A stretch of DNA of 64,000 nt from Nocardioides daejeonensis. GTDB taxonomy: Bacteria > Actinomycetota > Actinomycetes > Propionibacteriales > Nocardioidaceae. The translations under genes and the position numbers were made by a program. Location of the stretch: contig NZ_QHKZ01000005.1 of NCBI RefSeq assembly GCF_003194585.1, positions 1 to 64,000 on the forward strand. Direction: 5' to 3'. The first letter of the stretch is position 1; the number at the start of each line of letters is the position of its first letter. Under the pieces are notes generated by a model. That model was not told where the DNA came from, made no database searches, and saw nothing but the letters and a program-made list of their open reading frames with translations. This document shows positions 1-64,000 of the stretch, piece by piece.

Positions 1-266
1 ATGGAGTGCATGCCGTAGGTGTCGAGGTAGTAGGGGAACCTCGAGGAGCAGCCGATGCCGGAGATGAAGACGACGTTCTCGCGGCGGATGTTGAGTTCGG
101 GGAGGAAGCCTTGGACGGCTTTGAGGACGGCGTAGTCGCCGCAGCCGGGGCACCAGCGGACTTCTTGGTCGCTGGTGAAGTCCTTGCCGGTGAGTTTCTC
201 GCCCTCGGCCAGTGTGGGGACACCGTCGGTGCCCAGGGCGGGCAGGCCCAGATCGATGGTCGTCAT
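1..266 (-). CDS. korB: 2-oxoacid:ferredoxin oxidoreductase, beta subunit (partial)
   Basis: This is the N-terminal 88 residues of the thiamine-diphosphate-binding beta subunit of a 2-oxoglutarate-type ferredoxin oxidoreductase; the gene runs off the left edge. The motif [11 protein letters not shown] at residues 38-48 and the [11 protein letters not shown] stretch near residue 75 are family hallmarks for cofactor and cluster binding. With KorA it oxidatively decarboxylates a 2-oxoacid to acyl-CoA and reduces ferredoxin in the cytoplasm. Its ATG shares one base with the stop of the ferredoxin gene (TGATG), so korA, ferredoxin and korB form one translationally coupled operon. 2-Oxoglutarate as substrate is inferred from the family. 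Confidence 0.94.
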
Positions 267-583
267 CAGTTCGCCTCCTCGAGCGTGCTGACAGCAGGGT
301 GGTCGTCGGTCAGCAGACCGTGCGCACCCGCGCCGCCGGGCGAGCCGATGGAGGCGAACACCTCGGCGTTGATGGCGAGATATCCGGTGCTGTCCTCGGG
401 CAGGTCGTCCTCGTAGAAGATCGCCTCCTGCGGGCATACCGGCTCGCAGGCGCCGCAGTCGACGCACTCGTCGGGCTGGATGTAGAGCATCCGTGGGCCT
501 TCGTAGATGCAGTCGACGGGACACTCGTCTACGCAGGCACGGTCCTTCACGTCCACGCAGTCCTGGTTGATGACGTAGGTCAT
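266..583 (-). CDS. fdxA: 7Fe/8Fe ferredoxin of the FdxA type
   Basis: This 105-residue ferredoxin lies between korA and korB. Eight cysteines (9, 17, 21, 25 and 40, 43, 46, 50) can ligate two iron-sulfur clusters, and the C-x2-C-x2-C-x3-C-P set at 40-51 is the classic second-cluster motif. The N-terminal pattern [10 protein letters not shown] is typical of actinobacterial FdxA. AAGGAG precedes the ATG, which overlaps the korA stop as ATGA. Its position makes it the likely electron acceptor of KorAB. The C-terminal 35 residues (from about 70) are a low-similarity tail. Whether it carries a [3Fe-4S] plus a [4Fe-4S] cluster or two [4Fe-4S] clusters cannot be read from the sequence. Confidence 0.93.
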
Positions 584-2475
584 GCCCGGGCTCCTTCGAC
601 ATAGGTGAGCAGGTCGGCACAGAGGGCTTCGGCACCGAAGGGCAGTCCGCGGACACTGGTCAGGGACTGCACGTCGACCAGGTATTCCGCGCGCAGCATC
701 CGGGAGAGCTGGCCCAGGTTCATCTCGGGGCAGACCACGCGGCTGTAACGGCGCAGGATCTCGCCGAGGTCATTGGGCAGCGGGTTGAGATGCCGCAGGT
801 GCACCTGAGCGATCGAGTGGCCGGCCTTGCGTACGCGCCGGCAGGCGGCACCGATCGGACCGTACGTCGACCCCCACCCGATCACCAGCACCTCGGCGTC
901 GCCGGTCGGGTCGTCGACCTCCAGCGGGGGCAGCGACGTGGCGATCGCGTCGACCTTGGCCTGACGGGTGCGGACCATGAGGTCGTGGTTGGCCGGGTCG
1001 TAGGAGATGTTGCCGTGGCCGTCGCCCTTCTCCAGCCCGCCGATGCGGTGCTCGAGACCCGGCGTACCGGGAATCGCCCAGGGGCGGGCCAGGGTCTCGG
1101 GGTCGCGAAGGTAGGGCCAGAACTCGTCCGGCTCGCCGGTGGTCGAGCCTGCCGAGACTCGGTTCGGTCCGGTCGCGAAGTCGGGCTCGATCTGCGGCAG
1201 GCTGCTCACGTCGGGGATCCGCCACGGCTCGGAGCCGTTGGCCAGGTAGCCGTCACTGAGCAGCATGACCGGCGTTCGGTAGGTGATCGCGATCCTGGAT
1301 GCCTCGATCGCGGCGTCGAAGCAGTCGGAGGGGGACTGGGCGGCGATGACCGGGATCGGAGCCTCGCCGTTGCGTCCGTACATCGCTTGCATGAGGTCGG
1401 ACTGCTCGGTCTTGGTGGGAAGTCCGGTGGAGGGTCCGCCGCGCTGGACATCGATGACCAGGAGCGGGAGCTCGGTCATCACGGCGAGGCCGATCGCCTC
1501 CGACTTCAATGCGACACCCGGCCCAGAGGTGGCCGTGACCGCCAATGAGCCGGCGAACGAGGCACCGACGGCAGCTCCCACTGCGGCGATCTCGTCCTCG
1601 GCCTGGAAGGTGGTGACGTCGAAGTCCTTGTGCTTGCTCAGCTCGTGCAGGATGTCGCTCGCCGGGGTGATCGGATAGGCACCGAGTAGCACCGGAAGGC
1701 CGGAGAGACGCCCCGCCGCCACGATGCCGTAGGAGAGCGCGGTGTTGCCGGTGATGTTCCGGTACCGGCCGGCAGGGGCAGCAGCGGGCTTCACGACGTA
1801 GGAGACGGCGAAGGTCTCGGTGGTCTCGCCGAAGTTCCAGCCGGCGCGCAAAGCCGCGACGTTGGCGTCGCGGATGGTGGGTTTGGTGCCGAACTTCTCG
1901 GCGAGGTACGACTCGGTGCCTGCCACCTCCCGGCCGTAGAGCCAGGAGACCAGGCCGAGCGCGAACATGTTCTTGCAGCGCGCGGCGTCCTTGCGCGAGA
2001 GCTCGAACTCCTTGACCGCCTCGACCGTCATGCCGGTCAGGTCGATCGCGTGCATCGCGAACTCGCCCAGCTCGGAACCCGGCTCGTCCAGCGTGGCCAG
2101 GGGGTCGGTGTCATAGCCGACCTTGGTCAGGTTGCGCTTGGTGAACTCGTGGGTGTCGACGATGACGGTCGCGCCCTTCGGCAGATCGCCCACGTTGGCC
2201 TTCAGTGCTGCCGGGTTCATCGCCACCAGCACGTCTGGTCGGTCGCCAGGGGTGAGGATGTCGTAGCTGGCGAAGTGCAGTTGGAAACTGCTCACGCCGG
2301 GGATCGTGCCCTGGGGCGCCCGGATCTCCGCGGGGAAGTTGGGCAGCGTGGACAGGTCGTTGCCGAAGACCGCCGCCTCCTGGGTGAACCGGTCACCCGT
2401 CAGCTGCATGCCGTCGCCGGAGTCGCCGGCGAAGCGGATCACGACCCGATCGAGCTCATTCACGGTGCGGGACAC
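580..2475 (-). CDS. korA: 2-oxoacid:ferredoxin oxidoreductase, alpha subunit
   Basis: This is a fused gamma-alpha type subunit of about 631 residues, the usual size for actinobacterial KorA. The N-terminal gamma domain carries [15 protein letters not shown], and the alpha region has [18 protein letters not shown] and the VFFQ-like [14 protein letters not shown] region typical of pyruvate/2-oxoglutarate oxidoreductases. The GTG at 2475 is chosen because AGGAG lies just upstream; another GTG at 2463 is possible, and an in-frame upstream extension to 2532 lacks a ribosome site. It acts with KorB and the ferredoxin between them to couple 2-oxoacid oxidation to ferredoxin reduction. The promoter carries one of the shared A/T-rich boxes of this island. 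Confidence 0.94.
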
Positions 2476-2481
2476 GGTGCT

Positions 2482-2499
2482 CCTATCTCTGATAATGAT
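2482..2499 (-). promoter_or_regulatory. Shared regulatory box, copy 1 (korA / SDR divergent promoter)
   Basis: Read on the minus strand this is ATCATTATCAGAGATAGG. It shares TCATTATCAG and the following ATAG with the box at 14278-14295. It lies between the divergent korA and SDR genes and overlaps A/T-rich sequence that could serve as -10 elements in both directions. Operator function is inferred only from its recurrence at other promoters of the island. Confidence 0.5.
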
Positions 2500-2547
2500 A
2501 CTACGGTAAAGTCGTGCGCGGCGGAGTGTCAATGGAGGAGGTCCGGA

Positions 2548-3324
2548 ATGGCACGGCAGGTCTCATCCGCGCTCGTGACCGGGGGAGCACGCGGTATAGG
2601 TGCCGCGATCGCCGAGGGGGTGATTGCTGGCGGCGGACGCGTCGTCGTGGCTGACGTCGACGACGAGGCGGGTCTGGCGCTGGTTGGCCGGCTCGGAGCC
2701 GCCGCGCGGTTCATCCACTGCGATGTGACCTCGGAGAGCCAGGTCGCGGCAGCCGTGGACCTCGCCGCCGAGGCAGCGCCGGTCGACGCCGTCTTCGCCA
2801 ACGCGGGTGCGGTGGGCACCATCGGACGGATCGAGGAGCATGCGCTCGAGGACTACCGCCGCACCATGGACCTGCTGCTCACCAGCGTCTTCCTCACCGT
2901 CAAGCATGCCGTGCGGGTCATGCGTCCGCACGGAGCCGGCGCGATCGTCTGCACCGGCAGCGTCGCCTCGCTCCGTGGTGGTCTCGGCCCACACGTCTAC
3001 ACAGCCGCGAAGCATGCCGTGAAAGGACTGGTGGAGTCGGTCGCCGTCGACATCGTGCGTGACGGACTGACGATCAACGCCATCGCGCCCGGTGGCGCGG
3101 TCACCTCGCTGGCTGCGGGACTGATGGGCGACCGCGACGATCTCGAGACGCCGTACCGCCGGCTGGCGGAGGCCTCGGCCAGTGGCGTGCCCACGACCGC
3201 CGCCGACGTCGCCGACGCCGCCCTCTTCCTCGCCGGCGCTTCGCGGATCAACGGTGCCTGCCTGGTCGTCGACGGCGGCGACAGTGTCCTCGGCAACGCC
3301 GGGCGCGCCAGCTACTACGTCTGA
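2548..3324 (+). CDS. Short-chain dehydrogenase/reductase (SDR)
   Basis: This 258-residue classical SDR has the cofactor motif TGGARGIG at residues 11-18, NAG near 85-87, and catalytic Ser138, Tyr151 and Lys155 (YTAAK). Such enzymes oxidise or reduce an alcohol/ketone pair with NAD(P)H in the cytoplasm; here a hydroxyacyl-CoA or ring alcohol is likely from context. GGAGGAGG lies 6 bases before the ATG at 2548. The long in-frame extension upstream to 2050 is opposite korA and has no support. It is divergent from korA and shares the boxed promoter region. The SPAGVMGG-like VASLRGG region resembles the SDR at 15823, suggesting related substrates. Confidence 0.9.
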   Translation: MARQVSSALVTGGARGIGAAIAEGVIAGGGRVVVADVDDEAGLALVGRLGAAARFIHCDVTSESQVAAAVDLAAEAAPVDAVFANAGAVGTIGRIEEHALEDYRRTMDLLLTSVFLTVKHAVRVMRPHGAGAIVCTGSVASLRGGLGPHVYTAAKHAVKGLVESVAVDIVRDGLTINAIAPGGAVTSLAAGLMGDRDDLETPYRRLAEASASGVPTTAADVADAALFLAGASRINGACLVVDGGDSVLGNAGRASYYV

Positions 3325-3384
3325 CTCGGAGGCTTAGCGCACTCCCCGCAGATCGAGACCGGTGCTGCGGGGTGGCTCCTCGGG

Positions 3385-3480
3385 GGTCGAGCTTGTCGAG
3401 ACCGGTGTTGCGGGGGTGGCTCCTCGGGGGTCGAGCTTGTCGAGACCTGTTGCGGTAGGTGGTCGACAAGCTCGATCACC
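3385..3480. repeat. REP-like intergenic elements
   Basis: Two direct copies of GGTCGAGCTTGTCGAGACC (3385-3403 and 3429-3447) are followed by an inverted variant, GGTCGACAAGCTCGATCACC, at 3461-3480. They fill the gap between the convergent SDR and OYE-like genes. The same unit recurs at least six times in the window, always between genes, as expected of repetitive extragenic palindromes. Confidence 0.85.
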
Positions 3481-3488
3481 GGAGTCGA

Positions 3489-5447
3489 CTACAGGGTCAG
3501 GGCGAGTTCCCGGGCCTGCTTGGTAGCGAAGACCATGCGGCGCGGCGCGTAGGCGTCGCCGAGGAGGTCGGCGCGGACGCCCTGCTCACGGAGCTGGTCG
3601 TGCAGGGCGGAGTGGGGCACCGCGCCGCAGGAGAGCACGACCGAGTCCACAGGGCTGAGCGTCCGCTCGGCACCGGAGTACACGTGACGCAACGTGACCT
3701 GGCCAGACTCGATCAGCGTGGGCTGCAGGGAGCCGTGCAGGGCGACACCGCCCCGGTCCAGGCGAGCCAGGATCGAGCCCAGCAGGTAACGGCTCACGAG
3801 GGGTGCGGGACCCGGCGTACCCTGCACCAGGGTGACCCGGTGGCCGCGTTCGGCGAGGAAGTCCGCGACCGAGAGAGGTGGCAGGTGGTCGTCCTGCGCC
3901 ACTACGAGCACGTGCTCGCCAAGCTCGTCGGCCGCAACCTCTCCGGTGAGCACGGCTACGGAGGTGTGCACGTGCGGCAGCTCGACCCCGGTGATCTCGG
4001 GTCGGCGCGGCGTGGCGCCGGTGGCGACCACGACCCGGTCGGCGCCGAAGGCCAGGACTGCGTCGACAGTCGCCGTACGGCTCTTCTCCACGGTCACCCC
4101 GGCGCGTCGCAACCTGTGCTCCTGCCACTCCAGGAAGGAGAGGTAGTCCTCGTGCCGCGGCGCCTGCGCGGCACTCCGGAGCTGGCCGCCGAGCGTCTCG
4201 CTCTGCTCCCAGAGGGTGACCCGGTGGCCGCGCTCGGCCGCGATCCCGGCCACTTCCATGCCGGCAGGTCCGCCGCCCACCACCAGCACGGTGCCAGGGT
4301 GCTTCGCCGGCTGCTGGGCGTGATCAGCCTCCCTGCCTGCCTCGGGGTTCACTGCGCACGAGAAGGGGGTGCCGTCGACGATTCGGCGGCTGATGCATTC
4401 GTTTCCGCCCACGCACGGGCGGATCTCCTCGGGCCGTCCCTCCTGTGCCTTCACCAGCAGCTTGCCGTCGGCAATCACGGCGCGCGCCATGCCCACGAAG
4501 TCCACGTGCCCGGCGGCGAGCAGCTCCTCAGCCACGGCTGGTCCGGTCACCCGGCCGGTGTAGCCAACCGGGATGGAGACGGCGGCGGTCACGGGAGCGG
4601 CGAGGTCGGACCACTCGGCAGGGCGGTGGTGCTGCGACTGGATGTAGCTCGGGTCGCCCCACGGGCTTCCGATCGCACAGCTGAGGTAGTCGACGTAGCC
4701 GCTCGCCTCCAGGGCGCGGGCGATCTCGACGGCGCCGCCGGCTCCCTCGACGTCGTACCCACCGGGCTCCTCCTCGCGCAGGTTCAGGCGTACGCCGACG
4801 ATCCGGTCGGGGCCCATCGCCCGGCGCAGCTCGGCGAGGATCCGCAGCGGGAAGCGGAGGCGGCCGTCGAGGTTGCCGCCGTACTCGTCCTCGCGCCGGT
4901 TGGTCAGCGGGGAGAGGAAGTACTCGAGCATGTCGTCGTGGTTGAGGTGGAGCTCGACGCCGTCCGCGCCGGCGAGCGCGATCTGCTCTGCGCCGTGGGC
5001 GTACTCGGCGACGAACCAGTCGATCTCCTCGCGGGTCAGCGTGTGCGGCACTTGGTTGACGACGGGTCCGCTGAGCACGGACGAGGCGCCGTGCGGCATG
5101 CCGCCCTGCAGGATCATCTGGACGGTGAGAATGGTGTCGTCGCGATGCAGTACCTCGGCCAGCCGCCCGACCCGGTCGAGGAAGTAGGGCTGCCGGAAGT
5201 GCCCGTCGGACTGAGCGCCCACGCCAGTGGGCTCGAAGCCGGGAACCAGGCTGTTGCGGACATGGGCGGAGACGCCGTCGACCCATCCCGCGGAGGTGCG
5301 CTCGGCCCAGTAGCCGATATGCCGTTCCGCCTCGAGGTCAGTGCCCCACAAGGTGGAGACGACGTGGGCGTGCGGCGGCAGCATGACGCGGTTCTTCACC
5401 GTGCGGGAGCCGATCTGGAGGGGGCGGAACAGGTGCGGGAACGTCAA
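3489..5447 (-). CDS. OYE-family NADH:flavin oxidoreductase / 2,4-dienoyl-CoA-reductase-like, altered Fe-S motif
   Basis: This protein of about 652 residues has an FMN-binding TIM barrel (FPHLFRPLQIGSRTVKNR at the N-terminus, HLNHDDMLEYFLSPLTNRREDEYGG in the middle) followed by an FAD/NAD-binding half starting at VLVVGGGPAGMEVAGIAA. Relatives reduce activated C=C bonds of dienoyl-CoA or steroid-like enones, or demethylate amines (trimethylamine dehydrogenase). The [4Fe-4S] segment reads CVGGNECISRR then C twelve residues later, so the second cysteine of the usual CIGCNxC motif is glycine. TTG at 5447 is chosen because GAGAGGAG precedes it at ideal spacing; GTG at 5474 is in frame. It is divergent from the acyl-CoA dehydrogenase at 5542 across a perfect palindrome. 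Confidence 0.9.
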   Translation of the reverse strand: MTFPHLFRPLQIGSRTVKNRVMLPPHAHVVSTLWGTDLEAERHIGYWAERTSAGWVDGVSAHVRNSLVPGFEPTGVGAQSDGHFRQPYFLDRVGRLAEVLHRDDTILTVQMILQGGMPHGASSVLSGPVVNQVPHTLTREEIDWFVAEYAHGAEQIALAGADGVELHLNHDDMLEYFLSPLTNRREDEYGGNLDGRLRFPLRILAELRRAMGPDRIVGVRLNLREEEPGGYDVEGAGGAVEIARALEASGYVDYLSCAIGSPWGDPSYIQSQHHRPAEWSDLAAPVTAAVSIPVGYTGRVTGPAVAEELLAAGHVDFVGMARAVIADGKLLVKAQEGRPEEIRPCVGGNECISRRIVDGTPFSCAVNPEAGREADHAQQPAKHPGTVLVVGGGPAGMEVAGIAAERGHRVTLWEQSETLGGQLRSAAQAPRHEDYLSFLEWQEHRLRRAGVTVEKSRTATVDAVLAFGADRVVVATGATPRRPEITGVELPHVHTSVAVLTGEVAADELGEHVLVVAQDDHLPPLSVADFLAERGHRVTLVQGTPGPAPLVSRYLLGSILARLDRGGVALHGSLQPTLIESGQVTLRHVYSGAERTLSPVDSVVLSCGAVPHSALHDQLREQGVRADLLGDAYAPRRMVFATKQARELALTL

Positions 5448-5487
5448 GGCGGACTCCTCTCCCGGGCACCACACACTGTGGCGCCGA

Positions 5488-5508
5488 TCATGAATATGGT
5501 ATTCATGA
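5488..5508. promoter_or_regulatory. Perfect 9-3-9 inverted repeat, probable operator
   Basis: The arms TCATGAATA (5488-5496) and TATTCATGA (5500-5508) are exact reverse complements around TGG. It sits midway between the divergent OYE-like gene and the double-domain acyl-CoA dehydrogenase. Symmetry of this length is typical of a dimeric repressor site, for example TetR. No adjacent regulator gene identifies the protein that binds it. Confidence 0.65.
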
Positions 5509-5541
5509 ATAGTCCGATGTTGGCAAGGAACGGGTGACGAG

Positions 5542-7632
5542 ATGACAGACAGTGGCTCCGAGGTCGAGGACTTCCGTCGTGCGGTCGCCGGCGTGCTCGA
5601 GGGACTGTGGCCTACGGCGGTCGAGGCGGGTGAGGCCGACGCCGCGAAGCTGACCGAGGCCGCGGTGCAGCAGGGCTGGTACCAGCTCGGCGAGGCAGGC
5701 GCGATCGACTACCTGATCGGTGCCGTCCGCGTGCTGGGGCAGCGTGCCTGCCCGCTTCCGCTCGCCGACGCGTACGTCGCTGCTCGCCTCTTCTCCGAGC
5801 AGGCAGAGGCGATCGGATTCGGCGAGCTCCGGCCGGTTGTCGTGGCACGTGAGGCCGGTGCGCTGGTCGACGATCTCGGCACCGCCACCCACCTGCTGGT
5901 GCTGGACGACGCGACGCGGACGGCGACACTGCGGCCGGTGGCCTCCGCGGAGCCGCGCGAGGGCCTCGCCGTCCCGGCGCTCACCGCGGTGACGGGCGGT
6001 GAGTCGATCGCCGCCACTGAAGTCGACGCCTCCGAATGGTCCCGGACGGTCGCGGTACTGCGGCTGGCGGTAGCCGCCCGGGCGGTCGCGGCTGCCGGTC
6101 GTGCCCACGAGCTGGCCGTCGAGCATGCGCAGGTCCGGGAGCAGTTCGGCAAGGTCATCGGCGGGTTCGGCGCCGTGCAGCAGCGGGTCGCGTCCTGCCA
6201 CATCGAGCTCTCCGCGAGCGGGGCGCTCCTCGACGAGGCCGTCGGCGCCCTTCTGGCCGAGCGGAAGGACGCCCCGCTGGCCGCGGCACTGGCCGCCCGT
6301 CACGCGCGCACGGCGGCCCAGCGGATCATTGCCGGTGCCCAGCACACGCTCGGCGCCGTTGGCTTCTTCGAGGAGCACGAGGCCTCCTGGCTCTTCCGCC
6401 GGGTCCACGCCGACGTCTCCCACCTCGGCGCCGCCCTCCTGGACGACCGACGGTCCGACGGGGTTGCCGGCCGGCTGCTGGACGGTGAGTCCCTGCCGCA
6501 CTTCCATCTCGGTGGACAGGCCGAGCGCTTCCGCGAGGAGGTGCGCGCGTTGCTCGCTCGCCATCGACGCGCCGATGCGGACCCGGCAGGCGGCGTGCTT
6601 GCGGAGTACGACGCCGAGGCCCTACGCACCGAGATGGACGAGCAGGCACTCTTCGCCCTCAACTGGCCCGAGGAGCACGGGGGACGCGTCGTCTCGGTCG
6701 AGGAGCAGGTCGTGCTCCATGAGGAGATGAAGTACGCCGGCGGTCCGGTCGACCGCTCGATGAGCGCGACGATGCTGATCGGACACTCGCTGTTGCGCCA
6801 CGGCACCGCCGACCAGAAGGCGCAGTTCCTGCCGCTGCTGCATGCGGGGCAGATGGCTTTCTGCCTCGGCTACTCCGAGCCGGAGGCCGGCTCCGACCTG
6901 GCCTCGTTGCGCACCCGGGCCGTGCGCGACGGCGACGAGTGGGTGATCGACGGCCAGAAGCTGTGGACCACCCGCGGGCACACGGCCTCCCACGTGTGGC
7001 TCGCCGTACGTACCGATCCGGCGGCGACCCCGCGGCACGCGGGCATCACCATCTTCCTGGTGCCGATGGACACGCCCGGGATCACCGTGCAGCAGCACGT
7101 CGCCCTGTCGGGGGAGATCTCCTGCACCGTCTTCTACGACCGGGTGCGGGTGCCCGACTCGTGTCGCGTCGGCGAGGTCAACGGCGGCTGGAAGGTCATC
7201 ACCGATGCGCTCACCGCCGAGCGCGTCGTGATGGGTGGCGTCGCCGCGACGCTGCGTCGCCACTTTGACGAGACGGTGGCGCTGTTGCGTGACCGGGTCG
7301 CCGGCGGCGGCGAGGTGGACGCCCTCGATCGCGACCGGATCGGCTGGGCCGCCTCCCGGCTTCAGGCCGCTCGTGCGTTGGTGTTGCGGGCGACCCGTTC
7401 GATGGATGGGGGAGGGGACGCGCGGATCGCTGGCCCGATGGCCGCGGTGCTCAGTGGCGATCTCGCCGAGGAGTTGGGCCGCACCTGCCTCGACGTACTC
7501 GGTCCGGTAGCCATGCTCGCGGGTCGATATGAGGCTGCGCTCCGGGTGGCTCCTATGTATGTCATCGGAGGCGGCACCAACGACATCCAGCGCGGAATCA
7601 TCGCCCGCGGTCTGGGCCTGCCCCGCGAGTGA
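5542..7632 (+). CDS. Double-domain (fused) acyl-CoA dehydrogenase, FadE34-like architecture
   Basis: This 696-residue protein contains two acyl-CoA dehydrogenase (ACAD) units in tandem. The first (about 1-300) is degenerate, with a C-terminal-type helical region including REQFGKVIGGFGAVQQR. The second (about 310-696) is complete, with the FAD/substrate loop CLGYSEPEAGSDLASLRTRA and the C-terminal signature YVIGGGTNDIQRGII. The usual YEGT catalytic glutamate is replaced by glycine; a glutamate in LTAERVVMGG could act as in isovaleryl-CoA dehydrogenase. This fused layout is known from the mycobacterial cholesterol side-chain enzyme FadE34, which supports action on a bulky acyl-CoA. It is probably co-transcribed with the SDR at 7673. 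The ATG at 5542 follows AAGGAA at a rather long distance. Confidence 0.9.
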   Translation: MTDSGSEVEDFRRAVAGVLEGLWPTAVEAGEADAAKLTEAAVQQGWYQLGEAGAIDYLIGAVRVLGQRACPLPLADAYVAARLFSEQAEAIGFGELRPVVVAREAGALVDDLGTATHLLVLDDATRTATLRPVASAEPREGLAVPALTAVTGGESIAATEVDASEWSRTVAVLRLAVAARAVAAAGRAHELAVEHAQVREQFGKVIGGFGAVQQRVASCHIELSASGALLDEAVGALLAERKDAPLAAALAARHARTAAQRIIAGAQHTLGAVGFFEEHEASWLFRRVHADVSHLGAALLDDRRSDGVAGRLLDGESLPHFHLGGQAERFREEVRALLARHRRADADPAGGVLAEYDAEALRTEMDEQALFALNWPEEHGGRVVSVEEQVVLHEEMKYAGGPVDRSMSATMLIGHSLLRHGTADQKAQFLPLLHAGQMAFCLGYSEPEAGSDLASLRTRAVRDGDEWVIDGQKLWTTRGHTASHVWLAVRTDPAATPRHAGITIFLVPMDTPGITVQQHVALSGEISCTVFYDRVRVPDSCRVGEVNGGWKVITDALTAERVVMGGVAATLRRHFDETVALLRDRVAGGGEVDALDRDRIGWAASRLQAARALVLRATRSMDGGGDARIAGPMAAVLSGDLAEELGRTCLDVLGPVAMLAGRYEAALRVAPMYVIGGGTNDIQRGIIARGLGLPRE

Positions 7633-7672
7633 GCTGGGTGTGAGCCCACCTGTCGATTGAGAAGGAGCAACG

Positions 7673-8509
7673 ATGCTGGGAGAGAAGCGGATCCTGGTCA
7701 CCGGCGCGGCCCGTGGCATGGGCCGCGAGATCGCGGTGGAGGCCGCCCGTCAGGGCGCGACCCATGTGGGAGTGACCGACGTCGACTCCGGTGGCCTGGA
7801 GGAGTCGGCCGCCCTGGTCCGTGACGCGGGTGCCGAGGCACTGCCGGTCGTCGCCGACCTGCGCTCAGGGCCGGCGATCAGGGCCATGGTCGACCAGGTG
7901 GCCGCCTGGGCGGGTGGGCTCGATGTGCTGGTCAACAATGCCGGGGTGCTCGACCAGGTCTTCACCGCGTCGGATCAGGTTGCCGTCGACACCCTCAGCG
8001 AAGACGCGTGGGACGCGGTCAACGACATCAACCTCAAGGCGGTCTGGCTGGCCACCAAGTACGCCGCGCCTCACCTGCGCGCGTCCGAGCGCGGCCCGAG
8101 CATCGTCAACGCCGCCTCGGTGTCGGGGATGACCGGCGCCGGCATGGCCGCCTACGCAGTCACCAAGGCAGCGGTCATTCAGCTCACCCGCACCACCGCC
8201 ATCAACCTCGCTCCGCACGTGCGCGCCAACTGCTACTCACCCGGTGCGATCAAGACCCCGATGGGTGACTCCCATCTCGCGGTCGCCATCGACCGCCTCG
8301 AACGCGCCCGCGCGATGTACGGCGCCCACCTGATCCCGCGTCGCGGCACCGTCAACGAGATCGCCCAGGTCGTCTGCTTCCTCGCCAGTGACGCCGCCTC
8401 GTTCCTCACCGGCGTCAACGTCCCCGTCGACGGCGGGACCATGGCCTGGCGCGGCCTCCAGGATGTCGAGCTCGACGTCGACCCCGCTGACCTGGACGCC
8501 CTCCGCTGA
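7673..8509 (+). CDS. Short-chain dehydrogenase/reductase
   Basis: This 278-residue SDR has TGAARGMG (10-17), NNAG (88-91) and the catalytic Ser149, Tyr161 and Lys165 (YAVTK). GAAGGAG stands 6 bases before the ATG. It lies 40 bases after the fused acyl-CoA dehydrogenase in the same direction and probably oxidises a hydroxyl formed later in the same pathway. It is a close paralogue of the SDR at 18992: both share RGMG/QGMG, NNAGV, SIVNAASV and the ending VPVDGG-MAWRGL, so they may act on related intermediates. The C-terminal 15 residues are acidic and unique to this copy. Confidence 0.9.
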   Translation: MLGEKRILVTGAARGMGREIAVEAARQGATHVGVTDVDSGGLEESAALVRDAGAEALPVVADLRSGPAIRAMVDQVAAWAGGLDVLVNNAGVLDQVFTASDQVAVDTLSEDAWDAVNDINLKAVWLATKYAAPHLRASERGPSIVNAASVSGMTGAGMAAYAVTKAAVIQLTRTTAINLAPHVRANCYSPGAIKTPMGDSHLAVAIDRLERARAMYGAHLIPRRGTVNEIAQVVCFLASDAASFLTGVNVPVDGGTMAWRGLQDVELDVDPADLDALR

Positions 8510-8525
8510 CCGACCCAGCGCATCA

Positions 8526-8549
8526 GTCTCCCCGCCCGGGCGGGGAGAC
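8526..8549. terminator. Perfect GC-rich palindrome, probable bidirectional terminator
   Basis: GTCTCCCCGCCC (8526-8537) is followed at once by its exact complement GGGCGGGGAGAC (8538-8549). It lies between the convergent SDR (7673) and MDR gene (8565). No T-run follows on either strand, as is common for actinobacterial terminators. Confidence 0.7.
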
Positions 8550-8564
8550 CACAGGGCCGCTTGC

Positions 8565-9545
8565 TCAAGCGAAGGAGAGGGTGATCTTGCCGGTGGCGCG
8601 CCGGTCCTCGAGCAGACGCAGGGCGTCGGCGGCGTTCGCAGGGGCGAAGGTGGGGCCGTCGATGGGACGGATGTGGCCCGCGTCGTACCAGCTGAGCAGG
8701 TCCTCCCACTGTTGGCGCGGATAGCCCGGTTCGTCCTCGATCAGACTGCCCCAGGCGACCCCGCGCACGTCGACGTTCTTCAGCAGCAGCCGGTTGGCGG
8801 CCACCGTGGGGATGCCGTCGGCGAAGCCGAGCACCAGCAGCCGACCCTCCTTGGCCAGTGATCGGACCGAGTCCAGGAACCGCCCACCTCCGACGGTGTC
8901 GGCGACCAGGTCGACGCCCCTCGGTGCGAGCGCGCGCACGGCGCTCAGCCAGTCGTCGGTCAGCACCGTCTCGTGTGCTCCCGCGGCGCGGGCCAGGTCT
9001 GCCTTGGCCTCGGTGGAGACGACGCCGATCACCCGCGCCCCCAGCGCCCTGCCGGCCTGGAGCAGTGCCGCGCCGAGGCCACCTGCGGCGCCGTGCACCA
9101 GCAGCGTCTCGCCCGGACGCAAGGCCCCACGTCGGGTCAGCGACAGGTGGGCGGTGAGGTAGTTCATCGGCAGACCGGCGCCGCTGCGGAAGGAGAGGCC
9201 GTCCGGCAGCGGGAAGGTCAGCTCCGGTCGTACGGCGACTCGTGCGGCCCAGCCGCCGACCCGCACGAACCCGGCCACTCTGTCTCCCGCGCGGAAGGAG
9301 CTGTCGGCCGGGGCGGAGCGCACCAGGCCGGCCACCTCGACCCCGGGGACGAACGGCACCGGGGGCTTGCGCTGATAGCGGCCGTGGCTCATCAACAGGT
9401 CCGGGAAGCTGACCCCCGCGGCATGGACGTCGACGATCACCGAGATCGCGGTCTGCTCCGCGGTCGGGCCGGGCAGCCTCACCACTCGGAGACCGGCGGG
9501 TCCGTCGAGGCTTGCCACCTGCACCGCGGTGACGTGCTCGCTCAT
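8565..9545 (-). CDS. MDR-family NADPH:quinone oxidoreductase-like protein
   Basis: This 326-residue medium-chain dehydrogenase lacks zinc ligands and has the quinone-reductase pattern: N-terminal catalytic domain with GVSFPDLLMSHGRYQ, the nucleotide-binding motif HGAAGGLGAALLQAGRA, and GVDLVADTVGG. Relatives reduce quinones or the C=C bond of enones or enoyl thioesters with NADPH. The ATG overlaps the stop of the upstream CoA ligase as ATGA, so the two are translationally coupled. It is paralogous to the partial gene at 63117 (shared SFPDLL, PMNYLTA and HGAAGG motifs). A reductase for an unsaturated CoA ester of the island is a plausible role but is not proven. Confidence 0.88.
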   Translation of the reverse strand: MSEHVTAVQVASLDGPAGLRVVRLPGPTAEQTAISVIVDVHAAGVSFPDLLMSHGRYQRKPPVPFVPGVEVAGLVRSAPADSSFRAGDRVAGFVRVGGWAARVAVRPELTFPLPDGLSFRSGAGLPMNYLTAHLSLTRRGALRPGETLLVHGAAGGLGAALLQAGRALGARVIGVVSTEAKADLARAAGAHETVLTDDWLSAVRALAPRGVDLVADTVGGGRFLDSVRSLAKEGRLLVLGFADGIPTVAANRLLLKNVDVRGVAWGSLIEDEPGYPRQQWEDLLSWYDAGHIRPIDGPTFAPANAADALRLLEDRRATGKITLSFA

Positions 9546-11242
9546 CCGTCGGCACCGGGTTGGGCTCCACCACTGGCTGGGTGGCCGGGTTGGGCCCGGT
9601 TGTCGAGAGCTTCCCGGTCGTGGACGTCGGTCGCGGTCGCGGCCTCCTCGCGCAGCACGTTGCGCCGGATCTTCTCCGATGGGGTCATCGGGAGGTCGTC
9701 GCGGAACCGGACGTAGCGCGGGATCGCGAACGCGGGGACCTTGCCGACGCAGTGGTCCCACACCTCATCGGCGGTCAGGTCGCCGTCGCGCACGATCACG
9801 GTCATCACCTCGTCCTCGCCGGCCTCGGAGTCAGCGGGCACCCCGATCACCGCGCACTCGGCGATCGCGGGATGCGAGAGCAGCGCCTGCTCCACCTCAT
9901 AGGAGCTGATGTTCTCGCCACGTCGGCGAATCGCGTCCTTGATGCGGTCGACGAAGTAATACCAGCCTTCCTCGTCGCGACGCACGGCATCACCGGTGTG
10001 GAACCACATGTTGCGCCAGACCTCGGTGGTCTTCTCCGGCATGTTGAAGTAGCCCAGACTGGAGATCCACGGGTGCCTGGGGCGTACGCAGAACTCGCCG
10101 ACCTCGCCGATAGGCACCTCGATGTCGGTCTCCGGGTCCACGATGATCACGTCGAACCACTTGCCGGCGTTGAGTCCGGCAGCACCCGCCGGACGGTCCT
10201 CGCCGTACGGGCTGAGGATCGGGGTGGTGGTCTCGGTGGTGCCGTAGACCTCGACGAACGCCTCGATCCCGAACCGCTCCTTGAAGTCCGCCAGGATCGA
10301 GGAGGCGGTGGGGGCGGCGAAGACGCAGCGCAGCGGGTTGTCGGTGTCGTCGGGCCGCGCTGGCTGCTTCCAGACGAAGTCCATCATCACGCCGAGGAAG
10401 TTGGTCACTGTGACGTCGTGCTCGCGTAGCTGGTCGACCCACCGGCTGGCGCTGAACCGTGATCGGATCACGGCGCGGCCGCCGGCGATCAACGCCGGGT
10501 AGACCGCCATGTATTGCGCGTTGCCGTGGAAGAGCGGGGTCACCGACAGCCAGGTGTCCTCCTCGGTGAAGCGGGTCAGGCAGCGCGTCAGCTCGGAGAA
10601 GAAGCTCATCTGCGCGTTCGGCATCGCGACGCCCTTGGAGAGCCCTGTGGTGCCGGAGGTGAAGAAGACCGCCGTGAGGTCACGGGCATCCGGCTCCGGC
10701 CCGCGGTACGGCGTCGCTTGCCGGAGCGCGTCCCAGGCCGCGGCCTGCCAGCCGGCGGCGCGCAACCGCTCCGCGGCTGCCTCACCGTCTCCGGAGCTGT
10801 CGATCACCCAGAACGCCTCGATCCCGCTCAGTTGCTCACGCAGTGCCACGAACCGGTCGGCTAGGTCGTCGTCCACGATCACCCAGCGGGCGTCGACGAG
10901 CTGCACCTGGTGGCGGAGGAACTCGCCCTCGTAGGCGGTGTTGACGGGCGCCTCGACCAGGTCCCCGATCGCGGTGCCGAACCAGCTCAGCACGAAGCGG
11001 CTCGAGTTCTTCGCCATGATCACCACGCGATCGCCAGACGCGGCGCCTGCGCCACGGAGGCCTCCAGCCACTCGCTCGGAGAGATCGAGCAGCTCGGCAT
11101 AGCTGATCTCGACCTCCTCTTCCGGCGCAATGAGGAAGGTCTGCTCGCCGCGCTCGACCGCCTGGCGGCGCAGAACATGGGCGGCGGTCCACCGTGTCCA
11201 ATCCGGGTCGGTGGGCTCGAGCTCCTCGTAGCTGCGGGTCAT
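9542..11242 (-). CDS. Acyl-CoA ligase (AMP-forming, CaiC-like)
   Basis: This 566-residue adenylate-forming ligase activates a carboxylic acid with ATP and CoA. The P-loop-like motif FFTSGTTGLSKG, the VYGTTETTTP region, the hinge WYYFVDRIKDAIRRRGENIS and the C-terminal lysine in TPSEKIRRNVLR are all present. It begins at the ATG at 11242, where GAGGGAG is well placed. It is a clear paralogue of the ligase at 32352 (shared LEPT, NTAYE, TSGTTG-SKGVAMP, WRNxWFHTGDA), so the island carries two ligases of one subfamily, perhaps for different intermediates. The substrate is not predictable; the nearest named relatives act on carnitine-type or alicyclic acids. Confidence 0.92.
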   Translation of the reverse strand: MTRSYEELEPTDPDWTRWTAAHVLRRQAVERGEQTFLIAPEEEVEISYAELLDLSERVAGGLRGAGAASGDRVVIMAKNSSRFVLSWFGTAIGDLVEAPVNTAYEGEFLRHQVQLVDARWVIVDDDLADRFVALREQLSGIEAFWVIDSSGDGEAAAERLRAAGWQAAAWDALRQATPYRGPEPDARDLTAVFFTSGTTGLSKGVAMPNAQMSFFSELTRCLTRFTEEDTWLSVTPLFHGNAQYMAVYPALIAGGRAVIRSRFSASRWVDQLREHDVTVTNFLGVMMDFVWKQPARPDDTDNPLRCVFAAPTASSILADFKERFGIEAFVEVYGTTETTTPILSPYGEDRPAGAAGLNAGKWFDVIIVDPETDIEVPIGEVGEFCVRPRHPWISSLGYFNMPEKTTEVWRNMWFHTGDAVRRDEEGWYYFVDRIKDAIRRRGENISSYEVEQALLSHPAIAECAVIGVPADSEAGEDEVMTVIVRDGDLTADEVWDHCVGKVPAFAIPRYVRFRDDLPMTPSEKIRRNVLREEAATATDVHDREALDNRAQPGHPASGGAQPGADG

Positions 11243-11301
11243 GGGCGGCTCCCTCGTCGTCGCGGATGTCCTGCTCCGGACCCTAGCCACGATTCGTGAA
11301 T

Positions 11302-11320
11302 ATGAATAGTATGTATTCGT
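11302..11320. promoter_or_regulatory. Imperfect inverted repeat in ligase / LLM divergent promoter
   Basis: ATGAATA (11302-11308) and TATTCGT (11314-11320) form an inverted repeat with one mismatch around GTATG. The left arm is identical to part of the palindrome at 5488-5508, but the spacer is two bases longer. It lies between the divergent CoA ligase and LLM oxidoreductase genes and is a candidate operator or promoter element. Confidence 0.4.
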
Positions 11321-11346
11321 CCGGCCCGCGACTCTTGGAGGAACCC

Positions 11347-12360
11347 ATGGCGCTGACCTTCGGTCTTGCCCTGCAGAACGACTTCCCGCCCCACATCTCG
11401 CCGTCGTCGCGAGTGGGGGAACTGCGGGAGCAGGCGCGGGCGGCCCGCGACAGCGGCATCTCGTCGGCGTGGATGCTCAACCACTATCTGGGCAACATGC
11501 AGACGCTGCAGCCGTTGGTCGGCCTCGCCGCCATCGCCGAGCACACCGGCGACATGCGGATCGGCACCAACATGTTCATCCTGCCGCTGCGGCACCCGAT
11601 CGACGTCGCAGAGGAGTTCGCCACCCTCGACCAGATCAGCAACGGTCACGCCGTCGCCGGCCTCGGCATGGGTTACCGCAGCAACGAGTACGACGCCTTC
11701 GGCATCGCGATGGACGACCGCGTCAAGCGCTACGAGGAGAGCGTCGAGCTGCTGCGCCGGCTCTGGAGCAACGAGCAGGTCGACTTCGCCGGTGAGCACT
11801 TCACGGTGAGCGGCGAGTCGATCGGCATCCCGGCCGTCCAGGCGGGGGGCCCGCCGATCTGGGTTGGCGCAGGCGTCCACAAGACCGGGGCGCGCCGCGC
11901 CGCCGCACTGGGCGACGCCTGGATCGTGCCGCCGCACGCCGAGCCGGAGAAGTTGCGCAGCATCCTCGCCTTCTATGCCGAAGAGCGGGACCGGCTGGGT
12001 CGTGGCCCGGCGCAGGAGGTCGTCGTACGACGGGAGATGGTGCTCGACGACGACCCCGAGCGCGCCATGGAGACCGGCCTGCACTACCGGGGCGAGAACA
12101 CCCGGATGTACGCCGAGTTCGAGGCCCCGGACAAGACCGACAGCTACCGCCACCTCAAGGGTGACGCTGGCTTGAAGTCGGTCGCCGACAAGTCCTACCT
12201 CTTCACCGACCCGGCCACTGCGATCGCCCAGCTCAAGGAGCTAGAGGAGCTCGGCATCACCCACGTGATCCTGCGGATGCAGTGGTACGACCTGCCCCAG
12301 GACCGGATGCTCGCCACCCTTGAGAAGTTCAAGAACGAGGTGCTTCCCGCCTTCCGCTGA
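11347..12360 (+). CDS. LLM-class F420-dependent oxidoreductase
   Basis: This 337-residue protein belongs to the bacterial luciferase-like TIM-barrel family, whose actinobacterial members use F420 or FMN to oxidise or reduce small molecules. Visible family features are LNHYLGNMQTLQPL, GTNMFILPLRHPIDVAEEFATLDQIS with its conserved barrel strand, GLGMGYRSNEYDAFG and GGPPIWVGAG. TTGGAGG precedes the ATG at 11347. It stands alone, divergent from the CoA ligase. F420 rather than FMN use is inferred from the host type. It may be a monooxygenase or dehydrogenase for a ring carbonyl; the sequence does not decide. Confidence 0.87.
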   Translation: MALTFGLALQNDFPPHISPSSRVGELREQARAARDSGISSAWMLNHYLGNMQTLQPLVGLAAIAEHTGDMRIGTNMFILPLRHPIDVAEEFATLDQISNGHAVAGLGMGYRSNEYDAFGIAMDDRVKRYEESVELLRRLWSNEQVDFAGEHFTVSGESIGIPAVQAGGPPIWVGAGVHKTGARRAAALGDAWIVPPHAEPEKLRSILAFYAEERDRLGRGPAQEVVVRREMVLDDDPERAMETGLHYRGENTRMYAEFEAPDKTDSYRHLKGDAGLKSVADKSYLFTDPATAIAQLKELEELGITHVILRMQWYDLPQDRMLATLEKFKNEVLPAFR

Positions 12361-12378
12361 GCGCCGAGCCAAGCACTC

Positions 12379-12480
12379 GGTGATCAAGCCTGTCCCTCGG
12401 TGATCGAGCTTGTCCCTCGGTGATCGAGCTTGTCGAGATCACTCCCCGCGTCCGGTCTCGACAGGCTCGACCTCCGGGTG
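12379..12480. repeat. REP-like repeats with 20-base periodicity
   Basis: GGTGATC(A/G)AGC(C/T)TGTC recurs at 12379, 12399 and 12419 with a 20-base period, and the last copy reads on into CGAGATC. It is followed by the inverted half GGTCTCGACAGGCTCGACC. These fill the gap between the convergent LLM and SnoaL-like genes. Confidence 0.8.
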
Positions 12481-12525
12481 GTGCGGTCTCGACCCCCGCT
12501 GTACGGCCCTTGCGGCCAACGCACT

Positions 12526-13002
12526 TCAGTGCGCGGGCCAGCCCCGCACCAGGTCGGTGTTGACGTGCGGAGTGATGGTCTTGCGTCGGAAGAGTGCCGT
12601 GCCGTCGGCCACCTCGATGACGTCGAGATAGGTGCCCCAGCCCAGGCCGGAGGCGTCGGCCTCGCGGGCGGTGAAGACGAAGTACGACGCCACCTCCACC
12701 AAGCCCGGCTCCAGGGGGCGGGTGCGCACGTTCGTCAGGAAGTGCCGCTTCTCGGAAGCTCCGGGGCCGAGGCGGTCGCGATAGAAGGCGATGATCCCCT
12801 CGCGTCCGACGAAGTCGCCGGCCGGCACCGACAGCACGCCGTCCTCGGTGAAGAGAGCGGCGACCTCCTCCGGTGTCGGGTCGTCGAGAATCTCGGCGTA
12901 GGCGTGCAGCAGGTTGCGGGCCAGTTCCGCATCCTCCAGCCGTGCCACGCGCTCTAACAGGGCTTCCAGTGGACTCTCGCTCATCTCGCTCCTCGAACTC
13001 AT
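12526..13002 (-). CDS. SnoaL/NTF2-like protein
   Basis: This protein of about 158 residues has an NTF2-like alpha+beta barrel pattern: an N-terminal helix pair (ELARNLLHAYAEILDD), AALFTEDGVLSVP, GREGIIAFYRDRL, and strands including VEVASYFVFTA and GTYLDVIEVADG. The fold is used by ketosteroid-isomerase-like enzymes, dehydratases and ring-hydroxylase small subunits, so the function is open. The ATG at 13002 overlaps the stop of the FAD reductase as ATGA; a second ATG at 12984, preceded by GAGGAG, would shorten it by six residues and is almost as likely. It is coupled to the ferredoxin reductase gene. Confidence 0.8.
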   Translation of the reverse strand: MSSRSEMSESPLEALLERVARLEDAELARNLLHAYAEILDDPTPEEVAALFTEDGVLSVPAGDFVGREGIIAFYRDRLGPGASEKRHFLTNVRTRPLEPGLVEVASYFVFTAREADASGLGWGTYLDVIEVADGTALFRRKTITPHVNTDLVRGWPAH

Positions 13003-14228
13003 GCGGTCTTCCTCCGCTCCCACGGTGCTGCCGTCTTCAACGCGTCGACCGGCACGCTGTCGGCGACCGCGGCGCGGCAGCGCATCAACGCGGCCGGCAT
13101 GCCGGCGCCCACGACAGCGCGGACGCGGCCCTCGGACGTGAGGGCCACCAGGAAGACCCCCTCGTCCAGTGACCCGGCCAACACCACCGGGGTGTCCTCG
13201 GGCCGCGGTAGGCCGAGGCACTGCACCTTGACGTCGTACTGGTCACTCCACATGTAGGGGAGTTCGGCGTGCGCCTTCTCGTTCCCCAGTCCCTGGGCGG
13301 CGAGGAGGTTGGTAGCGACGGTCGCGGCGAGGTCGCCGGCGGCGGTCCAGTGCTCGAGTCGCACCCGGCCCTCCCCGCGGGGATCCGCCACCGCGGCCAC
13401 GTCGCCCACGGCCCACACGTCACGTGCGGAGGCTGCGCCTCGGCTGTCGACCACGACGCCGCCGTCGAGTGCGAGGCCGGAGGAGTCGAGCCATCCGGTG
13501 TCGGGCACTCCGCCGACCGCCGTGACGACCACGTCGGTCTCCCATCGCGTGTCGTCATCGAGACGTACGCCGCGCGCCCGGCCGCCCGCTGTCTCCAGTT
13601 CTGCGACGGTGCGACCCAGGTGGAGCGCGACGCCGCGGTCGCGGTGCAGGCGAGCCACGAAGCTGCCGACCTGCTCGCCGACGACGCGACACAGCGGTTG
13701 GGGCAGCGGATCCACCAGGGCGACCTCCAGGCCACGCGTGCGCAGCGTCGCGGCGATCTCGCTACCGAGCACGCCCGCGCCGACGACCGTCGCGTGCCGC
13801 GCCTCGGCGGCAGCGCGGCGGATAGCCAGGCAGTCGTCGAAGCTGCGCAGCACGTGCACGCCGCCGATCGCCTCCCAGCCGGGAACGGTGCGGGGCGTCA
13901 GTCCGGTCGCGAGCACCAGCTGGTCGTAGCTCAGGACGGTGCCGTCATCGAGGGAGACGAGATGGGCACCGGCGTCCAGCGCGGTCGCGCGTACGCCGAG
14001 TCGCAGGTCCAGGTCGAGCTCGTGCAGACGATCCGCATTGCGGAGCACCGGGATCGCGGGCTCCTCAGTCGCTGCGAGTACCGCCTTGGAGAGTGGCGGC
14101 CGGTCGTAGGGCGGGTGCTCCTCGGCGCCGATCATCGTCAGGGAGCCGTCGTACCCTCCTCGACGGAGCCGTTCGGCGGTGCGGAGGCCGGCGAGACCGG
14201 CTCCGACGATGACGACACGTGGGGACAT
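12999..14228 (-). CDS. FAD-dependent ferredoxin reductase (P450/oxygenase type)
   Basis: This 409-residue pyridine nucleotide-disulfide oxidoreductase is of the putidaredoxin-reductase kind. It has an N-terminal FAD motif VIVGAGLAGLRTAERL, the HPPYDRPPLSK segment, an NAD motif VVGAGVLGSEIAATLR and the DVWAVGDVAAV FAD-closing motif near residue 290. Such proteins pass electrons from NAD(P)H to a small ferredoxin feeding a P450 or Rieske oxygenase. The [3Fe-4S]-type ferredoxin and P450 at 23525-24949 are the obvious partners. AGGAGAGAGTC precedes the ATG. It is divergent from the aldehyde dehydrogenase across a shared boxed promoter. Confidence 0.9.
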   Translation of the reverse strand: MSPRVVIVGAGLAGLRTAERLRRGGYDGSLTMIGAEEHPPYDRPPLSKAVLAATEEPAIPVLRNADRLHELDLDLRLGVRATALDAGAHLVSLDDGTVLSYDQLVLATGLTPRTVPGWEAIGGVHVLRSFDDCLAIRRAAAEARHATVVGAGVLGSEIAATLRTRGLEVALVDPLPQPLCRVVGEQVGSFVARLHRDRGVALHLGRTVAELETAGGRARGVRLDDDTRWETDVVVTAVGGVPDTGWLDSSGLALDGGVVVDSRGAASARDVWAVGDVAAVADPRGEGRVRLEHWTAAGDLAATVATNLLAAQGLGNEKAHAELPYMWSDQYDVKVQCLGLPRPEDTPVVLAGSLDEGVFLVALTSEGRVRAVVGAGMPAALMRCRAAVADSVPVDALKTAAPWERRKTA

Positions 14229-14277
14229 GACTCTCTCCTGAGGTGTGGCTGGCGTCACCCGGAACCATACGTTATGT

Positions 14278-14300
14278 TTCATTATCAGCAATAGTGCTGA
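14278..14300 (+). promoter_or_regulatory. Shared regulatory box, copy 2, with overlapping inverted repeat
   Basis: TTCATTATCAGCAATAGT (14278-14295) shares TCATTATCAG and ATAG with the korA box and ATCAGCAAT with the 31486 box. It overlaps a perfect 6-4-6 inverted repeat, TCAGCA-ATAG-TGCTGA, at 14285-14300. It is located between the divergent ferredoxin reductase and aldehyde dehydrogenase genes. Confidence 0.5.
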
Positions 14301-14350
14301 GAACGATCTCATCACCCGCGTGGCGACGACGTTCGCCGGAGGGAGGCATC

Positions 14351-15826
14351 ATGTCGCAGCCGGTCGAGCTGCCCGGTTCCATGGCCGAGCGGCCCCAGCT
14401 CTTCGTCGGAGGCAGGTGGCAGGATCCGCAGGGCGACGAGGTCGTCGAGGTGCGCAACCCAGCGACCGGTCAGCGTGTCGGATCGGCAGCGCTGGCCTCT
14501 GCGGACGACATCGACGCGGCTGTGGCAGCGGCGCGTTCATCGTTCGACTCCGGTGTCTGGTCGCGCGCCACGCCCGAGGAGCGCTCCGCGGTGCTCCGCA
14601 AGGCCGCCGACCACTTGGAAAAGCGCGCACCGGAGCTCGCTGTCAGCATCACCTCCGAGCTCGGCTGCCCGCTGTGGTTCAGCGAGATGGCCCATGTGCC
14701 CAACCCGATCCGGCACACCCGCTACTACGCCGACCTGGCTCGCGACTTCGCCTACGACGAGACGCGTAGCGACGGAGCCAACACGAGCCTCGTCACCCAG
14801 GAGCCGGTCGGTGTGGTCGGCGCCATCACCCCGTGGAACGGGCCCCTCAGCACGCCGTCGCTCAAGATCACGCCCGCGCTGGCTGCCGGCTGCTCGGTCA
14901 TCCTGAAGCCCCCGCCGGAGACTCCGCTCACCGTCCAGGCCTTCGCCGACGCCTTCCTCGACGCCGGTCTGCCCGAGGGGGTGCTCAGCATTCTGCCCGG
15001 TGATCGTGAGGCTGGCGCACACCTGGTCGCCCATCCGGAGGTCGACAAGGTCGCCTTCACCGGGAGCAGCCTCGCAGGCAAGGCGATCATGGCCTCGGCC
15101 GCCGAGCGGATCGCCCGCGTGACCCTGGAGCTCGGCGGCAAGTCGGCAGCGATCATGCTGGACGACGCAGACGTGGACGTGGTGGTCCCCGCGTTGTTGC
15201 CGATGGCGATGATGGTCAACGGCCAGGCCTGCATCGCGCAGACCCGGATCCTGGTGCCCCGCCACCGCGAGGCAGAGTTCGTCGACGCGCTCGCCGCGGC
15301 GCTACGCGCCCAGACGGTCGGCGACCCGATGCTTCCGGACACCAAGATCGGCCCGATGGTCAGCGAGCGGCAGCGCGACCGGGTCGCCGGTTACATCCGG
15401 CTCGGCCGAGACGAAGGCGCCCGAGTCGTCACCGGAGGCGAGGCCCTGACCCTCCCGCCGGAGCTGGAGGGTGGCTGGTTCGTGCCGCCGACCCTGCTGG
15501 CGGGCGTCGACAACGGCATGCGCGTGGCGCAGGAGGAGATCTTCGGTCCGGTCGTCGCCGTCATCGCCTACGACGACGAGGAAGCCGCGATCCGGATCGC
15601 CAACGACTCCGTCTACGGCCTCTCCGGTTCGGTGTGGAGCCCCGACGTCGACCGTGCCCTGGGCGTAGCCCGGCGGATCCGCACGGGCATGGTCAGCATC
15701 AACGGCCGACCGCAGGCCTACGGCTCTCCGTTCGGCGGCTACAAGCAGTCCGGGTTGGGGCGCGAGATGGGCCCGGAGGGCTTCAAGGCATTCCTGGAGA
15801 CCAAGTCGATCGCGATGCCCTCATGA
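14351..15826 (+). CDS. NAD(P)-dependent aldehyde dehydrogenase
   Basis: This 491-residue aldehyde dehydrogenase oxidises an aldehyde to the acid. It has the active-site regions ITPWNGPLSTPSLKITPALAAGC, the nucleotide-binding FTGSSLAGKAIM, the general-base motif LELGGKSA, the nucleophile in VNGQACIAQ and the EEIFGPVV signature. GGGAGG lies 6 bases before the ATG at 14351. It is the first gene of a run ALDH-SDR-acyl-CoA synthetase with overlapping or abutting ends. This would allow alcohol to aldehyde to acid to acyl-CoA in sequence, so the operon may process a side-chain alcohol produced by hydroxylation, or an aldehyde released by retro-aldol cleavage. Confidence 0.93.
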   Translation: MSQPVELPGSMAERPQLFVGGRWQDPQGDEVVEVRNPATGQRVGSAALASADDIDAAVAAARSSFDSGVWSRATPEERSAVLRKAADHLEKRAPELAVSITSELGCPLWFSEMAHVPNPIRHTRYYADLARDFAYDETRSDGANTSLVTQEPVGVVGAITPWNGPLSTPSLKITPALAAGCSVILKPPPETPLTVQAFADAFLDAGLPEGVLSILPGDREAGAHLVAHPEVDKVAFTGSSLAGKAIMASAAERIARVTLELGGKSAAIMLDDADVDVVVPALLPMAMMVNGQACIAQTRILVPRHREAEFVDALAAALRAQTVGDPMLPDTKIGPMVSERQRDRVAGYIRLGRDEGARVVTGGEALTLPPELEGGWFVPPTLLAGVDNGMRVAQEEIFGPVVAVIAYDDEEAAIRIANDSVYGLSGSVWSPDVDRALGVARRIRTGMVSINGRPQAYGSPFGGYKQSGLGREMGPEGFKAFLETKSIAMPS

Positions 15827-16692
15827 CCGGGCCGGGCCGGCTCGCAGGAAAGGTCGCCGTCGTGACCGGTGGTGCCAGCGGCATCGGTGCCGGCACGGTG
15901 CGGCTCTTCCATGCCGAGGGCGCGAAGGTGGTGATCGCCGACCTGCAGGCTGACGCGGGCGAGGCACTGGCCGTCGAGCTTGGTGCGGGAGCCGTCTTCC
16001 GGCGTACCGATGTCACCGACGAGGCGTCGATCGCGGCGGCCGTCGATGCCGCGGTCACGGAGTTCGGCCGGCTCGACGTCATGTTCAACAACGCCGGGAT
16101 CATCGGTGCGGTCGGTCCGATCGATCGCACCCGCACGGAGGATGCCGACCTGACCATCGCGGTCAACTTGCGTGGCGTCCTGCTGGGCATGAAGCACGCG
16201 GCACGGGTGATGAAAGTCCAGCGCTCCGGCGTGATCATCTCGACCTCCAGTCCGGCGGGCGTGATGGGCGGCGTCGGCGCACACGTCTACAGTGCGGTCA
16301 AGGCCGGCATCATCGGGCTCTCGAACTCCGTAGCGGCCGAGCTGCGCGCGTTCGGCGTGCGCGCGAACGTGATCATCCCGGGCGCGGTCGTCTCGCAGAT
16401 GACCGCGGATCTGGTGGCGGGCGGCGCCGACGACCTCGCCGGCGCACAGGAGGCCCTTGACCGCTCCCGCTACATGAGCCGCCCCTTGCAGCCGGCCGAC
16501 GTCGCAGCAGGCGTGCTCTACCTGGCCAGTGACGAGGCGGCCTTCGTGACCGGCATCGTGCTGCCGGTCGACGCGGGCATGACCGGTGCCGGCGGCCCCT
16601 CGCCGATGGCCGACGAGAAGTACGCCGACCAGGCGGGCCGCCGTGAGGCCGGCCGTCGTGTCGGCGCCGACGACACCCCGAAGGAGTTCTGA
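15823..16692 (+). CDS. Short-chain dehydrogenase/reductase
   Basis: This 289-residue SDR has TGGASGIG (15-22), NNAG (89-92), and the catalytic Ser142/143, Tyr156 and Lys160 (YSAVK). Its ATG overlaps the aldehyde dehydrogenase stop (ATGA), so the two are coupled. The segment AGVMGGVGAHVYSAVK resembles the 2548 SDR. The C-terminal 35 residues beyond the usual VDAGMTGAGG end are polar and charged. It probably acts as an alcohol dehydrogenase feeding the aldehyde dehydrogenase, or as a hydroxyacyl-CoA dehydrogenase; the sequence does not decide. Confidence 0.9.
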   Translation: MTGPGRLAGKVAVVTGGASGIGAGTVRLFHAEGAKVVIADLQADAGEALAVELGAGAVFRRTDVTDEASIAAAVDAAVTEFGRLDVMFNNAGIIGAVGPIDRTRTEDADLTIAVNLRGVLLGMKHAARVMKVQRSGVIISTSSPAGVMGGVGAHVYSAVKAGIIGLSNSVAAELRAFGVRANVIIPGAVVSQMTADLVAGGADDLAGAQEALDRSRYMSRPLQPADVAAGVLYLASDEAAFVTGIVLPVDAGMTGAGGPSPMADEKYADQAGRREAGRRVGADDTPKEF

Positions 16693-18813
16693 GTGCTCGC
16701 TCGCGAGTCGATCGACGCCCTGCTCAACCCGCGTTCGTTCGCGCTGATCGGCGCCAGCGACAAGTCCACGTTCTCCACCCTTCTCCACGCGAACCTGGTG
16801 GCGGCGGGGCTCGGGGAGCAGACCTTCCTGGTCAACCCCCGGCGTAGGGAGGTGCACGGAAGAGCGACCCATCCCAGCTGTGTCGCGATCGGTCGGCCGA
16901 TCGACCTGGTCCACGTCATGGTGCCGGCGGCGGCCGCCGCGGACGCGCTGCGGGACGCGGCCGAGGCCGGGGCGAAAGCTGCGATCGTGCTCAGCTCGGG
17001 CTGGTCCGAGATCGGCCCGGAGGGCCGCCGCCGCCAGGAGGAGCTGGTGGAGCTGGCCGACGAGCTCGGCATCGCCATGCTCGGGCCCAATGTGCTGGGC
17101 ATGGTCAACGTGGCGGAGGGGATCCCGGCGATGGCGCTCTCCGATCCTCCTACCGAGGCCGGTCCGGTCGCCCTGATCTCCCAGAGCGGCGCCAGCTGCG
17201 GGGCGATGAAGGAGTTCGCGGCCATGGCCGGCGTGGGCCTGTCGCACGTGCTCACGGTCGGCAACGAGGCGATGGTGACGGTCGGTCACCTGGTCGATGT
17301 GCTCGTCGACAGTGACGACGTTCGCGCGGTCGCCATCTTCATGGAGAGCGTGAAGGAGCCGCAGGTCTTCACCGCCGCAGCGCGGCGCGCGGCGGCGGCT
17401 GGCAAAGCGGTCGTCGTGCTCAAGGCTGGGCGCAGTGAGCTCGCCGCCCGTGCTGCGGCCTCTCACACGGGGGCGTTGGTCGGCGACGACCGGGTCATCG
17501 ACGCGATGTTCGCCGATGCCGGCGTCATTCGCGTCGACACCATCGAGGAGATGCTGGTGACGGCCGGCATCGCGGCGTACACCGGCCCCTTGGCCCGGCC
17601 CGGTCTTGGCGTCGTCTCGATCTCCGGAGGCGCCTGCGACATCGTCGCCGACCTTGCCGATGCCATCGGCGCCGAGCTTCCGGAGCTGTCGGCGGCGAGC
17701 ACTGCGACGCTCGCGGAGAAGATGCCCGACTTCGGCCACGCGCACAACCCGCTCGACATCACCGGAGCCGCGATCATCGACCCGACCCTGTGGACCACCT
17801 CGGTCCGGGCAGTCGGCAACGACCCGTCCGTCGGTGCGGTGCTGGTGGTCAACAGCCTGCCCTGGCGGGAGGACGGGCTCCCCTTCTACGGGCAGAAGTA
17901 CGTCGACGCGATCGGTGCTGGCAGCGCAGCTGCCCAGGTGCCTGTCCTGTACGTGACGCAGACGAGCCAGCCGATCGGTCCGCAGACCCGCGAAGTGCTG
18001 CGAACCGGCGGCGTTCAGCACGTCGTACCCGGTCTGCGGCTTGCCGTCGACGGGGTGGCCCGGATCGCCGACTGGTCCCGGCGCCGGCTCCATGCTCGAC
18101 CGCAGCCGAGCCCGGCCGAGATTCCGACGGTGGCCGCAGAGCCGCTGTCGGAGGCCGCGGCCCGCGAGTTGCTCGTCGCCGCTGGCGTCCCGGTCGTGCC
18201 CTCCTGGCACGTGCGTTCCGCGCAGGAGGCGGAGAAGGCTGCCGTCGAGGCGGGGATGCCGGTCGCCATGAAGATCGTCTCCGCGGACATCGGGCACAAG
18301 AGCGACATCGGTGGTGTCCGGCTCGGCGTTGAGTCCAGTGCCGCCGCAGCGACCTACGATGCGATCGTGACTGACTGCGCTGCCGCTCGGCCGGAGGCGC
18401 GGCTCGACGGGGTGCTGGTCTCCCCGATGCGCAACCCGGCAACCGAGTTGCTCGTCGGAGTCACCCGCGACGACGACTGGGGTCTGCTGCTCGCCGTCGG
18501 TCTCGGCGGAGTTCTGGTCGAAGTGCTCGACGACGTGTCGCTGGCGCCACTCCCGGTCGACGAAGCGGTCGTCGGCCGCATGCTGGAGCGGCTGCGCGGA
18601 AGCGCGTTGCTCGATGGTGTCCGTGGCAGGCCTGCGGCGGATCGGCAGGTGCTGGCTACGGCCATCACCGGCATCTGTCGTCTCGCGGAGGCTCTCGACA
18701 CCCACCACGGCCGTGCCTTCGACGGGCTCGAGGTCAACCCGCTCCGGGTGGACGGTGCCGTCGTCGAGGCGCTGGACGCACTCGTCACCTGGCGTTCCGA
18801 GGCGCCCCAGTGA
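16693..18813 (+). CDS. ADP-forming acyl-CoA synthetase (acetate-CoA ligase family)
   Basis: This 706-residue fused NDP-forming acyl-CoA synthetase has a CoA-binding Rossmann domain (about 1-135), a succinyl-CoA-synthetase-like ligase domain (about 155-450) with the phospho-histidine His258 in SHTGALVGDD, and an ATP-grasp domain (about 470-700). The reaction is acid + CoA + ATP to acyl-CoA + ADP + phosphate, reversible. The GTG start directly follows the SDR stop with no spacer. Together with the aldehyde dehydrogenase it could turn a released aldehyde into an acyl-CoA. Its 3' end runs into a REP-like repeat whose first bases overlap the stop codon. Confidence 0.9.
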   Translation: MLARESIDALLNPRSFALIGASDKSTFSTLLHANLVAAGLGEQTFLVNPRRREVHGRATHPSCVAIGRPIDLVHVMVPAAAAADALRDAAEAGAKAAIVLSSGWSEIGPEGRRRQEELVELADELGIAMLGPNVLGMVNVAEGIPAMALSDPPTEAGPVALISQSGASCGAMKEFAAMAGVGLSHVLTVGNEAMVTVGHLVDVLVDSDDVRAVAIFMESVKEPQVFTAAARRAAAAGKAVVVLKAGRSELAARAAASHTGALVGDDRVIDAMFADAGVIRVDTIEEMLVTAGIAAYTGPLARPGLGVVSISGGACDIVADLADAIGAELPELSAASTATLAEKMPDFGHAHNPLDITGAAIIDPTLWTTSVRAVGNDPSVGAVLVVNSLPWREDGLPFYGQKYVDAIGAGSAAAQVPVLYVTQTSQPIGPQTREVLRTGGVQHVVPGLRLAVDGVARIADWSRRRLHARPQPSPAEIPTVAAEPLSEAAARELLVAAGVPVVPSWHVRSAQEAEKAAVEAGMPVAMKIVSADIGHKSDIGGVRLGVESSAAAATYDAIVTDCAAARPEARLDGVLVSPMRNPATELLVGVTRDDDWGLLLAVGLGGVLVEVLDDVSLAPLPVDEAVVGRMLERLRGSALLDGVRGRPAADRQVLATAITGICRLAEALDTHHGRAFDGLEVNPLRVDGAVVEALDALVTWRSEAPQ

Positions 18814-18960
18814 TCGGCCCTTCGGTGATCGAGCGCCACCCGGTGATCGAGCGCCACCCGGTGATCGAGCGCCACCCGGTGATCGAGCTTGTCGAGATCA
18901 TCACCCCGGCCGGTCTCGACCCTTCGACAGGCTCAGGACGGCGCGGGCTCGACCTCCGGG
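18811..18960. repeat. REP-like array, 18-base tandem units
   Basis: GGTGATCGAGCGCCACCC repeats with an 18-base period at 18824, 18842, 18860 and 18878; the last copy changes to GGTGATCGAGCTTGTCGAG. Inverted halves (GGTCTCGACCCTTCGACAGG, GGGCTCGACCTCCGG) follow. The array occupies the gap between two genes on the same strand. Confidence 0.85.
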
Positions 18961-18991
18961 GCGGCGTTGATCGTTCGAGGAGAGGTGCAGC

Positions 18992-19777
18992 ATGGATGAC
19001 AAGCGAGTTCTGATCACCGGGGCGGCCCAGGGGATGGGGCGCCAGATCGCGGTGGAGATGGCACGGCAGGGAGCGGCGTACGTCTCGGTGGCGGACATTG
19101 CGACCGAGGGTGCGGAGGAGACGCTGGCGCTCGTGGAGGCGGCCGGTGGGCGTGGGCAGGTGGTCCGTGTCGACCTGACCGACTCCGCCGACGTGCGAAC
19201 CATGGTGGAGACCGCGGTCCGGGGCGGGGGCGGGTTGGACACGCTGGTCAACAATGCCGGCGTCATCGACTCGGCTTTCGCGCCTGAGCTGGCCACGGTC
19301 GACCGGCTCCCCGAGGAGGTGTGGGACCGGGTGTTCGACATCAACGTGAAGGCCGTCTACCTCGCCACGCAGGCAGCGAGCGCTGCCTTGCGAGCCTCGG
19401 CCAACGGGCCGTCGATCGTCAACGCGGCGTCAGTGGCCGGCCTGACGGGATACGCGACGCCCGCGTACGTCGCCAGCAAGGGCGCGGTCGTCCAGCTCAC
19501 CAAGGCGACCGCCATCGGACTCTCGCCCGAGGTGCGTTGCAACGCGTTCGCGCCCGGCTCGATCGAGACACCGATGGCACGGGAGCGGATCGCCTCCGCG
19601 GACGATCCGGTGCGCCAGGAGTGGCTGATGACGGGTGCACACCTGATCCCGCGCTTCGGTCGTGCCGAGGAGGTCGCCGAGGTGGTCTGCTTCCTCGCCT
19701 CCGACCGTGCCTCCTTCCTGACCGGCGTCACTGTTCCCGTCGACGGCGGCTTGATGGCCTGGCGGGGACTGCGCTGA
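18992..19777 (+). CDS. Short-chain dehydrogenase/reductase
   Basis: This 261-residue SDR has TGAAQGMG (9-16), NNAG (87-90), and the catalytic Ser147, Tyr159 and Lys163 (YVASK). AGGAGAGG stands 7 bases before the ATG. It is the closest paralogue of the SDR at 7673, with the same SIVNAASV, RFGRAEEVAEVVCFLASD-like and VPVDGG-MAWRGL segments. It is isolated between a REP array and the TRAP operon. The substrate is unknown; two paralogues in one island suggest two stereochemically different or sequential alcohol oxidations. Confidence 0.9.
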   Translation: MDDKRVLITGAAQGMGRQIAVEMARQGAAYVSVADIATEGAEETLALVEAAGGRGQVVRVDLTDSADVRTMVETAVRGGGGLDTLVNNAGVIDSAFAPELATVDRLPEEVWDRVFDINVKAVYLATQAASAALRASANGPSIVNAASVAGLTGYATPAYVASKGAVVQLTKATAIGLSPEVRCNAFAPGSIETPMARERIASADDPVRQEWLMTGAHLIPRFGRAEEVAEVVCFLASDRASFLTGVTVPVDGGLMAWRGLR

Positions 19778-19938
19778 GCCAGCCGGTGCTACCGCGGGCG
19801 CGACGGACGGGGTCGGGATCGGTCGCACCGACGTACTGCTGGGGGTGGAAGGGTGGTCGTGCGACGCCGCTGCGGAGCATGGGAGCCGGGTGTCCGCAAA
19901 GCCCTTAAAATTCATGCGCATGATCTCTTGACGACGTG

Positions 19939-19956
19939 CGAATCTAGGTTAATGAT
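19939..19956 (-). promoter_or_regulatory. Shared regulatory box, copy 3 (dctP operon promoter)
   Basis: Read on the minus strand: ATCATTAACCTAGATTCG. On the plus strand AATCTAGG(T)TAATGATTA matches the copy at 37959-37976 in 17 of 18 positions. It lies 59 bases upstream of the dctP start. The outer AATC and GATT are inverted repeats, suggesting a dimeric protein site overlapping the promoter of the central operon. Confidence 0.6.
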
Positions 19957-20014
19957 TATGCAAGTCGTGACGCGGGTCACGAGCAAGGCAGAGTAGGGAC
20001 GGAGAGTCAGACTC

Positions 20015-21298
20015 ATGACTGGAGTACTGGGTTCGCGGCGGGTCGGTGTGCTCGCTGCCGTGATGGTGGTCGGGGCCGGCGCCCTGTCCGCGTGCGCCGA
20101 GGAAGGCGCTGGCAACCAGGCGGGTGGCGAGGGCATCGAGGCCGGCGCCTCGATGGAGGACTACCAGAAGGCCTTCGAGGACATCAACCAGATCACCCTG
20201 CTGACCCAGACTCCCGCGCCCAAGGGCTCGGTGACGGGCCTCCCGCAGGAGAAGTACTACGAGGCGGTCGAGGAGTGGTCGGGCGGCAAGATCAAGTTCG
20301 ACATCGCGTACTCGAACGCGGTTGCCGAGCCGGCCGAGATCGACGACGCGCTCGTCGACGGCCGTCTCGACATCGCCTCCACCCTGCCGATCTACGAGCC
20401 GAGCGAGTACCCGGCGAACGCGGCGCTGATCGAGGCGGGCTTCATCTCGGACCACAGCGCGCTCGAAGGAGCGTTGAGCTCCAACGCATGGCCGAACCAG
20501 GTCGCCTTCGGCAATGACGACATCCTCAAGGAGTTCGACGACCACGGGCTCGTCCCGCTGGTGCCGCTCTTCAACTCGGGCGCCAACGCACTCTTCTGCT
20601 CGCAGAAGCGCACCAGCCTCTCCGACCTCAAGGGCACCTCGGTGGGTGCCGGCGGTCAGGCCCAGTCCGCCGAGGTCGAGGCGATCGGTGGCTCCCCGGC
20701 GTCCATCCCCTACACCGAGCTCTACGAGAGCCTGCAGCGCGGCGTCGTCGACTGCACCGTCTCCAGCCCCACGGTGGCCGTCCTCGGTGGCTTCTTGGAG
20801 ACCGCTCCGTTCGTGACCATCGACCCGCAGGCGGGCTTCTCCCTGGCGCCGGGCACCTTCTCCTTCAGCAAGACCACCTGGGACACGCTGCCGCTGGTCG
20901 CCCAGCAGCTCCTCTGGGACCGGCTTGACGTCTTCGTCGCGGCCAACATCGAGGAGAAGATCTTCTTCAACAACGCCGCCATGGCCGACTCGGTGGCCAA
21001 GTTCAAGGGCGCGATCAATGTCTTCGACGAGGACGCCCGGGCGGCACTGCAGAAGAAGAACGACGAGCTCCTGAACAAGCTCTCCGGGACCAAGGCCGTT
21101 AGTGACGGCAAGGCCTTCGTCGAGTCGCTCCAGGCTGCCAACACCGACTGGCAGGAGAAGGTCGGCGGGCTCGGGCTCGATGACGTCAGCTACGCCGACT
21201 TCGGCGCCTGGTGGGCCCAGAACAAGGACTCGGTCGACCTGAGTTCCTTCACGACGCTGTTCCAAGAGGAGATCCTCGCGGAGCACCGCCCCTCCTGA
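20015..21298 (+). CDS. dctP: TRAP transporter substrate-binding lipoprotein
   Basis: This 427-residue DctP-type protein captures the substrate outside the membrane and delivers it to the DctQM permease. The N-terminus has a hydrophobic signal sequence followed by the lipobox LSAC (Cys near residue 27), so it should be a membrane-anchored lipoprotein. TRAP binding proteins normally bind carboxylates, which fits uptake of an organic acid. The long form and the NSGANALFCSQKR and VDCTVSSP segments fit the family. It heads an operon of at least eleven genes and is followed by a strong stem-loop before dctQ. Confidence 0.92.
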   Translation: MTGVLGSRRVGVLAAVMVVGAGALSACAEEGAGNQAGGEGIEAGASMEDYQKAFEDINQITLLTQTPAPKGSVTGLPQEKYYEAVEEWSGGKIKFDIAYSNAVAEPAEIDDALVDGRLDIASTLPIYEPSEYPANAALIEAGFISDHSALEGALSSNAWPNQVAFGNDDILKEFDDHGLVPLVPLFNSGANALFCSQKRTSLSDLKGTSVGAGGQAQSAEVEAIGGSPASIPYTELYESLQRGVVDCTVSSPTVAVLGGFLETAPFVTIDPQAGFSLAPGTFSFSKTTWDTLPLVAQQLLWDRLDVFVAANIEEKIFFNNAAMADSVAKFKGAINVFDEDARAALQKKNDELLNKLSGTKAVSDGKAFVESLQAANTDWQEKVGGLGLDDVSYADFGAWWAQNKDSVDLSSFTTLFQEEILAEHRPS

Positions 21299-21325
21299 TC
21301 CCCCGGATCAGAACCGTGTTCGAGT

Positions 21326-21354
21326 TGGTGGCCCGGACTCCCTCCGGGCCACCA
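21326..21354. promoter_or_regulatory. Stem-loop between dctP and dctQ
   Basis: TGGTGGCCCGGA (21326-21337) pairs perfectly with TCCGGGCCACCA (21343-21354) across a five-base loop. It lies 28 bases after the dctP stop and before dctQ. It probably acts as a partial terminator or RNA stabiliser giving excess binding protein over permease, as in other solute-binding-protein operons. Confidence 0.7.
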
Positions 21355-21377
21355 GCCATCCTCCTGATGGAGACCAG

Positions 21378-21998
21378 ATGAGCAACGCAGAGCGCCGGCG
21401 GCCAACGTGGCTGCGGCCCGAGCTGTTGATCGAGATCCCGGCCGTGATCGTGACCTTCGTGATGATGTTCCACATCACCGCGAACGCCCTGTTGCGGACC
21501 TTCAAGGACGACCCGATCGACAACACCCTTGAGATCACCCAGTACTGGTACCTGCCGATCATCGCGTTCCTCGGCTTCATCGCCGCTCAGGCGCGTGGGC
21601 AGCACATTGCTGCCGACCTGATCTATGAGCGGCTGCCGGAGGTCTCCAAGCGCTACGTACTGGCGATCCTCTCGGTGCTCGCGGCCGTGGTCTGCGCGGG
21701 ATTCGCCAAGTACGGCTGGGGCGAGGCGGTGCATGCGCACGAGATCGAGAAGACCGCCGGCGTGAGCGACCTCCCGGCCTGGCAGCCCTACTACCTGGTA
21801 CCTCTCGCGTTCGGAGTCATGACGCTCCAACTGCTCTGGGCCGCCGGGCGCGCCCTGGTCAAGGGCGACAGCCACCACATCGTCACCGACCCCGATGACC
21901 TCCTGCTTCTCGAAGAGCTCGAGGAGATGGAGGCGCGAGAGGCCGCCGAGCGGCTCTCCGCAGACAACGCAGCCAACCCGAAGGAGGAGTCGCGATGA
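21378..21998 (+). CDS. dctQ: TRAP transporter small permease
   Basis: This 206-residue integral membrane protein has four hydrophobic stretches: about 15-35 (IPAVIVTFVMMFHITANALL), 52-75, 92-112 (YVLAILSVLAAVVCAGFA) and 140-160. The size and pattern fit DctQ, the small subunit of a TRAP carboxylate transporter. The tail is strongly acidic (LLLLEELEEMEAREAAE). Its stop overlaps the dctM start as ATGA, so the two permease subunits are made together. Confidence 0.9.
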   Translation: MSNAERRRPTWLRPELLIEIPAVIVTFVMMFHITANALLRTFKDDPIDNTLEITQYWYLPIIAFLGFIAAQARGQHIAADLIYERLPEVSKRYVLAILSVLAAVVCAGFAKYGWGEAVHAHEIEKTAGVSDLPAWQPYYLVPLAFGVMTLQLLWAAGRALVKGDSHHIVTDPDDLLLLEELEEMEAREAAERLSADNAANPKEESR

Positions 21999-23500
21999 GC
22001 AGCAGCACCGCGACCGCAGACGCCGCCGACGGTGTCGAGACGCCGCCTGGACCTCCCGCGACCGGCTCGCGCGGCTCGCTCGGCTCCTGGCTGACCCTCG
22101 GAATCACCCTCACCCTGGTGGTCGGCTCGACGATCGCCATGTTCCTTCCCCTCATTCCCGAGGCGATCGGCCTGGCGGCGATCGTGCTCATGCTCTGCCT
22201 GACCTTCCTCCGACTCCCGGTCGCCCTGGCGATGATCGTGCCGGCGTTCCTGGGCATGTACGCCCTGCGTGGCGAACTGCTCGTGGAGAGCATGTTCAAG
22301 ACGCTCCCCTATGGCCAGGTCGCGGAGTGGACGCTCAGCGTCGTGCCGATGTTCATCCTGATGGGCCTGCTGCTGTGGCGCGCGGGACTGACGGAGAGCC
22401 TCTATGCAGCTGGCCGGAAGTGGCTCGGCTGGATGCCCGGCGGCCTGGCTGTCGGGACGAACCTCGCCGGCGCGGGTCTCGCCTCGGTGAGCGGCTCGTC
22501 CGTCGGGACGGCGTACGCGCTGGCCCGGATCGGCATCCCCGAGATGCTCAAGGCCGGCTACGACAAGCGGCTGGCGATCGGCGCGGTCATCGTGGCCGGG
22601 TTGCCCGGCCAGCTCATCCCGCCGAGCATCATGCTGGTGATCTACGCGGGGATCGCTGAGGTGCCGATCGGGCCTCAGTTGCTCGCCGGAATCGGCCCCG
22701 GAGTCCTGGTCGCGATCCTCTTCACGGTGATGATCGTGATCTTCGCCAAGCGTTGGGCGCCGACGGTCGCGGAGGAGCAGCAGCTCCACGAGCAGGTCAC
22801 CTGGGGCGACCGCTTCGCCAGCCTCGCCAAGATCTGGCCGGTGCCGCTGCTCATCGCAGTCATCGTCTGGGGGATGTTCTCCGGCACCTTCACCGCCACC
22901 GAGGCGGGTGCCGCCGCGGCGGTCATCTCCCTGCTCATCACGGTGATCTGGAAGTGGGGCGACGGTCCGCTCCGCGCCATCGCGGACGCTTCGGTGGCGA
23001 CTGTCAGCAGCGTGGGCGGCATCTTCTTCATGCTGGTCGGCGTCGAGGCGCTCTCCCGGATGTTCACGTTGACCGGCATCAGCACCGGGTTCGCCGAGTT
23101 GGTCGAGTCGATGGACCTCAACCGGGTCAGCTTCCTGCTGGTGATGATGGTGGTCTACATCGTGCTCGGCACCTTCATGGAGCCGTTGCCGATGATGGTG
23201 CTCACCATCCCGATCCTGATGCCCACGCTGATCTCCCTGGACATCTCGCTGCTCTGGTACGGCGCCTTCGCTGTGCTCATGGGCGAGCTCGCCGTGGTCA
23301 CCCCGCCCGTTGGGATCCTCGCCTTCATCATCCACCAGATCACGAAGGAGCCCGAGGTCAACCAGGGACAGAACATCCGGCTCAACGACGTCTTCAACGC
23401 GTGCTGGTGGTTCATGCCGATGGCCATTCTCGTGACCGTGATCCTGATCTTCTTCCCGGAGATCAGCACCTGGCTGCCCGACATGGCCTCCGGCAACTGA
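21995..23500 (+). CDS. dctM: TRAP transporter large permease
   Basis: This 501-residue membrane protein has about twelve hydrophobic segments, with family motifs VPMFILMGLLLWRAGL, GTAYALARIGIPEML, AGLPGQLIPPSIMLVIYAG and FTATEAGAAAAV. DctM carries out sodium-coupled transport of the substrate released by DctP. The ATG overlaps dctQ (ATGA), and the P450 gene follows after 24 bases. Linkage of uptake to a P450 in one operon suggests that the imported acid is itself the hydroxylation substrate or gives rise to it. Confidence 0.93.
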   Translation: MSSSTATADAADGVETPPGPPATGSRGSLGSWLTLGITLTLVVGSTIAMFLPLIPEAIGLAAIVLMLCLTFLRLPVALAMIVPAFLGMYALRGELLVESMFKTLPYGQVAEWTLSVVPMFILMGLLLWRAGLTESLYAAGRKWLGWMPGGLAVGTNLAGAGLASVSGSSVGTAYALARIGIPEMLKAGYDKRLAIGAVIVAGLPGQLIPPSIMLVIYAGIAEVPIGPQLLAGIGPGVLVAILFTVMIVIFAKRWAPTVAEEQQLHEQVTWGDRFASLAKIWPVPLLIAVIVWGMFSGTFTATEAGAAAAVISLLITVIWKWGDGPLRAIADASVATVSSVGGIFFMLVGVEALSRMFTLTGISTGFAELVESMDLNRVSFLLVMMVVYIVLGTFMEPLPMMVLTIPILMPTLISLDISLLWYGAFAVLMGELAVVTPPVGILAFIIHQITKEPEVNQGQNIRLNDVFNACWWFMPMAILVTVILIFFPEISTWLPDMASGN

Positions 23501-23524
23501 GCTCGCGACTAGGAAAGGACGACC

Positions 23525-24730
23525 ATGACCGAGACGACACACCGCGGATGCCCGGTCGCGCACACCGACTTCACCGGCACCGCCCCGCTCTACGAGCACT
23601 ACAAGATGCTCGACAACGACCGGGAGCAGGCCCGCTTCCTCTTCAACGACACGACCGACCGTGGCTTCTTCATGCTCCAGCGGTACGACGACGTGCGCGA
23701 CGGGTTCCAGCAGCACGACACCTGGACCACCGCGGTGCGGTCGGCGCTGCGCCCGAACACGGCCAGCGACCCCCTGCTCCCGCAGGACCTCAACGGTCAG
23801 GAGCACGTGAAGCTGCGCCGGATCCTCAACCAGTTCTTCGCCCCAGCGGCGGTGCGCCGGATGGAGCCGATGGCTCAACAGCGTTGCATCGAGTTGATCG
23901 AGGAGCTGAAGCCGGCCGGCTCGTGCGACTTCGTCGCCGAGTTCGCCATCCGGTACCCGACCGACATGTTCCTGGCTCTGCTCGGCCTGCCGGTCAGTGA
24001 CGGCGAGCAGTTCCTGGAGTGGTCCGACGAGTACTTCAGCGCCTTGCTGGCCGGCGACCCTGCCGGTGCGACGACCGCCAAGGCCAGCATCATGAACTAC
24101 TTCGACGAGGCGGTGAACGAGCGTCGCGCCAACCCGCGCGACCCGAAGGAGGACATGGTCACCCGCCTGGTGCAGGCGCGGATCGACGACGTGCCGCTGA
24201 CCCAGGACGAGATCCTCACGATCTGCCTCACCCTGATGCTGGCCGGACTGGACACCACCCGCAGTGCGCTCGGCTTCATCTACACGCACCTGGCCCAGCA
24301 TGACGCCGACCGGCAGGCGATCATCGACGACCCCACGTTGATCCCCAAGGCGGTGGAGGAGTTCCTTCGTCTGTACCCGCTTGTCTTCCAGGCCGGCCGA
24401 GAGGTGCAGGAGCCGCAGGAGTTCAACGGGGTGGAGTTGGAGAAGGGCGACGTCGTCTGGCTCGGGATCGCCCAGGCCAACCGCGACCCCCGCAAGTTCG
24501 ACAACCCGGACGAGTTCGACGTCAACCGGCCGAACGTCAACCAGCACATCGCATTCGGCGGCGGCCCGCACCGCTGCCTGGGGATGCACCTCGCTCGCCT
24601 GGAACTGAAGATCGTGCTGGAGGAGTGGCACAAGAGGATCCCGGAGTACCGCATCACGCCGGGTACCGAGCTGCGGGAGCGCGGTGTGCAGCTGAGCATG
24701 GCCGCGCTGCCGCTCGAGTGGGAGGTGTAG
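23525..24730 (+). CDS. Cytochrome P450 monooxygenase
   Basis: This soluble bacterial class I P450 of 401 residues has the I-helix oxygen-activation motif AGLDTT (240-245), the K-helix ExxR (Glu279, Arg282) and the heme-binding loop FGGGPHRCLG with the axial Cys351. It hydroxylates an organic substrate with O2 and two electrons, delivered here by the ferredoxin encoded three bases downstream and probably by the reductase at 12999. It sits directly after dctM in the central operon. The family number cannot be assigned by eye. It parallels the P450-led igr operon of mycobacterial cholesterol degradation, but no steroid-ring genes are present here. Confidence 0.95.
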   Translation: MTETTHRGCPVAHTDFTGTAPLYEHYKMLDNDREQARFLFNDTTDRGFFMLQRYDDVRDGFQQHDTWTTAVRSALRPNTASDPLLPQDLNGQEHVKLRRILNQFFAPAAVRRMEPMAQQRCIELIEELKPAGSCDFVAEFAIRYPTDMFLALLGLPVSDGEQFLEWSDEYFSALLAGDPAGATTAKASIMNYFDEAVNERRANPRDPKEDMVTRLVQARIDDVPLTQDEILTICLTLMLAGLDTTRSALGFIYTHLAQHDADRQAIIDDPTLIPKAVEEFLRLYPLVFQAGREVQEPQEFNGVELEKGDVVWLGIAQANRDPRKFDNPDEFDVNRPNVNQHIAFGGGPHRCLGMHLARLELKIVLEEWHKRIPEYRITPGTELRERGVQLSMAALPLEWEV

Positions 24731-24733
24731 GAG

Positions 24734-24949
24734 TTGTTCATCTCGATCGACGCCGACAAGTGCATGGGGCACGGTCGTTGCTACGCGGTCGCGCCTGACC
24801 TGCTGAGCGACGACGACGAGGGCTTCGTCGCGCAGCGCGGGCAGTGCTGGGAGATCCCGGAGGGTTTGCTCGGCCAAGCCGAAGAGGCCGCCGATGCGTG
24901 CCCCGAGGGTGCCATCGCCGTACTGGAGACCGCGCCCAGCAATGCCTAG
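24734..24949 (+). CDS. [3Fe-4S]-type ferredoxin partner of the P450
   Basis: This 71-residue ferredoxin has cysteines 10 and 16 (C-x5-C) and Cys56 before proline, the ligand set of small [3Fe-4S] (or [4Fe-4S]) ferredoxins that accompany actinobacterial P450s. Cys38 is extra. The TTG start at 24734 is supported by GGAGG overlapping the P450 stop; no other start fits between the genes. The 3' end overlaps the CoA-transferase gene by eight bases. It passes single electrons from a ferredoxin reductase to the P450. Confidence 0.92.
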   Translation: MFISIDADKCMGHGRCYAVAPDLLSDDDEGFVAQRGQCWEIPEGLLGQAEEAADACPEGAIAVLETAPSNA

Positions 24950-26183
24950 CGGACTTCTCGAGCACCTGCGTGTCCTCGACCTGACCGACGAGCGGGGCCT
25001 GCTCTGTGGGCGACTCTTCGCCGATCTCGGCGCTGACGTCGTGCAGGTCGAGCCGCTCGGCGGGTCGACCGCCCGGCAGGCACCGCCGGTCGCCGAGCAG
25101 ACCGGGGTCTCCCTCTACTGGGAGACGTACGCCGCCGGCAAGCGAGGCGTCAGTGTCGACCTCGACGACGATGCCTCCGTGGAGCGGATCCGCGCCCTCG
25201 CCCGGGTGTCCGACGTGGTGATCACCTCCTGGCCGCGGGCACTGGTCGAGCGGCTGGGCCTCGACCCACTTGCGGTGCACGAGGACAACCCCCGCGCGAT
25301 CTACACCGTCATCTCCGGCTTCGGCTGGGACGGCCCCAAGGCGGAGTACGCCGACACCGACCTGGTGGTCTGGGCGGCGGGCGGACCGCTCGCCCCGCAT
25401 CGTGACGGCGACCGTCCGCCACTGCGCATCTCGGTCCCCCAGGCCTACCTCCATGCCTCGGCCGATGCGGCCGCCGGTGCCCTGATCGCCGTGTTGGCTC
25501 GTGCTCAGCACGACTGTGGCCAGGTCGTCGACGTCTCCGCGCAGGCGGCCATCGGGGTAGCCACGCTGGCGAGGGTTCTGGCGACCGCGGTCGGTGACGA
25601 TCACCCGGAGTGGCAGACGACACCCGGGCGCCCGACCGGCGGACGCACCGACCAGAGTGGTTCGGGAGCCGCGACGCCCAACAGCCTGAAGAAGTGGTAC
25701 TGCCGCGACGGCATGGTCGAGCTGCACCTCTCGATGGGCCCCGCTGCCGGCGCCTTCACCAACAACCTCTTCCGGTGGATCGCCGAGGAGGGCGGGGTCG
25801 ACGAGCCCATTGCTTCCTGGGACTGGCGGGTCGTTCCCGACCAGCTGGTCTCCGGGGAGCTCAGCCACGACCAACTCGACGAGGCGAGGGCCGCCGTACG
25901 CGCCTTCTTGCTCGGCAAGACGAAGGCCGAGGTGCTCGAGGGGGCGATCGAGCGCCGGTTGCTGTGCATGGCGATCTTCGACATGTCCGACATCGCGGGT
26001 AGCCCGCACCTTGCCTATCGCGACTTCTGGGGCGCCGTACCGATGCCCGGAGCGGACGCTCCGGTCGCTGTCCCCGGACGGATCGCTCAGGTGCGCGGCC
26101 CGGCCGGCCCGATGGTCGCCGGAGCGGCGCCCGCGATCGGGGAGCACGACGACGTCGTATTCAAGGAGTGGCTGGCGCGATGA
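24942..26183 (+). CDS. CoA-transferase family III protein, catalytic aspartate replaced
   Basis: This 413-residue CaiB/BaiF-type protein has the family opening LRVLDLTDERGLLCGRLFADLGADVVQVEP, the AAGKRGVSVDL strand and the VVDVSAQAAIG helix region. Family III CoA-transferases move CoA between acids through an aspartyl-CoA intermediate. When aligned with the two other copies in this window, the catalytic Asp position is occupied by Tyr169 (in PQAYLHA). It overlaps the ferredoxin by eight bases and the next CoA-transferase by four (ATGA). It is therefore probably a structural subunit of a heteromeric transferase with the 26180 product. Confidence 0.88.
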   Translation: MPSGLLEHLRVLDLTDERGLLCGRLFADLGADVVQVEPLGGSTARQAPPVAEQTGVSLYWETYAAGKRGVSVDLDDDASVERIRALARVSDVVITSWPRALVERLGLDPLAVHEDNPRAIYTVISGFGWDGPKAEYADTDLVVWAAGGPLAPHRDGDRPPLRISVPQAYLHASADAAAGALIAVLARAQHDCGQVVDVSAQAAIGVATLARVLATAVGDDHPEWQTTPGRPTGGRTDQSGSGAATPNSLKKWYCRDGMVELHLSMGPAAGAFTNNLFRWIAEEGGVDEPIASWDWRVVPDQLVSGELSHDQLDEARAAVRAFLLGKTKAEVLEGAIERRLLCMAIFDMSDIAGSPHLAYRDFWGAVPMPGADAPVAVPGRIAQVRGPAGPMVAGAAPAIGEHDDVVFKEWLAR

Positions 26184-27430
26184 CGAACGAGACGACGAAC
26201 CGGGGAACCACGCCCCACGCGCTCGCCGGGCTGAAGGTCCTCGACCTCTCCTGGGTGGTTGCGGGGCCGCTCATCGGCCGTGCCCTGGCGGACTTCGGTG
26301 CCGAGGTGGTGCGCGTCGAGTCGAGTGTGCGGGTGGAGACCGCTCGTCTCATGCAGCCCTTCCACGGCGGTGTGCAGGACAAGGAGGGCTCCGCGCTCTT
26401 CGGCAACTGCAACGCCGGGAAGCGCGGCCTCACCCTCGACCTCAAGAGCGCCGAGGGGCAACAGGTCGTCCGCGACCTGGTCGGCTGGGCCGACGTGGTC
26501 GTGGAGTCGTTCTCGCCGGGACAGCTGAAGAAGTGGGACCTCGACTACGACGCGCTGCGCGTCATCAAGCCCGATCTGGTCATGCTCAGCACCTCGATCG
26601 CCGGTCAGGACGGTCCGTGGGCCACGCTTGCAGGCTTTGGCAACGTGGGCTCGTCGCTGAGCGGCTTCCAGCACCTGGTCGGCTACGACGACCGGCTGCC
26701 GATGGGCACTTTCGGCCCCTACACCGACTACGTCGGGCCGCGGCTGGCGCTGGTGACGTTGTTGGCGGCGTTGGAGAACCGGCGCCGGACCGGAGAGGGC
26801 GCCTACATCGACGTCGCCCAGGTCGAAGCAGGCATCTTCTTCCTCTCCCCGCAGGTCGCCCACTATGGGTACGACGGCACGATCGCCGAGAGGCACGGCA
26901 ACCGCGATCCCCACCTGGTGCCACATGGCGTCTTCCCGGCTCGGGCCGTCGACGGCAAGGAGCGGTTCGTCGCGATCGCGGTCCGGGACCGGGCCGAGTG
27001 GATCGCCCTGGCTCGCGCGATGGGCCGTGAGGACCTGGCCGAACGGGACGACCTGGCGAGCGCCGACGGGCGGCGTGCGGCCGAGGGCGAACTGGAGCAG
27101 CTGATCGCCACGTGGACCGCGGAGCGGCCGGCTGTCGAGGTCGAGACGCTCCTGCAGGCCGCCGGCGTGCCGGCTCACGCCGCCGTCACCAGCGACGACT
27201 ATCAGCATGAGCCGCAGCTGGCCCATCGCGGGCACCTCGTGGAGCTTCCGCACGCTCGTCATGGGCGAACGTTCGTGGAGGCGCCGCGCTACCGGCTCTC
27301 TGCCACCCCGGGCGCCCCGCGACGTGCGGCTCCGGCGTTGGGCCAGGACAACGACTCGGTGCTTCGGGAACTGCTCGACTACGACGCTGCGCGCATCGCC
27401 GCGCTGCGAGAAGGAGGGATCCTGCGATGA
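26180..27430 (+). CDS. CoA-transferase family III, catalytic subunit
   Basis: This 416-residue CaiB/BaiF-type CoA-transferase starts with LAGLKVLDLSWVVAGPLIGRALADFGAEVVRVES and contains KRGLTLDLKSAEG and the conserved aspartate Asp183 in GPYTDYVGP, the nucleophile position of the family. It would transfer CoA from a donor thioester to a carboxylic acid. It is coupled by ATGA overlaps to the preceding non-canonical CoA-transferase and to the following MaoC gene. Paired CoA-transferase genes are known from the two-subunit benzylsuccinate CoA-transferase (BbsEF), which supports a heteromer. Confidence 0.9.
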   Translation: MTNETTNRGTTPHALAGLKVLDLSWVVAGPLIGRALADFGAEVVRVESSVRVETARLMQPFHGGVQDKEGSALFGNCNAGKRGLTLDLKSAEGQQVVRDLVGWADVVVESFSPGQLKKWDLDYDALRVIKPDLVMLSTSIAGQDGPWATLAGFGNVGSSLSGFQHLVGYDDRLPMGTFGPYTDYVGPRLALVTLLAALENRRRTGEGAYIDVAQVEAGIFFLSPQVAHYGYDGTIAERHGNRDPHLVPHGVFPARAVDGKERFVAIAVRDRAEWIALARAMGREDLAERDDLASADGRRAAEGELEQLIATWTAERPAVEVETLLQAAGVPAHAAVTSDDYQHEPQLAHRGHLVELPHARHGRTFVEAPRYRLSATPGAPRRAAPALGQDNDSVLRELLDYDAARIAALREGGILR

Positions 27431-28050
27431 CCGCTGTCGACACGGGAAGCCCGGACTGGACCGAGCAGTGGCAGGAGGTGATCGACGCCGTCGGACGCGA
27501 CTTCCTCGAGGGTGAGACCACCTGGGGTGGCGACCCCGTGGAGCGTGGCGCGATCCGGCGCTACCTCGAGCCGCTGGAGCTCGACTGCGCACTGCACACC
27601 GACCCGGCAGCGGCCCGTGCGGCCGGCTACGACGACGTGGTGATGCCGGCTACCGGTGTGATCGCCTGGACCATCCCGGCCGCCTGGCGCCCCGGTGAGG
27701 TGCTCTTCGACTCCGAGGACCGCAACGCGCAGCCAGTGCACACCGCGATCAACAACACCGATCTCGGTATGGGACCGAAGACGACTGGCTTCTTCGGCAC
27801 CGACATCGAGCTGGACTTCGACCGTGAGGTGGTCGCCGGCGAGCAGCTCGGCCGCCGCGGCAAGCGGCTGGTTGCCTGCAAGCCGAAGGAGACAGGTGTC
27901 GGCCGCGGTGCCTTCATGACCTGGGAGAGCGAGATTGTCGCTCGACCTGGTCACGTCGCCGACGCCGAGCCCGAGGTCGTCGGACGGATCCGCATCGGCA
28001 CCTACGCCTACGTGCCGCACCCGAAGAAGGATGAGGAGGCTGCGCGATGA
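27427..28050 (+). CDS. MaoC-like hydratase subunit (N-terminal hot-dog type, non-catalytic pattern)
   Basis: This 207-residue protein has the MaoC_dehydrat_N/FAS1_DH pattern: YLEPLELDC, AAGYDDVVMPATGVIAWT near residues 65-80, and a hot-dog strand-rich second half (ELDFDREVVAGEQLGRRGK). The R-hydratase active-site motif seen in the next gene is absent, so it probably pairs with that protein to form a heteromeric enoyl-CoA hydratase, as ChsH1-ChsH2 do in mycobacterial cholesterol side-chain degradation. Both ends overlap neighbours by ATGA. Confidence 0.85.
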   Translation: MTAVDTGSPDWTEQWQEVIDAVGRDFLEGETTWGGDPVERGAIRRYLEPLELDCALHTDPAAARAAGYDDVVMPATGVIAWTIPAAWRPGEVLFDSEDRNAQPVHTAINNTDLGMGPKTTGFFGTDIELDFDREVVAGEQLGRRGKRLVACKPKETGVGRGAFMTWESEIVARPGHVADAEPEVVGRIRIGTYAYVPHPKKDEEAAR

Positions 28051-28535
28051 GCACGGTCCCGAACGCACTGACCGGCCGCAGGTTCGACGAGGTCACCGTC
28101 GGTGAGCAGCTGCCGGACGTAGCGCTGCCCTTGACCGTCTACCGCCTGGTGATGGCCGCAGGCAGCAATCGTGACTTCAACTCGATCCACCACAACACGG
28201 AGTACGCCCGTTCGACCGGAGCCGAGGAGATGTATGCCAACACCTCGTTCCTGATGAGTTCCTGGGAGCGGCTGGTCCGTGATTGGTGCGGCGAGGCCGG
28301 CCGGATCCGTGCGATCCGCGGCTTCCGAATGCGCTCCTTCAACTACGTCGGCACCACCATGCGGGTGCTCGGCGAGGTCACCGGTACCCGAGTCGAGGAG
28401 GGTCCGCAGGGTGCGGTCGGCGTCGTCGAGGTGGCCGTTCGCTGTGAAGGACCCCAGGGCATCACCGTCGGCCCTGGCACGGTCGAGGTGCTGCTGCCCG
28501 TCGACGCGTCGTACAACGAGGAGAACACCCCATGA
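28047..28535 (+). CDS. MaoC-like enoyl-CoA hydratase, catalytic subunit
   Basis: This 162-residue hot-dog protein has the R-specific hydratase motif AAGSNRDFNSIHHN near residues 36-49, with the Asp and His that activate water. It hydrates an enoyl-CoA to a hydroxyacyl-CoA. The overlaps with the 27427 gene upstream and the thiolase-fold gene downstream (ATGA each) indicate a tightly coupled hydratase-aldolase unit. The substrate is probably a 2-enoyl-CoA, perhaps alpha-branched, because the next enzyme resembles Ltp2. Confidence 0.9.
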   Translation: MSTVPNALTGRRFDEVTVGEQLPDVALPLTVYRLVMAAGSNRDFNSIHHNTEYARSTGAEEMYANTSFLMSSWERLVRDWCGEAGRIRAIRGFRMRSFNYVGTTMRVLGEVTGTRVEEGPQGAVGVVEVAVRCEGPQGITVGPGTVEVLLPVDASYNEENTP

Positions 28536-29707
28536 GCATCGACTCCCCCCGGACCGCGATCGTCGGCCTGGGCATCACCGAGATGGGCAAGGTCTACGGC
28601 CGGTCCGCCACAGACTTCGCTGTCGAGGCGATCACCAGTGCTGTCGCTGATGCCGGGCTGAGCCTGTCGGACGTCGACGGACTCTACGTGAACCCCGGCA
28701 TCAAGAACGACACCGACATGCGTCTGCAGTCCACGCTCGGGATGCGCGACACCCGTGTCCTGGCGACGATCCAGGGTTTCGGCTCCTCGGCCGGGCAGAT
28801 GGTGCAGTACGCCTCCCTGGCGATCGAGGCCGGGATGGCTGACGTCGTCGTGTGCGTCTACGCCGACGCTCCCCTCAAGGAGGGAAAGCGCGCTGGCGCC
28901 GCCTATCCCGGGCAGGCTCGCGCCATGGTCGGTGTGGGTTCCCTGCCGTTCGCCGCCGGCCTCAAGGCCGCTCCGGAGCGCTATGCCGTGGGCGCTCGCC
29001 GCCACATGCACGCCTACGGGACGACGTCGGAGCAGTTCGGCGCCGTCGCCGTGGCCGCGCGTCAGTGGGCGCAGCTGAACCCGCACGCGCAGATGCGCGA
29101 GCCGATGACGCTCGAGGACCATCAGGCCTCCCGGATGATCGCCGACCCGTTGCGTCTGCTCGACTGCTGCCTGGTCAGCAACGGAGCGGTGGCCGTGGTG
29201 GTCACCAGCGCCGAGCGGGCCGCCACCCTCAAGCAGCCGCCGGTGCACATCTGGGGCTGGGGGCAGGCGCACCCGGGCTACGTCAACCGGCGTGACAGCG
29301 AGTTCGGCCTGGTGACCGGCGCTGCGCAGTCCGGCCCCGCTGCCCTGAAGATGGCCGGTGTCGGGGTGGAGGAGATCGACATCCGCGAGATCTACGACTG
29401 CTTCACCTACACCACGCTCGTCACCCTCGAGGACTACGGCTTCTGTGCGAAGGGCGAAGGCGGCGAGTTCGTCGCCAGCGGCGCGATCGCACCGGGCGGG
29501 ACGCACCCGACCAACACCGGCGGCGGCGAGCTCTCCTCCTACTACATGTGGGGCATGACGCCGCTCTCCGAAGCGGTCATCCAAGCCCGCGGCCAGGCCG
29601 GTGAACGCCAGGTCGGCAAGCACGACCTGGTGATGGTCAGCGGCAACGGCGGCGTCCTCGACTTCCACTCCACCCTGATCCTCAGCCCCCATCCGAAGGG
29701 ACGGTGA
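28532..29707 (+). CDS. Thiolase-superfamily protein without catalytic cysteine (Ltp2-like retro-aldolase)
   Basis: This 391-residue lipid-transfer/SCP-x thiolase-fold protein lacks the thiolase nucleophile: where thiolases have a cysteine before SSG or ATG, this protein reads GFGSSAG (82-88). The GHPxGxTG histidine loop is replaced by NTGGGELSSYYMWGM (328-342). The tyrosine-rich YDCFTYT at 288-294 matches Ltp2-type aldolases, which cleave a beta-hydroxyacyl-CoA in the cholesterol side chain together with a DUF35 partner. That partner is encoded next, overlapping by GTGA. Retro-aldol cleavage of the hydrated CoA ester is therefore the best prediction. Confidence 0.87.
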   Translation: MSIDSPRTAIVGLGITEMGKVYGRSATDFAVEAITSAVADAGLSLSDVDGLYVNPGIKNDTDMRLQSTLGMRDTRVLATIQGFGSSAGQMVQYASLAIEAGMADVVVCVYADAPLKEGKRAGAAYPGQARAMVGVGSLPFAAGLKAAPERYAVGARRHMHAYGTTSEQFGAVAVAARQWAQLNPHAQMREPMTLEDHQASRMIADPLRLLDCCLVSNGAVAVVVTSAERAATLKQPPVHIWGWGQAHPGYVNRRDSEFGLVTGAAQSGPAALKMAGVGVEEIDIREIYDCFTYTTLVTLEDYGFCAKGEGGEFVASGAIAPGGTHPTNTGGGELSSYYMWGMTPLSEAVIQARGQAGERQVGKHDLVMVSGNGGVLDFHSTLILSPHPKGR

Positions 29708-30108
29708 GTGCGATGGCACTGGCACCCGTAGTCCGTGACGACTTCTCCGCGCCGTTCTTCGAGGGCACGGCGGCCGGCAAGCTGCTGCTGCGCTACTCGC
29801 CCAGCAGCGGGGAGTGGTCGGAGCCTGCTGCTCGGTTCTGCTCGGTTACCCAGGCAGACGACCTGGAGTGGCGCGAGTCCTCCGGTGCCGGGACGTTGGT
29901 GAGCTGGACGATCAAGCCCGGCCGCACCAAGGACGAGGTCACCACTCCCGACGTGGTCATCGGCATCGTCGAGCTCGCCGAGGGCCCGTGGCTGTCGCTG
30001 TGGCTCCCCGAGGTCGACCAGTCGGCGCTGGCGATCGGTGCCGGCGTACGCGTCGACTTCCTCCGTCCCGAGGGCAGCGAGCACCTCCCCGTCGCCCGCC
30101 TGTCCTAG
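29704..30108 (+). CDS. DUF35 OB-fold protein, probable aldolase partner; zinc-ribbon cysteines missing
   Basis: This 134-residue acyl-CoA-associated OB-fold (DUF35) protein begins at the GTG overlapping the aldolase stop (GTGA) with AAGGGA upstream; ATG at 29713 is an alternative. The N-terminal helix DFSAPFFEGTAAGKLLLRYSP and the GAGTLVSWTIKPG OB strand fit the family. The usual two CxxC knuckles are reduced to one cysteine (ARFC), so a zinc ribbon is unlikely. In mycobacterial ChsH2 the DUF35 domain is fused to a MaoC domain; here it stands alone. It should form a complex with the 28532 product. Confidence 0.87.
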   Translation: MSAMALAPVVRDDFSAPFFEGTAAGKLLLRYSPSSGEWSEPAARFCSVTQADDLEWRESSGAGTLVSWTIKPGRTKDEVTTPDVVIGIVELAEGPWLSLWLPEVDQSALAIGAGVRVDFLRPEGSEHLPVARLS

Positions 30109-30137
30109 CCCCTCTCGGTCTCGACCCTTTGACCCAC

Positions 30138-30340
30138 CCGGTGATCGGGCGCAACCCGGTGATCGAGCCCAACCCGGTGATCGAGCCCAACCCGGTGATC
30201 GAGCCCAACCCGGTGATCGAGCCCAACCCGGTGATCGAGCTTGTCGAGATCATGTCCCGCAAGGGTCTCGACAGGCTCGACCTCCGGGCGTCAGGTCTCG
30301 ACCTCCGGGCGTCCGGTCTGGACAGGCTCGACGTCGCGGT
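30138..30340. repeat. REP-like minisatellite, six 18-base units plus inverted halves
   Basis: GGTGATCG recurs at 30140, 30158, 30176, 30194, 30212 and 30230, an exact 18-base period; the unit is CCGGTGATCGAGCCCAAC. The last copy becomes GGTGATCGAGCTTGTCGAG. Inverted halves, such as GGTCTCGACAGGCTCGACC, follow to about 30340. The gap lies between the convergent DUF35 and alcohol dehydrogenase genes. Confidence 0.9.
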
Positions 30341-30363
30341 CCCTGGAGTGCGGTCCGAGTGGC

Positions 30364-31443
30364 TCAGAAGGTGACGACGGTGCGCGCCACGGTGGCGTGG
30401 TGCAGCTCGTCCAGCGCTTCGCCGACGTCGGCGAGGTCGATGGCGCGACCCATCAGCGGGTCCAGGTCGAGGCGACCGGCCAGGTACATCTCCGCATACA
30501 ACGGTACGTCGACCCGCAGCTGGGTGCCACCCAGCCGGGAGCCCTGGATCCGCTTCTCGCTCAAGAAGGCGGTGGTCGGCAGTTCGACGGTGTCGCCGGC
30601 TCGAGCCAGCCCGACGACGGTGGCCGTGCCGCGGGTGCCGAGCATCGCGAAGGCTTGGGAGATGGTCGCGGGCAGGCCGACCACCTCGATGGCGTGGTCG
30701 ACGCCGCCGGTCAGGTCCAAGACGGCGGTGACGGGGTCGTCGGTCGACGCGTCGATGAGATCGGTGGCGCCGAAGTGGCGCGCGGTCTCGAGCTTGGCTC
30801 CGACGCGGTCGATGGCGACGATCCGTGAGGCGCCAGCGAGGACCGCGCCCTGGATGGCGCTGAGGCCGACGCCGCCGCAGCCGATCACCGCAACCGTCTC
30901 CCCGATCCGGACGCCGGCCGTGTGCCGGATCGCTCCCAGGCCGGTGATCACCGCGCAGCCGAGGAGCGCTGCCTTGTCGAGCGGCATCCGCGCCGGCACC
31001 TTGGCGACGCTGGACTCGCGTACCAGCATCTCCTCAGCGAAGCTGCCGATGCCTACGAACTGCGTGACCGGGCGGTCGTCGAGATTGAGGCGGGAGCCCT
31101 GGCCCTCGGGGCGTACCCGCGCCAGGTTGGTGCAGTGCTGCGGCAGCCCCCGACTGCACCACGAGCAGGTTCCGCAGGAGCCGGCCGGCGCCACCACCAC
31201 GTGATCGCCGGGTCGCACCGAGCTGACTCCGCTGCCCACCTCGAGCACTACGCCGGCTGCCTCGTGGCCGAGGACGACCGGCAGGCCGAGGGCGGGATTC
31301 CCTCCCGTCTGGCCGTGCCGGTCGGAGTGGCAGATACCGGTCGCCGCCGTCCGGATGCGGACCTCCTGCGGCAGGATGGCCCCGAGGTCGACGTCCATCA
31401 GCTCGGGACGCTGGTCGAAAGCGGTCAGGACGGCAGCACGCAT
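30364..31443 (-). CDS. Zinc-dependent alcohol dehydrogenase (class III-like MDR)
   Basis: This 359-residue zinc MDR enzyme has the catalytic zinc ligands Cys38 (GICHSD) and His60 (GHEAAG), four structural zinc cysteines at 90, 93, 96 and 104, and the cofactor motif VIGCGGVGLSAIQG. It oxidises a primary or secondary alcohol with NAD+. Its promoter region, divergent from the MenB/BadI-like gene, carries a shared regulatory box, so it likely belongs to the same pathway, perhaps acting on the alcohol formed by the P450 or by ester hydrolysis. Confidence 0.93.
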   Translation of the reverse strand: MRAAVLTAFDQRPELMDVDLGAILPQEVRIRTAATGICHSDRHGQTGGNPALGLPVVLGHEAAGVVLEVGSGVSSVRPGDHVVVAPAGSCGTCSWCSRGLPQHCTNLARVRPEGQGSRLNLDDRPVTQFVGIGSFAEEMLVRESSVAKVPARMPLDKAALLGCAVITGLGAIRHTAGVRIGETVAVIGCGGVGLSAIQGAVLAGASRIVAIDRVGAKLETARHFGATDLIDASTDDPVTAVLDLTGGVDHAIEVVGLPATISQAFAMLGTRGTATVVGLARAGDTVELPTTAFLSEKRIQGSRLGGTQLRVDVPLYAEMYLAGRLDLDPLMGRAIDLADVGEALDELHHATVARTVVTF

Positions 31444-31485
31444 CTGGGTCGGCCCTCTCTCTTGCCTGTGAGCCTCACCCTATCG

Positions 31486-31503
31486 TAGATTGCTGATCAT
31501 CAA
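31486..31503 (-). promoter_or_regulatory. Shared regulatory box, copy 4
   Basis: Read on the minus strand: TTGATGATCAGCAATCTA, sharing ATCAGCAAT with the 14278 box. The core TTG-C-TGATCA-T-CAA on the plus strand (31490-31503) is a near-perfect palindrome. It lies between the divergent alcohol dehydrogenase and MenB/BadI-like genes. Confidence 0.55.
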
Positions 31504-31555
31504 CACCATGAATTAGTCGGCGGCCAGCCGACGGTGGCGACGAAGCGGAGGACGC

Positions 31556-32338
31556 ATGTCTGCGATCGAGATCGAACGCCGAGGGACGGCGTTGTGGATC
31601 ACCATTAACCGGCCGGACCGGCTCAATGCCTTCGACCTGGAGATGGGCCGAACCATGACGGCAGCCTTCGAGCAGGAGGGCGCATCGGCCGACGCCGTCG
31701 TCCTCACCGGCGCCGGTGGCGCGTTCTGCGCGGGTGGCGCGCTGGACCAGCTGGGCACACCGGACCCCGACCAGCTGCGGGCGCTCTTCACCGGTTCGCT
31801 GCGACTCGTCGAGGCGATCCGCGCCTGCCCGCGGCCGGTGATCGCGGCTGTCGACGGTGCGGCAGCTGGTGGCGGCAACGAGTTGGTCGTCGCGTGTGAC
31901 TTCGCCATCGCCACCGAGCGCTCGACCTTCGGCCAGACCGGTCCCAAGGTCGGCTCCGCGCCCGTGCTCGGCGCCACCAACCTGATGTCGGTGCAGATCG
32001 GCGAGAAGCGCGCCAAGGAGATGGCGATGCTGTGTCGTCGCTACTCCGCCACGCAGGCTCTGGAACTCGGGCTGATCAACGAGGTCGTTCCTGACGGAGG
32101 TCTCGACGAGGCGGTCGACCGCTGGCTCGGCGAGATCGGGCGGCTCAGCCCGCGCTACCTGGAGATCGCCAAGATCAGCTCCAACGTGTGGTGGAACCTC
32201 GGCAAGGACAACATGTCCTCCGGCCTCGGCATGCTCATCCAGGCGATCGGCAGCGAGGACATGGTGGAGGGCGCCAACGCCTTCCTCGAGAAGCGCAAGC
32301 CAGACTTCCGCGGCGCCCGCCGCACCGACCAGAACTGA
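31556..32338 (+). CDS. Crotonase-family enzyme, MenB/BadI-like (possible ring-opening hydrolase)
   Basis: This 260-residue crotonase-fold enzyme carries, besides the oxyanion-hole segments GGAFCAGG (54-61) and AAAGGGNEL, the stretch FGQTGPKVGS (125-134) followed by CRRYSATQALELGLIN (160-175). These are diagnostic of 1,4-dihydroxynaphthoyl-CoA synthase (MenB) and of 2-ketocyclohexane-1-carboxyl-CoA hydrolase (BadI), rather than of simple enoyl-CoA hydratases. No menaquinone genes are nearby, and a CoA ligase and a CitE-like lyase follow, so hydrolytic opening of a beta-keto alicyclic CoA ester is the better prediction. The MSAIE start at 31556 is the first credible one. Confidence 0.87.
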   Translation: MSAIEIERRGTALWITINRPDRLNAFDLEMGRTMTAAFEQEGASADAVVLTGAGGAFCAGGALDQLGTPDPDQLRALFTGSLRLVEAIRACPRPVIAAVDGAAAGGGNELVVACDFAIATERSTFGQTGPKVGSAPVLGATNLMSVQIGEKRAKEMAMLCRRYSATQALELGLINEVVPDGGLDEAVDRWLGEIGRLSPRYLEIAKISSNVWWNLGKDNMSSGLGMLIQAIGSEDMVEGANAFLEKRKPDFRGARRTDQN

Positions 32339-32351
32339 GACTGAGGACCCC

Positions 32352-34019
32352 GTGAGCTTCCGTTACTACCGCGACCTCGAACCGACCTTCGCCGACCGGG
32401 CGCAGTGGGCGTTGCCCACGGTGCTGCGGCACCATGCGAGCGAGCGACCTGACGCTGTGTGGCTGGACTGCCCGGAGGAGGGGCGGACCTGGACCTTCGC
32501 CGAGATGCTGACGGCAGCCGAGCGGGTAGGTCGCAGCCTCCTCGTCGCCGGAGCCGAGCGCGGTGACCGGATCGTCCTGGTCGCTCAGAACTCCTCGCAG
32601 TTCGTGCGCACCTGGATCGGTACGGCGGTCGCCGGATTGGTCGAGGTGCCGATCAACACCGCCTACGAACACGACTTCCTGGCTCATCAGGTGAGCACCG
32701 TCGAAGCCACGCTCGCGGTCGTCGACGACGTGTACGCCGCCCGGTTCGTCGCGATCCCCGAAGCTGCCAAGTCGATCCGCAAGTTCTGGGTCATCGACAC
32801 CGGCTCGCGCGAGGAGGCGATGGCGACCTTGCGCGACGCGGGGTGGGAGGCCGCGCCGTTCGAGGAGCTCGACGAGGACGCTATGGCCCGTGAGGTGGTC
32901 GACGGCTCGCTCCCGCTGCCTGAGGTCGGCCCACATGACCTCGCCTCGGTGCTGTTCACCTCAGGTACGACGGGTCCGAGCAAGGGCGTGGCGATGCCGC
33001 ATGCCCAGATGTACTTCTTCGCCGACGAGTGTGTCTCCCTGGTGCGCCTGACGCCAGCGGATGCCTGGATGTCGGTGACCCCGCTCTTCCACGGCAACGC
33101 TCAGTTCATGGCCGCCTACCCGACCCTGGTCGCGGGCGCTCGGTTCGTCACGCGGAGCCGGTTCTCCGCGAGCCGCTGGGTCGACCAGCTCCGCGAGAGC
33201 CGGGTGACGGTGACGAACTTCATCGGCGTGATGATGGACTTCATCTCCAAGCAGGAGCCCCGCGACGACGACGCCGACAACCCGCTGCGCGTGGTCTTCG
33301 CCGCTCCGACGGCGGCGACGCTGGTGGCACCGCTGAAGGAGCGCTACGGGATCGAGGCGTTCGTCGAGGTGTTCGGGCTGACGGAGACCTCTGCGCCGAT
33401 CATCTCGCCGTACGGTGAGGAGCGTCCGGCTGGCGCCGCGGGGCTGGCGGCCGACGAGTGGTTCGACGTCAAGTTGGTCGACCCCGAGAACGACGAGGAG
33501 GTCGCGGTCGGAGAGATCGGCGAACTCGTCGTCCGGCCGAAGGTGCCCTTCATCTGCTCGATGGGCTACTTCAACATGCCCGACAAGACTGTGGAGGCGT
33601 GGCGGAACCTGTGGTTCCACACGGGTGATGCGCTGCGGCGCGACGAGGACGGATGGTTCTACTTCGTCGACCGGTTCAAGGACGCGCTGCGACGCCGCGG
33701 TGAGAACATCAGCTCCTATGAGATCGAAACCTCGATCCTCGCCCACCCCGCCGTCCTGGAGTGCGCCGTGATCGCGGTTCCGGCCTCCAGCGAGGCCGGT
33801 GAGGACGAGGTGATGGCCTACGTCATCACCGGTGGCGACGCTGCGGCACCCAGCCCGCAGGAACTGTGGGAGCACTGCGACGGCCGGATCCCGTCGTTCG
33901 CGGTCCCGCGCTACCTCCGCTTCGTCGAGGAACTGCCGAAGACGCCGTCGCAACGGGTGCAGAAGGCCAAGTTGCGTGCCCTTGGCGTCACCGCCGACAC
34001 CCACGACAGGGAGGCCTGA
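32352..34019 (+). CDS. Acyl-CoA ligase (AMP-forming, CaiC-like)
   Basis: This 555-residue adenylate-forming ligase is paralogous to the one at 9542. It has LFTSGTTGPSKG, VFGLTETSAPI, the hinge GWFYFVDRFKDALRRRGENIS and a WRNLWFHTGDA core. The C-terminal segment reads KTPSQRVQKAKLR, where the adenylation lysine of the 9542 enzyme (SEKIRR) is Arg; a nearby lysine might substitute. GTG at 32352 follows GAGGACCC, 13 bases after the crotonase stop. It activates an acid of the pathway; the identity is unknown. Confidence 0.92.
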   Translation: MSFRYYRDLEPTFADRAQWALPTVLRHHASERPDAVWLDCPEEGRTWTFAEMLTAAERVGRSLLVAGAERGDRIVLVAQNSSQFVRTWIGTAVAGLVEVPINTAYEHDFLAHQVSTVEATLAVVDDVYAARFVAIPEAAKSIRKFWVIDTGSREEAMATLRDAGWEAAPFEELDEDAMAREVVDGSLPLPEVGPHDLASVLFTSGTTGPSKGVAMPHAQMYFFADECVSLVRLTPADAWMSVTPLFHGNAQFMAAYPTLVAGARFVTRSRFSASRWVDQLRESRVTVTNFIGVMMDFISKQEPRDDDADNPLRVVFAAPTAATLVAPLKERYGIEAFVEVFGLTETSAPIISPYGEERPAGAAGLAADEWFDVKLVDPENDEEVAVGEIGELVVRPKVPFICSMGYFNMPDKTVEAWRNLWFHTGDALRRDEDGWFYFVDRFKDALRRRGENISSYEIETSILAHPAVLECAVIAVPASSEAGEDEVMAYVITGGDAAAPSPQELWEHCDGRIPSFAVPRYLRFVEELPKTPSQRVQKAKLRALGVTADTHDREA

Positions 34020-34022
34020 GCC

Positions 34023-34910
34023 GTGCACCCCTACCGCACCGTCCTGTTCGTGCCTGCGCACAAGCCGGCATGGGCCGACAAGGCCATCGCCAGCGGTGCC
34101 GACTGCGTGGTCCTGGACCTCGAGGACTCGGTGCCGGGTCCGCTGAAGGCCCAGGCGCGTACGACGGTCCGCGAGACCCTGACGCGGTTGCGTGCCGCGC
34201 ATCCCCGGGTGGGCCTGTTCGTCCGCGCCAACGCACTCGCAACCAAGGAGGCGGGCGCGGACCTGGAGGCCGTCGTCTGTCCCGAGCTGGATGGCATCTT
34301 CGCGCCGAAGATCAAGGACGCCACCGACGTACTCCGTTGGGAGACCCTCATCGACTGGTTCGAGGCGCGCAACGGTGCCTCTGGCTTGGAGATGATCGTG
34401 CCGGTGGAGATGGTCGACGCCATCACCAACTGCTTCGAGATCGCCGCTGCCTCGCCGCGGGTGGGCGCGATGATCGGCCCGACCTCCGAGCACGCCGACA
34501 TCGCCCGCGCGGTCGGTTTCCGGCAGTCGCGTGAGGGCTCGGAGACGCTCTACCTGCGCAGCCGGATTCTGCTCGCCTGCCGTCAGTACGGTCTGCACCC
34601 GCTCACCGCGCTGTGGGAGGACCTGGCCGACCTCGACGGCCTGCGGCAGTTCGCCGACTACGGCTTCCAGCTCGGCTTCCGCGGCATGATCGCGATCCAC
34701 CCGAGCCATGTGCCGGTGATCAACGACGTCTTCACGCCGAGCGACGATGAGGTGGCCTACTACGAGGAGTTGGTCGCTACCGTCGACGCCGCCGTGGCAC
34801 GCGGAGACGGCGCGGTCCGCTTCCGCGGCCAACACGTCGACCTCGCCCACGCCGACAAGGCCCGCGACTGGCTGACCCACGCCCACCTCGTCCGCAGGGA
34901 ACAGAGCTGA
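34023..34910 (+). CDS. CitE/HpcH-family CoA-ester lyase or aldolase
   Basis: This 295-residue TIM-barrel protein of the HpcH/HpaI and citrate-lyase-beta type has an N-terminal FVPAHKPAWADKAIASGAD, a metal-site region VVLDLEDSVPG, LFVRANAL and the conserved glutamate region in MIVPVEMVDAITN. Relatives cleave malyl-CoA, methylmalyl-CoA or citramalyl-CoA into smaller units. The GTG at 34023 begins three bases after the ligase stop. It could cleave a hydroxyacyl-CoA formed after ring opening, releasing acetyl-CoA or glyoxylate-type products. Confidence 0.88.
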   Translation: MHPYRTVLFVPAHKPAWADKAIASGADCVVLDLEDSVPGPLKAQARTTVRETLTRLRAAHPRVGLFVRANALATKEAGADLEAVVCPELDGIFAPKIKDATDVLRWETLIDWFEARNGASGLEMIVPVEMVDAITNCFEIAAASPRVGAMIGPTSEHADIARAVGFRQSREGSETLYLRSRILLACRQYGLHPLTALWEDLADLDGLRQFADYGFQLGFRGMIAIHPSHVPVINDVFTPSDDEVAYYEELVATVDAAVARGDGAVRFRGQHVDLAHADKARDWLTHAHLVRREQS

Positions 34911-34919
34911 CCCACCCCG

Positions 34920-35060
34920 GAGGGTGATCTCGACGGGCTCGATCAGCGGAAGTTGTCGGAGGTCGAGCTTGTCGAGACCGGTTGTGGAGGGTGATCTCGA
35001 CCCCCGACAGGCACAGGACGGCGCAGGGCTCGACCAGCGGAGACTGCTCGACCAGCGGGG
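34920..35060. repeat. REP-like elements
   Basis: GGTCGAGCTTGTCGAGACC occurs at 34961-34979, flanked by degenerate halves (GGTGATCTCGACGGGCTCGATCAGCGG-like and GGGCTCGACCAGCGG). It fills the gap between the convergent lyase and enoyl-CoA hydratase genes. Confidence 0.8.
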
Positions 35061-35061
35061 C

Positions 35062-35832
35062 TCAGCGGCCGGTCCACTCCGGCGTGCGCTTCTCGACGAA
35101 GGCGGCGGCGCCCTCCTTGGCATCGGCAGACTCCCGCACGGGGTTGACGTACTCCTCCTGGCGGTCGAACTTCTCCGCCAGTGGCCAGTCGGCGGAGCGC
35201 ACCAGCACCTGCTTGGAAGCGGCCAGGGCCAGCGGAGCGTTGGCGGCGACCTCGTCAGCCAGGGCCAGCGCGGTGTCCAGTGCAGCGCCTGGATCGGCGA
35301 GTCGATTCACCAGATGCACGCCGGCAGCCTCCTCGGCCGGCCACATGCGGCCGGTCAGCACCAGGTCCATGGCCAAGTGGTAGGGGATACGGGTCTGGAG
35401 ACGGAGCAGGCCGCCGGCTGCCGCGGTCAGGCCGCGCTTCACCTCGGGCAGGCCGAACTTGGCTTCGCGCGACGCGACGACCAGGTCGCAGGAGAGGACG
35501 ATCTCGAAGCCACCCGCGAGCGCGTAGCCCTCGACGGCTGCGATGAGCGGCTTGCGTGGCGGCTGTTTCACCAAGCCCGCGAACCCGCGCCCCTCGACGA
35601 CAGGCCGCTCGCCGCGGGCGAAGCCCTTGAGGTCCATTCCGGCGCAGAACGTCCCGCCCGCTCCGGTGATGACACCGACGCTCAGGTCATCGCGGGCGTC
35701 CAGCATCTCCAGAGCGTCGGCGATCTGGTGGGCCATCGCCATCGACATGGCGTTGCGGGCCTGCGGCCGGTCCATGGTGAGGACCAGGACGCGGCCCCGC
35801 TCCTCCACCTTGAGTTCGGGCTGCTCGGACAC
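35062..35832 (-). CDS. Enoyl-CoA hydratase/isomerase (crotonase family)
   Basis: This 256-residue crotonase has GAGGTFCAGMDL and ALAGGFEIVLSCD forming the oxyanion hole, and the catalytic-type glutamate in FGLPEVKRGL. It hydrates or isomerises an enoyl-CoA. GTG at 35832 (VSEQPEL) is chosen because GGAGG lies 8 bases upstream; an in-frame GTG at 35886 overlaps the SDR stop (GTGA) but has no ribosome site and adds a low-complexity TTPTTQEETT leader. It is the third gene of the thiolase-SDR-hydratase operon, a complete set for a late beta-oxidation turn. Confidence 0.9.
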   Translation of the reverse strand: MSEQPELKVEERGRVLVLTMDRPQARNAMSMAMAHQIADALEMLDARDDLSVGVITGAGGTFCAGMDLKGFARGERPVVEGRGFAGLVKQPPRKPLIAAVEGYALAGGFEIVLSCDLVVASREAKFGLPEVKRGLTAAAGGLLRLQTRIPYHLAMDLVLTGRMWPAEEAAGVHLVNRLADPGAALDTALALADEVAANAPLALAASKQVLVRSADWPLAEKFDRQEEYVNPVRESADAKEGAAAFVEKRTPEWTGR

Positions 35833-35882
35833 GGTGGTCTCCTCCTGCGTAGTCGGGGTCGTCGGGGTGCTCCGGCTGTCGG

Positions 35883-36641
35883 TCACCGGGGGCTCATCCG
35901 GATGGCGCCGTCCAGTCGGATCGTCTCGCCGTTCAGGTAGGGGTTCTCGATGATCTGCTGGGCGAGCATCGCGAACTCGTCGGGCTGTCCGAGTCGGGCC
36001 GGGTTGGGCACCTGGGCGCCGAGGCCGTCGCGGATCTCCTGGGAGAAGCGCGACAGGATCGGTGTGTCGAAGACACCGGGGGCGATCGAGTTGACCCTGA
36101 TGGACTTCGTGGCGAGGTCGCGTGCCGCGACCAGCGTCATGCCCACGACGCCGGCCTTGGCCGAGGCGTAGGGAATCTGGCCGACCTGGCCCTCCCAGGC
36201 GGCGACGGAGGCGGTGAGCACGCAGACGCCGCGCTCGCCGTCGGCCGGATCGTTGGCGGCCATCCGTGTCGCGGCCAGGCGCAAGGTGTTGAAGGTGCCG
36301 ACCAGGTTGATGTTGATCAGTTGCTGGTAGAGCTCCAGGTCACCGGGCGAGCCGTCGCGGTTGACCAACCGGACGGTGCCGCCCTTTCCAGCGCAGTGCA
36401 CCAAGGCCCGCAGCGGGCCGTGCTCCTCGGCGAGGTCGAGGGCAGCATCGACAGCAGCGGGGTCGGTGACATCGCCGCGCGAGAACGAGCCGCCGATCTC
36501 CTCGGCGAACGCGGCGCCGAGCTCGGTGTTGAGGTCGAGTACGACGACATGGGCACCGGCGGCCGCCAACCTGCGGGACGTCGCGGCGCCGAGTCCGGAG
36601 GCGCCGCCGGTGACGAGAGCCGAGGCTCCGTTGAGCTTCAC
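35883..36641 (-). CDS. SDR, HSD10-like 3-hydroxyacyl-CoA dehydrogenase
   Basis: This 252-residue SDR has TGGASGLG (11-18), HCAG (82-85), and the catalytic Ser145, Tyr158 and Lys162 (YASAK). The pattern [24 protein letters not shown] and [12 protein letters not shown] resembles type-10 17beta-HSD/3-hydroxyacyl-CoA dehydrogenases. Located between a thiolase and an enoyl-CoA hydratase, it most likely performs the beta-oxidation dehydrogenation with NAD+. GTG at 36641 has AAGGAG ten bases upstream; the further in-frame extension lacks support. Confidence 0.9.
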
Positions 36642-36676
36642 GATGGGTCTTCTCCTTGGTCGGTGGGTGGCTCCGG

Positions 36677-37867
36677 TCAGAGCCGCTCGATGATGGTGGC
36701 GTTGGCCATGCCGCCGGCCTCGCACATCAGCTGCAGGCCGAACTGCTGGTCGTTGTCTTCCAGCGCGTGAAGCATGGTGGTCATCAGCCGGGCGCCGGAG
36801 GCGCCGAGCGCGTGGCCGAGCGCGATGGCACCGCCGCGCGGGTTGACGGTGGCCGGGTCGACGTCGAACTCGGCCAGCCAGGCCAGGGGAACCGGCGCGA
36901 ACGCCTCGTTGAGTTCGACGTGACCGATGTCGGAGAGCGCAAGTCCCGAGCGCTCCAGCACCTTGTGGGTCGCCGGGATCGGCCCGGTCAGCATGAGCAG
37001 CGGGTCGTCCCCGACGACCGCCATCGAGTGGATCCGAGCTCGTGGCGTGAGGCCGAGCTCGTCGCAGCGCCGACGCGACATGATCAGCAGCGCGCTCGCG
37101 GCATCGGTGATCTGGGAGGAGTTGCCGGCGGTGATCGACCAGCCGACCTCGGGGAAGCGCGCGCTGAGCGCGTCATTCTCGAAGACCGGCTTCAAGCCGG
37201 CCAGCTTCTCCGCGGTGGTGCCGCGGCGGATCGTCTCATCGACGGCGACCGGGCCAGCGGGGGCCTCGATCGCGATGATCTCGCGGGCGAAGGCGCCGGA
37301 GTCAGAAGCGGCCGCGGCCAGGTCGTGAGAACGGGCGGAGTACTCATCGAGCTGTGTGCGGCTCAGTCCCCACTTGGCGGTGACCAGCTCCGCGGCAACA
37401 CCCTGGGAGACCAGTCCCGGAGCGAACCGCTCGGCGATCCGAGCGCCGTACGGGTCGGCGCCCATGCGCGCGGAGCCCATCACGACGCGACTCATCGACT
37501 CCACGCCGCCGGCGACGACGACGTCGTACTCGCCGGAGCGGATCCCCTGGGCGGCGAAGTGGACTGCCTGCTGGCTGGAGCCACACTTGCGGTCGATGGT
37601 GGTCGCCGGCACGTGGGATGGGTAGCCCGCACCGAGCCAGGCGAGGCGGCCGGGGGTCGCCGACTGCTCACCGACCTGGGAGACACAGCCGACGATCACG
37701 TCGTCGACGGAGCCCGGGTCCACTGCGGGGGAGCGCTCGAGGAGGGTCTGAACCGTCTGCGACAGCAGGTCCACGGGGTGCACTTCGGCGAATGCGCCGC
37801 CGGCCTTGCCTCGCCCGCTGGGCGTACGCACGGCGTCGACGATCACGACATCAGTAGCGGTAGTCAC
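36677..37867 (-). CDS. Acetyl-CoA C-acyltransferase (thiolase)
   Basis: This 396-residue thiolase has a full active site: nucleophile Cys95 in DRKCGSSQQA, His352 in GHALGASG and Cys382 in CEAGGMANATI. It cleaves a 3-ketoacyl-CoA with CoA to release acetyl- or propionyl-CoA. It heads the minus-strand operon with the HSD10-like SDR and the hydratase. It is divergent from the acyl-CoA dehydrogenase pair, and the region between them contains two shared regulatory boxes, one next to each gene. Confidence 0.94.
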   Translation of the reverse strand: MTTATDVVIVDAVRTPSGRGKAGGAFAEVHPVDLLSQTVQTLLERSPAVDPGSVDDVIVGCVSQVGEQSATPGRLAWLGAGYPSHVPATTIDRKCGSSQQAVHFAAQGIRSGEYDVVVAGGVESMSRVVMGSARMGADPYGARIAERFAPGLVSQGVAAELVTAKWGLSRTQLDEYSARSHDLAAAASDSGAFAREIIAIEAPAGPVAVDETIRRGTTAEKLAGLKPVFENDALSARFPEVGWSITAGNSSQITDAASALLIMSRRRCDELGLTPRARIHSMAVVGDDPLLMLTGPIPATHKVLERSGLALSDIGHVELNEAFAPVPLAWLAEFDVDPATVNPRGGAIALGHALGASGARLMTTMLHALEDNDQQFGLQLMCEAGGMANATIIERL

Positions 37868-37872
37868 CCCTA

Positions 37873-37890
37873 ACCATTATCATGATATGC
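37873..37890 (+). promoter_or_regulatory. Shared regulatory box, copy 5 (thiolase side)
   Basis: ACCATTATCATGATATGC contains the CATTATC core of the shared box and the palindrome TATCATGATA. It lies 6-23 bases upstream of the thiolase start, so a bound protein would block transcription of that operon. Confidence 0.45.
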
Positions 37891-37939
37891 ATCGTGTGTC
37901 ACGAGGGTGACTCGCGGCTGACTCGGGACGGCGGAGCAC

Positions 37940-37976
37940 TTGACAGACCGCCACCTCCCAAATCTAGGATAATGAT
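37940..37976. promoter_or_regulatory. Promoter region with shared box, copy 6 (acyl-CoA dehydrogenase side)
   Basis: A TTGACA -35-like hexamer is at 37940-37945. AATCTAGGATAATGATT follows, and on the minus strand the box reads ATCATTATCCTAGATTTG (37959-37976). TAGGAT at 37965-37970 is a possible -10 at 19-base spacing. The box matches the dctP promoter copy in 17 of 18 bases. Confidence 0.6.
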
Positions 37977-37997
37977 TACAACCAAGGAGGTGGATTG

Positions 37998-39149
37998 ATG
38001 GTCGACGAGTTCGCCGAGATCCGAGAGCTGGCCGCCCGTGTGGCACGCGACGTCTACGGACCCATCGCGGAGACGATGGACGTCAACCGCACGCCGGTCA
38101 CGCTGGAGCAGCGCAAGCAGCTCGGTGAGCTCGGATTCCTCGGAATTGCGCACCCGGAGGAGTACGGCGGCTCTGGCGCGCCGCTCGCCCAGGCGCTGGC
38201 AGTGGTGGAGGAGTTCGCCAAGGTCTGCCGGCCGGCTGCGTTCCAGATCTTCGAGTCCAACACCGGCCCGGCCCAGGTGATCAACCATCTGGGCACCCCC
38301 GAACAGAAGCAGCGCTGGCTGCCGTCGATCATCTCGGGCGAGAAGACGATGGCGGTCGGCATCTCCGAGCCGGACGCCGGCTCGGCTGCCACCGACATGC
38401 GCACCACGGCGAAGGTCACCGACGGCACTGTGGTCGTCAACGGCAGCAAGCGGTGGATCTCCAACGGCGGTGAGGCAGACCTCTACGTCGTCTACTCGCG
38501 GCTCTCCGACGCCCCCGGCTCCAAGGGCATCGGTGCCGTGGTGGTGGAGAAGGGCACGCCAGGCTTCAGTTTCGGCGCCAGCGAGCGCCTGATGGGCTTC
38601 CGTGGCATTCCCTCTGCCGATCTCTACTTCGACGGTGTCGAGGTTCCGGAGGAGAACATCGTCGTGCCCGCCGGCGGCTTCGGGAAGCTCTTCGGGATCT
38701 TCTCGATCGAACGGCTCGGCAACACCACCATGAGCCTGGCGATCGGCCAGGAAGCACTGACCCGTACCCTGAAGTACGTCGAGGAGCGCGAGCAGTTCGG
38801 CAAGCCGCTCATCGAGTTCCAGAGCATCCAGGTGCTGGTCGCCGACATGGTGCTGGCCGTGGAGGCCGCCCGCTTGCTGCGCGACGAGGCCGCGGCCTCG
38901 GTGGGCGCCGATGGGCTGCCGGACCCTCTGAAGGTGTCGCTGGCCAAGTGCACCGCCAACGAGATGGCCAAGCGGGTGACCGACCTGGCCATGCAGATCC
39001 ACGGTGGCAACGGCTACACGGAGGAGTACGGTCTCGAGCGCCTGCACCGCGACGCCCACGGGTGGGCGATCGCCGGGGGTACGCCCACCATGCAGCGGGT
39101 CCGGATTGTCTCCGAGGTGCTCGGCCGGAAGTTCGACCAGCGCCGCTGA
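37998..39149 (+). CDS. Acyl-CoA dehydrogenase (subunit A of adjacent pair)
   Basis: This 383-residue flavoprotein dehydrogenates an acyl-CoA. The FAD/substrate loop VGISEPDAGSAATDMRTTA and the EREQFGKPLIEFQSIQ region are intact. The C-terminal motif reads IAGGTPTMQRVRI, so the YEGT-type catalytic glutamate is Gly; the glutamate of FSIERLGNT sits where isovaleryl-CoA dehydrogenase keeps its base. AAGGAGG is 7 bases before the ATG at 37998. The second acyl-CoA dehydrogenase begins 25 bases later, suggesting either a heteromer, as FadE28-FadE29 form in mycobacteria, or two sequential enzymes. Confidence 0.92.
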   Translation: MVDEFAEIRELAARVARDVYGPIAETMDVNRTPVTLEQRKQLGELGFLGIAHPEEYGGSGAPLAQALAVVEEFAKVCRPAAFQIFESNTGPAQVINHLGTPEQKQRWLPSIISGEKTMAVGISEPDAGSAATDMRTTAKVTDGTVVVNGSKRWISNGGEADLYVVYSRLSDAPGSKGIGAVVVEKGTPGFSFGASERLMGFRGIPSADLYFDGVEVPEENIVVPAGGFGKLFGIFSIERLGNTTMSLAIGQEALTRTLKYVEEREQFGKPLIEFQSIQVLVADMVLAVEAARLLRDEAAASVGADGLPDPLKVSLAKCTANEMAKRVTDLAMQIHGGNGYTEEYGLERLHRDAHGWAIAGGTPTMQRVRIVSEVLGRKFDQRR

Positions 39150-39174
39150 GCGCCGGTCAGGAGAGGATGAGGTC

Positions 39175-40302
39175 ATGTTCGACCTGAGCGAGGAACACCG
39201 CCAGATCCAGGCCCGCGCGCGCGAGCTCGCCGCGGCCGTGGAGCCCTTCGCCGACGAGGCCGACGAGTATGTCGAGGTGCACCCGAAGACCCGCGAGTTG
39301 TTGGCGGCCAGCGGGCTCGCGCGCCACGTCGTCCAGGCGGCGTACGGCGGCGCGTCGGATCAGCTCGACCCGCTGACGATCGCGGTGATCCGGGAGGCGC
39401 TCATGTACTCCTCGGCCCACTTGGACTCGATGTTCGGCATGCAGGGCGTCGGCAGCTACTCACTCTCGGTCGGCGGCTCCGAGGAGCTCAAGCAGGAGTG
39501 GCTGCCGAAGGTGGCCTCACTCGAGGCGATCGCGGGACTGGCACTCACCGAGCCGGACGTCGGCTCGGATCTGAGGGCCGTCACGACCACGATGACCGCC
39601 GAGGGCGACGAGCTGGTGATCAACGGCCGCAAGTCGTTCATCACCAACGGCGGAGCCGCGGCCTTCTACTGCACGCTCGTGCGGGAGGGCGACGGCTGGT
39701 CGATGGTGCTCGTCCCCGGCGACACCCCGGGGCTGACCATCGAGCGGGGTGCCGACCTGATCGCGCCGCACATCCTCGGCGAGCTGACCTTCGCCGACGT
39801 ACGCGTGCCTGCGGGCAACCGACTCGGCGTCCCGGGCAAGGCGTTCTCGCTGATGCTCCAGACGCTGGCCGTCTTCCGCGTCACGGTGGCCGCCTCAGGG
39901 GTCGGCCTCGCCCAGGCCGCCCTCGACGAGGCGCGCGACCATGCCTTGGCCCGCGAGCAGTTCGGCAAGCCGCTGATCGAGCTGGGCGCGGTCTCCCAGA
40001 AGCTCGCTCAGTCGTGGACCGACGTGGAGGCGGCACGCTCCTTCGTCTACCGCGCGGCCGCGCTCGCCAAGAGCGACCCGCTGGCCAACCTCGACTTCTC
40101 CTCGATGGCGAAGGTTCACGCCACCGAGGCTGCGGCGGCCGTGGTCGACCGCTCCATGCAGACCATGGGTCGTTTCGGCCTGGTCCGCGGCTCCAAGATC
40201 GAGCGGCTCTACCGCAACGCCCGTCCGCTGCGGGTTTACGAGGGCGCGACCGAGGTGCTTCTCGACTCGCTGGCCCGGCGACTCGCGAAGGGCGCACGCT
40301 GA
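39175..40302 (+). CDS. Acyl-CoA dehydrogenase (subunit B of adjacent pair)
   Basis: This 375-residue acyl-CoA dehydrogenase has GLALTEPDVGSDLRAVTTT, SFITNGG, AREQFGKPLIELGAV and the C-terminal LRVYEGATEVLLDSL, where the glutamate of YEGA is the usual catalytic base. AGGAGAGG precedes the ATG. It thus has a conventional active site, unlike its neighbour at 37998. The stop shares one base with the SDR start (TGATG). It may act alone or as the catalytic half of a mixed tetramer. Confidence 0.93.
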   Translation: MFDLSEEHRQIQARARELAAAVEPFADEADEYVEVHPKTRELLAASGLARHVVQAAYGGASDQLDPLTIAVIREALMYSSAHLDSMFGMQGVGSYSLSVGGSEELKQEWLPKVASLEAIAGLALTEPDVGSDLRAVTTTMTAEGDELVINGRKSFITNGGAAAFYCTLVREGDGWSMVLVPGDTPGLTIERGADLIAPHILGELTFADVRVPAGNRLGVPGKAFSLMLQTLAVFRVTVAASGVGLAQAALDEARDHALAREQFGKPLIELGAVSQKLAQSWTDVEAARSFVYRAAALAKSDPLANLDFSSMAKVHATEAAAAVVDRSMQTMGRFGLVRGSKIERLYRNARPLRVYEGATEVLLDSLARRLAKGAR

Positions 40303-41051
40303 TGGACCTGGGACTGAAGGACACCGTCGTTCTGGTCACCGGCGCGAGCCGGGGCCTTGGTGCGGCCATGGCTCTCGCGCTCGCTGCGGAGGGTGCGCAG
40401 GTGGTGGCGGCCGCACGCTCGAAGGACGCGCTCGCCGACGTCGCCGCGCAGGGTGAGGGCCGGATCACCGCGGTCGAGACCGACATGCGCGACGAGGCCT
40501 CCGTCCAGGCCCTGGTGCCCGAGGTGCTCGCCCGGCACGGTCGCATCGACGGCCTGATCAACAACGCCGGCATCGCGCCGGCCGGCAAGTTCGCCACCCA
40601 GGACCCCGCGATCTGGAAGGACGCGATGACGGTCAACGTCATCGCGCCGATGCTGCTGGCGCAGGCGGCCGGCGTACAGATGATCGAGCAGGGTGCAGGG
40701 CGGATCGTCAACATCGCCTCGACCACCGGCGTGCGTGGCAAGCCGTTCCTGGTGCCCTACTCCACGTCCAAGGGTGCGGTGGTGCGCTTCACCGAGGCGC
40801 TTGCCGCGGAGTGGGCCGCCAAGAACGTCCAGGTCAACTGCATCGCTCCCGGAGCCTTCGTGACCGAAGCACAGAAGGCGGTCACCGAGTCGGCAGAACT
40901 GCACGCCAAGCGGATCGCCAAGATCCCCGCCGGCCGGATGGCAGACCCCTCCGAGCTCGTGCCGCTCGCGTGCCTCCTCGTCTCTCCCCGCTCCTCGTTC
41001 ACCACCGGCGCGATCTTCGTCGTCGACGGCGGCGAGTCCGGCAAGCTCTGA
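40302..41051 (+). CDS. Short-chain dehydrogenase/reductase
   Basis: This 249-residue SDR has TGASRGLG (13-20), NNAG (87-90), and the catalytic Ser140, Tyr153 and Lys157 (YSTSK). The sequence is of the FabG/3-oxoacyl reductase kind. It is translationally coupled to the acyl-CoA dehydrogenase (TGATG) and followed by the amidohydrolase after 23 bases. It probably oxidises the hydroxyl produced by hydration of the enoyl-CoA formed by the upstream pair. Confidence 0.91.
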   Translation: MDLGLKDTVVLVTGASRGLGAAMALALAAEGAQVVAAARSKDALADVAAQGEGRITAVETDMRDEASVQALVPEVLARHGRIDGLINNAGIAPAGKFATQDPAIWKDAMTVNVIAPMLLAQAAGVQMIEQGAGRIVNIASTTGVRGKPFLVPYSTSKGAVVRFTEALAAEWAAKNVQVNCIAPGAFVTEAQKAVTESAELHAKRIAKIPAGRMADPSELVPLACLLVSPRSSFTTGAIFVVDGGESGKL

Positions 41052-41074
41052 CCCGACCAACCTCGGAGGATCTC

Positions 41075-41881
41075 GTGATCATCGACGCACACACCCACGT
41101 CTGGCCGGACCGGATCGCCGAGATCGCGCTCTCCTCCAGCGTGGACAAGCTCGACAACCTTGCGGCGCGCGGAGACGGAACCGTCGGCGGGTTGACGACC
41201 GACATGTCTGCCAGCGGGGTCGACCTGAGCTGTTGCCTGGGCATCGCCAACGAGGCTCGGCACGTCGACTCGGTGAACCGGTTCGTCGCCGGTCTCACCT
41301 CGGAGGTGCGCTTCGGCTTCGGCACGATCCATGTGGACCTGCCGGTCGAGGAGAACATCGCCAGCCTCAAGCGTCACGGCGTTCGGGGTGTGAAGATCCA
41401 CCCGCTGTACCAGGGCTTCGCCCTCGACGACCCGCGGCTGTGGGAGATCCTCGAGGCCTTCGGTGACGAGTTCGCGGTGATCACGCATGTCGGCGAGGGC
41501 GGCACCCCCGAGGCCAACAAGCTGTCCAGCCCCAAGATGATCCGTGACATCGCCCGGCAGTTCCCCAAGCTCCGGCTGACCGCCTGCCACTTCGGTGGCT
41601 ACAAGATCCTCGACGACGCCGAGGAGATGCTGGCAGGCGCAGACGTGGTGCTCGAGACCAGCTGGCCCCCGAGCCTCAAGACGCTGCGTCCCGAGCGGGT
41701 ACGCGACCTCATCCGCAAGCACGGCGCCGAGCGGATCGTCTTCGGCTCGGACTGGCCGATGACCAGCCCTGCCGAGGAGATCGCCGCCATCGAGGCCCTT
41801 GGTCTCACCGATACCGAGACCAAGCTCGTCCTCGGCGGTACCCTCGCCCGCATCCTCGGCATCGACTCCCCCTGGTCCTGA
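41075..41881 (+). CDS. Amidohydrolase_2-type metal-dependent hydrolase/decarboxylase
   Basis: This 268-residue TIM-barrel protein of the amidohydrolase-2 (ACMSD-like) family has metal ligands visible as His6 and His8 in DAHTHVW, HVGEGG, HFGGYK and the aspartate in FGSDWPMTS. Family members decarboxylate aromatic or unsaturated acids or hydrolyse lactones and C-C bonds. GGAGGATCTC sets the GTG at 41075. Coupled to two acyl-CoA dehydrogenases and an SDR, it could hydrolyse or decarboxylate a ring intermediate; the exact reaction is not readable. Confidence 0.88.
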   Translation: MIIDAHTHVWPDRIAEIALSSSVDKLDNLAARGDGTVGGLTTDMSASGVDLSCCLGIANEARHVDSVNRFVAGLTSEVRFGFGTIHVDLPVEENIASLKRHGVRGVKIHPLYQGFALDDPRLWEILEAFGDEFAVITHVGEGGTPEANKLSSPKMIRDIARQFPKLRLTACHFGGYKILDDAEEMLAGADVVLETSWPPSLKTLRPERVRDLIRKHGAERIVFGSDWPMTSPAEEIAAIEALGLTDTETKLVLGGTLARILGIDSPWS

Positions 41882-41900
41882 CCCGGGGCTGTCCGGAGGC

Positions 41901-42039
41901 CCGGAGGCCGAGCTTGTCGAGACCGGCTGCAGAAGTGCTCGACGGGCCTGGTCGCCGACGTGTTCCGGAGGTCGAGCTTGTCGAGACCGGCTGCAGAAGT
42001 GCTCGACCGGCCTGATCGCCGACGTGTTCCGGAGGCGCG
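41901..42039. repeat. 64-base direct tandem duplication carrying a REP element
   Basis: Copy 1 (41901-41964) and copy 2 (41965-42028) differ at only a few bases; a third copy is cut short after 42029 at the regulator's stop codon. Each includes GAGCTTGTCGAGACCGGC. The pair separates the convergent amidohydrolase and FadR-type regulator genes. Confidence 0.85.
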
Positions 42040-42780
42040 CTAGTTGGAGGTGCCCCAGACGATGGGGGCGGCGAGAACGTCGGGGAACTTCTTCTCGGCG
42101 TACTTGAGGTACTGCGCGATGTGGTCGTTCATGGCGGACGCCGACTGCGCGGGATCCTTGGCGGCGATGGCCTCGTAGATGTCCAGGTGTGCCTTGTGGA
42201 CGGCGACCCGGCGTACCTCGGGGTAGTCGATGCCGATTGCCGATCCGTCGAGGATGCCGAGGAGAGCATCGACGAGGTGACCGAACATCGCGTTGCCGGA
42301 GCCGTGGGCGATGACGTCGTGGAAGCGCTTGTTCTCCTCCAGGAAGATCTCCTGGTCGCCGAGGTTGTCGTACATCGTGTCGACGCTCGACTTCAGGTCG
42401 GCCAACTGTTCCTTGCTCATCCGCTCCGCCGCCAGTTGCGCCATCATCGGCTCCAGACCCGCGCGTGCCTCCGCGATCGTCCGGAAAGGTGCGTTCGAGA
42501 ACTGCAGCAGGAGAGTCAGGGAGGTGGCGAGGCTGGCGGAGTCAGGCTTCTGCACGACCGGGCCGCCACCGGGCCCAGGCTTCAGCGAGATCACGCCTTG
42601 GAGCTCGAGGAACCGGAGGGACTCGCGCAGAGTGCCTCGGCCCACCTCGTACTCCTCCAGCATTACGCGCTCAGGAGGAAGCCGGTCGCCCACCGTGTTG
42701 CCGCGTCGGTTGATGTCAGCCACGATCCGCTGGGCCAGGAGCATCGCGGTCTTCTGCGGTCGCATGGGTACAGAACTCAT
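42040..42780 (-). CDS. FadR/GntR-family transcriptional regulator
   Basis: This 246-residue regulator has an N-terminal winged helix (about 10-78; LPPERVMLEEYEVGRGTLRE, GPGGGPVV) and a C-terminal FCD ligand domain (about 95-225) with the metal-binding pattern Asp155, His159, His198 and His220. FCD regulators respond to acyl-CoAs or organic acids. It is the last gene of the Baeyer-Villiger operon and the only regulator in the catabolic island, so it is the best candidate for binding the shared boxes. GAGGAG precedes the ATG. A 6-11-6 inverted repeat lies about 40 bases upstream. Confidence 0.93.
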   Translation of the reverse strand: MSSVPMRPQKTAMLLAQRIVADINRRGNTVGDRLPPERVMLEEYEVGRGTLRESLRFLELQGVISLKPGPGGGPVVQKPDSASLATSLTLLLQFSNAPFRTIAEARAGLEPMMAQLAAERMSKEQLADLKSSVDTMYDNLGDQEIFLEENKRFHDVIAHGSGNAMFGHLVDALLGILDGSAIGIDYPEVRRVAVHKAHLDIYEAIAAKDPAQSASAMNDHIAQYLKYAEKKFPDVLAAPIVWGTSN

Positions 42781-42820
42781 CGCGTCTCCTCGGTCGGTGG
42801 GTGGGGCGGCACAAAGATCA

Positions 42821-42843
42821 CTGAATGATAGTCATGGATTCAG
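42821..42843. promoter_or_regulatory. Inverted repeat upstream of the FadR-type regulator
   Basis: CTGAAT (42821-42826) and ATTCAG (42838-42843) are perfect inverted repeats with an 11-base spacer that contains ATGATAGTCAT. The right half overlaps the 3' end of the hydrolase gene. It may allow autoregulation; alternatively, it is a chance feature of the coding end. Confidence 0.35.
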
Positions 42844-43764
42844 TTGCCCGGAGGCATAAGGACGGCTTTGAGCGAGTCGACGCACGTCCTCGACGATCGC
42901 GTCTCGGGCCAGGCGAGCGGCTGCGGAAGCGCCCGTGAAGCGCAGGAACCCGTGACTCAGGTCAGGGTGGTCCCGCAGAGTCACCTGCGCACCGCTCTCC
43001 CGCAGTCGCTCTGCGTAGGCCACTCCTTCGTCGTGCAGGGGGTCGTGGCCTGCGACGACCAGATGGGTCGCCGGCATACCGCGCAGGTCGGTGGCGGCCA
43101 GCGGTGCCAGGTCTGCGCCGGCGCCCGCCCGCTCGGTGGCGGCGACGTAGTGGTCGAAGAACCAGTGCATGTCGGTCGCGCCGATCGGAAACGCGTCCGC
43201 GTTGGATACGTACGACGCGGTGTCGCCGGGCAGGCCGAGCACCGGATAGAGCAGCACCTGGAACGTCGGCGGTCGCTTGCTGCCCCGCAGTCGCAACGCC
43301 AGGGCCGCAGCCAGGTTGCCGCCGGCGGAGTCCCCGCCGATCGCGAGTGGGGCGGCGTACCGCTCGCTCGCCCATCGCCATGCTGCGGCGAGATCCTCCA
43401 ACGGAGTGGGGAACGGATGCTCCGGGGCGAGCCGGTAGCCCACGCTCAGCACCTGCACGCCCGCCGCGGAGGCGAGGAAGCGACAGAGCTCGTCGGCGTA
43501 GTCGAGTCCGCCGGTCACCCATCCGCCCCCGTGCGCGTAGACGAGCGTCGTGCGCCCGTCGGCCTCGCCGTAGAGCCGCAGAGGCACCGGCGCTCCGCCC
43601 TCGGCGCCCGCGATGTCGCGCACGGGCACCTCTGGCCCGGCGGAGCAGAGCCGGTTGCCGGTCACGATCCGCTGTCGCACCTCCACGGGAGGAAGCTCCA
43701 CCATCGGCACCCCACCCGCGGAGGCGTCGCGCAGGGCTGCCAGTCCAGGGTCGAGCTCAGCCAC
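42832..43764 (-). CDS. Alpha/beta hydrolase (HSL-type esterase)
   Basis: This 310-residue hormone-sensitive-lipase-type esterase has the oxyanion motif HGGGW (78-82), the nucleophile Ser146 in GDSAGG, the acid in HDPLHDEG and the histidine in LSHGFLRF. It should hydrolyse a short-chain ester or lactone. Its GTG start overlaps the CoA-transferase by eight bases. As partner of the Baeyer-Villiger monooxygenase in one operon it would open the ester or lactone made from a ketone. Confidence 0.92.
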   Translation of the reverse strand: MAELDPGLAALRDASAGGVPMVELPPVEVRQRIVTGNRLCSAGPEVPVRDIAGAEGGAPVPLRLYGEADGRTTLVYAHGGGWVTGGLDYADELCRFLASAAGVQVLSVGYRLAPEHPFPTPLEDLAAAWRWASERYAAPLAIGGDSAGGNLAAALALRLRGSKRPPTFQVLLYPVLGLPGDTASYVSNADAFPIGATDMHWFFDHYVAATERAGAGADLAPLAATDLRGMPATHLVVAGHDPLHDEGVAYAERLRESGAQVTLRDHPDLSHGFLRFTGASAAARLARDAIVEDVRRLAQSRPYASGQLNP

Positions 43765-44953
43765 TGATCACCCCGGCCGTCGCCAGGCGAGCAAGCTCGT
43801 CGGTGCTGACGCCGGCGGCGGTGAGGATCTCGGTGGTGTGCTCGCCGACAGCCGGGACGCCGTCGTATCTCGGACCGTCGTAGCCGTTGACGTGCAGGAT
43901 CGGTCCCGGCACCAGGGCTTCACCCAGGGCACTGTTGGTGAGGCTCGTCAGTGTGCGCTCACGGAAGTGCGGGTCGGCAACGATATCGGAGGAGTCGTTG
44001 ACCGCGGCGGCCACGACCTCGTATTCGTCGAGGATGTTCAGCACCTCGTCACGCGGGCGCTGCTTCACCCAGTCGATGACGATCGCCTGCAGCGACTCGT
44101 TGTTCGCCATCCGGGCGACGTTGGTGGCATAGCGCTCGTCGGCCTTCAGGTCAGGGCGCTCCATCGCGTCGAAGAGGCGCATCGCGATCGCCTGGTTGGA
44201 GCCGGCGATCGACAGCCAGCCGCCGTCGGCGGCCTCGTAGATGCCGCGCGGTGACGCGGCGCCGGAGGCGTTGCCGTGGCGCTGCATGATCGTGCCGGAG
44301 GCGGTGTAGTTGAGTACGGCGTCACCGAGGATGAACATCAGCGGCTCGTAGAGCGCGACGTCGACCTCGCGTCCGGCTCCGGTGCGGCCGCGCTCGAAGA
44401 GCGCCATGGCGACGCCGTAGGCCGCGGAGATGCCGGCGATGGAGTCCGCGAAACCGAAGGGAGGTGCGGTCGGTGGGGTGTGCGGCCAGCCGTTGAGAAA
44501 GGCGTAGCCGCTGGCGGTCTCGGCGACGGTGCCGAAGCCAGGACGCTCGCGGTAGGGGCCGGTCTGGCCGAATCCGCTGACCCGCGCCATCACCAGACCG
44601 GGGTGGTCGGCGGCCAGTTCGGCGTACGACATCCCCCACTTCTCCATCCGGCCCGGCCGGAAGTTCTCGATCAGCACGTCGGCATCTGCGACCAGGCGCT
44701 TGAGCAGGTCGCGGCCCTCCGGGGCGCGCATGTCGATGCCCACCGAGCGCTTGCCGGAGTTGAGCCGTGCGAAGCCGATCGCCGTGCCTTCGTGGGCCGG
44801 CTGCCACTGCCGCGCGAAGTCGCCCTGGGCGGGGTCCTCGATCTTGATGACATCGGCACCGAAGTCGCGGAGCATTCGGCCGGCGGTGGGGGCGGCATAC
44901 ATCGATCCCGCTTCGATCACGCGCAGTCCGGCGAGGGGGCCCTGGGAAGTCAT
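43757..44953 (-). CDS. CoA-transferase family III
   Basis: This 398-residue CaiB/BaiF-type transferase has LAGLRVIEAGSMYAAPTAGRMLRDFGADVIKIED, NSGKRSVGIDMRAPEG, FGQTGPYRERPGFG and the catalytic Asp170 in FGFADSIAG. It moves CoA onto a carboxylic acid from a donor thioester. It sits between the Baeyer-Villiger monooxygenase (ATGA overlap) and the esterase (8-base overlap), so it probably activates the acid freed by ester hydrolysis. Confidence 0.92.
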   Translation of the reverse strand: MTSQGPLAGLRVIEAGSMYAAPTAGRMLRDFGADVIKIEDPAQGDFARQWQPAHEGTAIGFARLNSGKRSVGIDMRAPEGRDLLKRLVADADVLIENFRPGRMEKWGMSYAELAADHPGLVMARVSGFGQTGPYRERPGFGTVAETASGYAFLNGWPHTPPTAPPFGFADSIAGISAAYGVAMALFERGRTGAGREVDVALYEPLMFILGDAVLNYTASGTIMQRHGNASGAASPRGIYEAADGGWLSIAGSNQAIAMRLFDAMERPDLKADERYATNVARMANNESLQAIVIDWVKQRPRDEVLNILDEYEVVAAAVNDSSDIVADPHFRERTLTSLTNSALGEALVPGPILHVNGYDGPRYDGVPAVGEHTTEILTAAGVSTDELARLATAGVISG

Positions 44954-46575
44954 CGGTTGGTCTCTCCTCGAGTGAGTGTGAAGCCGGAGTAGCCGTCGGC
45001 GGCCACCTTGTCGCAGATCTCCCGGTAGTGACCCACTCCGCCGAGGTAGAGGGCGAAGACGCGGGGCTTCCCGGGCACGTTGGCGCCGAGGTACCAGGAG
45101 TTGCCTCTCATGAAGAGCGTCGGCGCGGCGACGTCGTAGACCTCCTGGGTCCACCGATCCTGGGCGTCTTCGTCGGCCTCCGCGCTGAGGATGCCGTGGC
45201 GGAACTGGTGGTCGACGAAGTCGGTGATCCACTCCACGTGCTGTTCGATGGAGATCAGCACGTTGGAGATGACCGACGGACTGCCGGCTCCGGCTACCAC
45301 GTAGAGGTTCGGGAAGCCGTGTGTGCCGATGCCGAGGTAGGTGCGCGGACCGTCCTTCCAGGCCTCCGGCAAGGTGCGTCCGTTGACGCCGCGGATGTCG
45401 ATGTCGAAGAGCGGGCCGGTCAGTGCGTCGAAGCCGGTTGCCGTGATGAGGATGTCGAGCTCGTGGCGGGCACCGCTCTCCAGCACGACGGCGCTGCCCT
45501 CGACGTGGCTGATCGGGTCGTCGTGGACGTCGATGAGCGAGACGTTGTCACGGTTGAACGTGGTGTAGTAGTCGATCTCGAGCACGAGGCGCTTGGAGCC
45601 GAACGGGTAGCCCTTGGGGCACAGCTTCTCGGCGGTCTCGGGGTCCTTGACGATCTCGCGGATGCGGTCCTTGACGAAGTCGCCCGCCTTCTCGGCGGCG
45701 CTCTCGTCGGTGCGGAAGTCGCGGTAGGCAGCGAGGATGTCCGGACCGCCCTTCTCCCAGTGGCTGTGGAAGTTCTCCTCGAGGGCGCCGGGGTCCACGT
45801 CGTGGGCCGATTCGGTGCCGATGTGGCGGTGGGTGCCGCCCGGATGGTGCCGGGCGATCTCCCGGTACTCCTGGAAGCGGCTCTTGAGGTCCGCGACATA
45901 GTCCGGATCGAGCGCGTGGTTGCGCGCCGGGATCGCATAGTGCGCAGTGCGCTGGAAGACCGAGACGTGGGCGGCCTGCTTGGCCACCTGGGGGATGGTC
46001 TGCACACCGGAGGAGCCGGTGCCGATGACCCCCACGCGCTTGCCGGTGAGCTCGACGCCGTTGCGCGGCCAGTCACCGGTGTGCAGCAGCTGCCCGGCGA
46101 ACTCCTCGATGCCCTCGATCGCGGGGAACTGCGGCTTGGAGAGCTGGCCGCTGGCCATGATCACGTGCTGGGCGCTGATCCGGTCCCCTCGATCTGTGGT
46201 GACCGACCAGCGCGAGGTGTCGGCGTCCCAGTGCATCGCGGACACGCGCGTGTCGAAGGAGATGCCGGAGCGCAAGCCGAGGCGATCGGCGACGAAGTTG
46301 ATGTAGCGCAGGATCTCCGGCTGCGCCGGGTAGCGCTCGGTCCAGGTCCACTCCTGCACGATCGAGTCGTCGAAGGAGTAGCAGTAGTCGACGCTCTCGA
46401 TGTCGCAGCGCGCGCCGGGGTAGCGGTTGCGATACCAGACGCCCCCCAGGTCGTCGTCGGCCTCAACCAGGTGGACGGTGTGTCCGAGCGTGCGGAGACG
46501 ATGCAGGCTGTAGAGACCGGAGAAGCCGGCACCGACGACCAGGACGTCGAGCTCGGACGGTGGGGTGACGCGCAC
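44950..46575 (-). CDS. Flavin-dependent Baeyer-Villiger monooxygenase
   Basis: This class B flavoprotein of about 541 residues inserts oxygen next to a carbonyl, giving an ester or lactone. It has the FAD motif VVGAGFSGLYSL, GARCDIES, the Baeyer-Villiger fingerprint FAGQLLHTGDW (FxGxxxHxxxW) and the NADPH motif VIGTGSSGVQTIP; cyclohexanone monooxygenase is the nearest well-known type. GTG at 46575 is chosen because AGGAGG lies six bases upstream; a TTG at 46594-46596 is in frame but has no ribosome site. It heads the operon with CoA-transferase, esterase and regulator, a ketone-to-acyl-CoA route. Confidence 0.94.
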   Translation of the reverse strand: MRVTPPSELDVLVVGAGFSGLYSLHRLRTLGHTVHLVEADDDLGGVWYRNRYPGARCDIESVDYCYSFDDSIVQEWTWTERYPAQPEILRYINFVADRLGLRSGISFDTRVSAMHWDADTSRWSVTTDRGDRISAQHVIMASGQLSKPQFPAIEGIEEFAGQLLHTGDWPRNGVELTGKRVGVIGTGSSGVQTIPQVAKQAAHVSVFQRTAHYAIPARNHALDPDYVADLKSRFQEYREIARHHPGGTHRHIGTESAHDVDPGALEENFHSHWEKGGPDILAAYRDFRTDESAAEKAGDFVKDRIREIVKDPETAEKLCPKGYPFGSKRLVLEIDYYTTFNRDNVSLIDVHDDPISHVEGSAVVLESGARHELDILITATGFDALTGPLFDIDIRGVNGRTLPEAWKDGPRTYLGIGTHGFPNLYVVAGAGSPSVISNVLISIEQHVEWITDFVDHQFRHGILSAEADEDAQDRWTQEVYDVAAPTLFMRGNSWYLGANVPGKPRVFALYLGGVGHYREICDKVAADGYSGFTLTRGETNR

Positions 46576-46593
46576 AGGGACCCTCCTCAGAAT

Positions 46594-46617
46594 CAATGCG
46601 TATGAATATTAGCATTG
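46594..46617. promoter_or_regulatory. Inverted repeat over the BVMO promoter
   Basis: CAATGC (46594-46599) and GCATTG (46612-46617) are exact inverted repeats with a 12-base A/T-rich centre. On the minus strand the centre contains TAATAT, a good -10, about 30 bases before the GTG. A bound protein would cover the promoter of the Baeyer-Villiger operon. Confidence 0.5.
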
Positions 46618-46637
46618 GGTGAGGGGGGTCACAAGAG

Positions 46638-47069
46638 TCAGCCGGTGGCACTCTCCGGGGCGGGACGTTCCCGGCGCCACAGCCACCAGAGCCCGATGAA
46701 GGGCAGGAGCAGCGGCACATAGCCGTAGCCGGCGCCGAACTCCGACCAGACCGTCGCGTCCGGAAAGAGACCGTCGTCGAGGACGGTGAGCAGGCCGACG
46801 CCGACCACGCCGACCGCCTCGATGAGGATCGCGGTGAGGGCGATCCGGAAGGCGCGCCGCCCCTCCCAGCGCAGTGCCGCCGTCGCGATCAGGTAGACGA
46901 CCGCGGCGAACGCCGAGAGCAGATAGGCGACAGGGGCCTGGCTGAACTCCGTGGCGATCTGAACGGCGCTGCGGGCACCCGCAGCCACGGCGAAGACCGC
47001 ATAGACGGCGATCAGCAGCTGCCGTCCGACGGAGCGTTGCGGGCTCGTTGTGCTCACCTTCTCGTTCAC
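46638..47069 (-). CDS. Small integral membrane protein, unknown function
   Basis: This 143-residue protein has four hydrophobic segments (about 18-38, 47-66, 75-97 and 112-130) and basic loops such as RWEGRRAFR, predicting four transmembrane helices. The pattern resembles conserved actinobacterial membrane proteins of unknown role. The GTG at 47069 is the only start near the beginning of the hydrophobic part. It lies in tandem with another small membrane protein gene (47104), 34 bases away. Confidence 0.75.
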   Translation of the reverse strand: MNEKVSTTSPQRSVGRQLLIAVYAVFAVAAGARSAVQIATEFSQAPVAYLLSAFAAVVYLIATAALRWEGRRAFRIALTAILIEAVGVVGVGLLTVLDDGLFPDATVWSEFGAGYGYVPLLLPFIGLWWLWRRERPAPESATG

Positions 47070-47103
47070 TCGCTCACCATGTTGGTTCGTCCGCTCCGAT
47101 CGC

Positions 47104-47496
47104 TCACCAGGTCTGCTGGAGCCGGATCACCAGCACAGCTGTGGCGATGGCAGCGACCGCTACGACAGCGAGATGCGGCGGGTCAGCAGGCGGCACCTCG
47201 GCATCGGGGTTCTCGGGGTCCGGGCCGGGCTGATGCCGGGTCAACAACAGCACAGGTACGCCGACCGCGGCGACGGCGTACCCGGCGTGGGTCATGCCCT
47301 CCTCGGCCTTGTGGCCCTGCAGCAGGGTGATCACGTCCCAGAGCACGTAGCCGAGGACGAGCACCTGCCCGCCCTTCATCGCCCAGCGGACCGGACCCTC
47401 CAGGCGAGCCGCCGCGGGCGCGAAGCCGGCGGCCAGGGCGAGCGCGGCCACGACGAGGAGCAGCACGGCGATGATCAGAGCAACAGTCCACGACAC
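47104..47496 (-). CDS. Small membrane protein, unknown function
   Basis: This 130-residue protein has hydrophobic segments at about 5-26 (ALIIAVLLLVVAALALAAGF), 40-60, 68-85 and 108-125, so three or four membrane helices. A proline- and acid-rich loop (PGPDPENPDAEVPPADPP) precedes the last helix. The GTG at 47496 is six bases after TAGCCT, so the transcript may be leaderless. It is probably in an operon with 46638. I do not recognise a family. Confidence 0.7.
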   Translation of the reverse strand: MSWTVALIIAVLLLVVAALALAAGFAPAAARLEGPVRWAMKGGQVLVLGYVLWDVITLLQGHKAEEGMTHAGYAVAAVGVPVLLLTRHQPGPDPENPDAEVPPADPPHLAVVAVAAIATAVLVIRLQQTW

Positions 47497-47502
47497 GGGG
47501 AG

Positions 47503-47512
47503 AGGCTATCCT
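47503..47512. promoter_or_regulatory. Overlapping divergent -10 elements
   Basis: AGGCTATCCT contains TATCCT on the plus strand (47507-47512), seven bases before the GTG of 47520, and TAGCCT on the minus strand (47508-47503), six bases before the GTG of 47496. Both are TAnnnT -10 hexamers at leaderless spacing. Confidence 0.5.
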
Positions 47513-47519
47513 CGCGCCC

Positions 47520-48173
47520 GTGAGAGCGAGTCCCCGCTGGTGGATCCTGGCCGTGCTGCTGGCGGCGGTCCTCGTCAACCTCCCGCTGGCCCACAGCACG
47601 TGGACCAACCACCGTCTCGACGTCGACGGGTTGCAGACCAACGCCACCGTGACCGACGTGCGCGCTATCGAGAAGTCGGGTACGACGCGCTACTACGTCA
47701 CCTGGCACTTCGAGGACGAGCGGGAGCCGGAGTACTCCACGGAGGTGACCCGGGCCGGCTATCAGCAGGCGCAGTCGACCGACGAGCTCACCGTCGAGTA
47801 CCTCCCGGGCAATCGATCGGCGAACCGGCCCGCGGCGCACACCGGCAGCAGCGCCGTCGCGTGGATCATCACCGGAGTCGCCGACGCGATGATCGCCGTG
47901 ATGGTGATCCTGATGCTCTGGGTACGCCGCCACCAGCGCTTCGAGATCATGGCGACCGCCGACGTCGTCCGATGCAAGCCGCCCGAGGTGGTGGAGGAGC
48001 TCGGCGGAGACATTGTCCTGGTGCGGGGTGAGGTGGTCGAGATCGAGGAGGGCCACCTGGTGCTGACCTGCCTGGGCCGCCGCATCGACGTCGACCTCGG
48101 CGACTATGCCAACCCCATCGGCCACCAGCAGTACGCCGAGGTACGCGGCCGGCGCGTGAAGAAGGCCCGCTGA
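47520..48173 (+). CDS. Membrane protein with DUF3592-like extracytoplasmic region
   Basis: This 217-residue protein has a first membrane helix at about 7-25 (WWILAVLLAAVLVNLPLA), an extracytoplasmic strand-rich stretch containing TRYYVTWHFEDE and LTVEYLPGNRSANRP, a second helix at about 112-135 (AWIITGVADAMIAVMVILML) and a cytoplasmic tail of 80 residues. The middle part resembles DUF3592-type domains. The GTG at 47520 appears leaderless. The function is unknown. Confidence 0.75.
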   Translation: MRASPRWWILAVLLAAVLVNLPLAHSTWTNHRLDVDGLQTNATVTDVRAIEKSGTTRYYVTWHFEDEREPEYSTEVTRAGYQQAQSTDELTVEYLPGNRSANRPAAHTGSSAVAWIITGVADAMIAVMVILMLWVRRHQRFEIMATADVVRCKPPEVVEELGGDIVLVRGEVVEIEEGHLVLTCLGRRIDVDLGDYANPIGHQQYAEVRGRRVKKAR

Positions 48174-48174
48174 C

Positions 48175-48960
48175 CTAGGGTGCGGCGCCAGCCGTCTTGG
48201 CGGTTGACTTCTTCGTGGCCGTCTTCTTGGCCGGTGTGACCTGGCCCTTGAGCCCGACCCGAACACCGCTGCCGGAGCCGGTGGTGACCAAGTAGGGCTG
48301 CGCCTGGACCAGGGTGATCAGCTTCGGTGCGCCGTACAGCCGTGGGTCGAAGGAGGAGTCAGCCGAGCGAAGATACTTGCCGACAGCAGCGAGGTGCGAC
48401 CAGCCGTCGTCGTCGGAGGTCGCGTTGACCGCCCGGCTGAGCAGGCTGTGCAGGCTGGGCAGGGGCGCGCTCGCCTCGTCGCGCTCAGGCCGCGGCTCCT
48501 CCTGGGTCGGTACGTCGCGCTGCAACACCTCCAGATAGATGAAGGTGTCGCATGCGGCGACCAGCGACTGCGGTGTCTTCCGCAAACCCAGGCCGTAGAC
48601 GGTCTTCCCGGACTCGCGCAGCCGGGTGGCCAGCCTGGTGAAGTCGCTATCGCTGGACACCAGGGCGAACGCCTCCAGATTGCCGGAGTAGAGCAGGTCC
48701 ATGGCGTCGATGATCAGTGCGGAGTCGGTCGCGTTCTTTCCGGTCGTGTAGGCGAACTGCTGCACCGGGACGATCGCGTGTCGGTTGAGCTCTGCCTTCC
48801 AGCCGCCCAGCTGCGGTGTTGTCCAATCGCCGTAGGCGCGCTTGACGGTTGCGACGCCGTAGGTCGCCATCTCCTCGAGGAGCGCGCTGACGTGTGCTGG
48901 TGAGGTGTTGTCAGCGTCGATGAGGACAGCGAGGCGTGCAGTGCTTGGCGTCGTGGTCAT
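48175..48960 (-). CDS. NYN-domain (LabA/DUF88) protein with C-terminal LOTUS-like domain
   Basis: This 261-residue protein opens with a NYN/PIN-like nuclease fold: LIDADN (14-18) and SDSDF carry the acidic metal ligands, with TDSALIIDAMDLLYSG between. A helical region at about 165-235 resembles a LOTUS/OST-HTH RNA-binding domain (LLSRAVNATSDDDGWSHLAAVGKYLR). The tail is Lys/Ala-rich. NYN proteins are predicted RNases. It follows the MMPL gene but is separated from it by a strong terminator, so it is probably transcribed on its own. Confidence 0.83.
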   Translation of the reverse strand: MTTTPSTARLAVLIDADNTSPAHVSALLEEMATYGVATVKRAYGDWTTPQLGGWKAELNRHAIVPVQQFAYTTGKNATDSALIIDAMDLLYSGNLEAFALVSSDSDFTRLATRLRESGKTVYGLGLRKTPQSLVAACDTFIYLEVLQRDVPTQEEPRPERDEASAPLPSLHSLLSRAVNATSDDDGWSHLAAVGKYLRSADSSFDPRLYGAPKLITLVQAQPYLVTTGSGSGVRVGLKGQVTPAKKTATKKSTAKTAGAAP

Positions 48961-48979
48961 GCCTCATCATGACCGAGCG

Positions 48980-49018
48980 TGGCTCTGCCCCGCACGCGGT
49001 CCGTGCGGGGCAGAGCCA
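48980..49018 (-). terminator. 16-bp stem-loop terminator after the MMPL gene
   Basis: TGGCTCTGCCCCGCAC (48980-48995) pairs perfectly with GTGCGGGGCAGAGCCA (49003-49018) around a seven-base loop. It lies directly after the MMPL stop on the minus strand and before the NYN gene. Confidence 0.85.
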
Positions 49019-49026
49019 GGGGTTCG

Positions 49027-51387
49027 TCAGACGCCAGCCAGCTCGGGCTGGTCGTCGCGGTGCAGCGTCTCCATGTGGGGGCGGTGCAGGTTCTCGCCCT
49101 CGATGTCGACGTTCGGGAGCAGCTTGTCGAGCCACGCCGGCAGCCACCAGGCCTTCTCGCCCAACAGGTACATGAGGGCCGGGATGAGGGTCATCCGCAC
49201 CACGAAGGCATCGAAGACGATCGCCGCAGCGAGGGCGAAGCCCATCATCTTGATGATCGGCTCGTCCTGCAGCATGAAGGCGGCGAAGACGGCGGTCATG
49301 ATGACGGCGGCCGCAGCCACGACGCGGGCGCTGCCCCGGAAGCCGTCGATCACGGCCTCTCGGTAGTTGGCACCGTGCACGTGCGCCTCGCGGATCCGGG
49401 TCACCAGGAAGACCTGGTAGTCCATCGCCAGGCCGAAGACCACACCGATGAGGAAGAGCGGCATGAAGCTGACGATCGGCTGGCCGTCGAAGAGGCCGAA
49501 CGCCTCCTCCTGGAAGATCGCCACCGTCGCGCCGAGGGTCGCCAGCACCGAGAGCAGGAAGCCCACGGTGGCAGTCAGCGGCACCAGCACCGAGCGGAAG
49601 ACGATCATCAGCAAGATGAACGCGAGTCCGATGACGACCGCCAGATAGATCGGCAACGCGTCGGCGAGCCGCTCGGAGACGTCCACGGTGATGGCGGTCA
49701 TGCCGGTGATGCCGGTGTCGGTTCCGGTCGCCTTCTCGATGTCGGACTGGCCGGCACGCAGGTCGGCGAGCAGGTTCTCGGTGGCCGTCGCGTTGGGCGA
49801 GGAGGAAGGCACGATGACGATCTGCGCACCGCTCTGGTCGTCGTTGACCGCGCCGATGCTCACCATGTCGATGCCGTCGTGGTCCTTCACCCAGTCGACG
49901 ATGTCGCCGTACGCCGCCATCCGGTCACCCTCGGGCAGCTGGCTGCCGTCGGCCACCAGGGCCAGTGGGCCTTCGCGCCCTTCGCTGAACTCGGCGGCCA
50001 GCAGGTCCGACGCCTTGCGCTGCGTGGTGTCCGGGGACGAGGTCGCGTCGCTCGGGAAAGCGAGATGCATGTTCTTCATCGGGATCGCCAGCGCGCCGAG
50101 GACGACCACCACCAACAGCACCACTGCGGTCGGCTTCTTGCCGACGAGGCGCGCCCAGCGCACACCGTTGTTGAGGATCTTGCCGCCCTCGTCGCGAGTC
50201 GGGTTGTACTTGCGCACCCGGCCGCCGAACGACTTGCTCTTCAGCATGCCGAGTACGGCGGGCAGCAGCGTCAGCGCGACCATCACGGCCAAGAAGACGG
50301 TGCCGGCTGCCGCCAGGCCCATCGAGGTGAGGAACGGGATCTGGACCACGGCGAGCGCCGACAGGGCGATCAGCACGGTCAGGCCGGCGAAGACCACGGC
50401 AGAGCCTGCGGTGCCGACCGCGACTCCGACTGCCTCGGAGCGGTCGTCCGTGTGCTCGAGCTCGTTGCGGTAGCGCGCCAGGATGAAGAGGGCGTAGTCG
50501 ATGCCCACGGCAAGGCCGAGCATGGTCGCCAGCATCGGGGTCGAGGTGCCGATGTCGGTGAAGGCGGTCATCGCCTCGATGCCGATCATGCCGAGGCCCA
50601 CGCCGATGACGGCTGTGATGATGGGCAGGCCGGCGGCGACCAGGGAGCCGAAGGTGAGTACGAGCACGAGCAGGGCCAGCCCGATGCCGATCAGCTCGGA
50701 GGTGCCGCCCGGTGCCTCCATCGAGCTCATGCCCGAACCGTTCGCCTCCACGGTGAGCCCGGCGTCGCGGGCCTTCTCCATGGCGTCCTTGACCGCGTCC
50801 TGGCTGGCAGGCTTGACGTCCATGACGGTGTCGACGTCGTAGCTGAACGTGATGACGCCGGTCCGGCCGTCCTCGGTCAGCGAGAGCAGCGGCTTCATGT
50901 CACGCAGCTCGCTGATGACCTCGGCCTTGGCCTCGTCAGGGGTCTTCCCCTCTTCCACCTTGGCCTCGATCATCGCGGTGACCTGCTGCTCGCCCGCGGT
51001 GACCGGGTTGGCGGGCACTGGAGCGGGCGCACCGCTCTCCAGGGTGTCGCCGTCGGCGTACATCTGCGGCCCGTCCTTGAGGTCCGCGACGAGGTCGTCG
51101 ACCGCCGCCATGTACTCGGGCTCGGCGAGGGTGTGGCCCTTCGGTGCCTGGACGACCATGTTGACGCTGGCCTCGTCGAAGGCGCTGCCGGAGCCGGGGA
51201 AGAGCTCGGACTGCAGGTCGGCGGCCTTCTCCGAGGGGATGCCGGGGATCGACATCGCGTCGGACTTCGGCTGGTGGATCGCGGTGGCCAGGCCGGCGAG
51301 GCCGACGATCACGACCAGCCAGCCGGCGAGGAACAGCGGCCAGCGCCGGTAGGCGGTCTTGCCGAGTCGGTAGAGCAGAGTTGCCAT
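49027..51387 (-). CDS. MMPL/RND-family transporter
   Basis: This 786-residue membrane exporter consists of two repeated halves, each with one helix, a large outside loop and five or six more helices. Family features are SVGLxxG-like helix runs, MLATMLGLAVGIDYALFILARYRNEL and the matching FLIGVVFGLAMDYQVFLVTRIREAH, whose aspartate-tyrosine pairs carry proton flow. MMPL proteins export lipids or drugs. The gene lies 39 bases after a TetR regulator in the same direction, so the regulator probably controls export of its own ligand. Confidence 0.94.
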   Translation of the reverse strand: MATLLYRLGKTAYRRWPLFLAGWLVVIVGLAGLATAIHQPKSDAMSIPGIPSEKAADLQSELFPGSGSAFDEASVNMVVQAPKGHTLAEPEYMAAVDDLVADLKDGPQMYADGDTLESGAPAPVPANPVTAGEQQVTAMIEAKVEEGKTPDEAKAEVISELRDMKPLLSLTEDGRTGVITFSYDVDTVMDVKPASQDAVKDAMEKARDAGLTVEANGSGMSSMEAPGGTSELIGIGLALLVLVLTFGSLVAAGLPIITAVIGVGLGMIGIEAMTAFTDIGTSTPMLATMLGLAVGIDYALFILARYRNELEHTDDRSEAVGVAVGTAGSAVVFAGLTVLIALSALAVVQIPFLTSMGLAAAGTVFLAVMVALTLLPAVLGMLKSKSFGGRVRKYNPTRDEGGKILNNGVRWARLVGKKPTAVVLLVVVVLGALAIPMKNMHLAFPSDATSSPDTTQRKASDLLAAEFSEGREGPLALVADGSQLPEGDRMAAYGDIVDWVKDHDGIDMVSIGAVNDDQSGAQIVIVPSSSPNATATENLLADLRAGQSDIEKATGTDTGITGMTAITVDVSERLADALPIYLAVVIGLAFILLMIVFRSVLVPLTATVGFLLSVLATLGATVAIFQEEAFGLFDGQPIVSFMPLFLIGVVFGLAMDYQVFLVTRIREAHVHGANYREAVIDGFRGSARVVAAAAVIMTAVFAAFMLQDEPIIKMMGFALAAAIVFDAFVVRMTLIPALMYLLGEKAWWLPAWLDKLLPNVDIEGENLHRPHMETLHRDDQPELAGV

Positions 51388-51426
51388 GGTGGTGGCTTCC
51401 TGTGTGTGGGGGTGTGGGGAAGGGGA

Positions 51427-52014
51427 TCAGCGGAACAGGCTGCGAGCGGCCTGCTGGGCTTCGTCGTAGTGTTCGATGAAGGAGCGGTCGTCGGTGCCGG
51501 CGATGAAGCGGTCCAGCGCGACGTCGCAGAGCATCACCAAGACGCCGAGCGCGACCTTGGCGCGAACCTCGTCGTACCGGTCGGCCTCGCGTTCTCGGAT
51601 GATTGCCAGGGCGCGCGCTGCCAGTGCTTCGAAACGGTCGTGACAGGCGGCGAAGATCCGAGGGTTGCGGATGACCTGGCGCATGGTCGCCAGCTGCTGG
51701 CGCTCCTGCGGCATCTGCGCGAAGTGGTCGTGAGCGACGTAGCCGAGGTCTTCGAAGAGCGAGCCGGTCGGCCCGCCCGCCCGGAACTCGGCGGTCTGCT
51801 CCTCGCCCAGCTCCGGCTCCGGTCCGAGGACGGCGTCGAGCTTGGAGTCGAAGTAGTTGAACAGCGTGCGCCGGGAGACACCGGCTGCCTCCGCAAGCTC
51901 TTCCATCGTGAACCCGTCGAAGCCATGCTCGGCAGTCAGGGCCTGGGCACACATCGAGATGCGGCGGGCGGCCTGCTCGCGCCGGCTGGCGCCGGAAGTT
52001 GCACTTTGGGTCAC
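51427..52014 (-). CDS. TetR-family repressor of the MMPL exporter
   Basis: This regulator of about 195 residues has a TetR helix-turn-helix (GFDGFTMEELAEAAGVSRRTLFNYFDSK) and a helical ligand domain. The start is placed at GTG 52014, because AATACT on the minus strand lies seven bases upstream with a TTGCAC -35 at 18-base spacing, implying a leaderless message. An in-frame TTG at 52041 would add nine residues. The -10 is covered by an inverted repeat, so autorepression is likely. The operon continues to the MMPL gene. Confidence 0.9.
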   Translation of the reverse strand: MTQSATSGASRREQAARRISMCAQALTAEHGFDGFTMEELAEAAGVSRRTLFNYFDSKLDAVLGPEPELGEEQTAEFRAGGPTGSLFEDLGYVAHDHFAQMPQERQQLATMRQVIRNPRIFAACHDRFEALAARALAIIREREADRYDEVRAKVALGVLVMLCDVALDRFIAGTDDRSFIEHYDEAQQAARSLFR

Positions 52015-52016
52015 GG

Positions 52017-52032
52017 AGTGCAGTATTGCACT
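52017..52032. promoter_or_regulatory. TetR operator candidate
   Basis: AGTGCAGTATTGCACT is an inverted repeat with 6-base arms and a 4-base centre. Extra half-sites TTGCACTT (52000-52007) and CAGTGCAAA (52044-52052) flank it. It overlaps the predicted -10 of the TetR gene. Confidence 0.7.
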
Positions 52033-52121
52033 TCGATCCAAAGCAGTGCAAAAGATCTGGGCGTGACCTTCGCCGCACTTCCTACTTTGTGGTAGCCCCG
52101 AGGTGGGGCGAGCATGGGGTC

Positions 52122-53513
52122 ATGTCCGCCACCGCGTCGTCGTACTCGATCACCATGCGCCTGCACACCAGCCCCGACCACGGGGTGGTCGGAGAGGTCG
52201 CCACCACGCTGGCCAAGGCGGGCGGGGTGGTCACGGCGATCGATGTCGCGGAGTCGAGCCACGACCGGCTGGTCGTCGACGTCACCTGCTCTGCGGTGGA
52301 CGAGACGCACTCCAAAGCGTTGGTGCAGGTGGTCGACGGGCTCGCGGGCGTCGAGGTGCACAAGGTCTCCGACCGTACCTTCCTGATCCACCTGGGCGGC
52401 AAGATCGAGGTCACCTCGAAGGTGCCGCTCAAGACTCGCGACGACCTCTCCCTCGCCTACACGCCCGGTGTCGGCCGAGTCTCGTCGGCGATCGCCGCCC
52501 ATCCCGAGGACGCGCGGCGGTTGACGGTGAAGGGGAACAGCGTCGCGGTGGTCACCGACGGCTCGGCGGTGCTCGGACTCGGCAACCTCGGGCCGGAAGC
52601 GGCGCTCCCGGTCATGGAGGGCAAGGCGGCCCTGTTCAAGAGGTTCGCCAACATCGACGCCTGGCCGATCTGCCTCGCCAGCCAGGACGTGGATGAGATC
52701 GTGCGCGCGGTCGAGATGATCGCGCCCGGCTTCGGGGGCATCAACCTCGAGGACATCGCCGCCCCCCGGTGCTTCGAGATCGAGGCGCGGCTGCGTGAGA
52801 GCCTCGACATCCCGGTCTTCCACGACGACCAGCACGGTACGGCGATCGTCGTCTTCGCGGCCCTGACCAACGCCCTGCGCGTGGTCGGCAAGTCGCTTCC
52901 GGAGTGCCGCATCGTGGTGGCCGGTGCTGGGGCTGCCGGGTCCGCGATCACCTCCCTGCTGATGGCGGGCGGCGCGGTCGATGTGACGGTCTGGGACCGT
53001 GAGGGCCTGTTGAGTCGCGACATGACGGGCCTGTCGCGCGCCAAGACGGAACTCGCGGCGCGGACCAACCCGAACCTGCGCACGGGCAGCCTGACCGACG
53101 GCTTGACCGGTGCCGATGTGTTCATCGGCGTATCAGGCCCCGGGGTGCTCAAGGTTGAGATGATCGATCAGATGGCGGAGGGGGCGATCGTGTTCGCGCT
53201 GGCCAACCCCGACCCGGAGATCGACCCAGCCGCGGCCGCCAAGCACGCGACCGTGGTCGCCTCGGGGCGTTCGGACTACCCGAACCAGATCAACAACGTG
53301 CTGGCCTTCCCCGGGGTGTTCCGCGGGCTGCTCGACGCGCGCGCCTCCCATGTCACCGATGAGATGCTCCTGAGCGCGGCCCGCGCGATCGCGCATGTCG
53401 TGACCGACGATGAGCTGCATCCGGCCTTCATCATCCCCAGCGTCTTCCACCCCGATGTGGCCAAGCGGGTAGCAGCCGCGATCCGGGAGAGTGCGCAGGC
53501 GGGCCTCGAGTAG
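52122..53513 (+). CDS. NAD(P)-dependent malic enzyme with N-terminal ACT domain
   Basis: This 463-residue protein has an ACT ligand-binding domain at about 8-80, followed by a malic enzyme: TPGVGRVSSAIAAHP, TDGSAVLGLGNLGPEAALPVMEGKA, the metal-site HDDQHGTAIVV, and the nucleotide motif VAGAGAAGSAI. It converts malate to pyruvate, CO2 and NAD(P)H. The ACT domain suggests control by a small molecule such as an amino acid. The ATG at 52122 is the first that gives a complete ACT domain. It is divergent from the TetR gene. Confidence 0.93.
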   Translation: MSATASSYSITMRLHTSPDHGVVGEVATTLAKAGGVVTAIDVAESSHDRLVVDVTCSAVDETHSKALVQVVDGLAGVEVHKVSDRTFLIHLGGKIEVTSKVPLKTRDDLSLAYTPGVGRVSSAIAAHPEDARRLTVKGNSVAVVTDGSAVLGLGNLGPEAALPVMEGKAALFKRFANIDAWPICLASQDVDEIVRAVEMIAPGFGGINLEDIAAPRCFEIEARLRESLDIPVFHDDQHGTAIVVFAALTNALRVVGKSLPECRIVVAGAGAAGSAITSLLMAGGAVDVTVWDREGLLSRDMTGLSRAKTELAARTNPNLRTGSLTDGLTGADVFIGVSGPGVLKVEMIDQMAEGAIVFALANPDPEIDPAAAAKHATVVASGRSDYPNQINNVLAFPGVFRGLLDARASHVTDEMLLSAARAIAHVVTDDELHPAFIIPSVFHPDVAKRVAAAIRESAQAGLE

Positions 53514-53525
53514 CCGAACGCGTCA

Positions 53526-53547
53526 GCGGGCCCGCGGCCGAGCCCGC
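53526..53547. terminator. GC-rich stem-loop after malic enzyme
   Basis: GCGGGC (53526-53531) pairs with GCCCGC (53542-53547) across a ten-base loop. It lies between the convergent malic enzyme and beta-propeller genes. A moderate candidate. Confidence 0.45.
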
Positions 53548-53589
53548 CGACGCCCGGGAGCGGTCAGCAGCGGTATCTGACAGGAGCAG

Positions 53590-55212
53590 TTACCTGGTGC
53601 GCACCACCTGCTTGCGCAGGACCAGGCCGGCGTAGCGGACGGTGACGGCGTACTTGCCGGCCTTGGGGCCGGTCTTCAGGGTGATCCTGTCGCCCTTCGT
53701 TGCGACGGCCGTGGTGATCTTCTTCTTGCCGGGGGTCTTGCCCTTGGCCTTCCACACCACGGTGAGCTTCTCGCCAGCGCCGATCCCCGACGTCTTGACC
53801 TTGATCTTCTTGGCCTTCTTCACCTGCTTGGGGAGCTTGCCGACCTTCGCGACCATGGCCGGCCAGGAGCCGCTCAGATCACGGACGAAGACCTGGCGCC
53901 AGGTGCCTGTCGGGTGCGGGGTGAGATCGCGGGCGTACGACTCGAAGACGACGTGGTGGCCGTCGCCGCTGATGGAGGGGAAGATGCCGCCGAGAGGTTC
54001 CTGGGCGCCGTTGCCGCGCACACTGACGCGGACGGTCTGGCCGGTGACCAGGTCGTGGCGGAAGACGTCGGCCTGGCCGTTGGTGTCGCCGGGGACGAGG
54101 TTGGTGGACTTGGACTCGAAGACCACGTAGCGACCGTCGCGACTGATGCCGCCGTACTTGCTCTCCACGTCACCGACGACTCCGGCCGACGACTTGCTGA
54201 CCAGGGTGTGCTGGTCGGTAGCGAGGTCGACGACGAAGACGTCCGCGCGAGTGTTGGTGTCGGCAGGATCGATGTCCGGGTCCTTGGACTGGTAGACCAC
54301 GTAGCGGCCGTCAGCGCTCATCGAGGCTCTGTCGGCGCCGGCCTGGTTGCCGGCAACCATCCGGGTGGTGTCGGTAGCGCGGTCGCGTAGGAACACGTCG
54401 ACAGCCAGGTTGTGGGCGCCAGGGGCCACGTCAGCGTCGAGGGACTCGAACAGCACGCGCTGTCCGTCGTTGCTGACCGAGGTGCTCGTCAGGGCGGAAC
54501 TGCCGATGCCGGAGGCCTTGACGCTGATCAACTCGGTGATGCCTGTGGTCGTGTCATGCAGATACGCCTGACTGACGTCGTCCGTGTCTCCGGGCGCCAG
54601 CCCGCCCGCATAGCTGATGAACGAGACGTAGCGGCCGTTGGCGCTCAGGGAAGCGGGGCCGGAGCTGCGGGTGGCGAGCCCGCCGTCGGCGCGGCGGCTG
54701 ATGAGTGTCGTCGTGCCGGTCAGGGTGTCATGGCGGAAGACGTCGGTCTGCCCGTTCGTGTCGCCGGCGACGAGGTTGGTCGCCGCGGACTCGAAGACGA
54801 TCCAGCGCCCGTTGGCGCTGATCGCCGGGTCGGTGCTCCTGCCGTTGGCCAACGCGCCGCTCTTGTTGCGCGAGACGGCCACCGTGGTGCCCAGCTTGCG
54901 ATCCCGCACCATGATCTGCCAGTTCAACGGCACCTGGCCGCGCACGAACGGAGCGGACCCTTCGAACACCACGAAGCGGCCGTTGTCGCTGAGCAGTCGC
55001 CTCTCGGTTCCGCGGCCACCGCCGTTGTTTCCGCTTCCGGGGTGCTGCCCGCCGGTGGCCACACTGATCCGGTCGGTGAGCGGCGCCCTGCTTGCCGCTT
55101 GCGTGCTGGTGCTGGGCAGGCTGAGCAGGGCCGCGCCCGTGACGGCCGCCGCGGCGAGGGCGAGCGTGCGGGTGGCCGGCCGTGGGGAACGGGCTGCGAG
55201 AGAAGACTGCAT
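53590..55212 (-). CDS. Secreted TolB/PD40-type beta-propeller protein
   Basis: This 540-residue protein has an N-terminal signal peptide (TRTLALAAAAVTGAALLSLPSTSTQA). It is followed by about seven repeats with the pattern (I/L)S.NGR(Y/W)(V/I)(V/S)FES, spaced some 50 residues apart and alternating with (A/V)PGDTN..(T/A)DVF(R/V)(H/R)D, as in WD40-like PD40/TolB propellers. The C-terminal 90 residues form a lysine-rich immunoglobulin-like domain (KVKTSGIGAGEKLTVVWKAKGKT). It is probably extracellular and binds protein or carbohydrate; the role is unknown. CAGGAG precedes the ATG at 55212. Confidence 0.87.
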   Translation of the reverse strand: MQSSLAARSPRPATRTLALAAAAVTGAALLSLPSTSTQAASRAPLTDRISVATGGQHPGSGNNGGGRGTERRLLSDNGRFVVFEGSAPFVRGQVPLNWQIMVRDRKLGTTVAVSRNKSGALANGRSTDPAISANGRWIVFESAATNLVAGDTNGQTDVFRHDTLTGTTTLISRRADGGLATRSSGPASLSANGRYVSFISYAGGLAPGDTDDVSQAYLHDTTTGITELISVKASGIGSSALTSTSVSNDGQRVLFESLDADVAPGAHNLAVDVFLRDRATDTTRMVAGNQAGADRASMSADGRYVVYQSKDPDIDPADTNTRADVFVVDLATDQHTLVSKSSAGVVGDVESKYGGISRDGRYVVFESKSTNLVPGDTNGQADVFRHDLVTGQTVRVSVRGNGAQEPLGGIFPSISGDGHHVVFESYARDLTPHPTGTWRQVFVRDLSGSWPAMVAKVGKLPKQVKKAKKIKVKTSGIGAGEKLTVVWKAKGKTPGKKKITTAVATKGDRITLKTGPKAGKYAVTVRYAGLVLRKQVVRTR

Positions 55213-55229
55213 GTGGGCGACTCCTGGGA

Positions 55230-55250
55230 TGCGAGGTGGTGAACCTCGCA
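55230..55250. promoter_or_regulatory. Inverted repeat upstream of the propeller gene
   Basis: TGCGAGGT (55230-55237) and ACCTCGCA (55243-55250) are exact inverted repeats with a five-base centre. They lie just upstream of the ribosome site and downstream of a TAGCGT -10-like element on the minus strand, so they could act as an operator or as a 5' leader hairpin. Confidence 0.45.
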
Positions 55251-55276
55251 CGCTAGGAGCGTGGCTTAAAGGGGGA

Positions 55277-56062
55277 TTAAAGCTGGACCAGGACGGCCAT
55301 CGTCGTGTCGTCGCCGCCGACGGTGGCCGGCTCCTCCATCCAGCCGGGAAGGCGTTCGGCCAGCCAGGCCACGCCGTGCTCCACGCTGCGCTCCGCCAGT
55401 TCCCGGCCGACCTGGCGCCACCAGCCGTCGTGGTCGAGCTGCGGCTTGCCGAATCCGTCGGTGCAGACGTAGCCGACCCGCACCTCGACGGCCGGCAGCA
55501 CGGTGATGCGCAGTGACCCCAGGGGGTCCGGCTGGCACAGCGACGTCGTGCGCACGCCGTCCAGCAGCTCGTCCTCGGGCAGCGGTCGTTGGGACGTGCC
55601 GGCTCGGTCGACCACCACGGCCTCTCCGTCGCCGAGCTGGAGCACGGCGACGACGGTGTCGGTCGCGGCCAGCGCCACCACCGTGCAGCCGTAGCGCAGC
55701 CACGTCTCCTCGGTGCCGACAGGATCCTGCCCCTCCGGCCAGGGCTCAGCCACGGCGTCTGCCTCGACCGCAGCACGCCAAGCGCGCACCAGTTCGGGCC
55801 CGACGCGGTCGCGGAGCAGCTCGGCTGCGGTCGCCGGGTCGGTCAGCTCCGGCAGGGTCTCGGCGAGCAGGCCGAGGAGCACCTGCGTTGCCAGCGTGGC
55901 GCCGGTGCCGCTCCGGGGATGGGCGCGGTGCCCGTGTCCGTCGGCCACGACCGCGACCGCGCCGTACGCGTCGGTGTAGGCCACATGGGCGTCCTGGTTG
56001 GGACGGCCATCGCGCAGATGGGTGGAGCCGAGGTGGGAGGCCGAGAGGGCCGACCAGGTCAT
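55277..56062 (-). CDS. PP2C-type serine/threonine phosphatase (triad member)
   Basis: This 261-residue protein phosphatase has the metal-site motifs NQDAH (about 22-26), ADGHGH, CTDGFGK and GGDDTT. It would remove phosphates placed by the kinase at 56876. The ATG at 56062 lies 16 bases after the stop of the vWA gene, in the same direction. A PP2C, a vWA protein and a zinc-ribbon kinase together match the TerY-P triad, also seen as YegK, YegL and YegI. Confidence 0.9.
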   Translation of the reverse strand: MTWSALSASHLGSTHLRDGRPNQDAHVAYTDAYGAVAVVADGHGHRAHPRSGTGATLATQVLLGLLAETLPELTDPATAAELLRDRVGPELVRAWRAAVEADAVAEPWPEGQDPVGTEETWLRYGCTVVALAATDTVVAVLQLGDGEAVVVDRAGTSQRPLPEDELLDGVRTTSLCQPDPLGSLRITVLPAVEVRVGYVCTDGFGKPQLDHDGWWRQVGRELAERSVEHGVAWLAERLPGWMEEPATVGGDDTTMAVLVQL

Positions 56063-56078
56063 GGGAGCCGGTTCCGGG

Positions 56079-56771
56079 TCATGGCAGTGCGCTCCAGATC
56101 GGATCGCCGGTCGGAGCGGGGGGCGGCGGCGCGGTCGTCCCGAGGGCGGGCATCGATGCGCCACGGCTGGCGACCTTGGATGCCCAGACGATGTAGTCGA
56201 CGAGCTGTTCGGGGCTGTCGGCACGGAGCAGCGGGATCTCCTCGTTGCCGATGAAGCGGCGGAGCGAGGAGAGGTCGGCGTCCCGGCCGACGCCGAGCGC
56301 GAGCCGGATCGCGGCGGCGCCCCAACGCTGCGACAGGAACTCCTGCAGTCCTTCGGCGAAGTCGACGCCGCTGGTGTTGGTCGGCATCCCGTCGGAGACC
56401 AGGATGATCGCTGGCGGGAAACCCCCGCCTGCCTCGTCCAGCCCGGCGACGCCTTCGGCCAGGAGCTTCAAAGCACTGCCGAGCTCGGTGAATCCCTGCG
56501 GCACGGCGTCGAGTCGCTGCCAGTGGAACTGCTCGATCGGCGTTGGCTCGGCGACCACCCAGGTGGCCTCGCTGGCGAAGGCCAGCACCCGCACCATCAG
56601 CTCCGCGTGCGGGTTGTTGCGCGCCTCGTCGCGAAGGTGCGGGATGACCTCGGAGATCGCGTTGTTGAGCGCCTGGATCCGGCCGCCACGCAACATCGAT
56701 CCGGACACGTCGAGTACGAAGATGAAGTGCAGTGGCTTGCGGCCCACGGCGCCGCCCAGTCGATCGTTCAT
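56079..56771 (-). CDS. vWA-domain protein (TerY/YegL-like)
   Basis: This 230-residue protein is almost entirely one von Willebrand A domain: FIFVLDVSGSM (residues about 16-26, MIDAS DxSxS), GFTELGSALKLL (the MIDAS threonine) and ILVSDGMPTN (the aspartate). It is cytoplasmic, with a short Pro-rich tail. TerY-type vWA proteins bring partners together in stress or defence systems. It is coupled to the PP2C gene and divergent from the kinase across about 100 bases with an A/T-rich centre (GCATATATC). Confidence 0.9.
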   Translation of the reverse strand: MNDRLGGAVGRKPLHFIFVLDVSGSMLRGGRIQALNNAISEVIPHLRDEARNNPHAELMVRVLAFASEATWVVAEPTPIEQFHWQRLDAVPQGFTELGSALKLLAEGVAGLDEAGGGFPPAIILVSDGMPTNTSGVDFAEGLQEFLSQRWGAAAIRLALGVGRDADLSSLRRFIGNEEIPLLRADSPEQLVDYIVWASKVASRGASMPALGTTAPPPPAPTGDPIWSALP

Positions 56772-56875
56772 CTCCCACCCCGGTCTTCGTGCGGCTGTGA
56801 CGCCCGCCGAGCATATATCTTGACTGCGGACGCAGGTCCGTTCTGGGGAACAGCGCAGCAAGGGGGTGTCGACGG

Positions 56876-58174
56876 GTGGCACTGGTCAACGGCACGCCTG
56901 TCGACCTCGGTCCCCTCGGGCACGCATGGGTCACCAGCCTGATCGGCCAGGGTGGCCAGGGCTACGTCTACCTGGTGCAGCAGCAGACCGGTCGCCAGCT
57001 CGCGCTCAAGTGGTACCGCCCGGAGAGTGCCTCGCTCGACCAGCACCGCGAGATCCAGACGCTGGTGGAGTTCGGTACGCCGCACAACCGGTTCCTCTGG
57101 CCGCTCAGCGTGGCGCGGGTACCGGGCGACCCCGGCTTCGGCTACGTGATGGAGCTGCGCGACCGCCGCTACCTCGAGCTGTCGTGGCTCCTGGCCAACC
57201 GGCGTCCCGACGGTTCGCCGCTCTCGGTGAGCTTCGCGGCCACGATCAACCTCTGCCGGCAGCTGGCGTTCAGCTTCCTGCAGCTCCATGCCGGCGGGCT
57301 CTGCTATCGCGACATCTCCTTCGGCAACGTCTTCTTCGAGCCCGACAGCGGCGACGTGCTCATCTGCGACAACGACAACGTCGGCATCGACAACGGCACC
57401 GGGCGGGTGCTGGGCACCCCCTTCTTCATGGCGCCCGAGGTGGTCGCCGACCAGACCTTCCGCACGCTGCCCAACACCGACACAGACCGGCATTCGCTGG
57501 CGGTGCTGATGTTCTACGTGCTCTTCATGGGTCATCCGCTGGAGGGCGCGCTGACCGAGGGCGGGCTCCGGGACCAACCCTGGCTGCTGCAGCACTTCGG
57601 CACCGATCCGGTCTTCTGCATGGATCCCGAGCGCACGGACAACCGGCCGTCGGCGATCGTGCAGAACTACTGGAACCTCTACCCCGGCTTCCTGCGTGAG
57701 CTCTTCGTCGAGGCGTTCGGCCCCGGGCTGCGCGAGCCGAGCCGGCGCGTCACCGAAGGCCAGTGGATCAAGGCGATGGACCGGCTCGCCGACGCCATGG
57801 TGCGCTGCGCCTGTGGGACGACGGCGTTCTGGGACGCATCGGAGCCCGCTCGGTTCTGCCGCAACTGCGGTGCTCCCGTCGTGCCGGCGTACGTCGTCAG
57901 GATCGGTCGTCGTCGCGTGGCAGTGAGTGAGGTGGCGGCGATCCGCGCAGACCATCTCGTGCCCGGCGGTGATGACCCGCAGGCGTTGGCCACCTTCCAC
58001 CGGCATCCCCAGGACCCCTATCGCTGGGGGGTGTGCAACCGCACCGGCCAGACCTGGACGGCCACCTATCCGGGTGGCTCATCGGTCACCCTCGGCCCGG
58101 GCATGACCACGGACCTCACCGATGGTCTGATGCTGCAGACCCCGGCCGGCCCGATCCAGGTGGCGCGGGGGTGA
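56876..58174 (+). CDS. Protein kinase with C-terminal zinc ribbon (YegI/TerY-P triad type)
   Basis: This 432-residue protein has a Ser/Thr-kinase-like domain at about 15-300: glycine loop GQGGQGYVY (24-32), Lys45, catalytic loop YRDISFGNV with Asp146 and Asn151, and DND (165-167) in place of DFG. A zinc ribbon follows (Cys311, Cys313, Cys328, Cys331), then a C-terminal strand-rich domain of about 90 residues (possibly FHA-like). GTG start at 56876 with AAGGGGG upstream. With the divergent vWA and PP2C genes it forms a kinase-phosphatase-scaffold triad. Confidence 0.9.
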   Translation: MALVNGTPVDLGPLGHAWVTSLIGQGGQGYVYLVQQQTGRQLALKWYRPESASLDQHREIQTLVEFGTPHNRFLWPLSVARVPGDPGFGYVMELRDRRYLELSWLLANRRPDGSPLSVSFAATINLCRQLAFSFLQLHAGGLCYRDISFGNVFFEPDSGDVLICDNDNVGIDNGTGRVLGTPFFMAPEVVADQTFRTLPNTDTDRHSLAVLMFYVLFMGHPLEGALTEGGLRDQPWLLQHFGTDPVFCMDPERTDNRPSAIVQNYWNLYPGFLRELFVEAFGPGLREPSRRVTEGQWIKAMDRLADAMVRCACGTTAFWDASEPARFCRNCGAPVVPAYVVRIGRRRVAVSEVAAIRADHLVPGGDDPQALATFHRHPQDPYRWGVCNRTGQTWTATYPGGSSVTLGPGMTTDLTDGLMLQTPAGPIQVARG

Positions 58175-59391
58175 GCCGTCTCCGCGGGCTCGTGGTGACG
58201 TTGGCGGTGCTTCCGGTGTTGGCCGTGGGGAGCATCAGCGGCGCACCGGTCCACGCGGAGCCAGGCGCGTTCGCTCCCGGCGCCACGGCTGGCACCGAAA
58301 CGGGCGGCGGCGAGCAGACCTCCGATGGCCGCCCCGGCTGGCTGGTGCCGCGCCGACTGGCCAGGCAGGCGCCGCAGGATTCGAAGCGACGTACCTGGAA
58401 GGCCGCACGCGGCACCACCTACACCCGGTGGACCCGGCGTGACGGCCGCGGACCGGTGCGCATCCACGTGCTCTCGGTGAACCTGAAGCGCAAGGTGCGC
58501 ATCGACGCGATCACCCCGCCCCGCGTGGCCCAGCGGCGTACGGTCTCGGCGATGGTGCGGGACTCCCGGGCACTGGCCGGGGTCAACGGCGACTTCTTCG
58601 ACATCGCTGACACGGGCGCGCCGCTCGGGGTGACGGTCGCCGACGGCCGGCTGCGCAACGCACCGCTCTCCGGGTGGAACTACGCCCTGCAGCGGGTGGG
58701 GAAGCGGTGGGAGGTGGCGCCCGTCCAGCCGGTGCTGAAGGTCGCCGGTCGCCCGGATCTCGTCGTCACCAACCTCAACTCCCCGACCATCGCGGCCGGC
58801 GGCATCGGCCTCTACACCAAGGTGTGGGGCACCAGCCCGGGTGCCGCGGTGACGACGGGCCAGGAGCGGGTTCGTGAGGTGGTCGTCCGCCAGGGGCGGG
58901 TGCGGTCGAACCGGAGACGGCAGGTCTCCGGAGAGCCCGTGCGCGGCCAGGTGCTGATCGGACAGGGCGCCTCCGCCAAGGCGCTCAAGGCGCTCAAGAC
59001 CGGCACCCGGGTGCGCGTACGTCGCAAGGTCGCGCCGCGTACCGCCTTCGCGATCGGTGGGGACCGGCCCTTGGTGCTGGCCGGGCGTCGGGCGGTGATC
59101 GATGACCGGATCATGCATCCGCGGACGGCGGTCGGCATCGACCGGGACCGCCACCGGATGCTCCTCGTGGTCGTCGACGGCAGGAGCGCGGCAAGCCGCG
59201 GTCACACGATGGTGGAGCTGGCCGAGCTGATGCTGGAGCTCGGGGCCGACGACGCGCTCAACCTCGATGGCGGTGGCTCCTCGACGCTGGTGGCGCGCAA
59301 CCGCAAGGGGCGGATGGGCGTGCGCAATGCGCCCTCCGACGGTGCTCAGCGCTCGGTGCCGAACGGGATCGGGGTGTTCGCCCGCCGGTGA
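58171..59391 (+). CDS. Secreted phosphodiester glycosidase-like (NAGPA domain) protein
   Basis: This 406-residue protein has a signal peptide (RLRGLVVTLAVLPVLAVGSISGAPVHA) and a NAGPA-like domain from about 110, shown by GVNGDFFDI and the C-terminal DDALNLDGGGSSTLV signature. Such proteins hydrolyse or transfer N-acetylglucosamine-1-phosphodiester groups, or act in exopolysaccharide metabolism. The GTG overlaps the kinase stop (GTGA), so the two may be co-expressed, although this protein is extracellular. Confidence 0.88.
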   Translation: MSRLRGLVVTLAVLPVLAVGSISGAPVHAEPGAFAPGATAGTETGGGEQTSDGRPGWLVPRRLARQAPQDSKRRTWKAARGTTYTRWTRRDGRGPVRIHVLSVNLKRKVRIDAITPPRVAQRRTVSAMVRDSRALAGVNGDFFDIADTGAPLGVTVADGRLRNAPLSGWNYALQRVGKRWEVAPVQPVLKVAGRPDLVVTNLNSPTIAAGGIGLYTKVWGTSPGAAVTTGQERVREVVVRQGRVRSNRRRQVSGEPVRGQVLIGQGASAKALKALKTGTRVRVRRKVAPRTAFAIGGDRPLVLAGRRAVIDDRIMHPRTAVGIDRDRHRMLLVVVDGRSAASRGHTMVELAELMLELGADDALNLDGGGSSTLVARNRKGRMGVRNAPSDGAQRSVPNGIGVFARR

Positions 59392-59426
59392 CGCCCTTCG
59401 CTCCGGTTTTACAAACCGATCCCTAT

Positions 59427-59443
59427 TGTCAAGATGCTTGACA
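59427..59443. promoter_or_regulatory. 7-3-7 inverted repeat in alkB promoter, probable TetR site
   Basis: TGTCAAG (59427-59433) and CTTGACA (59437-59443) are perfect inverted repeats around ATG. The right arm contains TTGACA, a -35 hexamer. A weaker outer pair (TTTTACAAA near 59407, TTGTGTAAA near 59454) flanks it. It probably binds the TetR encoded at the end of the operon. Confidence 0.65.
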
Positions 59444-59507
59444 TCTCCTAGCCTTGTGTAAAGCGGTGCCGATCACATCCGGCGCCGGCGAGCACGAGGA
59501 GGCCACG

Positions 59508-60950
59508 ATGGCTGAGGTAGGCACCGGGACCATTCCCGAGGGTTCGACCGAGCAGTGGAAGGACAAGAAGCGCTATCTGTGGCTGATCGGCCTGGTAGTG
59601 CCGTCGTTGGCGTTCGTCGCCATCGGCCTGCACGAGTGGACCGGCTGGACCGTCTGGTTCTGGATCGGCCCGGTCGTGGTGCTCGGTGTGGTGCCGGCGA
59701 TCGACCTGTTCATCGGCCTGGACCGCTCCAACCCGCCGGACGACGTGATCGAGCAGCTCGAGAACGACAAGTACTACCGGTGGATCACCTACTTCTTCCT
59801 GCCGATCCAGTACGCCGGCTTCATCGCCGCGTTCTACCTCCTCGCCACGGCTGACTACTCGGTGCTGGCGAAGGTCGGGCTGGCGATCTCGATCGGCTTC
59901 GTCGGCGGCATCGGTATCAACACCGCCCACGAGTTGGGTCACAAGAAGGAGAGCCACGAGCGTTGGCTCTCCAAGATCGCCCTGGCACAGGTCGCCTACG
60001 GTCACTTCTACATCGAGCACAACCGCGGTCACCACGTGCGGGTCGCCACTCCCGAGGACCCGGCCAGCAGCCGGATGGGCGAGAACTTCTACCAGTTCTG
60101 GCCGCGTACGGTCGGTGGCTCGCTGAAGTCGGCCTGGCACCTGGAGAAGAAGCGCTATGCCCGCAAGGGGCAGCACCCGTTCCGTCTCGGCAACGACGTG
60201 CTCAACGCCTGGATCATGACCGCGGTGCTGTGGGGCGGCCTGATCGCCTGGCTCGGCGTCGGGATCCTGCCGTACCTGATCCTGCAGGCGGTGATGGGCT
60301 TCTCGCTCCTCGAGGTCGTGAACTACATGGAGCACTACGGCATGCTGCGGCAGAAGGTCGGCCGCGCGGGCAAGGAGCGCTACGAGCGGGTGCTCCCGTC
60401 GCACTCGTGGAACTCCAACAACATCGCCACCAACGTGCTGCTCTACCACCTGCAGCGGCACAGCGACCACCACGCCAACCCGACCCGGCGCTACCAGACG
60501 CTGCGGGACTTCGAGGAGTCCCCGGTGCTGCCCACCGGCTACGCCGGCATGATCGTGCTCGCCCTGTTCCCGCCCCTGTGGCGGCGAGTGATGGACCCGC
60601 GGGTGATCGCGCACTACGACGGGGACCTGACGAAGGCCAACATCACTCCGCGCAAGCGCGACAAGATCCTCGCCAAGTACGGCGTCGCCATGAGCGCCGA
60701 GGCAGCGTCGGCTGCTGCCCGTGAAGACGCGGCCGCCGCTGCTGCGGCCGCGGCGCTCGCGCAGGTCGACGAGGTGTTGGCGGCGAAGTGTCCCGGGTGT
60801 GAGTACGTCTACGAGGTGGCCGCCGGCAACGAGCTGGAGGGCTTCGCGGCCGGTACGGCGTGGGCCGACATCCCCGACGACTGGTGCTGTCCCGACTGCG
60901 GGGTGCGCGAGAAGGTCGACTTCGTGCCGGTCGCTCCGGCGGTGGCCTGA
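59508..60950 (+). CDS. alkB: Alkane 1-monooxygenase fused to rubredoxin
   Basis: This 480-residue AlkB has six hydrophobic segments and the three histidine boxes of the di-iron site: HELGH (141-145), EHNRGHH (170-176) and LQRHSDHH (315-322), plus NYMEHYG (272-278). An alanine-rich linker (about 396-420) joins a C-terminal rubredoxin with iron ligands Cys428, Cys431, Cys461 and Cys464. The enzyme hydroxylates a terminal methyl group of medium or long alkanes. Fusion of the electron carrier is known in Nocardioides, Dietzia and relatives. GAGGAGG precedes the ATG. It overlaps the ferredoxin gene by one base. Confidence 0.96.
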   Translation: MAEVGTGTIPEGSTEQWKDKKRYLWLIGLVVPSLAFVAIGLHEWTGWTVWFWIGPVVVLGVVPAIDLFIGLDRSNPPDDVIEQLENDKYYRWITYFFLPIQYAGFIAAFYLLATADYSVLAKVGLAISIGFVGGIGINTAHELGHKKESHERWLSKIALAQVAYGHFYIEHNRGHHVRVATPEDPASSRMGENFYQFWPRTVGGSLKSAWHLEKKRYARKGQHPFRLGNDVLNAWIMTAVLWGGLIAWLGVGILPYLILQAVMGFSLLEVVNYMEHYGMLRQKVGRAGKERYERVLPSHSWNSNNIATNVLLYHLQRHSDHHANPTRRYQTLRDFEESPVLPTGYAGMIVLALFPPLWRRVMDPRVIAHYDGDLTKANITPRKRDKILAKYGVAMSAEAASAAAREDAAAAAAAAALAQVDEVLAAKCPGCEYVYEVAAGNELEGFAAGTAWADIPDDWCCPDCGVREKVDFVPVAPAVA

Positions 60951-61141
60951 TGAGGATCACCGTCGACCGTGACAAGTGCGAGGGGCTGGGGATGTGCCAG
61001 TCGATGGCCGATGACTACTTCGAGCTCGATGACGACGACGAGCTGACGATCCTCGACGACACGCCGGCCGAGGCGGATCGGGCGCACGTCTTCGCCGCCG
61101 TGCAGTCCTGCCCCGTCCTCGCCCTCACCCTCGAGGGGTGA
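60950..61141 (+). CDS. Small ferredoxin of the alkane hydroxylase operon
   Basis: This 63-residue ferredoxin has Cys10, Cys16 (C-x5-C) and Cys54 before proline, the [3Fe-4S]-type ligand set, with a very acidic middle (ELDDDDELTILDD). It is translationally coupled to alkB-rubredoxin (TGATG). It is similar in length and layout to the P450 ferredoxin at 24734. It may carry electrons to the fused rubredoxin, or serve another oxygenase. Confidence 0.9.
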   Translation: MRITVDRDKCEGLGMCQSMADDYFELDDDDELTILDDTPAEADRAHVFAAVQSCPVLALTLEG

Positions 61142-61167
61142 TCCCCACGGCGCCTAGACTTGGGACC

Positions 61168-61746
61168 ATGGTCGCCGAGCACCTGGACATCCCGCTGACG
61201 CTGCGCGACCGAATCGTCGCGGCTGCCTCGGAGATGACCACCACCTCAGGGTGGGCCTCGGTGACCATGGCCAAGTTGGCGGACGTGGTCGGCGTCAGCC
61301 GGCAGACCGTCTACAACGAGGTCGGTGGCAAGCCGGCATTGGCCGAGGCCATGGTGATGGACGAGCTCGCTCGCTTCCTCGAAGTGGTCAATCAGGCCTT
61401 CGACAAGCACGACGACCTGGTGTTGGCCATCCGCGACGCGGCCTGCTCGGTGCTCGAGTTCGCCGACGACAACACCCTGCTCCATGCGATCGTGTCTGCC
61501 ACGCATGGTGCTGACACCGAGCTGCTGCCGCTGCTGACCACCAACTCCCAGTCGCTGCTCTCGGTCGCCAAGGTGGTGCTGTTGGAGCGGGTGCAGGGCC
61601 GAGAGACCGGCTTGGACCTACGGCAGCTCGAGATTGCGATCGACATGGTGGTGCGCGTGGTGCTCAGCCATGTCATGCAGCCCTCCGCCACTCCGGCGGA
61701 GACCGCCGACGGGATCGCCTGGATGGCCTCGCGCGTCCTCGGCTGA
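61168..61746 (+). CDS. TetR-family regulator of the alkB operon
   Basis: This 192-residue TetR protein has an HTH at about 28-60 (WASVTMAKLADVVGVSRQTVYNEVGGK) and a helical ligand domain. TAGACT lies seven bases before the ATG at 61168, so it may also be made from a leaderless message; a GTG at 61138 overlapping the ferredoxin stop (GTGA) is the alternative. It probably represses the alkB operon through the palindrome at 59427 and senses an alkane or fatty acid derivative. Confidence 0.9.
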   Translation: MVAEHLDIPLTLRDRIVAAASEMTTTSGWASVTMAKLADVVGVSRQTVYNEVGGKPALAEAMVMDELARFLEVVNQAFDKHDDLVLAIRDAACSVLEFADDNTLLHAIVSATHGADTELLPLLTTNSQSLLSVAKVVLLERVQGRETGLDLRQLEIAIDMVVRVVLSHVMQPSATPAETADGIAWMASRVLG

Positions 61747-61758
61747 CCCTCGACACCG

Positions 61759-61791
61759 GTGGTCGAGCCCTTCGACAGGCTCAGGAACCAC
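61759..61791. repeat. REP-like element
   Basis: GTGGTCGAGCCCTTCGACAGG followed by CTCAGGAACCAC forms a degenerate inverted repeat of the same family as the other intergenic elements. It lies between the TetR and M15 peptidase genes. Confidence 0.7.
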
Positions 61792-61872
61792 CTGTCGAGC
61801 CCCGTCCCGCCGAGAACCCTGCGGCCCAAGCCGGAGCGACATATCCTCTCCCGCAGGGGTGAGGGAGGAACC

Positions 61873-63090
61873 ATGGGGAGTCGACGACGTACACGTGCGG
61901 TGGCGGCAGGTGCGTTGTGCCTGGCCACGCTGCTCGCCTCCTGTGGCGATGCAGGCAAGGACGAGGGCAAGACCTCGGAGCGTCCCACCACGCCGGCGGC
62001 CTCTCCTGCAGCCTCATCGACGCTCACCCCGGCAGACCCCGACCACGCCGTCGATCCGCCGGGCCCGCTCACCGAGGCACTGCGCTCGGCAGACATCCTG
62101 CTGGTGGGCCTGGAGAAGGCGCCGCTGGAGCCGGGGCTGGTCGCCCAGGTCAGGAAGCTCAAGGGCGTGCAGGCGACTGAGCTCTTCGATCTCGGCAACG
62201 TGGCGATCGAGAACCGGGTGCTCAACGTCGCAGCGGTGGACCCGGGTGGCTACCGACGTTTCACCCAGGCCGCGCAGGCGGAGGACCTGTGGTCCCGCGT
62301 GGCAGGTGGTGAGCTGGCGATCGGGCAGAAGCTCGCCGACAAGATCCAGGACGACGAGTCGTTCGTGAAGCTCGGCAACGACAAGGATGCGCCTCGGGTC
62401 CACGTCGGCGCGTACGCCGACCAGGTGCTCACGATCGACATGGTGGTCAACCGTGCCTGGGGCCAGGAGCTCGGGATCGTGCGGGACAACGCGATGCTGA
62501 TCTCGACAGGTGCGGCCTCCCCGCAAGCGGTACGCAAGCGTCTCGACAAGGTGGTCGGCAAGACCGCGGCGATCCAGATGATCGACGTGGTCGCCCGCTA
62601 CGGCATCGACCCGGATGCCACCCAGACGGCGTACCTCACCGGTGGCTCGGTGGCGCAGGCCGTCGGCTCCTTCTCCTACCGTGTCCTCGGCGGTGGCCGG
62701 ATTGCCCCTGACCCGGCCTGGGTCAAAGCCAACATCCGTACCGAGGCGGTACCGATCCTCGGCAACGTGACCTGCCATCGGGTGGTGATCCCGCAGCTGC
62801 GTGCGGCGCTGCTCGAAGTCGTGCAGCGCGGCCTGGCCGACCGGATCCATCCGGGCGAGTACGCCGGCTGCTACTACCCTCGCTTCATCGCCGGCAGCAG
62901 CTCTCTCTCCTTGCACTCCTTCGGTATCGCGCTCGATCTCAACGTGCCCGGCAACCAGCGCGGCACCGTCGGCGAGATGGACCGCACCGTCGTCTCCATC
63001 TTCAAGAAGTGGGGTTTCGCCTGGGGCGGCGACTGGAAGTGGACCGACCCCATGCACTTCGAGATGAACGCCCTGGTCGATCCGCGCTAG
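61873..63090 (+). CDS. M15-family D,D-carboxypeptidase-like lipoprotein
   Basis: This 405-residue protein has a signal peptide and lipobox LLASC (Cys about residue 24) and a threonine/proline-rich linker, then a long N-terminal domain of unknown type. The C-terminus (about 300-405) is an M15 VanY-like peptidase with SLHSFGIALDLN and WTDPMHFE supplying His, Asp and His zinc ligands. It likely trims cell-wall peptides. GGAGG precedes the ATG at 61873. Confidence 0.89.
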   Translation: MGSRRRTRAVAAGALCLATLLASCGDAGKDEGKTSERPTTPAASPAASSTLTPADPDHAVDPPGPLTEALRSADILLVGLEKAPLEPGLVAQVRKLKGVQATELFDLGNVAIENRVLNVAAVDPGGYRRFTQAAQAEDLWSRVAGGELAIGQKLADKIQDDESFVKLGNDKDAPRVHVGAYADQVLTIDMVVNRAWGQELGIVRDNAMLISTGAASPQAVRKRLDKVVGKTAAIQMIDVVARYGIDPDATQTAYLTGGSVAQAVGSFSYRVLGGGRIAPDPAWVKANIRTEAVPILGNVTCHRVVIPQLRAALLEVVQRGLADRIHPGEYAGCYYPRFIAGSSSLSLHSFGIALDLNVPGNQRGTVGEMDRTVVSIFKKWGFAWGGDWKWTDPMHFEMNALVDPR

Positions 63091-63116
63091 TACGGCGGTC
63101 ACGCTAGGGTCGCGAC

Positions 63117-64000
63117 ATGCGTGCTGTGCAGGTGACCCGTCTCGACGGACCCCAAGCCCTGGAGATCAACGACGTCGCGGCCCCGCAGCCGGCGGCCCAT
63201 GAGGTGCTCATCGACGTGCATCGCGTCGGTATCTCCTTTCCTGACCTGCTGCTGAGCCGCGGGCAGTACCAGCTCAAGCCGGAGCTCCCCTTCACGCCGG
63301 GCGTCGACATCGCCGGCACCGTTGCCGCCGACGGCAATGGCTTCACGGCGGGGCAGCGAGTGGCCGCGGTCGTGCCTTACGGCGGCGGCGCCGAGCAGGT
63401 CGCGGTGCCGGCCATGTTCACCTTCCCGCTGCCGGACCGGCTCGACTACGAGCAGGGTGCGGCGCTGCCGATGAACTATCTGACGGCAGAGTTCGCGCTC
63501 GCCGAGCGGGCCGGGCTGCGCTCCGGAGAGACAGTGCTCGTGCACGGCGCCGCGGGTGGCGTCGGCACCGCGACGCTGCAGGTGGCCAAGGGGCTGGGTG
63601 CCACCACCATCGGTGTGGTCTCGACCGAGGAGAAGGCCGAGTTCGCGCGAGCAGCCGGTGCGGACCACACCGTGCTGGTCGACGGCTTCAAGGACCGGGT
63701 CAAGGAGCTCACGGGCGGCCAGGGCGTCGACGTCGTCCTCGACGTGGTGGGCGGTGACATCTTCACCGACTCCCTGCGCTGCCTCGGCTCGCAGGGTCGG
63801 CTGCTGGTCGTCGGGTTTGCGGCCGGCCAGGGCATCCCCGAGGTCAAGGTCAACCGCCTGCTGCTCAACAACACGGACGTCCGTGGCGTCGGCTGGGGAG
63901 AGTACGCGATGAAGCGCCCTGGCTACATGCAGGAGCAGTGGCAGCGTCTGCTCCCGCTCATGGAGGACGGCACCATCACGCCGCCGGTGGGCAAGGTCTA
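63117..64000 (+). CDS. MDR NADPH:quinone oxidoreductase (partial at right edge)
   Basis: This gene runs off the right edge; 294 residues are visible. It is a zinc-less MDR protein with GISFPDLLLSRGQYQ, the NADPH motif VHGAAGGVGTATLQVA and GVDVVLDVVGG. It is paralogous to the 8565 gene. TAGGGT at 63105-63110 lies six bases upstream of the ATG, a -10 at leaderless spacing. Quinone or enone reduction is inferred from the family. Confidence 0.92.
   Translation, partial: MRAVQVTRLDGPQALEINDVAAPQPAAHEVLIDVHRVGISFPDLLLSRGQYQLKPELPFTPGVDIAGTVAADGNGFTAGQRVAAVVPYGGGAEQVAVPAMFTFPLPDRLDYEQGAALPMNYLTAEFALAERAGLRSGETVLVHGAAGGVGTATLQVAKGLGATTIGVVSTEEKAEFARAAGADHTVLVDGFKDRVKELTGGQGVDVVLDVVGGDIFTDSLRCLGSQGRLLVVGFAAGQGIPEVKVNRLLLNNTDVRGVGWGEYAMKRPGYMQEQWQRLLPLMEDGTITPPVGKV

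Follow-up and report, generated by a model that had tools for sequence, protein, structure and literature searches.

SCP2-type thiolases are marked by a nucleophilic cysteine, the histidine of an HDCF motif and the histidine of a GHP motif. In the igr operon, a P450 comes first, followed by two middle subunits, two MaoC units and an aldolase. DUF35 proteins usually, although not universally, carry four zinc-ligand cysteines. According to the available text of PMC12329534, the aldolase Ltp2 of Thermomonospora curvata (TcLtp2) uses Tyr294 and Tyr344, and the bile-acid aldolase Sal of Comamonas testosteroni (CtSal) uses Tyr302 and Cys304. The ibuprofen step of IpfD is called a retro-aldolase in the available portion of PMC9195938, yet the same paper also writes of an "ipfDE-encoded thiolase".

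The window analyzed here is a stretch of 64,000 nucleotides from the soil actinomycete Nocardioides daejeonensis, and its features are collected in Table 1. The genes named in the original prediction, from dctPQM to DUF35, were all recovered by Pfam and NCBIfam searches about where they had been placed, and they do form a tightly packed run in which neighbors overlap or nearly so. Overlaps of 4 nt join dctQ/dctM, CaiB/MaoC1, MaoC1/MaoC2, MaoC2/thiolase-fold gene and thiolase-fold gene/DUF35, while gaps of 79, 24, and 3 nt separate dctP from dctQ, dctM from P450 and P450 from ferredoxin, respectively. The ferredoxin gene starts with TTG at 24734, and the start of CaiA is most likely the ATG at 24945, as a longer open frame from 24894 overlaps the ferredoxin gene. 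The closest PDB matches of the P450 are CYP101J2 (1.5e-58), CYP143 (3.7e-56), and CYP125MRCA (6.4e-53). The module from P450 to DUF35 recurs in 17 (L009-L025) of the 80 relatives kept (L009-L088), and the remaining 63 are non-module relatives. A contig edge falls within the P450 of L023, and L024 and L025 have an SDR gene between ferredoxin and CaiA. Of the 16 module loci where this is readable, 12 have dctPQM upstream of the P450; no TRAP genes stand beside it in the other four.

Table 1. Features of the window, with supporting matches and, for the wider cluster, recurrence among 11 fetched regions of relatives.
Coordinates	Strand	Assignment	Evidence	Regions
3489..5474	-	Old-yellow-enzyme (OYE)/dienoyl-CoA-reductase-type flavoprotein, candidate enone reductase	PF00724 2e-39, PF07992 3.6e-20	5/11
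11296..12360	+	Luciferase-like (LLM) oxidoreductase	PF00296 9.9e-55	10/11
12999..14315	-	Ferredoxin reductase	PF07992, PF14759	8/11
14348..15826	+	Aldehyde dehydrogenase, start uncertain	TIGR04284 3e-137, below its cut-off	10/11
15823..16692	+	SDR 1		9/11
18992..19777	+	SDR 2		7/11
20015..21298	+	dctP-like TRAP solute-binding protein	PF03480 DctP 1.2e-21	
21378..21998	+	dctQ, small TRAP membrane subunit	PF04290 4.6e-23	
21995..23500	+	dctM, large TRAP permease	PF06808 5.4e-74	
23525..24730	+	Cytochrome P450	PF00067 7.7e-34	
24734..24952	+	P450-type ferredoxin	CMGHGRC motif; PF13459 Fer4_15 6.9e-14	
24945..26183	+	CaiA, class III CoA-transferase subunit without catalytic Asp, BbsE-like	Best PDB 9fn0_A 1.8e-32	
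26168..27430	+	CaiB, class III CoA-transferase subunit with Asp187, BbsF-like	Best PDB 9fn0_B 1.3e-60	
27427..28050	+	MaoC1, FAS1_DH-type hydratase subunit	PF13452 FAS1_DH_region (MaoC-like) 5.1e-11	
28047..28535	+	MaoC2, hydratase subunit, ChsH1 role	D-x4-H dyad (DFNSIH); HadB-like 1.7e-11	
28532..29707	+	Thiolase-fold protein, probable retro-aldolase, IpfD clade	Tree; G84, Y288-D-C290-F, Y338; Thiolase_C_1 1.9e-46	
29704..30108	+	Stand-alone DUF35 partner, zinc ligands lost	PF01796 OB_ChsH2_C 3.6e-12	
30364..31443	-	Zinc alcohol dehydrogenase	TIGR03989 8.3e-89, below its cut-off	5/11
31556..32338	+	Crotonase, best NCBIfam match BadI	PF00378 1.3e-51; TIGR03210 1.7e-51, below its cut-off	9/11
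32352..34019	+	Acyl-CoA ligase	PF00501 3.7e-62	9/11
34023..34910	+	CitE-like CoA-ester lyase	PF03328 1.7e-37	10/11
35062..37867	-	Crotonase, SDR, thiolase	Profile scan for crotonase and thiolase	each 10/11
37995..40302	+	Two acyl-CoA dehydrogenases	PF00441 5.1e-37, 6.3e-37	each 10/11
40811..41881	+	Amidohydrolase 2, start uncertain	PF04909 1.2e-25	10/11
42040..42780	-	GntR/FCD regulator	PF07729, PF00392	7/11
42832..43764	-	Alpha/beta hydrolase, candidate ester hydrolase	PF07859 4.6e-59	7/11
43757..44950	-	Third class III CoA-transferase-like protein, start uncertain	PF02515 5.5e-111	10/11
44950..46596	-	Type I Baeyer-Villiger monooxygenase, PAMO ortholog	59% identity to L023 protein; fingerprint	11/11

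The thiolase-fold protein (28532) had been described as cysteine-less, which is correct for the thiolase nucleophile, occupied by Gly84, and incorrect for the whole protein, which keeps Cys290 in a YDCF motif. Alignment columns place Tyr288 and Tyr338 where thiolases have their two catalytic histidines, and the Gly84, YDC[FY], and Tyr338 columns are kept in all 80 relatives. In this alignment, the own-genome paralog L005 has Cys, HDCF, and His at these positions, and the difference at all three speaks against an SCP2-type thiolase. In the tree, the 28532 protein groups with IpfD (100/98), outside Ltp2, Sal, and the thiolases, and the window together with the 10 included module loci (of 17) forms one clade (98/97). 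TcLtp2 groups with the genome's own paralogs L002 and L003 (98/97), and CtSal pairs with own paralog L004 (100/100), apart from the 28532 protein. As a separate observation, L003 carries YDAF while lying inside the Ltp2 clade.

The single-chain structure model of the 28532 protein (pLDDT 85.2) has its best fold matches in CtSal, TcLtp2, 4u4e, and TbSLP at Z 46-47 (9myr_A 47.2; 6ok1_A 47.1); SCP2-type and archaeal thiolases also match well (Z 40-45), and classical thiolases reach 33-34. Two features of the Ltp2 type are present, Tyr338 (equivalent to Tyr344) and Gly84 in place of the nucleophile, but identity as an Ltp2 steroid aldolase is not supported, in view of YDCF rather than YDHF and of a position in the IpfD clade rather than with TcLtp2. 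The protein likewise has the Tyr-Cys pair of the Sal YDC motif (Tyr288 and Cys290), yet does not group with CtSal. Among the relatives found, the closest one studied experimentally is the ibuprofen protein IpfD, with which the window shares both the grouping and a separate, adjacent DUF35. The proposed match to ChsH1-ChsH2-Ltp2 of cholesterol degradation is supported as a hydratase plus probable retro-aldolase module but not as specifically an Ltp2-ChsH set.

The DUF35-fold OB domain of the 29704 protein is supported by PF01796 and by structure matches of its single-chain model (pLDDT 93.5; 6htj_B Z 15.4, 9myr_B 15.3, 6ok1_B 15.2). A single cysteine is left in its ribbon segment, in agreement with the loss of zinc-ribbon cysteines noted previously. 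The protein is indeed unfused, though this is no peculiarity: the stand-alone form is the rule among relatives, and a DUF35 gene lies directly 3' of the thiolase-fold gene in 61 of the 63 non-module relatives. DUF35 proteins with 0-1 ribbon cysteines occur in 16/17 module loci versus 16/61 others; as judged from sequence, zinc-ligand loss is general in the module clade and recurrent elsewhere. For MaoC2, both the Pfam MaoC (9.2e-4) and the NCBIfam HadB-like scores are below their respective cut-offs, and its D-x4-H dyad is kept in the window and all 17 relatives, giving a one-subunit dyad of the ChsH1-ChsH2 type. MaoC1 lacks this dyad and has D-x3-H (LDCALH) instead, again in the window and 17/17 relatives, and thus it may not be inert.

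Two aspects escaped the original prediction. The first is that CaiA and CaiB, both carrying CoA_transf_3 (Pfam, 2e-52 and 6.3e-103), form what their sequences indicate is a BbsEF-like pair of class III subunits, of which only one has the catalytic Asp. Asp187 of CaiB aligns with the Asp of BbsF and formyl-CoA transferase; across the window and 17 relatives this residue is present in CaiB (18/18) and absent from CaiA (0/18), where QA[YF] replaces it throughout. The second is that the operon belongs to a conserved cluster of more than 20 genes found in five actinomycete families, and this wider cluster with its PAMO-type monooxygenase is the unreported part. The 44950 protein is 59% identical over 537 columns to PAMO (1w4x), the monooxygenase of L023, and shows FxGxxxHxxxWP at residue 166, between Rossmann motifs at residues 22 and 192. 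Of the 18 module genomes, counting the window's own, 17 have an ortholog at E<=1e-120; the L025 genome has none at this threshold and only a 50% match covering 61%. The monooxygenase shares the fetched region with the operon in all 11 relatives, with differing gene orders across the five families, although these relatives share ancestry and co-location is therefore not independent evidence per genome. The co-location is seen again in G566 (61% identity) and G651 (46-48%). In Thermobifida fusca, where the monooxygenase is PAMO itself, a single 14-kb contig carries it together with the module, a hydrolase, an OYE-type gene, and an alcohol dehydrogenase (just 34% identical to that of the window). 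Within an equal ±10 kb, a monooxygenase of at least 45% identity was found in 4/17 module loci (three partial matches) versus 2/63 others.

On balance, we think it more likely than not that the operon serves the upper part of the breakdown of an organic acid, either beta-branched or cyclic and not necessarily a steroid, by CoA loading, hydration, retro-aldol cleavage, Baeyer-Villiger oxidation, and ester hydrolysis. The acid would be imported by the TRAP carrier, oxidized by the P450 with its ferredoxin and loaded with CoA by CaiA/CaiB acting as a heteromeric BbsEF-kind transferase. The operon itself has no acyl-CoA dehydrogenase, and a saturated acid could be converted to the 2-enoyl-CoA by the downstream acyl-CoA dehydrogenases. 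MaoC1/MaoC2, with the standard dyad on MaoC2, would then add water onto the beta carbon, and the product may be a tertiary or otherwise blocked 3-hydroxyacyl-CoA beyond normal beta-oxidation. The 28532 protein and the zinc-less DUF35 would together cleave it to acetyl- or propionyl-CoA and a ketone; by analogy with TcLtp2 and CtSal, the proton of the hydroxyl may pass to Tyr288, and the enolate may be reprotonated by Cys290 or Tyr338. Finally, the PAMO-type monooxygenase could insert oxygen beside the ketone, and a hydrolase could open the ester, leaving an alcohol that alcohol and aldehyde dehydrogenases could take to an acid. Abscisic-acid-type acids fit well as candidate substrates. The helper genes (hydrolase, OYE-type gene, and alcohol dehydrogenase) vary among regions (Table 1), which counts against this pathway, as do the lack of an acyl-CoA dehydrogenase in the operon, the conserved D-x3-H of MaoC1, the good fold matches to SCP2-type and archaeal thiolases, the divergent P450 of G651, and the four loci with no TRAP genes.

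The window monooxygenase lies 15 kb past the operon on the opposite strand, which also counts against the proposed link, as do the ±10-kb counts and the L025 genome. It is possible, if unlikely, that the retro-aldolase module works as proposed and that the monooxygenase acts elsewhere in the pathway, for example in ring opening, rather than on the released ketone; the BadI-like crotonase, CitE-like lyase, and amidohydrolase of the cluster do suggest later ring or chain cleavage. However, the T. fusca monooxygenase shares its contig with the upper module and the lower genes sit on a different one, and in G566 it is 7.5 kb from the aldolase with no lower genes found in the 60 kb fetched. Moreover, L027 and L062, without the rest of the module, have a monooxygenase of approximately 51% identity no more than 1.5 kb from the aldolase gene. 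It is improbable that the P450 hydroxylates the beta carbon directly, with the aldolase then taking off the acyl chain and the MaoC pair left to another step. Such a scheme would parallel ibuprofen, whose hydroxyl comes from ring dioxygenation in the available text of PMC9195938, and the annotation of L093 reads P450-ferredoxin-reductase-thiolase-DUF35 and lists no MaoC. Against it, the MaoC2 and aldolase genes overlap, both MaoC genes occur in all 17 module loci, and G651 keeps MaoC and aldolase together with a P450 (33% identical) located elsewhere.

An igr-like operon with diverged parts, serving steroid or bile-acid side chains, seems more improbable still. The role-by-role order of the window operon matches that of the igr operon, and the original prediction of no steroid-ring genes is true of the genes scanned in the window, but the genome has KshA_C matches (C13:486570 and C12:56719) and Ltp2-like paralogs. 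Nevertheless, KshA_C has no match in T. fusca or Aeromicrobium camelliae, two of the seven module genomes searched; the module thus appears independent of steroids, which supports the earlier suggestion in so far as the acid need not be a steroid. The genome also already holds Ltp2-like L002/L003 and Sal-like L004, and the 28532 motif and tree position are not those of Ltp2. Lastly, a true thiolase or an acyltransferase of the Claisen type paired with DUF35, like BbsAB, PhlABC, or the archaeal thiolase/HMG-CoA synthase complex, would account for this fold beside a BbsEF-like transferase (BbsB match 1.5e-28; Z 42 to BbsB, 45 to the archaeal thiolase) but is very improbable given the invariant Gly and Tyr columns and a tree that sets the solved thiolases in another clade, contrary to the placement named beforehand as refuting the retro-aldolase reading.

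For the retro-aldolase pathway that we favor, the closest known system is IpfD/IpfE of Sphingopyxis granuli RW412 (L091), whose ipf names were assigned from gene order and the available part of PMC9195938, the database record being without them. IpfD is 47% identical to the 28532 protein and likewise replaces the nucleophile by Gly and both thiolase histidines by Tyr, and IpfE, like the 29704 protein, has lost its zinc ligands (1 Cys). The IpfD motif is YDAF, and a ring dioxygenase and CoA ligase accompany it in the ibuprofen locus, whereas the window has P450, a BbsEF-like transferase, and the MaoC pair. Ltp2-ChsH2 (6ok1) resembles the window in fold, nucleophile Gly, and Tyr344, and differs in YDHF, clade, and the separate, zinc-less DUF35 of the window. 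Two MaoC units are also igr-like, and igr has an acyl-CoA dehydrogenase pair where the window has a CoA-transferase pair. Sal-Shy (9myr) shares fold and Tyr-Cys pair, while Sal lies in another clade, Shy joins MaoC and DUF35 in one protein, and Sal has Gln at Tyr338, according to the available text of PMC12329534. For each transferase subunit, the best match is the equivalent chain of benzylsuccinate CoA-transferase BbsEF (9fn0), and BbsE likewise has QAY opposite an Asp-bearing partner; unlike BbsEF, CaiA and CaiB share one open frame, without a stop between, in 10/17 relatives. Phenylacetone monooxygenase (PAMO) is well studied and used in biocatalysis, and the window protein, with the same fingerprint, is a putative enzyme of this type. 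The nearness of the module to the PAMO gene in related bacteria hints at a possible natural role of PAMO.

Judged by sequence comparison, the thiolase-fold protein of the window belongs to the IpfD clade and is probably a retro-aldolase, and its module lies in a conserved gene cluster with a monooxygenase of the phenylacetone monooxygenase (PAMO) type. The original prediction, which read the module as a hydratase-retroaldolase unit acting on a non-steroid acid, is partly supported. The window (C15:1-64000) belongs to a 4.4-Mb genome with a completeness of 99.99%. As predicted, and with corrections, the genes from dctP to DUF35 form one tightly packed run with short junctions throughout, including stop/start overlaps of 4 nt at five junctions and a dctP-dctQ spacing of 79 nt that exceeds the remaining gaps. 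The ferredoxin gene opens with a TTG codon (24734); for the first CoA-transferase, 24945 is the most likely start.

Positions of the features discussed
Feature	Positions	Strand
Wider cluster	3489-46596	
Old-yellow-enzyme-type (OYE-type) flavoprotein	3489-5474	-
Gene with acyl-CoA dehydrogenase domains	5542-7632	
18-bp tandem arrays	18823-18888 and 30136-30240	
Promoter-like site	19928-19956	
dctP, dctQ, dctM, P450, ferredoxin, two class III CoA-transferases (CaiA, CaiB), two MaoC-type subunits (MaoC1, MaoC2), thiolase-fold protein, DUF35 protein	20015-30108	+
MaoC1	27427-28050	+
Thiolase-fold protein	28532-29707	+
DUF35 protein	29704-30108	+
Crotonase and SDR	35062-36725	
Monooxygenase	44950-46596	-

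Predicted promoter-like sites (1 versus 0.6 in shuffles, the single site lying 5' of dctP) and terminator-like sites (4 versus 2.8) occur at about chance level, and ARAGORN found no tRNA genes in the window. Tandem arrays of the 18-bp unit GGTGATCGAGC lie on either side of the putative operon, and seven of the eight genome-wide matches to a pair at array spacing fall inside them. No such pair occurs in the 17 relatives with the full module (L009-L025), so the arrays are not conserved. The 696-aa product of the gene with acyl-CoA dehydrogenase domains has its N and M domains and its best C-domain match all at 328-691, plus a second PF00441 stretch, and this gene is possibly a fused dehydrogenase pair. 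The solved structures nearest to the P450 and DctP do not clearly indicate a substrate.

When the thiolase-fold protein is aligned to L005, an own-genome paralog that retains the thiolase residues (Cys, HDCF, and His), Gly84 occupies the nucleophile column, HDCF becomes Y288-D-C290-F, and Tyr338 replaces the third catalytic His. The Gly, YDC[FY], and Tyr columns are conserved in 80/80 of the best 80 of 578 relatives. The protein had been described as cysteine-less; the nucleophile is indeed lost, but Cys290 is retained. In a tree of 42 rows (the window, 10/17 module loci, 14/63 other loci, five plasmid loci, seven own-genome paralogs, and five PDB chains), the protein and IpfD share one clade (100/98), in which the window and the 10 included module loci make up a subclade of their own (98/97). 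Outside this clade lie the groups of Sal (100/100), the thiolases (99/97), and Ltp2 (100/99), and the fork that unites the Ltp2 and IpfD groups is weakly supported (69/42). The protein is thus placed with IpfD instead of being the expected Ltp2 counterpart, and it does not group with genuine thiolases. 4u4e and the own-genome paralogs L005-L008 sit on long branches, by which L007 is attached to the Ltp2 group and L006 and L008 are attached to the thiolase group. In sequence, the solved proteins nearest to it are 4u4e, TcLtp2 (6ok1), and CtSal (9myr), and the structures nearest to the predicted model (pLDDT 85.2) are CtSal, TcLtp2, 4u4e, and TbSLP (Z 46-47). Classical thiolases match at Z 33-34 and archaeal and SCP2-type thiolases at Z 40-45, so the fold alone cannot set the protein apart from all thiolases. 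The reading as a genuine thiolase is rejected on the active-site columns (Gly84, Tyr288, and Tyr338) together with the tree position. Another own-genome paralog, L004 (C13:434264-435346), is a Sal-like protein of an actinomycete host that carries YDCY, groups with CtSal (100/100), and shares its contig with the Ltp2-like paralogs L002 and L003.

The zinc-ribbon segment of the DUF35 protein has one Cys left, in agreement with the predicted loss of almost all its cysteines. Zero or one Cys remains in 16/17 module-locus DUF35 proteins (L025 has three), and the 61 other aligned loci have 0-1 in 16, 2-3 in four, and four or more in 41. The loss of zinc ligands is therefore real and general in the module clade, and it recurs elsewhere. 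The stand-alone DUF35 protein, once taken as a peculiarity, is commonplace, with its gene immediately 3' of the aldolase gene in 61/63 relatives without the module. The structures of Trf, CtShy-DUF35, and ChsH2-DUF35 fit its model (pLDDT 93.5) with Z 15.

The best PDB matches of CaiA and CaiB are the two chains of the benzylsuccinate CoA-transferase, 9fn0_A (1.8e-32) and 9fn0_B (1.3e-60), respectively, and CaiA shares a QAY motif with BbsE. The catalytic Asp column holds Asp in 18/18 CaiB and 0/18 CaiA proteins (window and 17 relatives). CaiA and CaiB occupy one open reading frame in 10/17 relatives (L012, L016-L022, L024, and L025) and separate frames in the other 7/17. The single frame, chain matches, and Asp split support CaiA and CaiB as one putative heteromeric CoA-transferase. 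MaoC2 carries D-x4-H in the window and 17/17 relatives. MaoC1 lacks this motif and instead has D-x3-H (LDCALH), conserved in 17/17 relatives, so it may not be an inert partner of the kind found in ChsH2.

A genome-wide scan with the thiolase-fold protein, from which the best 80 of 578 relatives were retained, recovered an intact P450-to-DUF35 block in 17 (Pimelobacter, Nocardioides, Aeromicrobium, Actinomadura, Thermocatellispora, Thermobifida, and Streptomyces), with a contig edge falling within the P450 gene of Thermobifida fusca (L023). An SDR gene lies between ferredoxin and CaiA in L024 and L025, and dctPQM is upstream of the P450 in 12/16 readable loci. The remaining 63 relatives have no P450, MaoC1, or MaoC2 match of at least 45%. 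At strict cut-offs the thiolase-fold protein occurs in 12/391 genomes of the order (one just 65% identical), and MaoC1 at E<=1e-40 occurs in 6/394 genomes of the class, own genome counted in both; the module is therefore uncommon. One of these six, G120, has the MaoC pair and no aldolase match within the 60 kb fetched around it. Genome G651 carries a divergent cluster (C4 18000-77999, L161-L163) with an aldolase of 58%, dctPMQ and monooxygenases of 46-48% close by, and a P450 of 33% located elsewhere. In T. fusca (L023, at 6.1 kb) and G566 (at 32.6 kb of the fetched region), the gene after DUF35 is dctP-like, with 39-40% identity.

Many genes of the wider cluster recur around the module, in differing orders, in 11 fetched relatives. 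At an identity of at least 42%, the monooxygenase is found in 11/11 regions; the aldehyde dehydrogenase, both acyl-CoA dehydrogenases, crotonase and SDR, thiolase, CitE-like lyase, amidohydrolase, LLM oxidoreductase, and third CoA-transferase-like protein in 10/11 each; the ligase, SDR1, and BadI-like crotonase in 9/11; the ferredoxin reductase in 8/11; the TRAP genes, SDR2, regulator, and hydrolase in 7/11; and the OYE-type flavoprotein and alcohol dehydrogenase in 5/11. A monooxygenase ortholog at E<=1e-120 is present in 17/18 module genomes (own counted), at 10.6-31 kb from the aldolase by contig coordinates in 15 relatives. In T. fusca both lie on one contig, the 14-kb module contig, with lower-gene matches on a second; its monooxygenase is PAMO itself (PDB 1w4x) over the full length, and the window protein is 59% identical with the fingerprint present. 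When all loci are compared over the same distance of 10 kb from the aldolase, a monooxygenase of at least 45% occurs at 4/17 module loci (three partial matches) versus 2/63 others. In these two (L027 11707-13284 and L062 12547-14142), the monooxygenase is ~51% identical to that of the window and no more than 1.5 kb away from the aldolase gene, and the rest of the module is absent. PAMO is a well-studied biocatalyst, and its conserved gene surroundings point to a candidate native pathway that can be tested directly. In the accessible portions of the best-ranked open-access matches, we recognised no described pathway with these parts, nor a native PAMO role, as this cluster. According to PMC12724338, work on Baeyer-Villiger monooxygenases usually relies on non-natural substrates, and their roles in bacteria are unknown. 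PMC13101518 has PAMO-like genes among Rhodococcus opacus 1CP transcriptome results, and the passages covered here do not contain the present cluster.

In our best reading, whose every reaction we infer, an acid would be taken up, oxidised, and converted to its CoA ester by CoA transfer; hydration and retro-aldol cleavage would release acetyl- or propionyl-CoA, and the ketone would undergo Baeyer-Villiger oxidation and ester hydrolysis. Our confidence is slightly lowered because helper genes vary and MaoC1 may not be inert. By chemical reasoning alone, abscisic acid or a similar 3-methyl-2,4-dienoic (apocarotenoid) acid is an unlikely candidate substrate, whose breakdown would then be what PAMO does in nature. 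The CoA thioester would be hydrated at its methyl-bearing beta carbon and cleaved to acetyl-CoA and the methyl ketone dehydrovomifoliol, after which the OYE-type enzyme would reduce the enone, the PAMO ortholog would form an acetate ester, and the hydrolase with alcohol and aldehyde dehydrogenases would yield rhodococcal acid. Both compounds match known metabolites of Rhodococcus sp. P1Y (dehydrovomifoliol, PMC7996341; rhodococcal acid, PMC9599779), for which the authors put forward C2 cleavage together with a Baeyer-Villiger reaction, leaving the enzymes open; the passages of PMC12349427 and PMC12509608 covered here give no catabolic genes. The limited recurrence of the OYE-type gene counts against abscisic acid, as does the lack of Rhodococcus among the 17 full-module loci in the best 80 of 578 relatives. 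Such acids nonetheless require no dehydrogenase ahead of the hydratase and fit well with T. fusca, whose single module contig carries this set, aldehyde dehydrogenase excepted. Cyclohexylacetate, reportedly degraded in Arthrobacter by hydration and lyase cleavage in old work, would also fit chemically; among the papers listed by a literature search, none was relevant. A steroid module as the main reading is rejected on the tree and on Aeromicrobium camelliae and T. fusca, two of seven module genomes searched, which have no match to the steroid-ring marker KshA_C; the module is hence not tied to the breakdown of steroid rings. The predicted non-steroid role is supported to this extent, but the own genome is among the five with KshA_C matches, and it also encodes L002, L003, and L004.

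With the uptake-to-hydrolysis pathway, the range of thiolase-fold/DUF35 retro-aldolases, which are known from steroid and ibuprofen degradation, would grow by a cluster seen in five actinomycete families. The gene order of the Sphingopyxis granuli RW412 locus L091 matches the ibuprofen pathway, and the name IpfD there was assigned in this analysis. PMC9195938 assigns the ibuprofen step to a retro-aldolase with propionyl-CoA and 4-isobutylcatechol as products, and also uses the wording 'ipfDE-encoded thiolase'. IpfD has YDAF and Tyr, whereas the window protein has YDCF and Tyr, sharing the Tyr-Cys motif with CtSal and the second Tyr (Tyr338) with TcLtp2, residues whose roles are given in PMC12329534. 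With these solved relatives as templates, an aldolase that joins the cysteine of Sal with the second tyrosine of Ltp2 could clarify how acid/base roles are divided in such enzymes.
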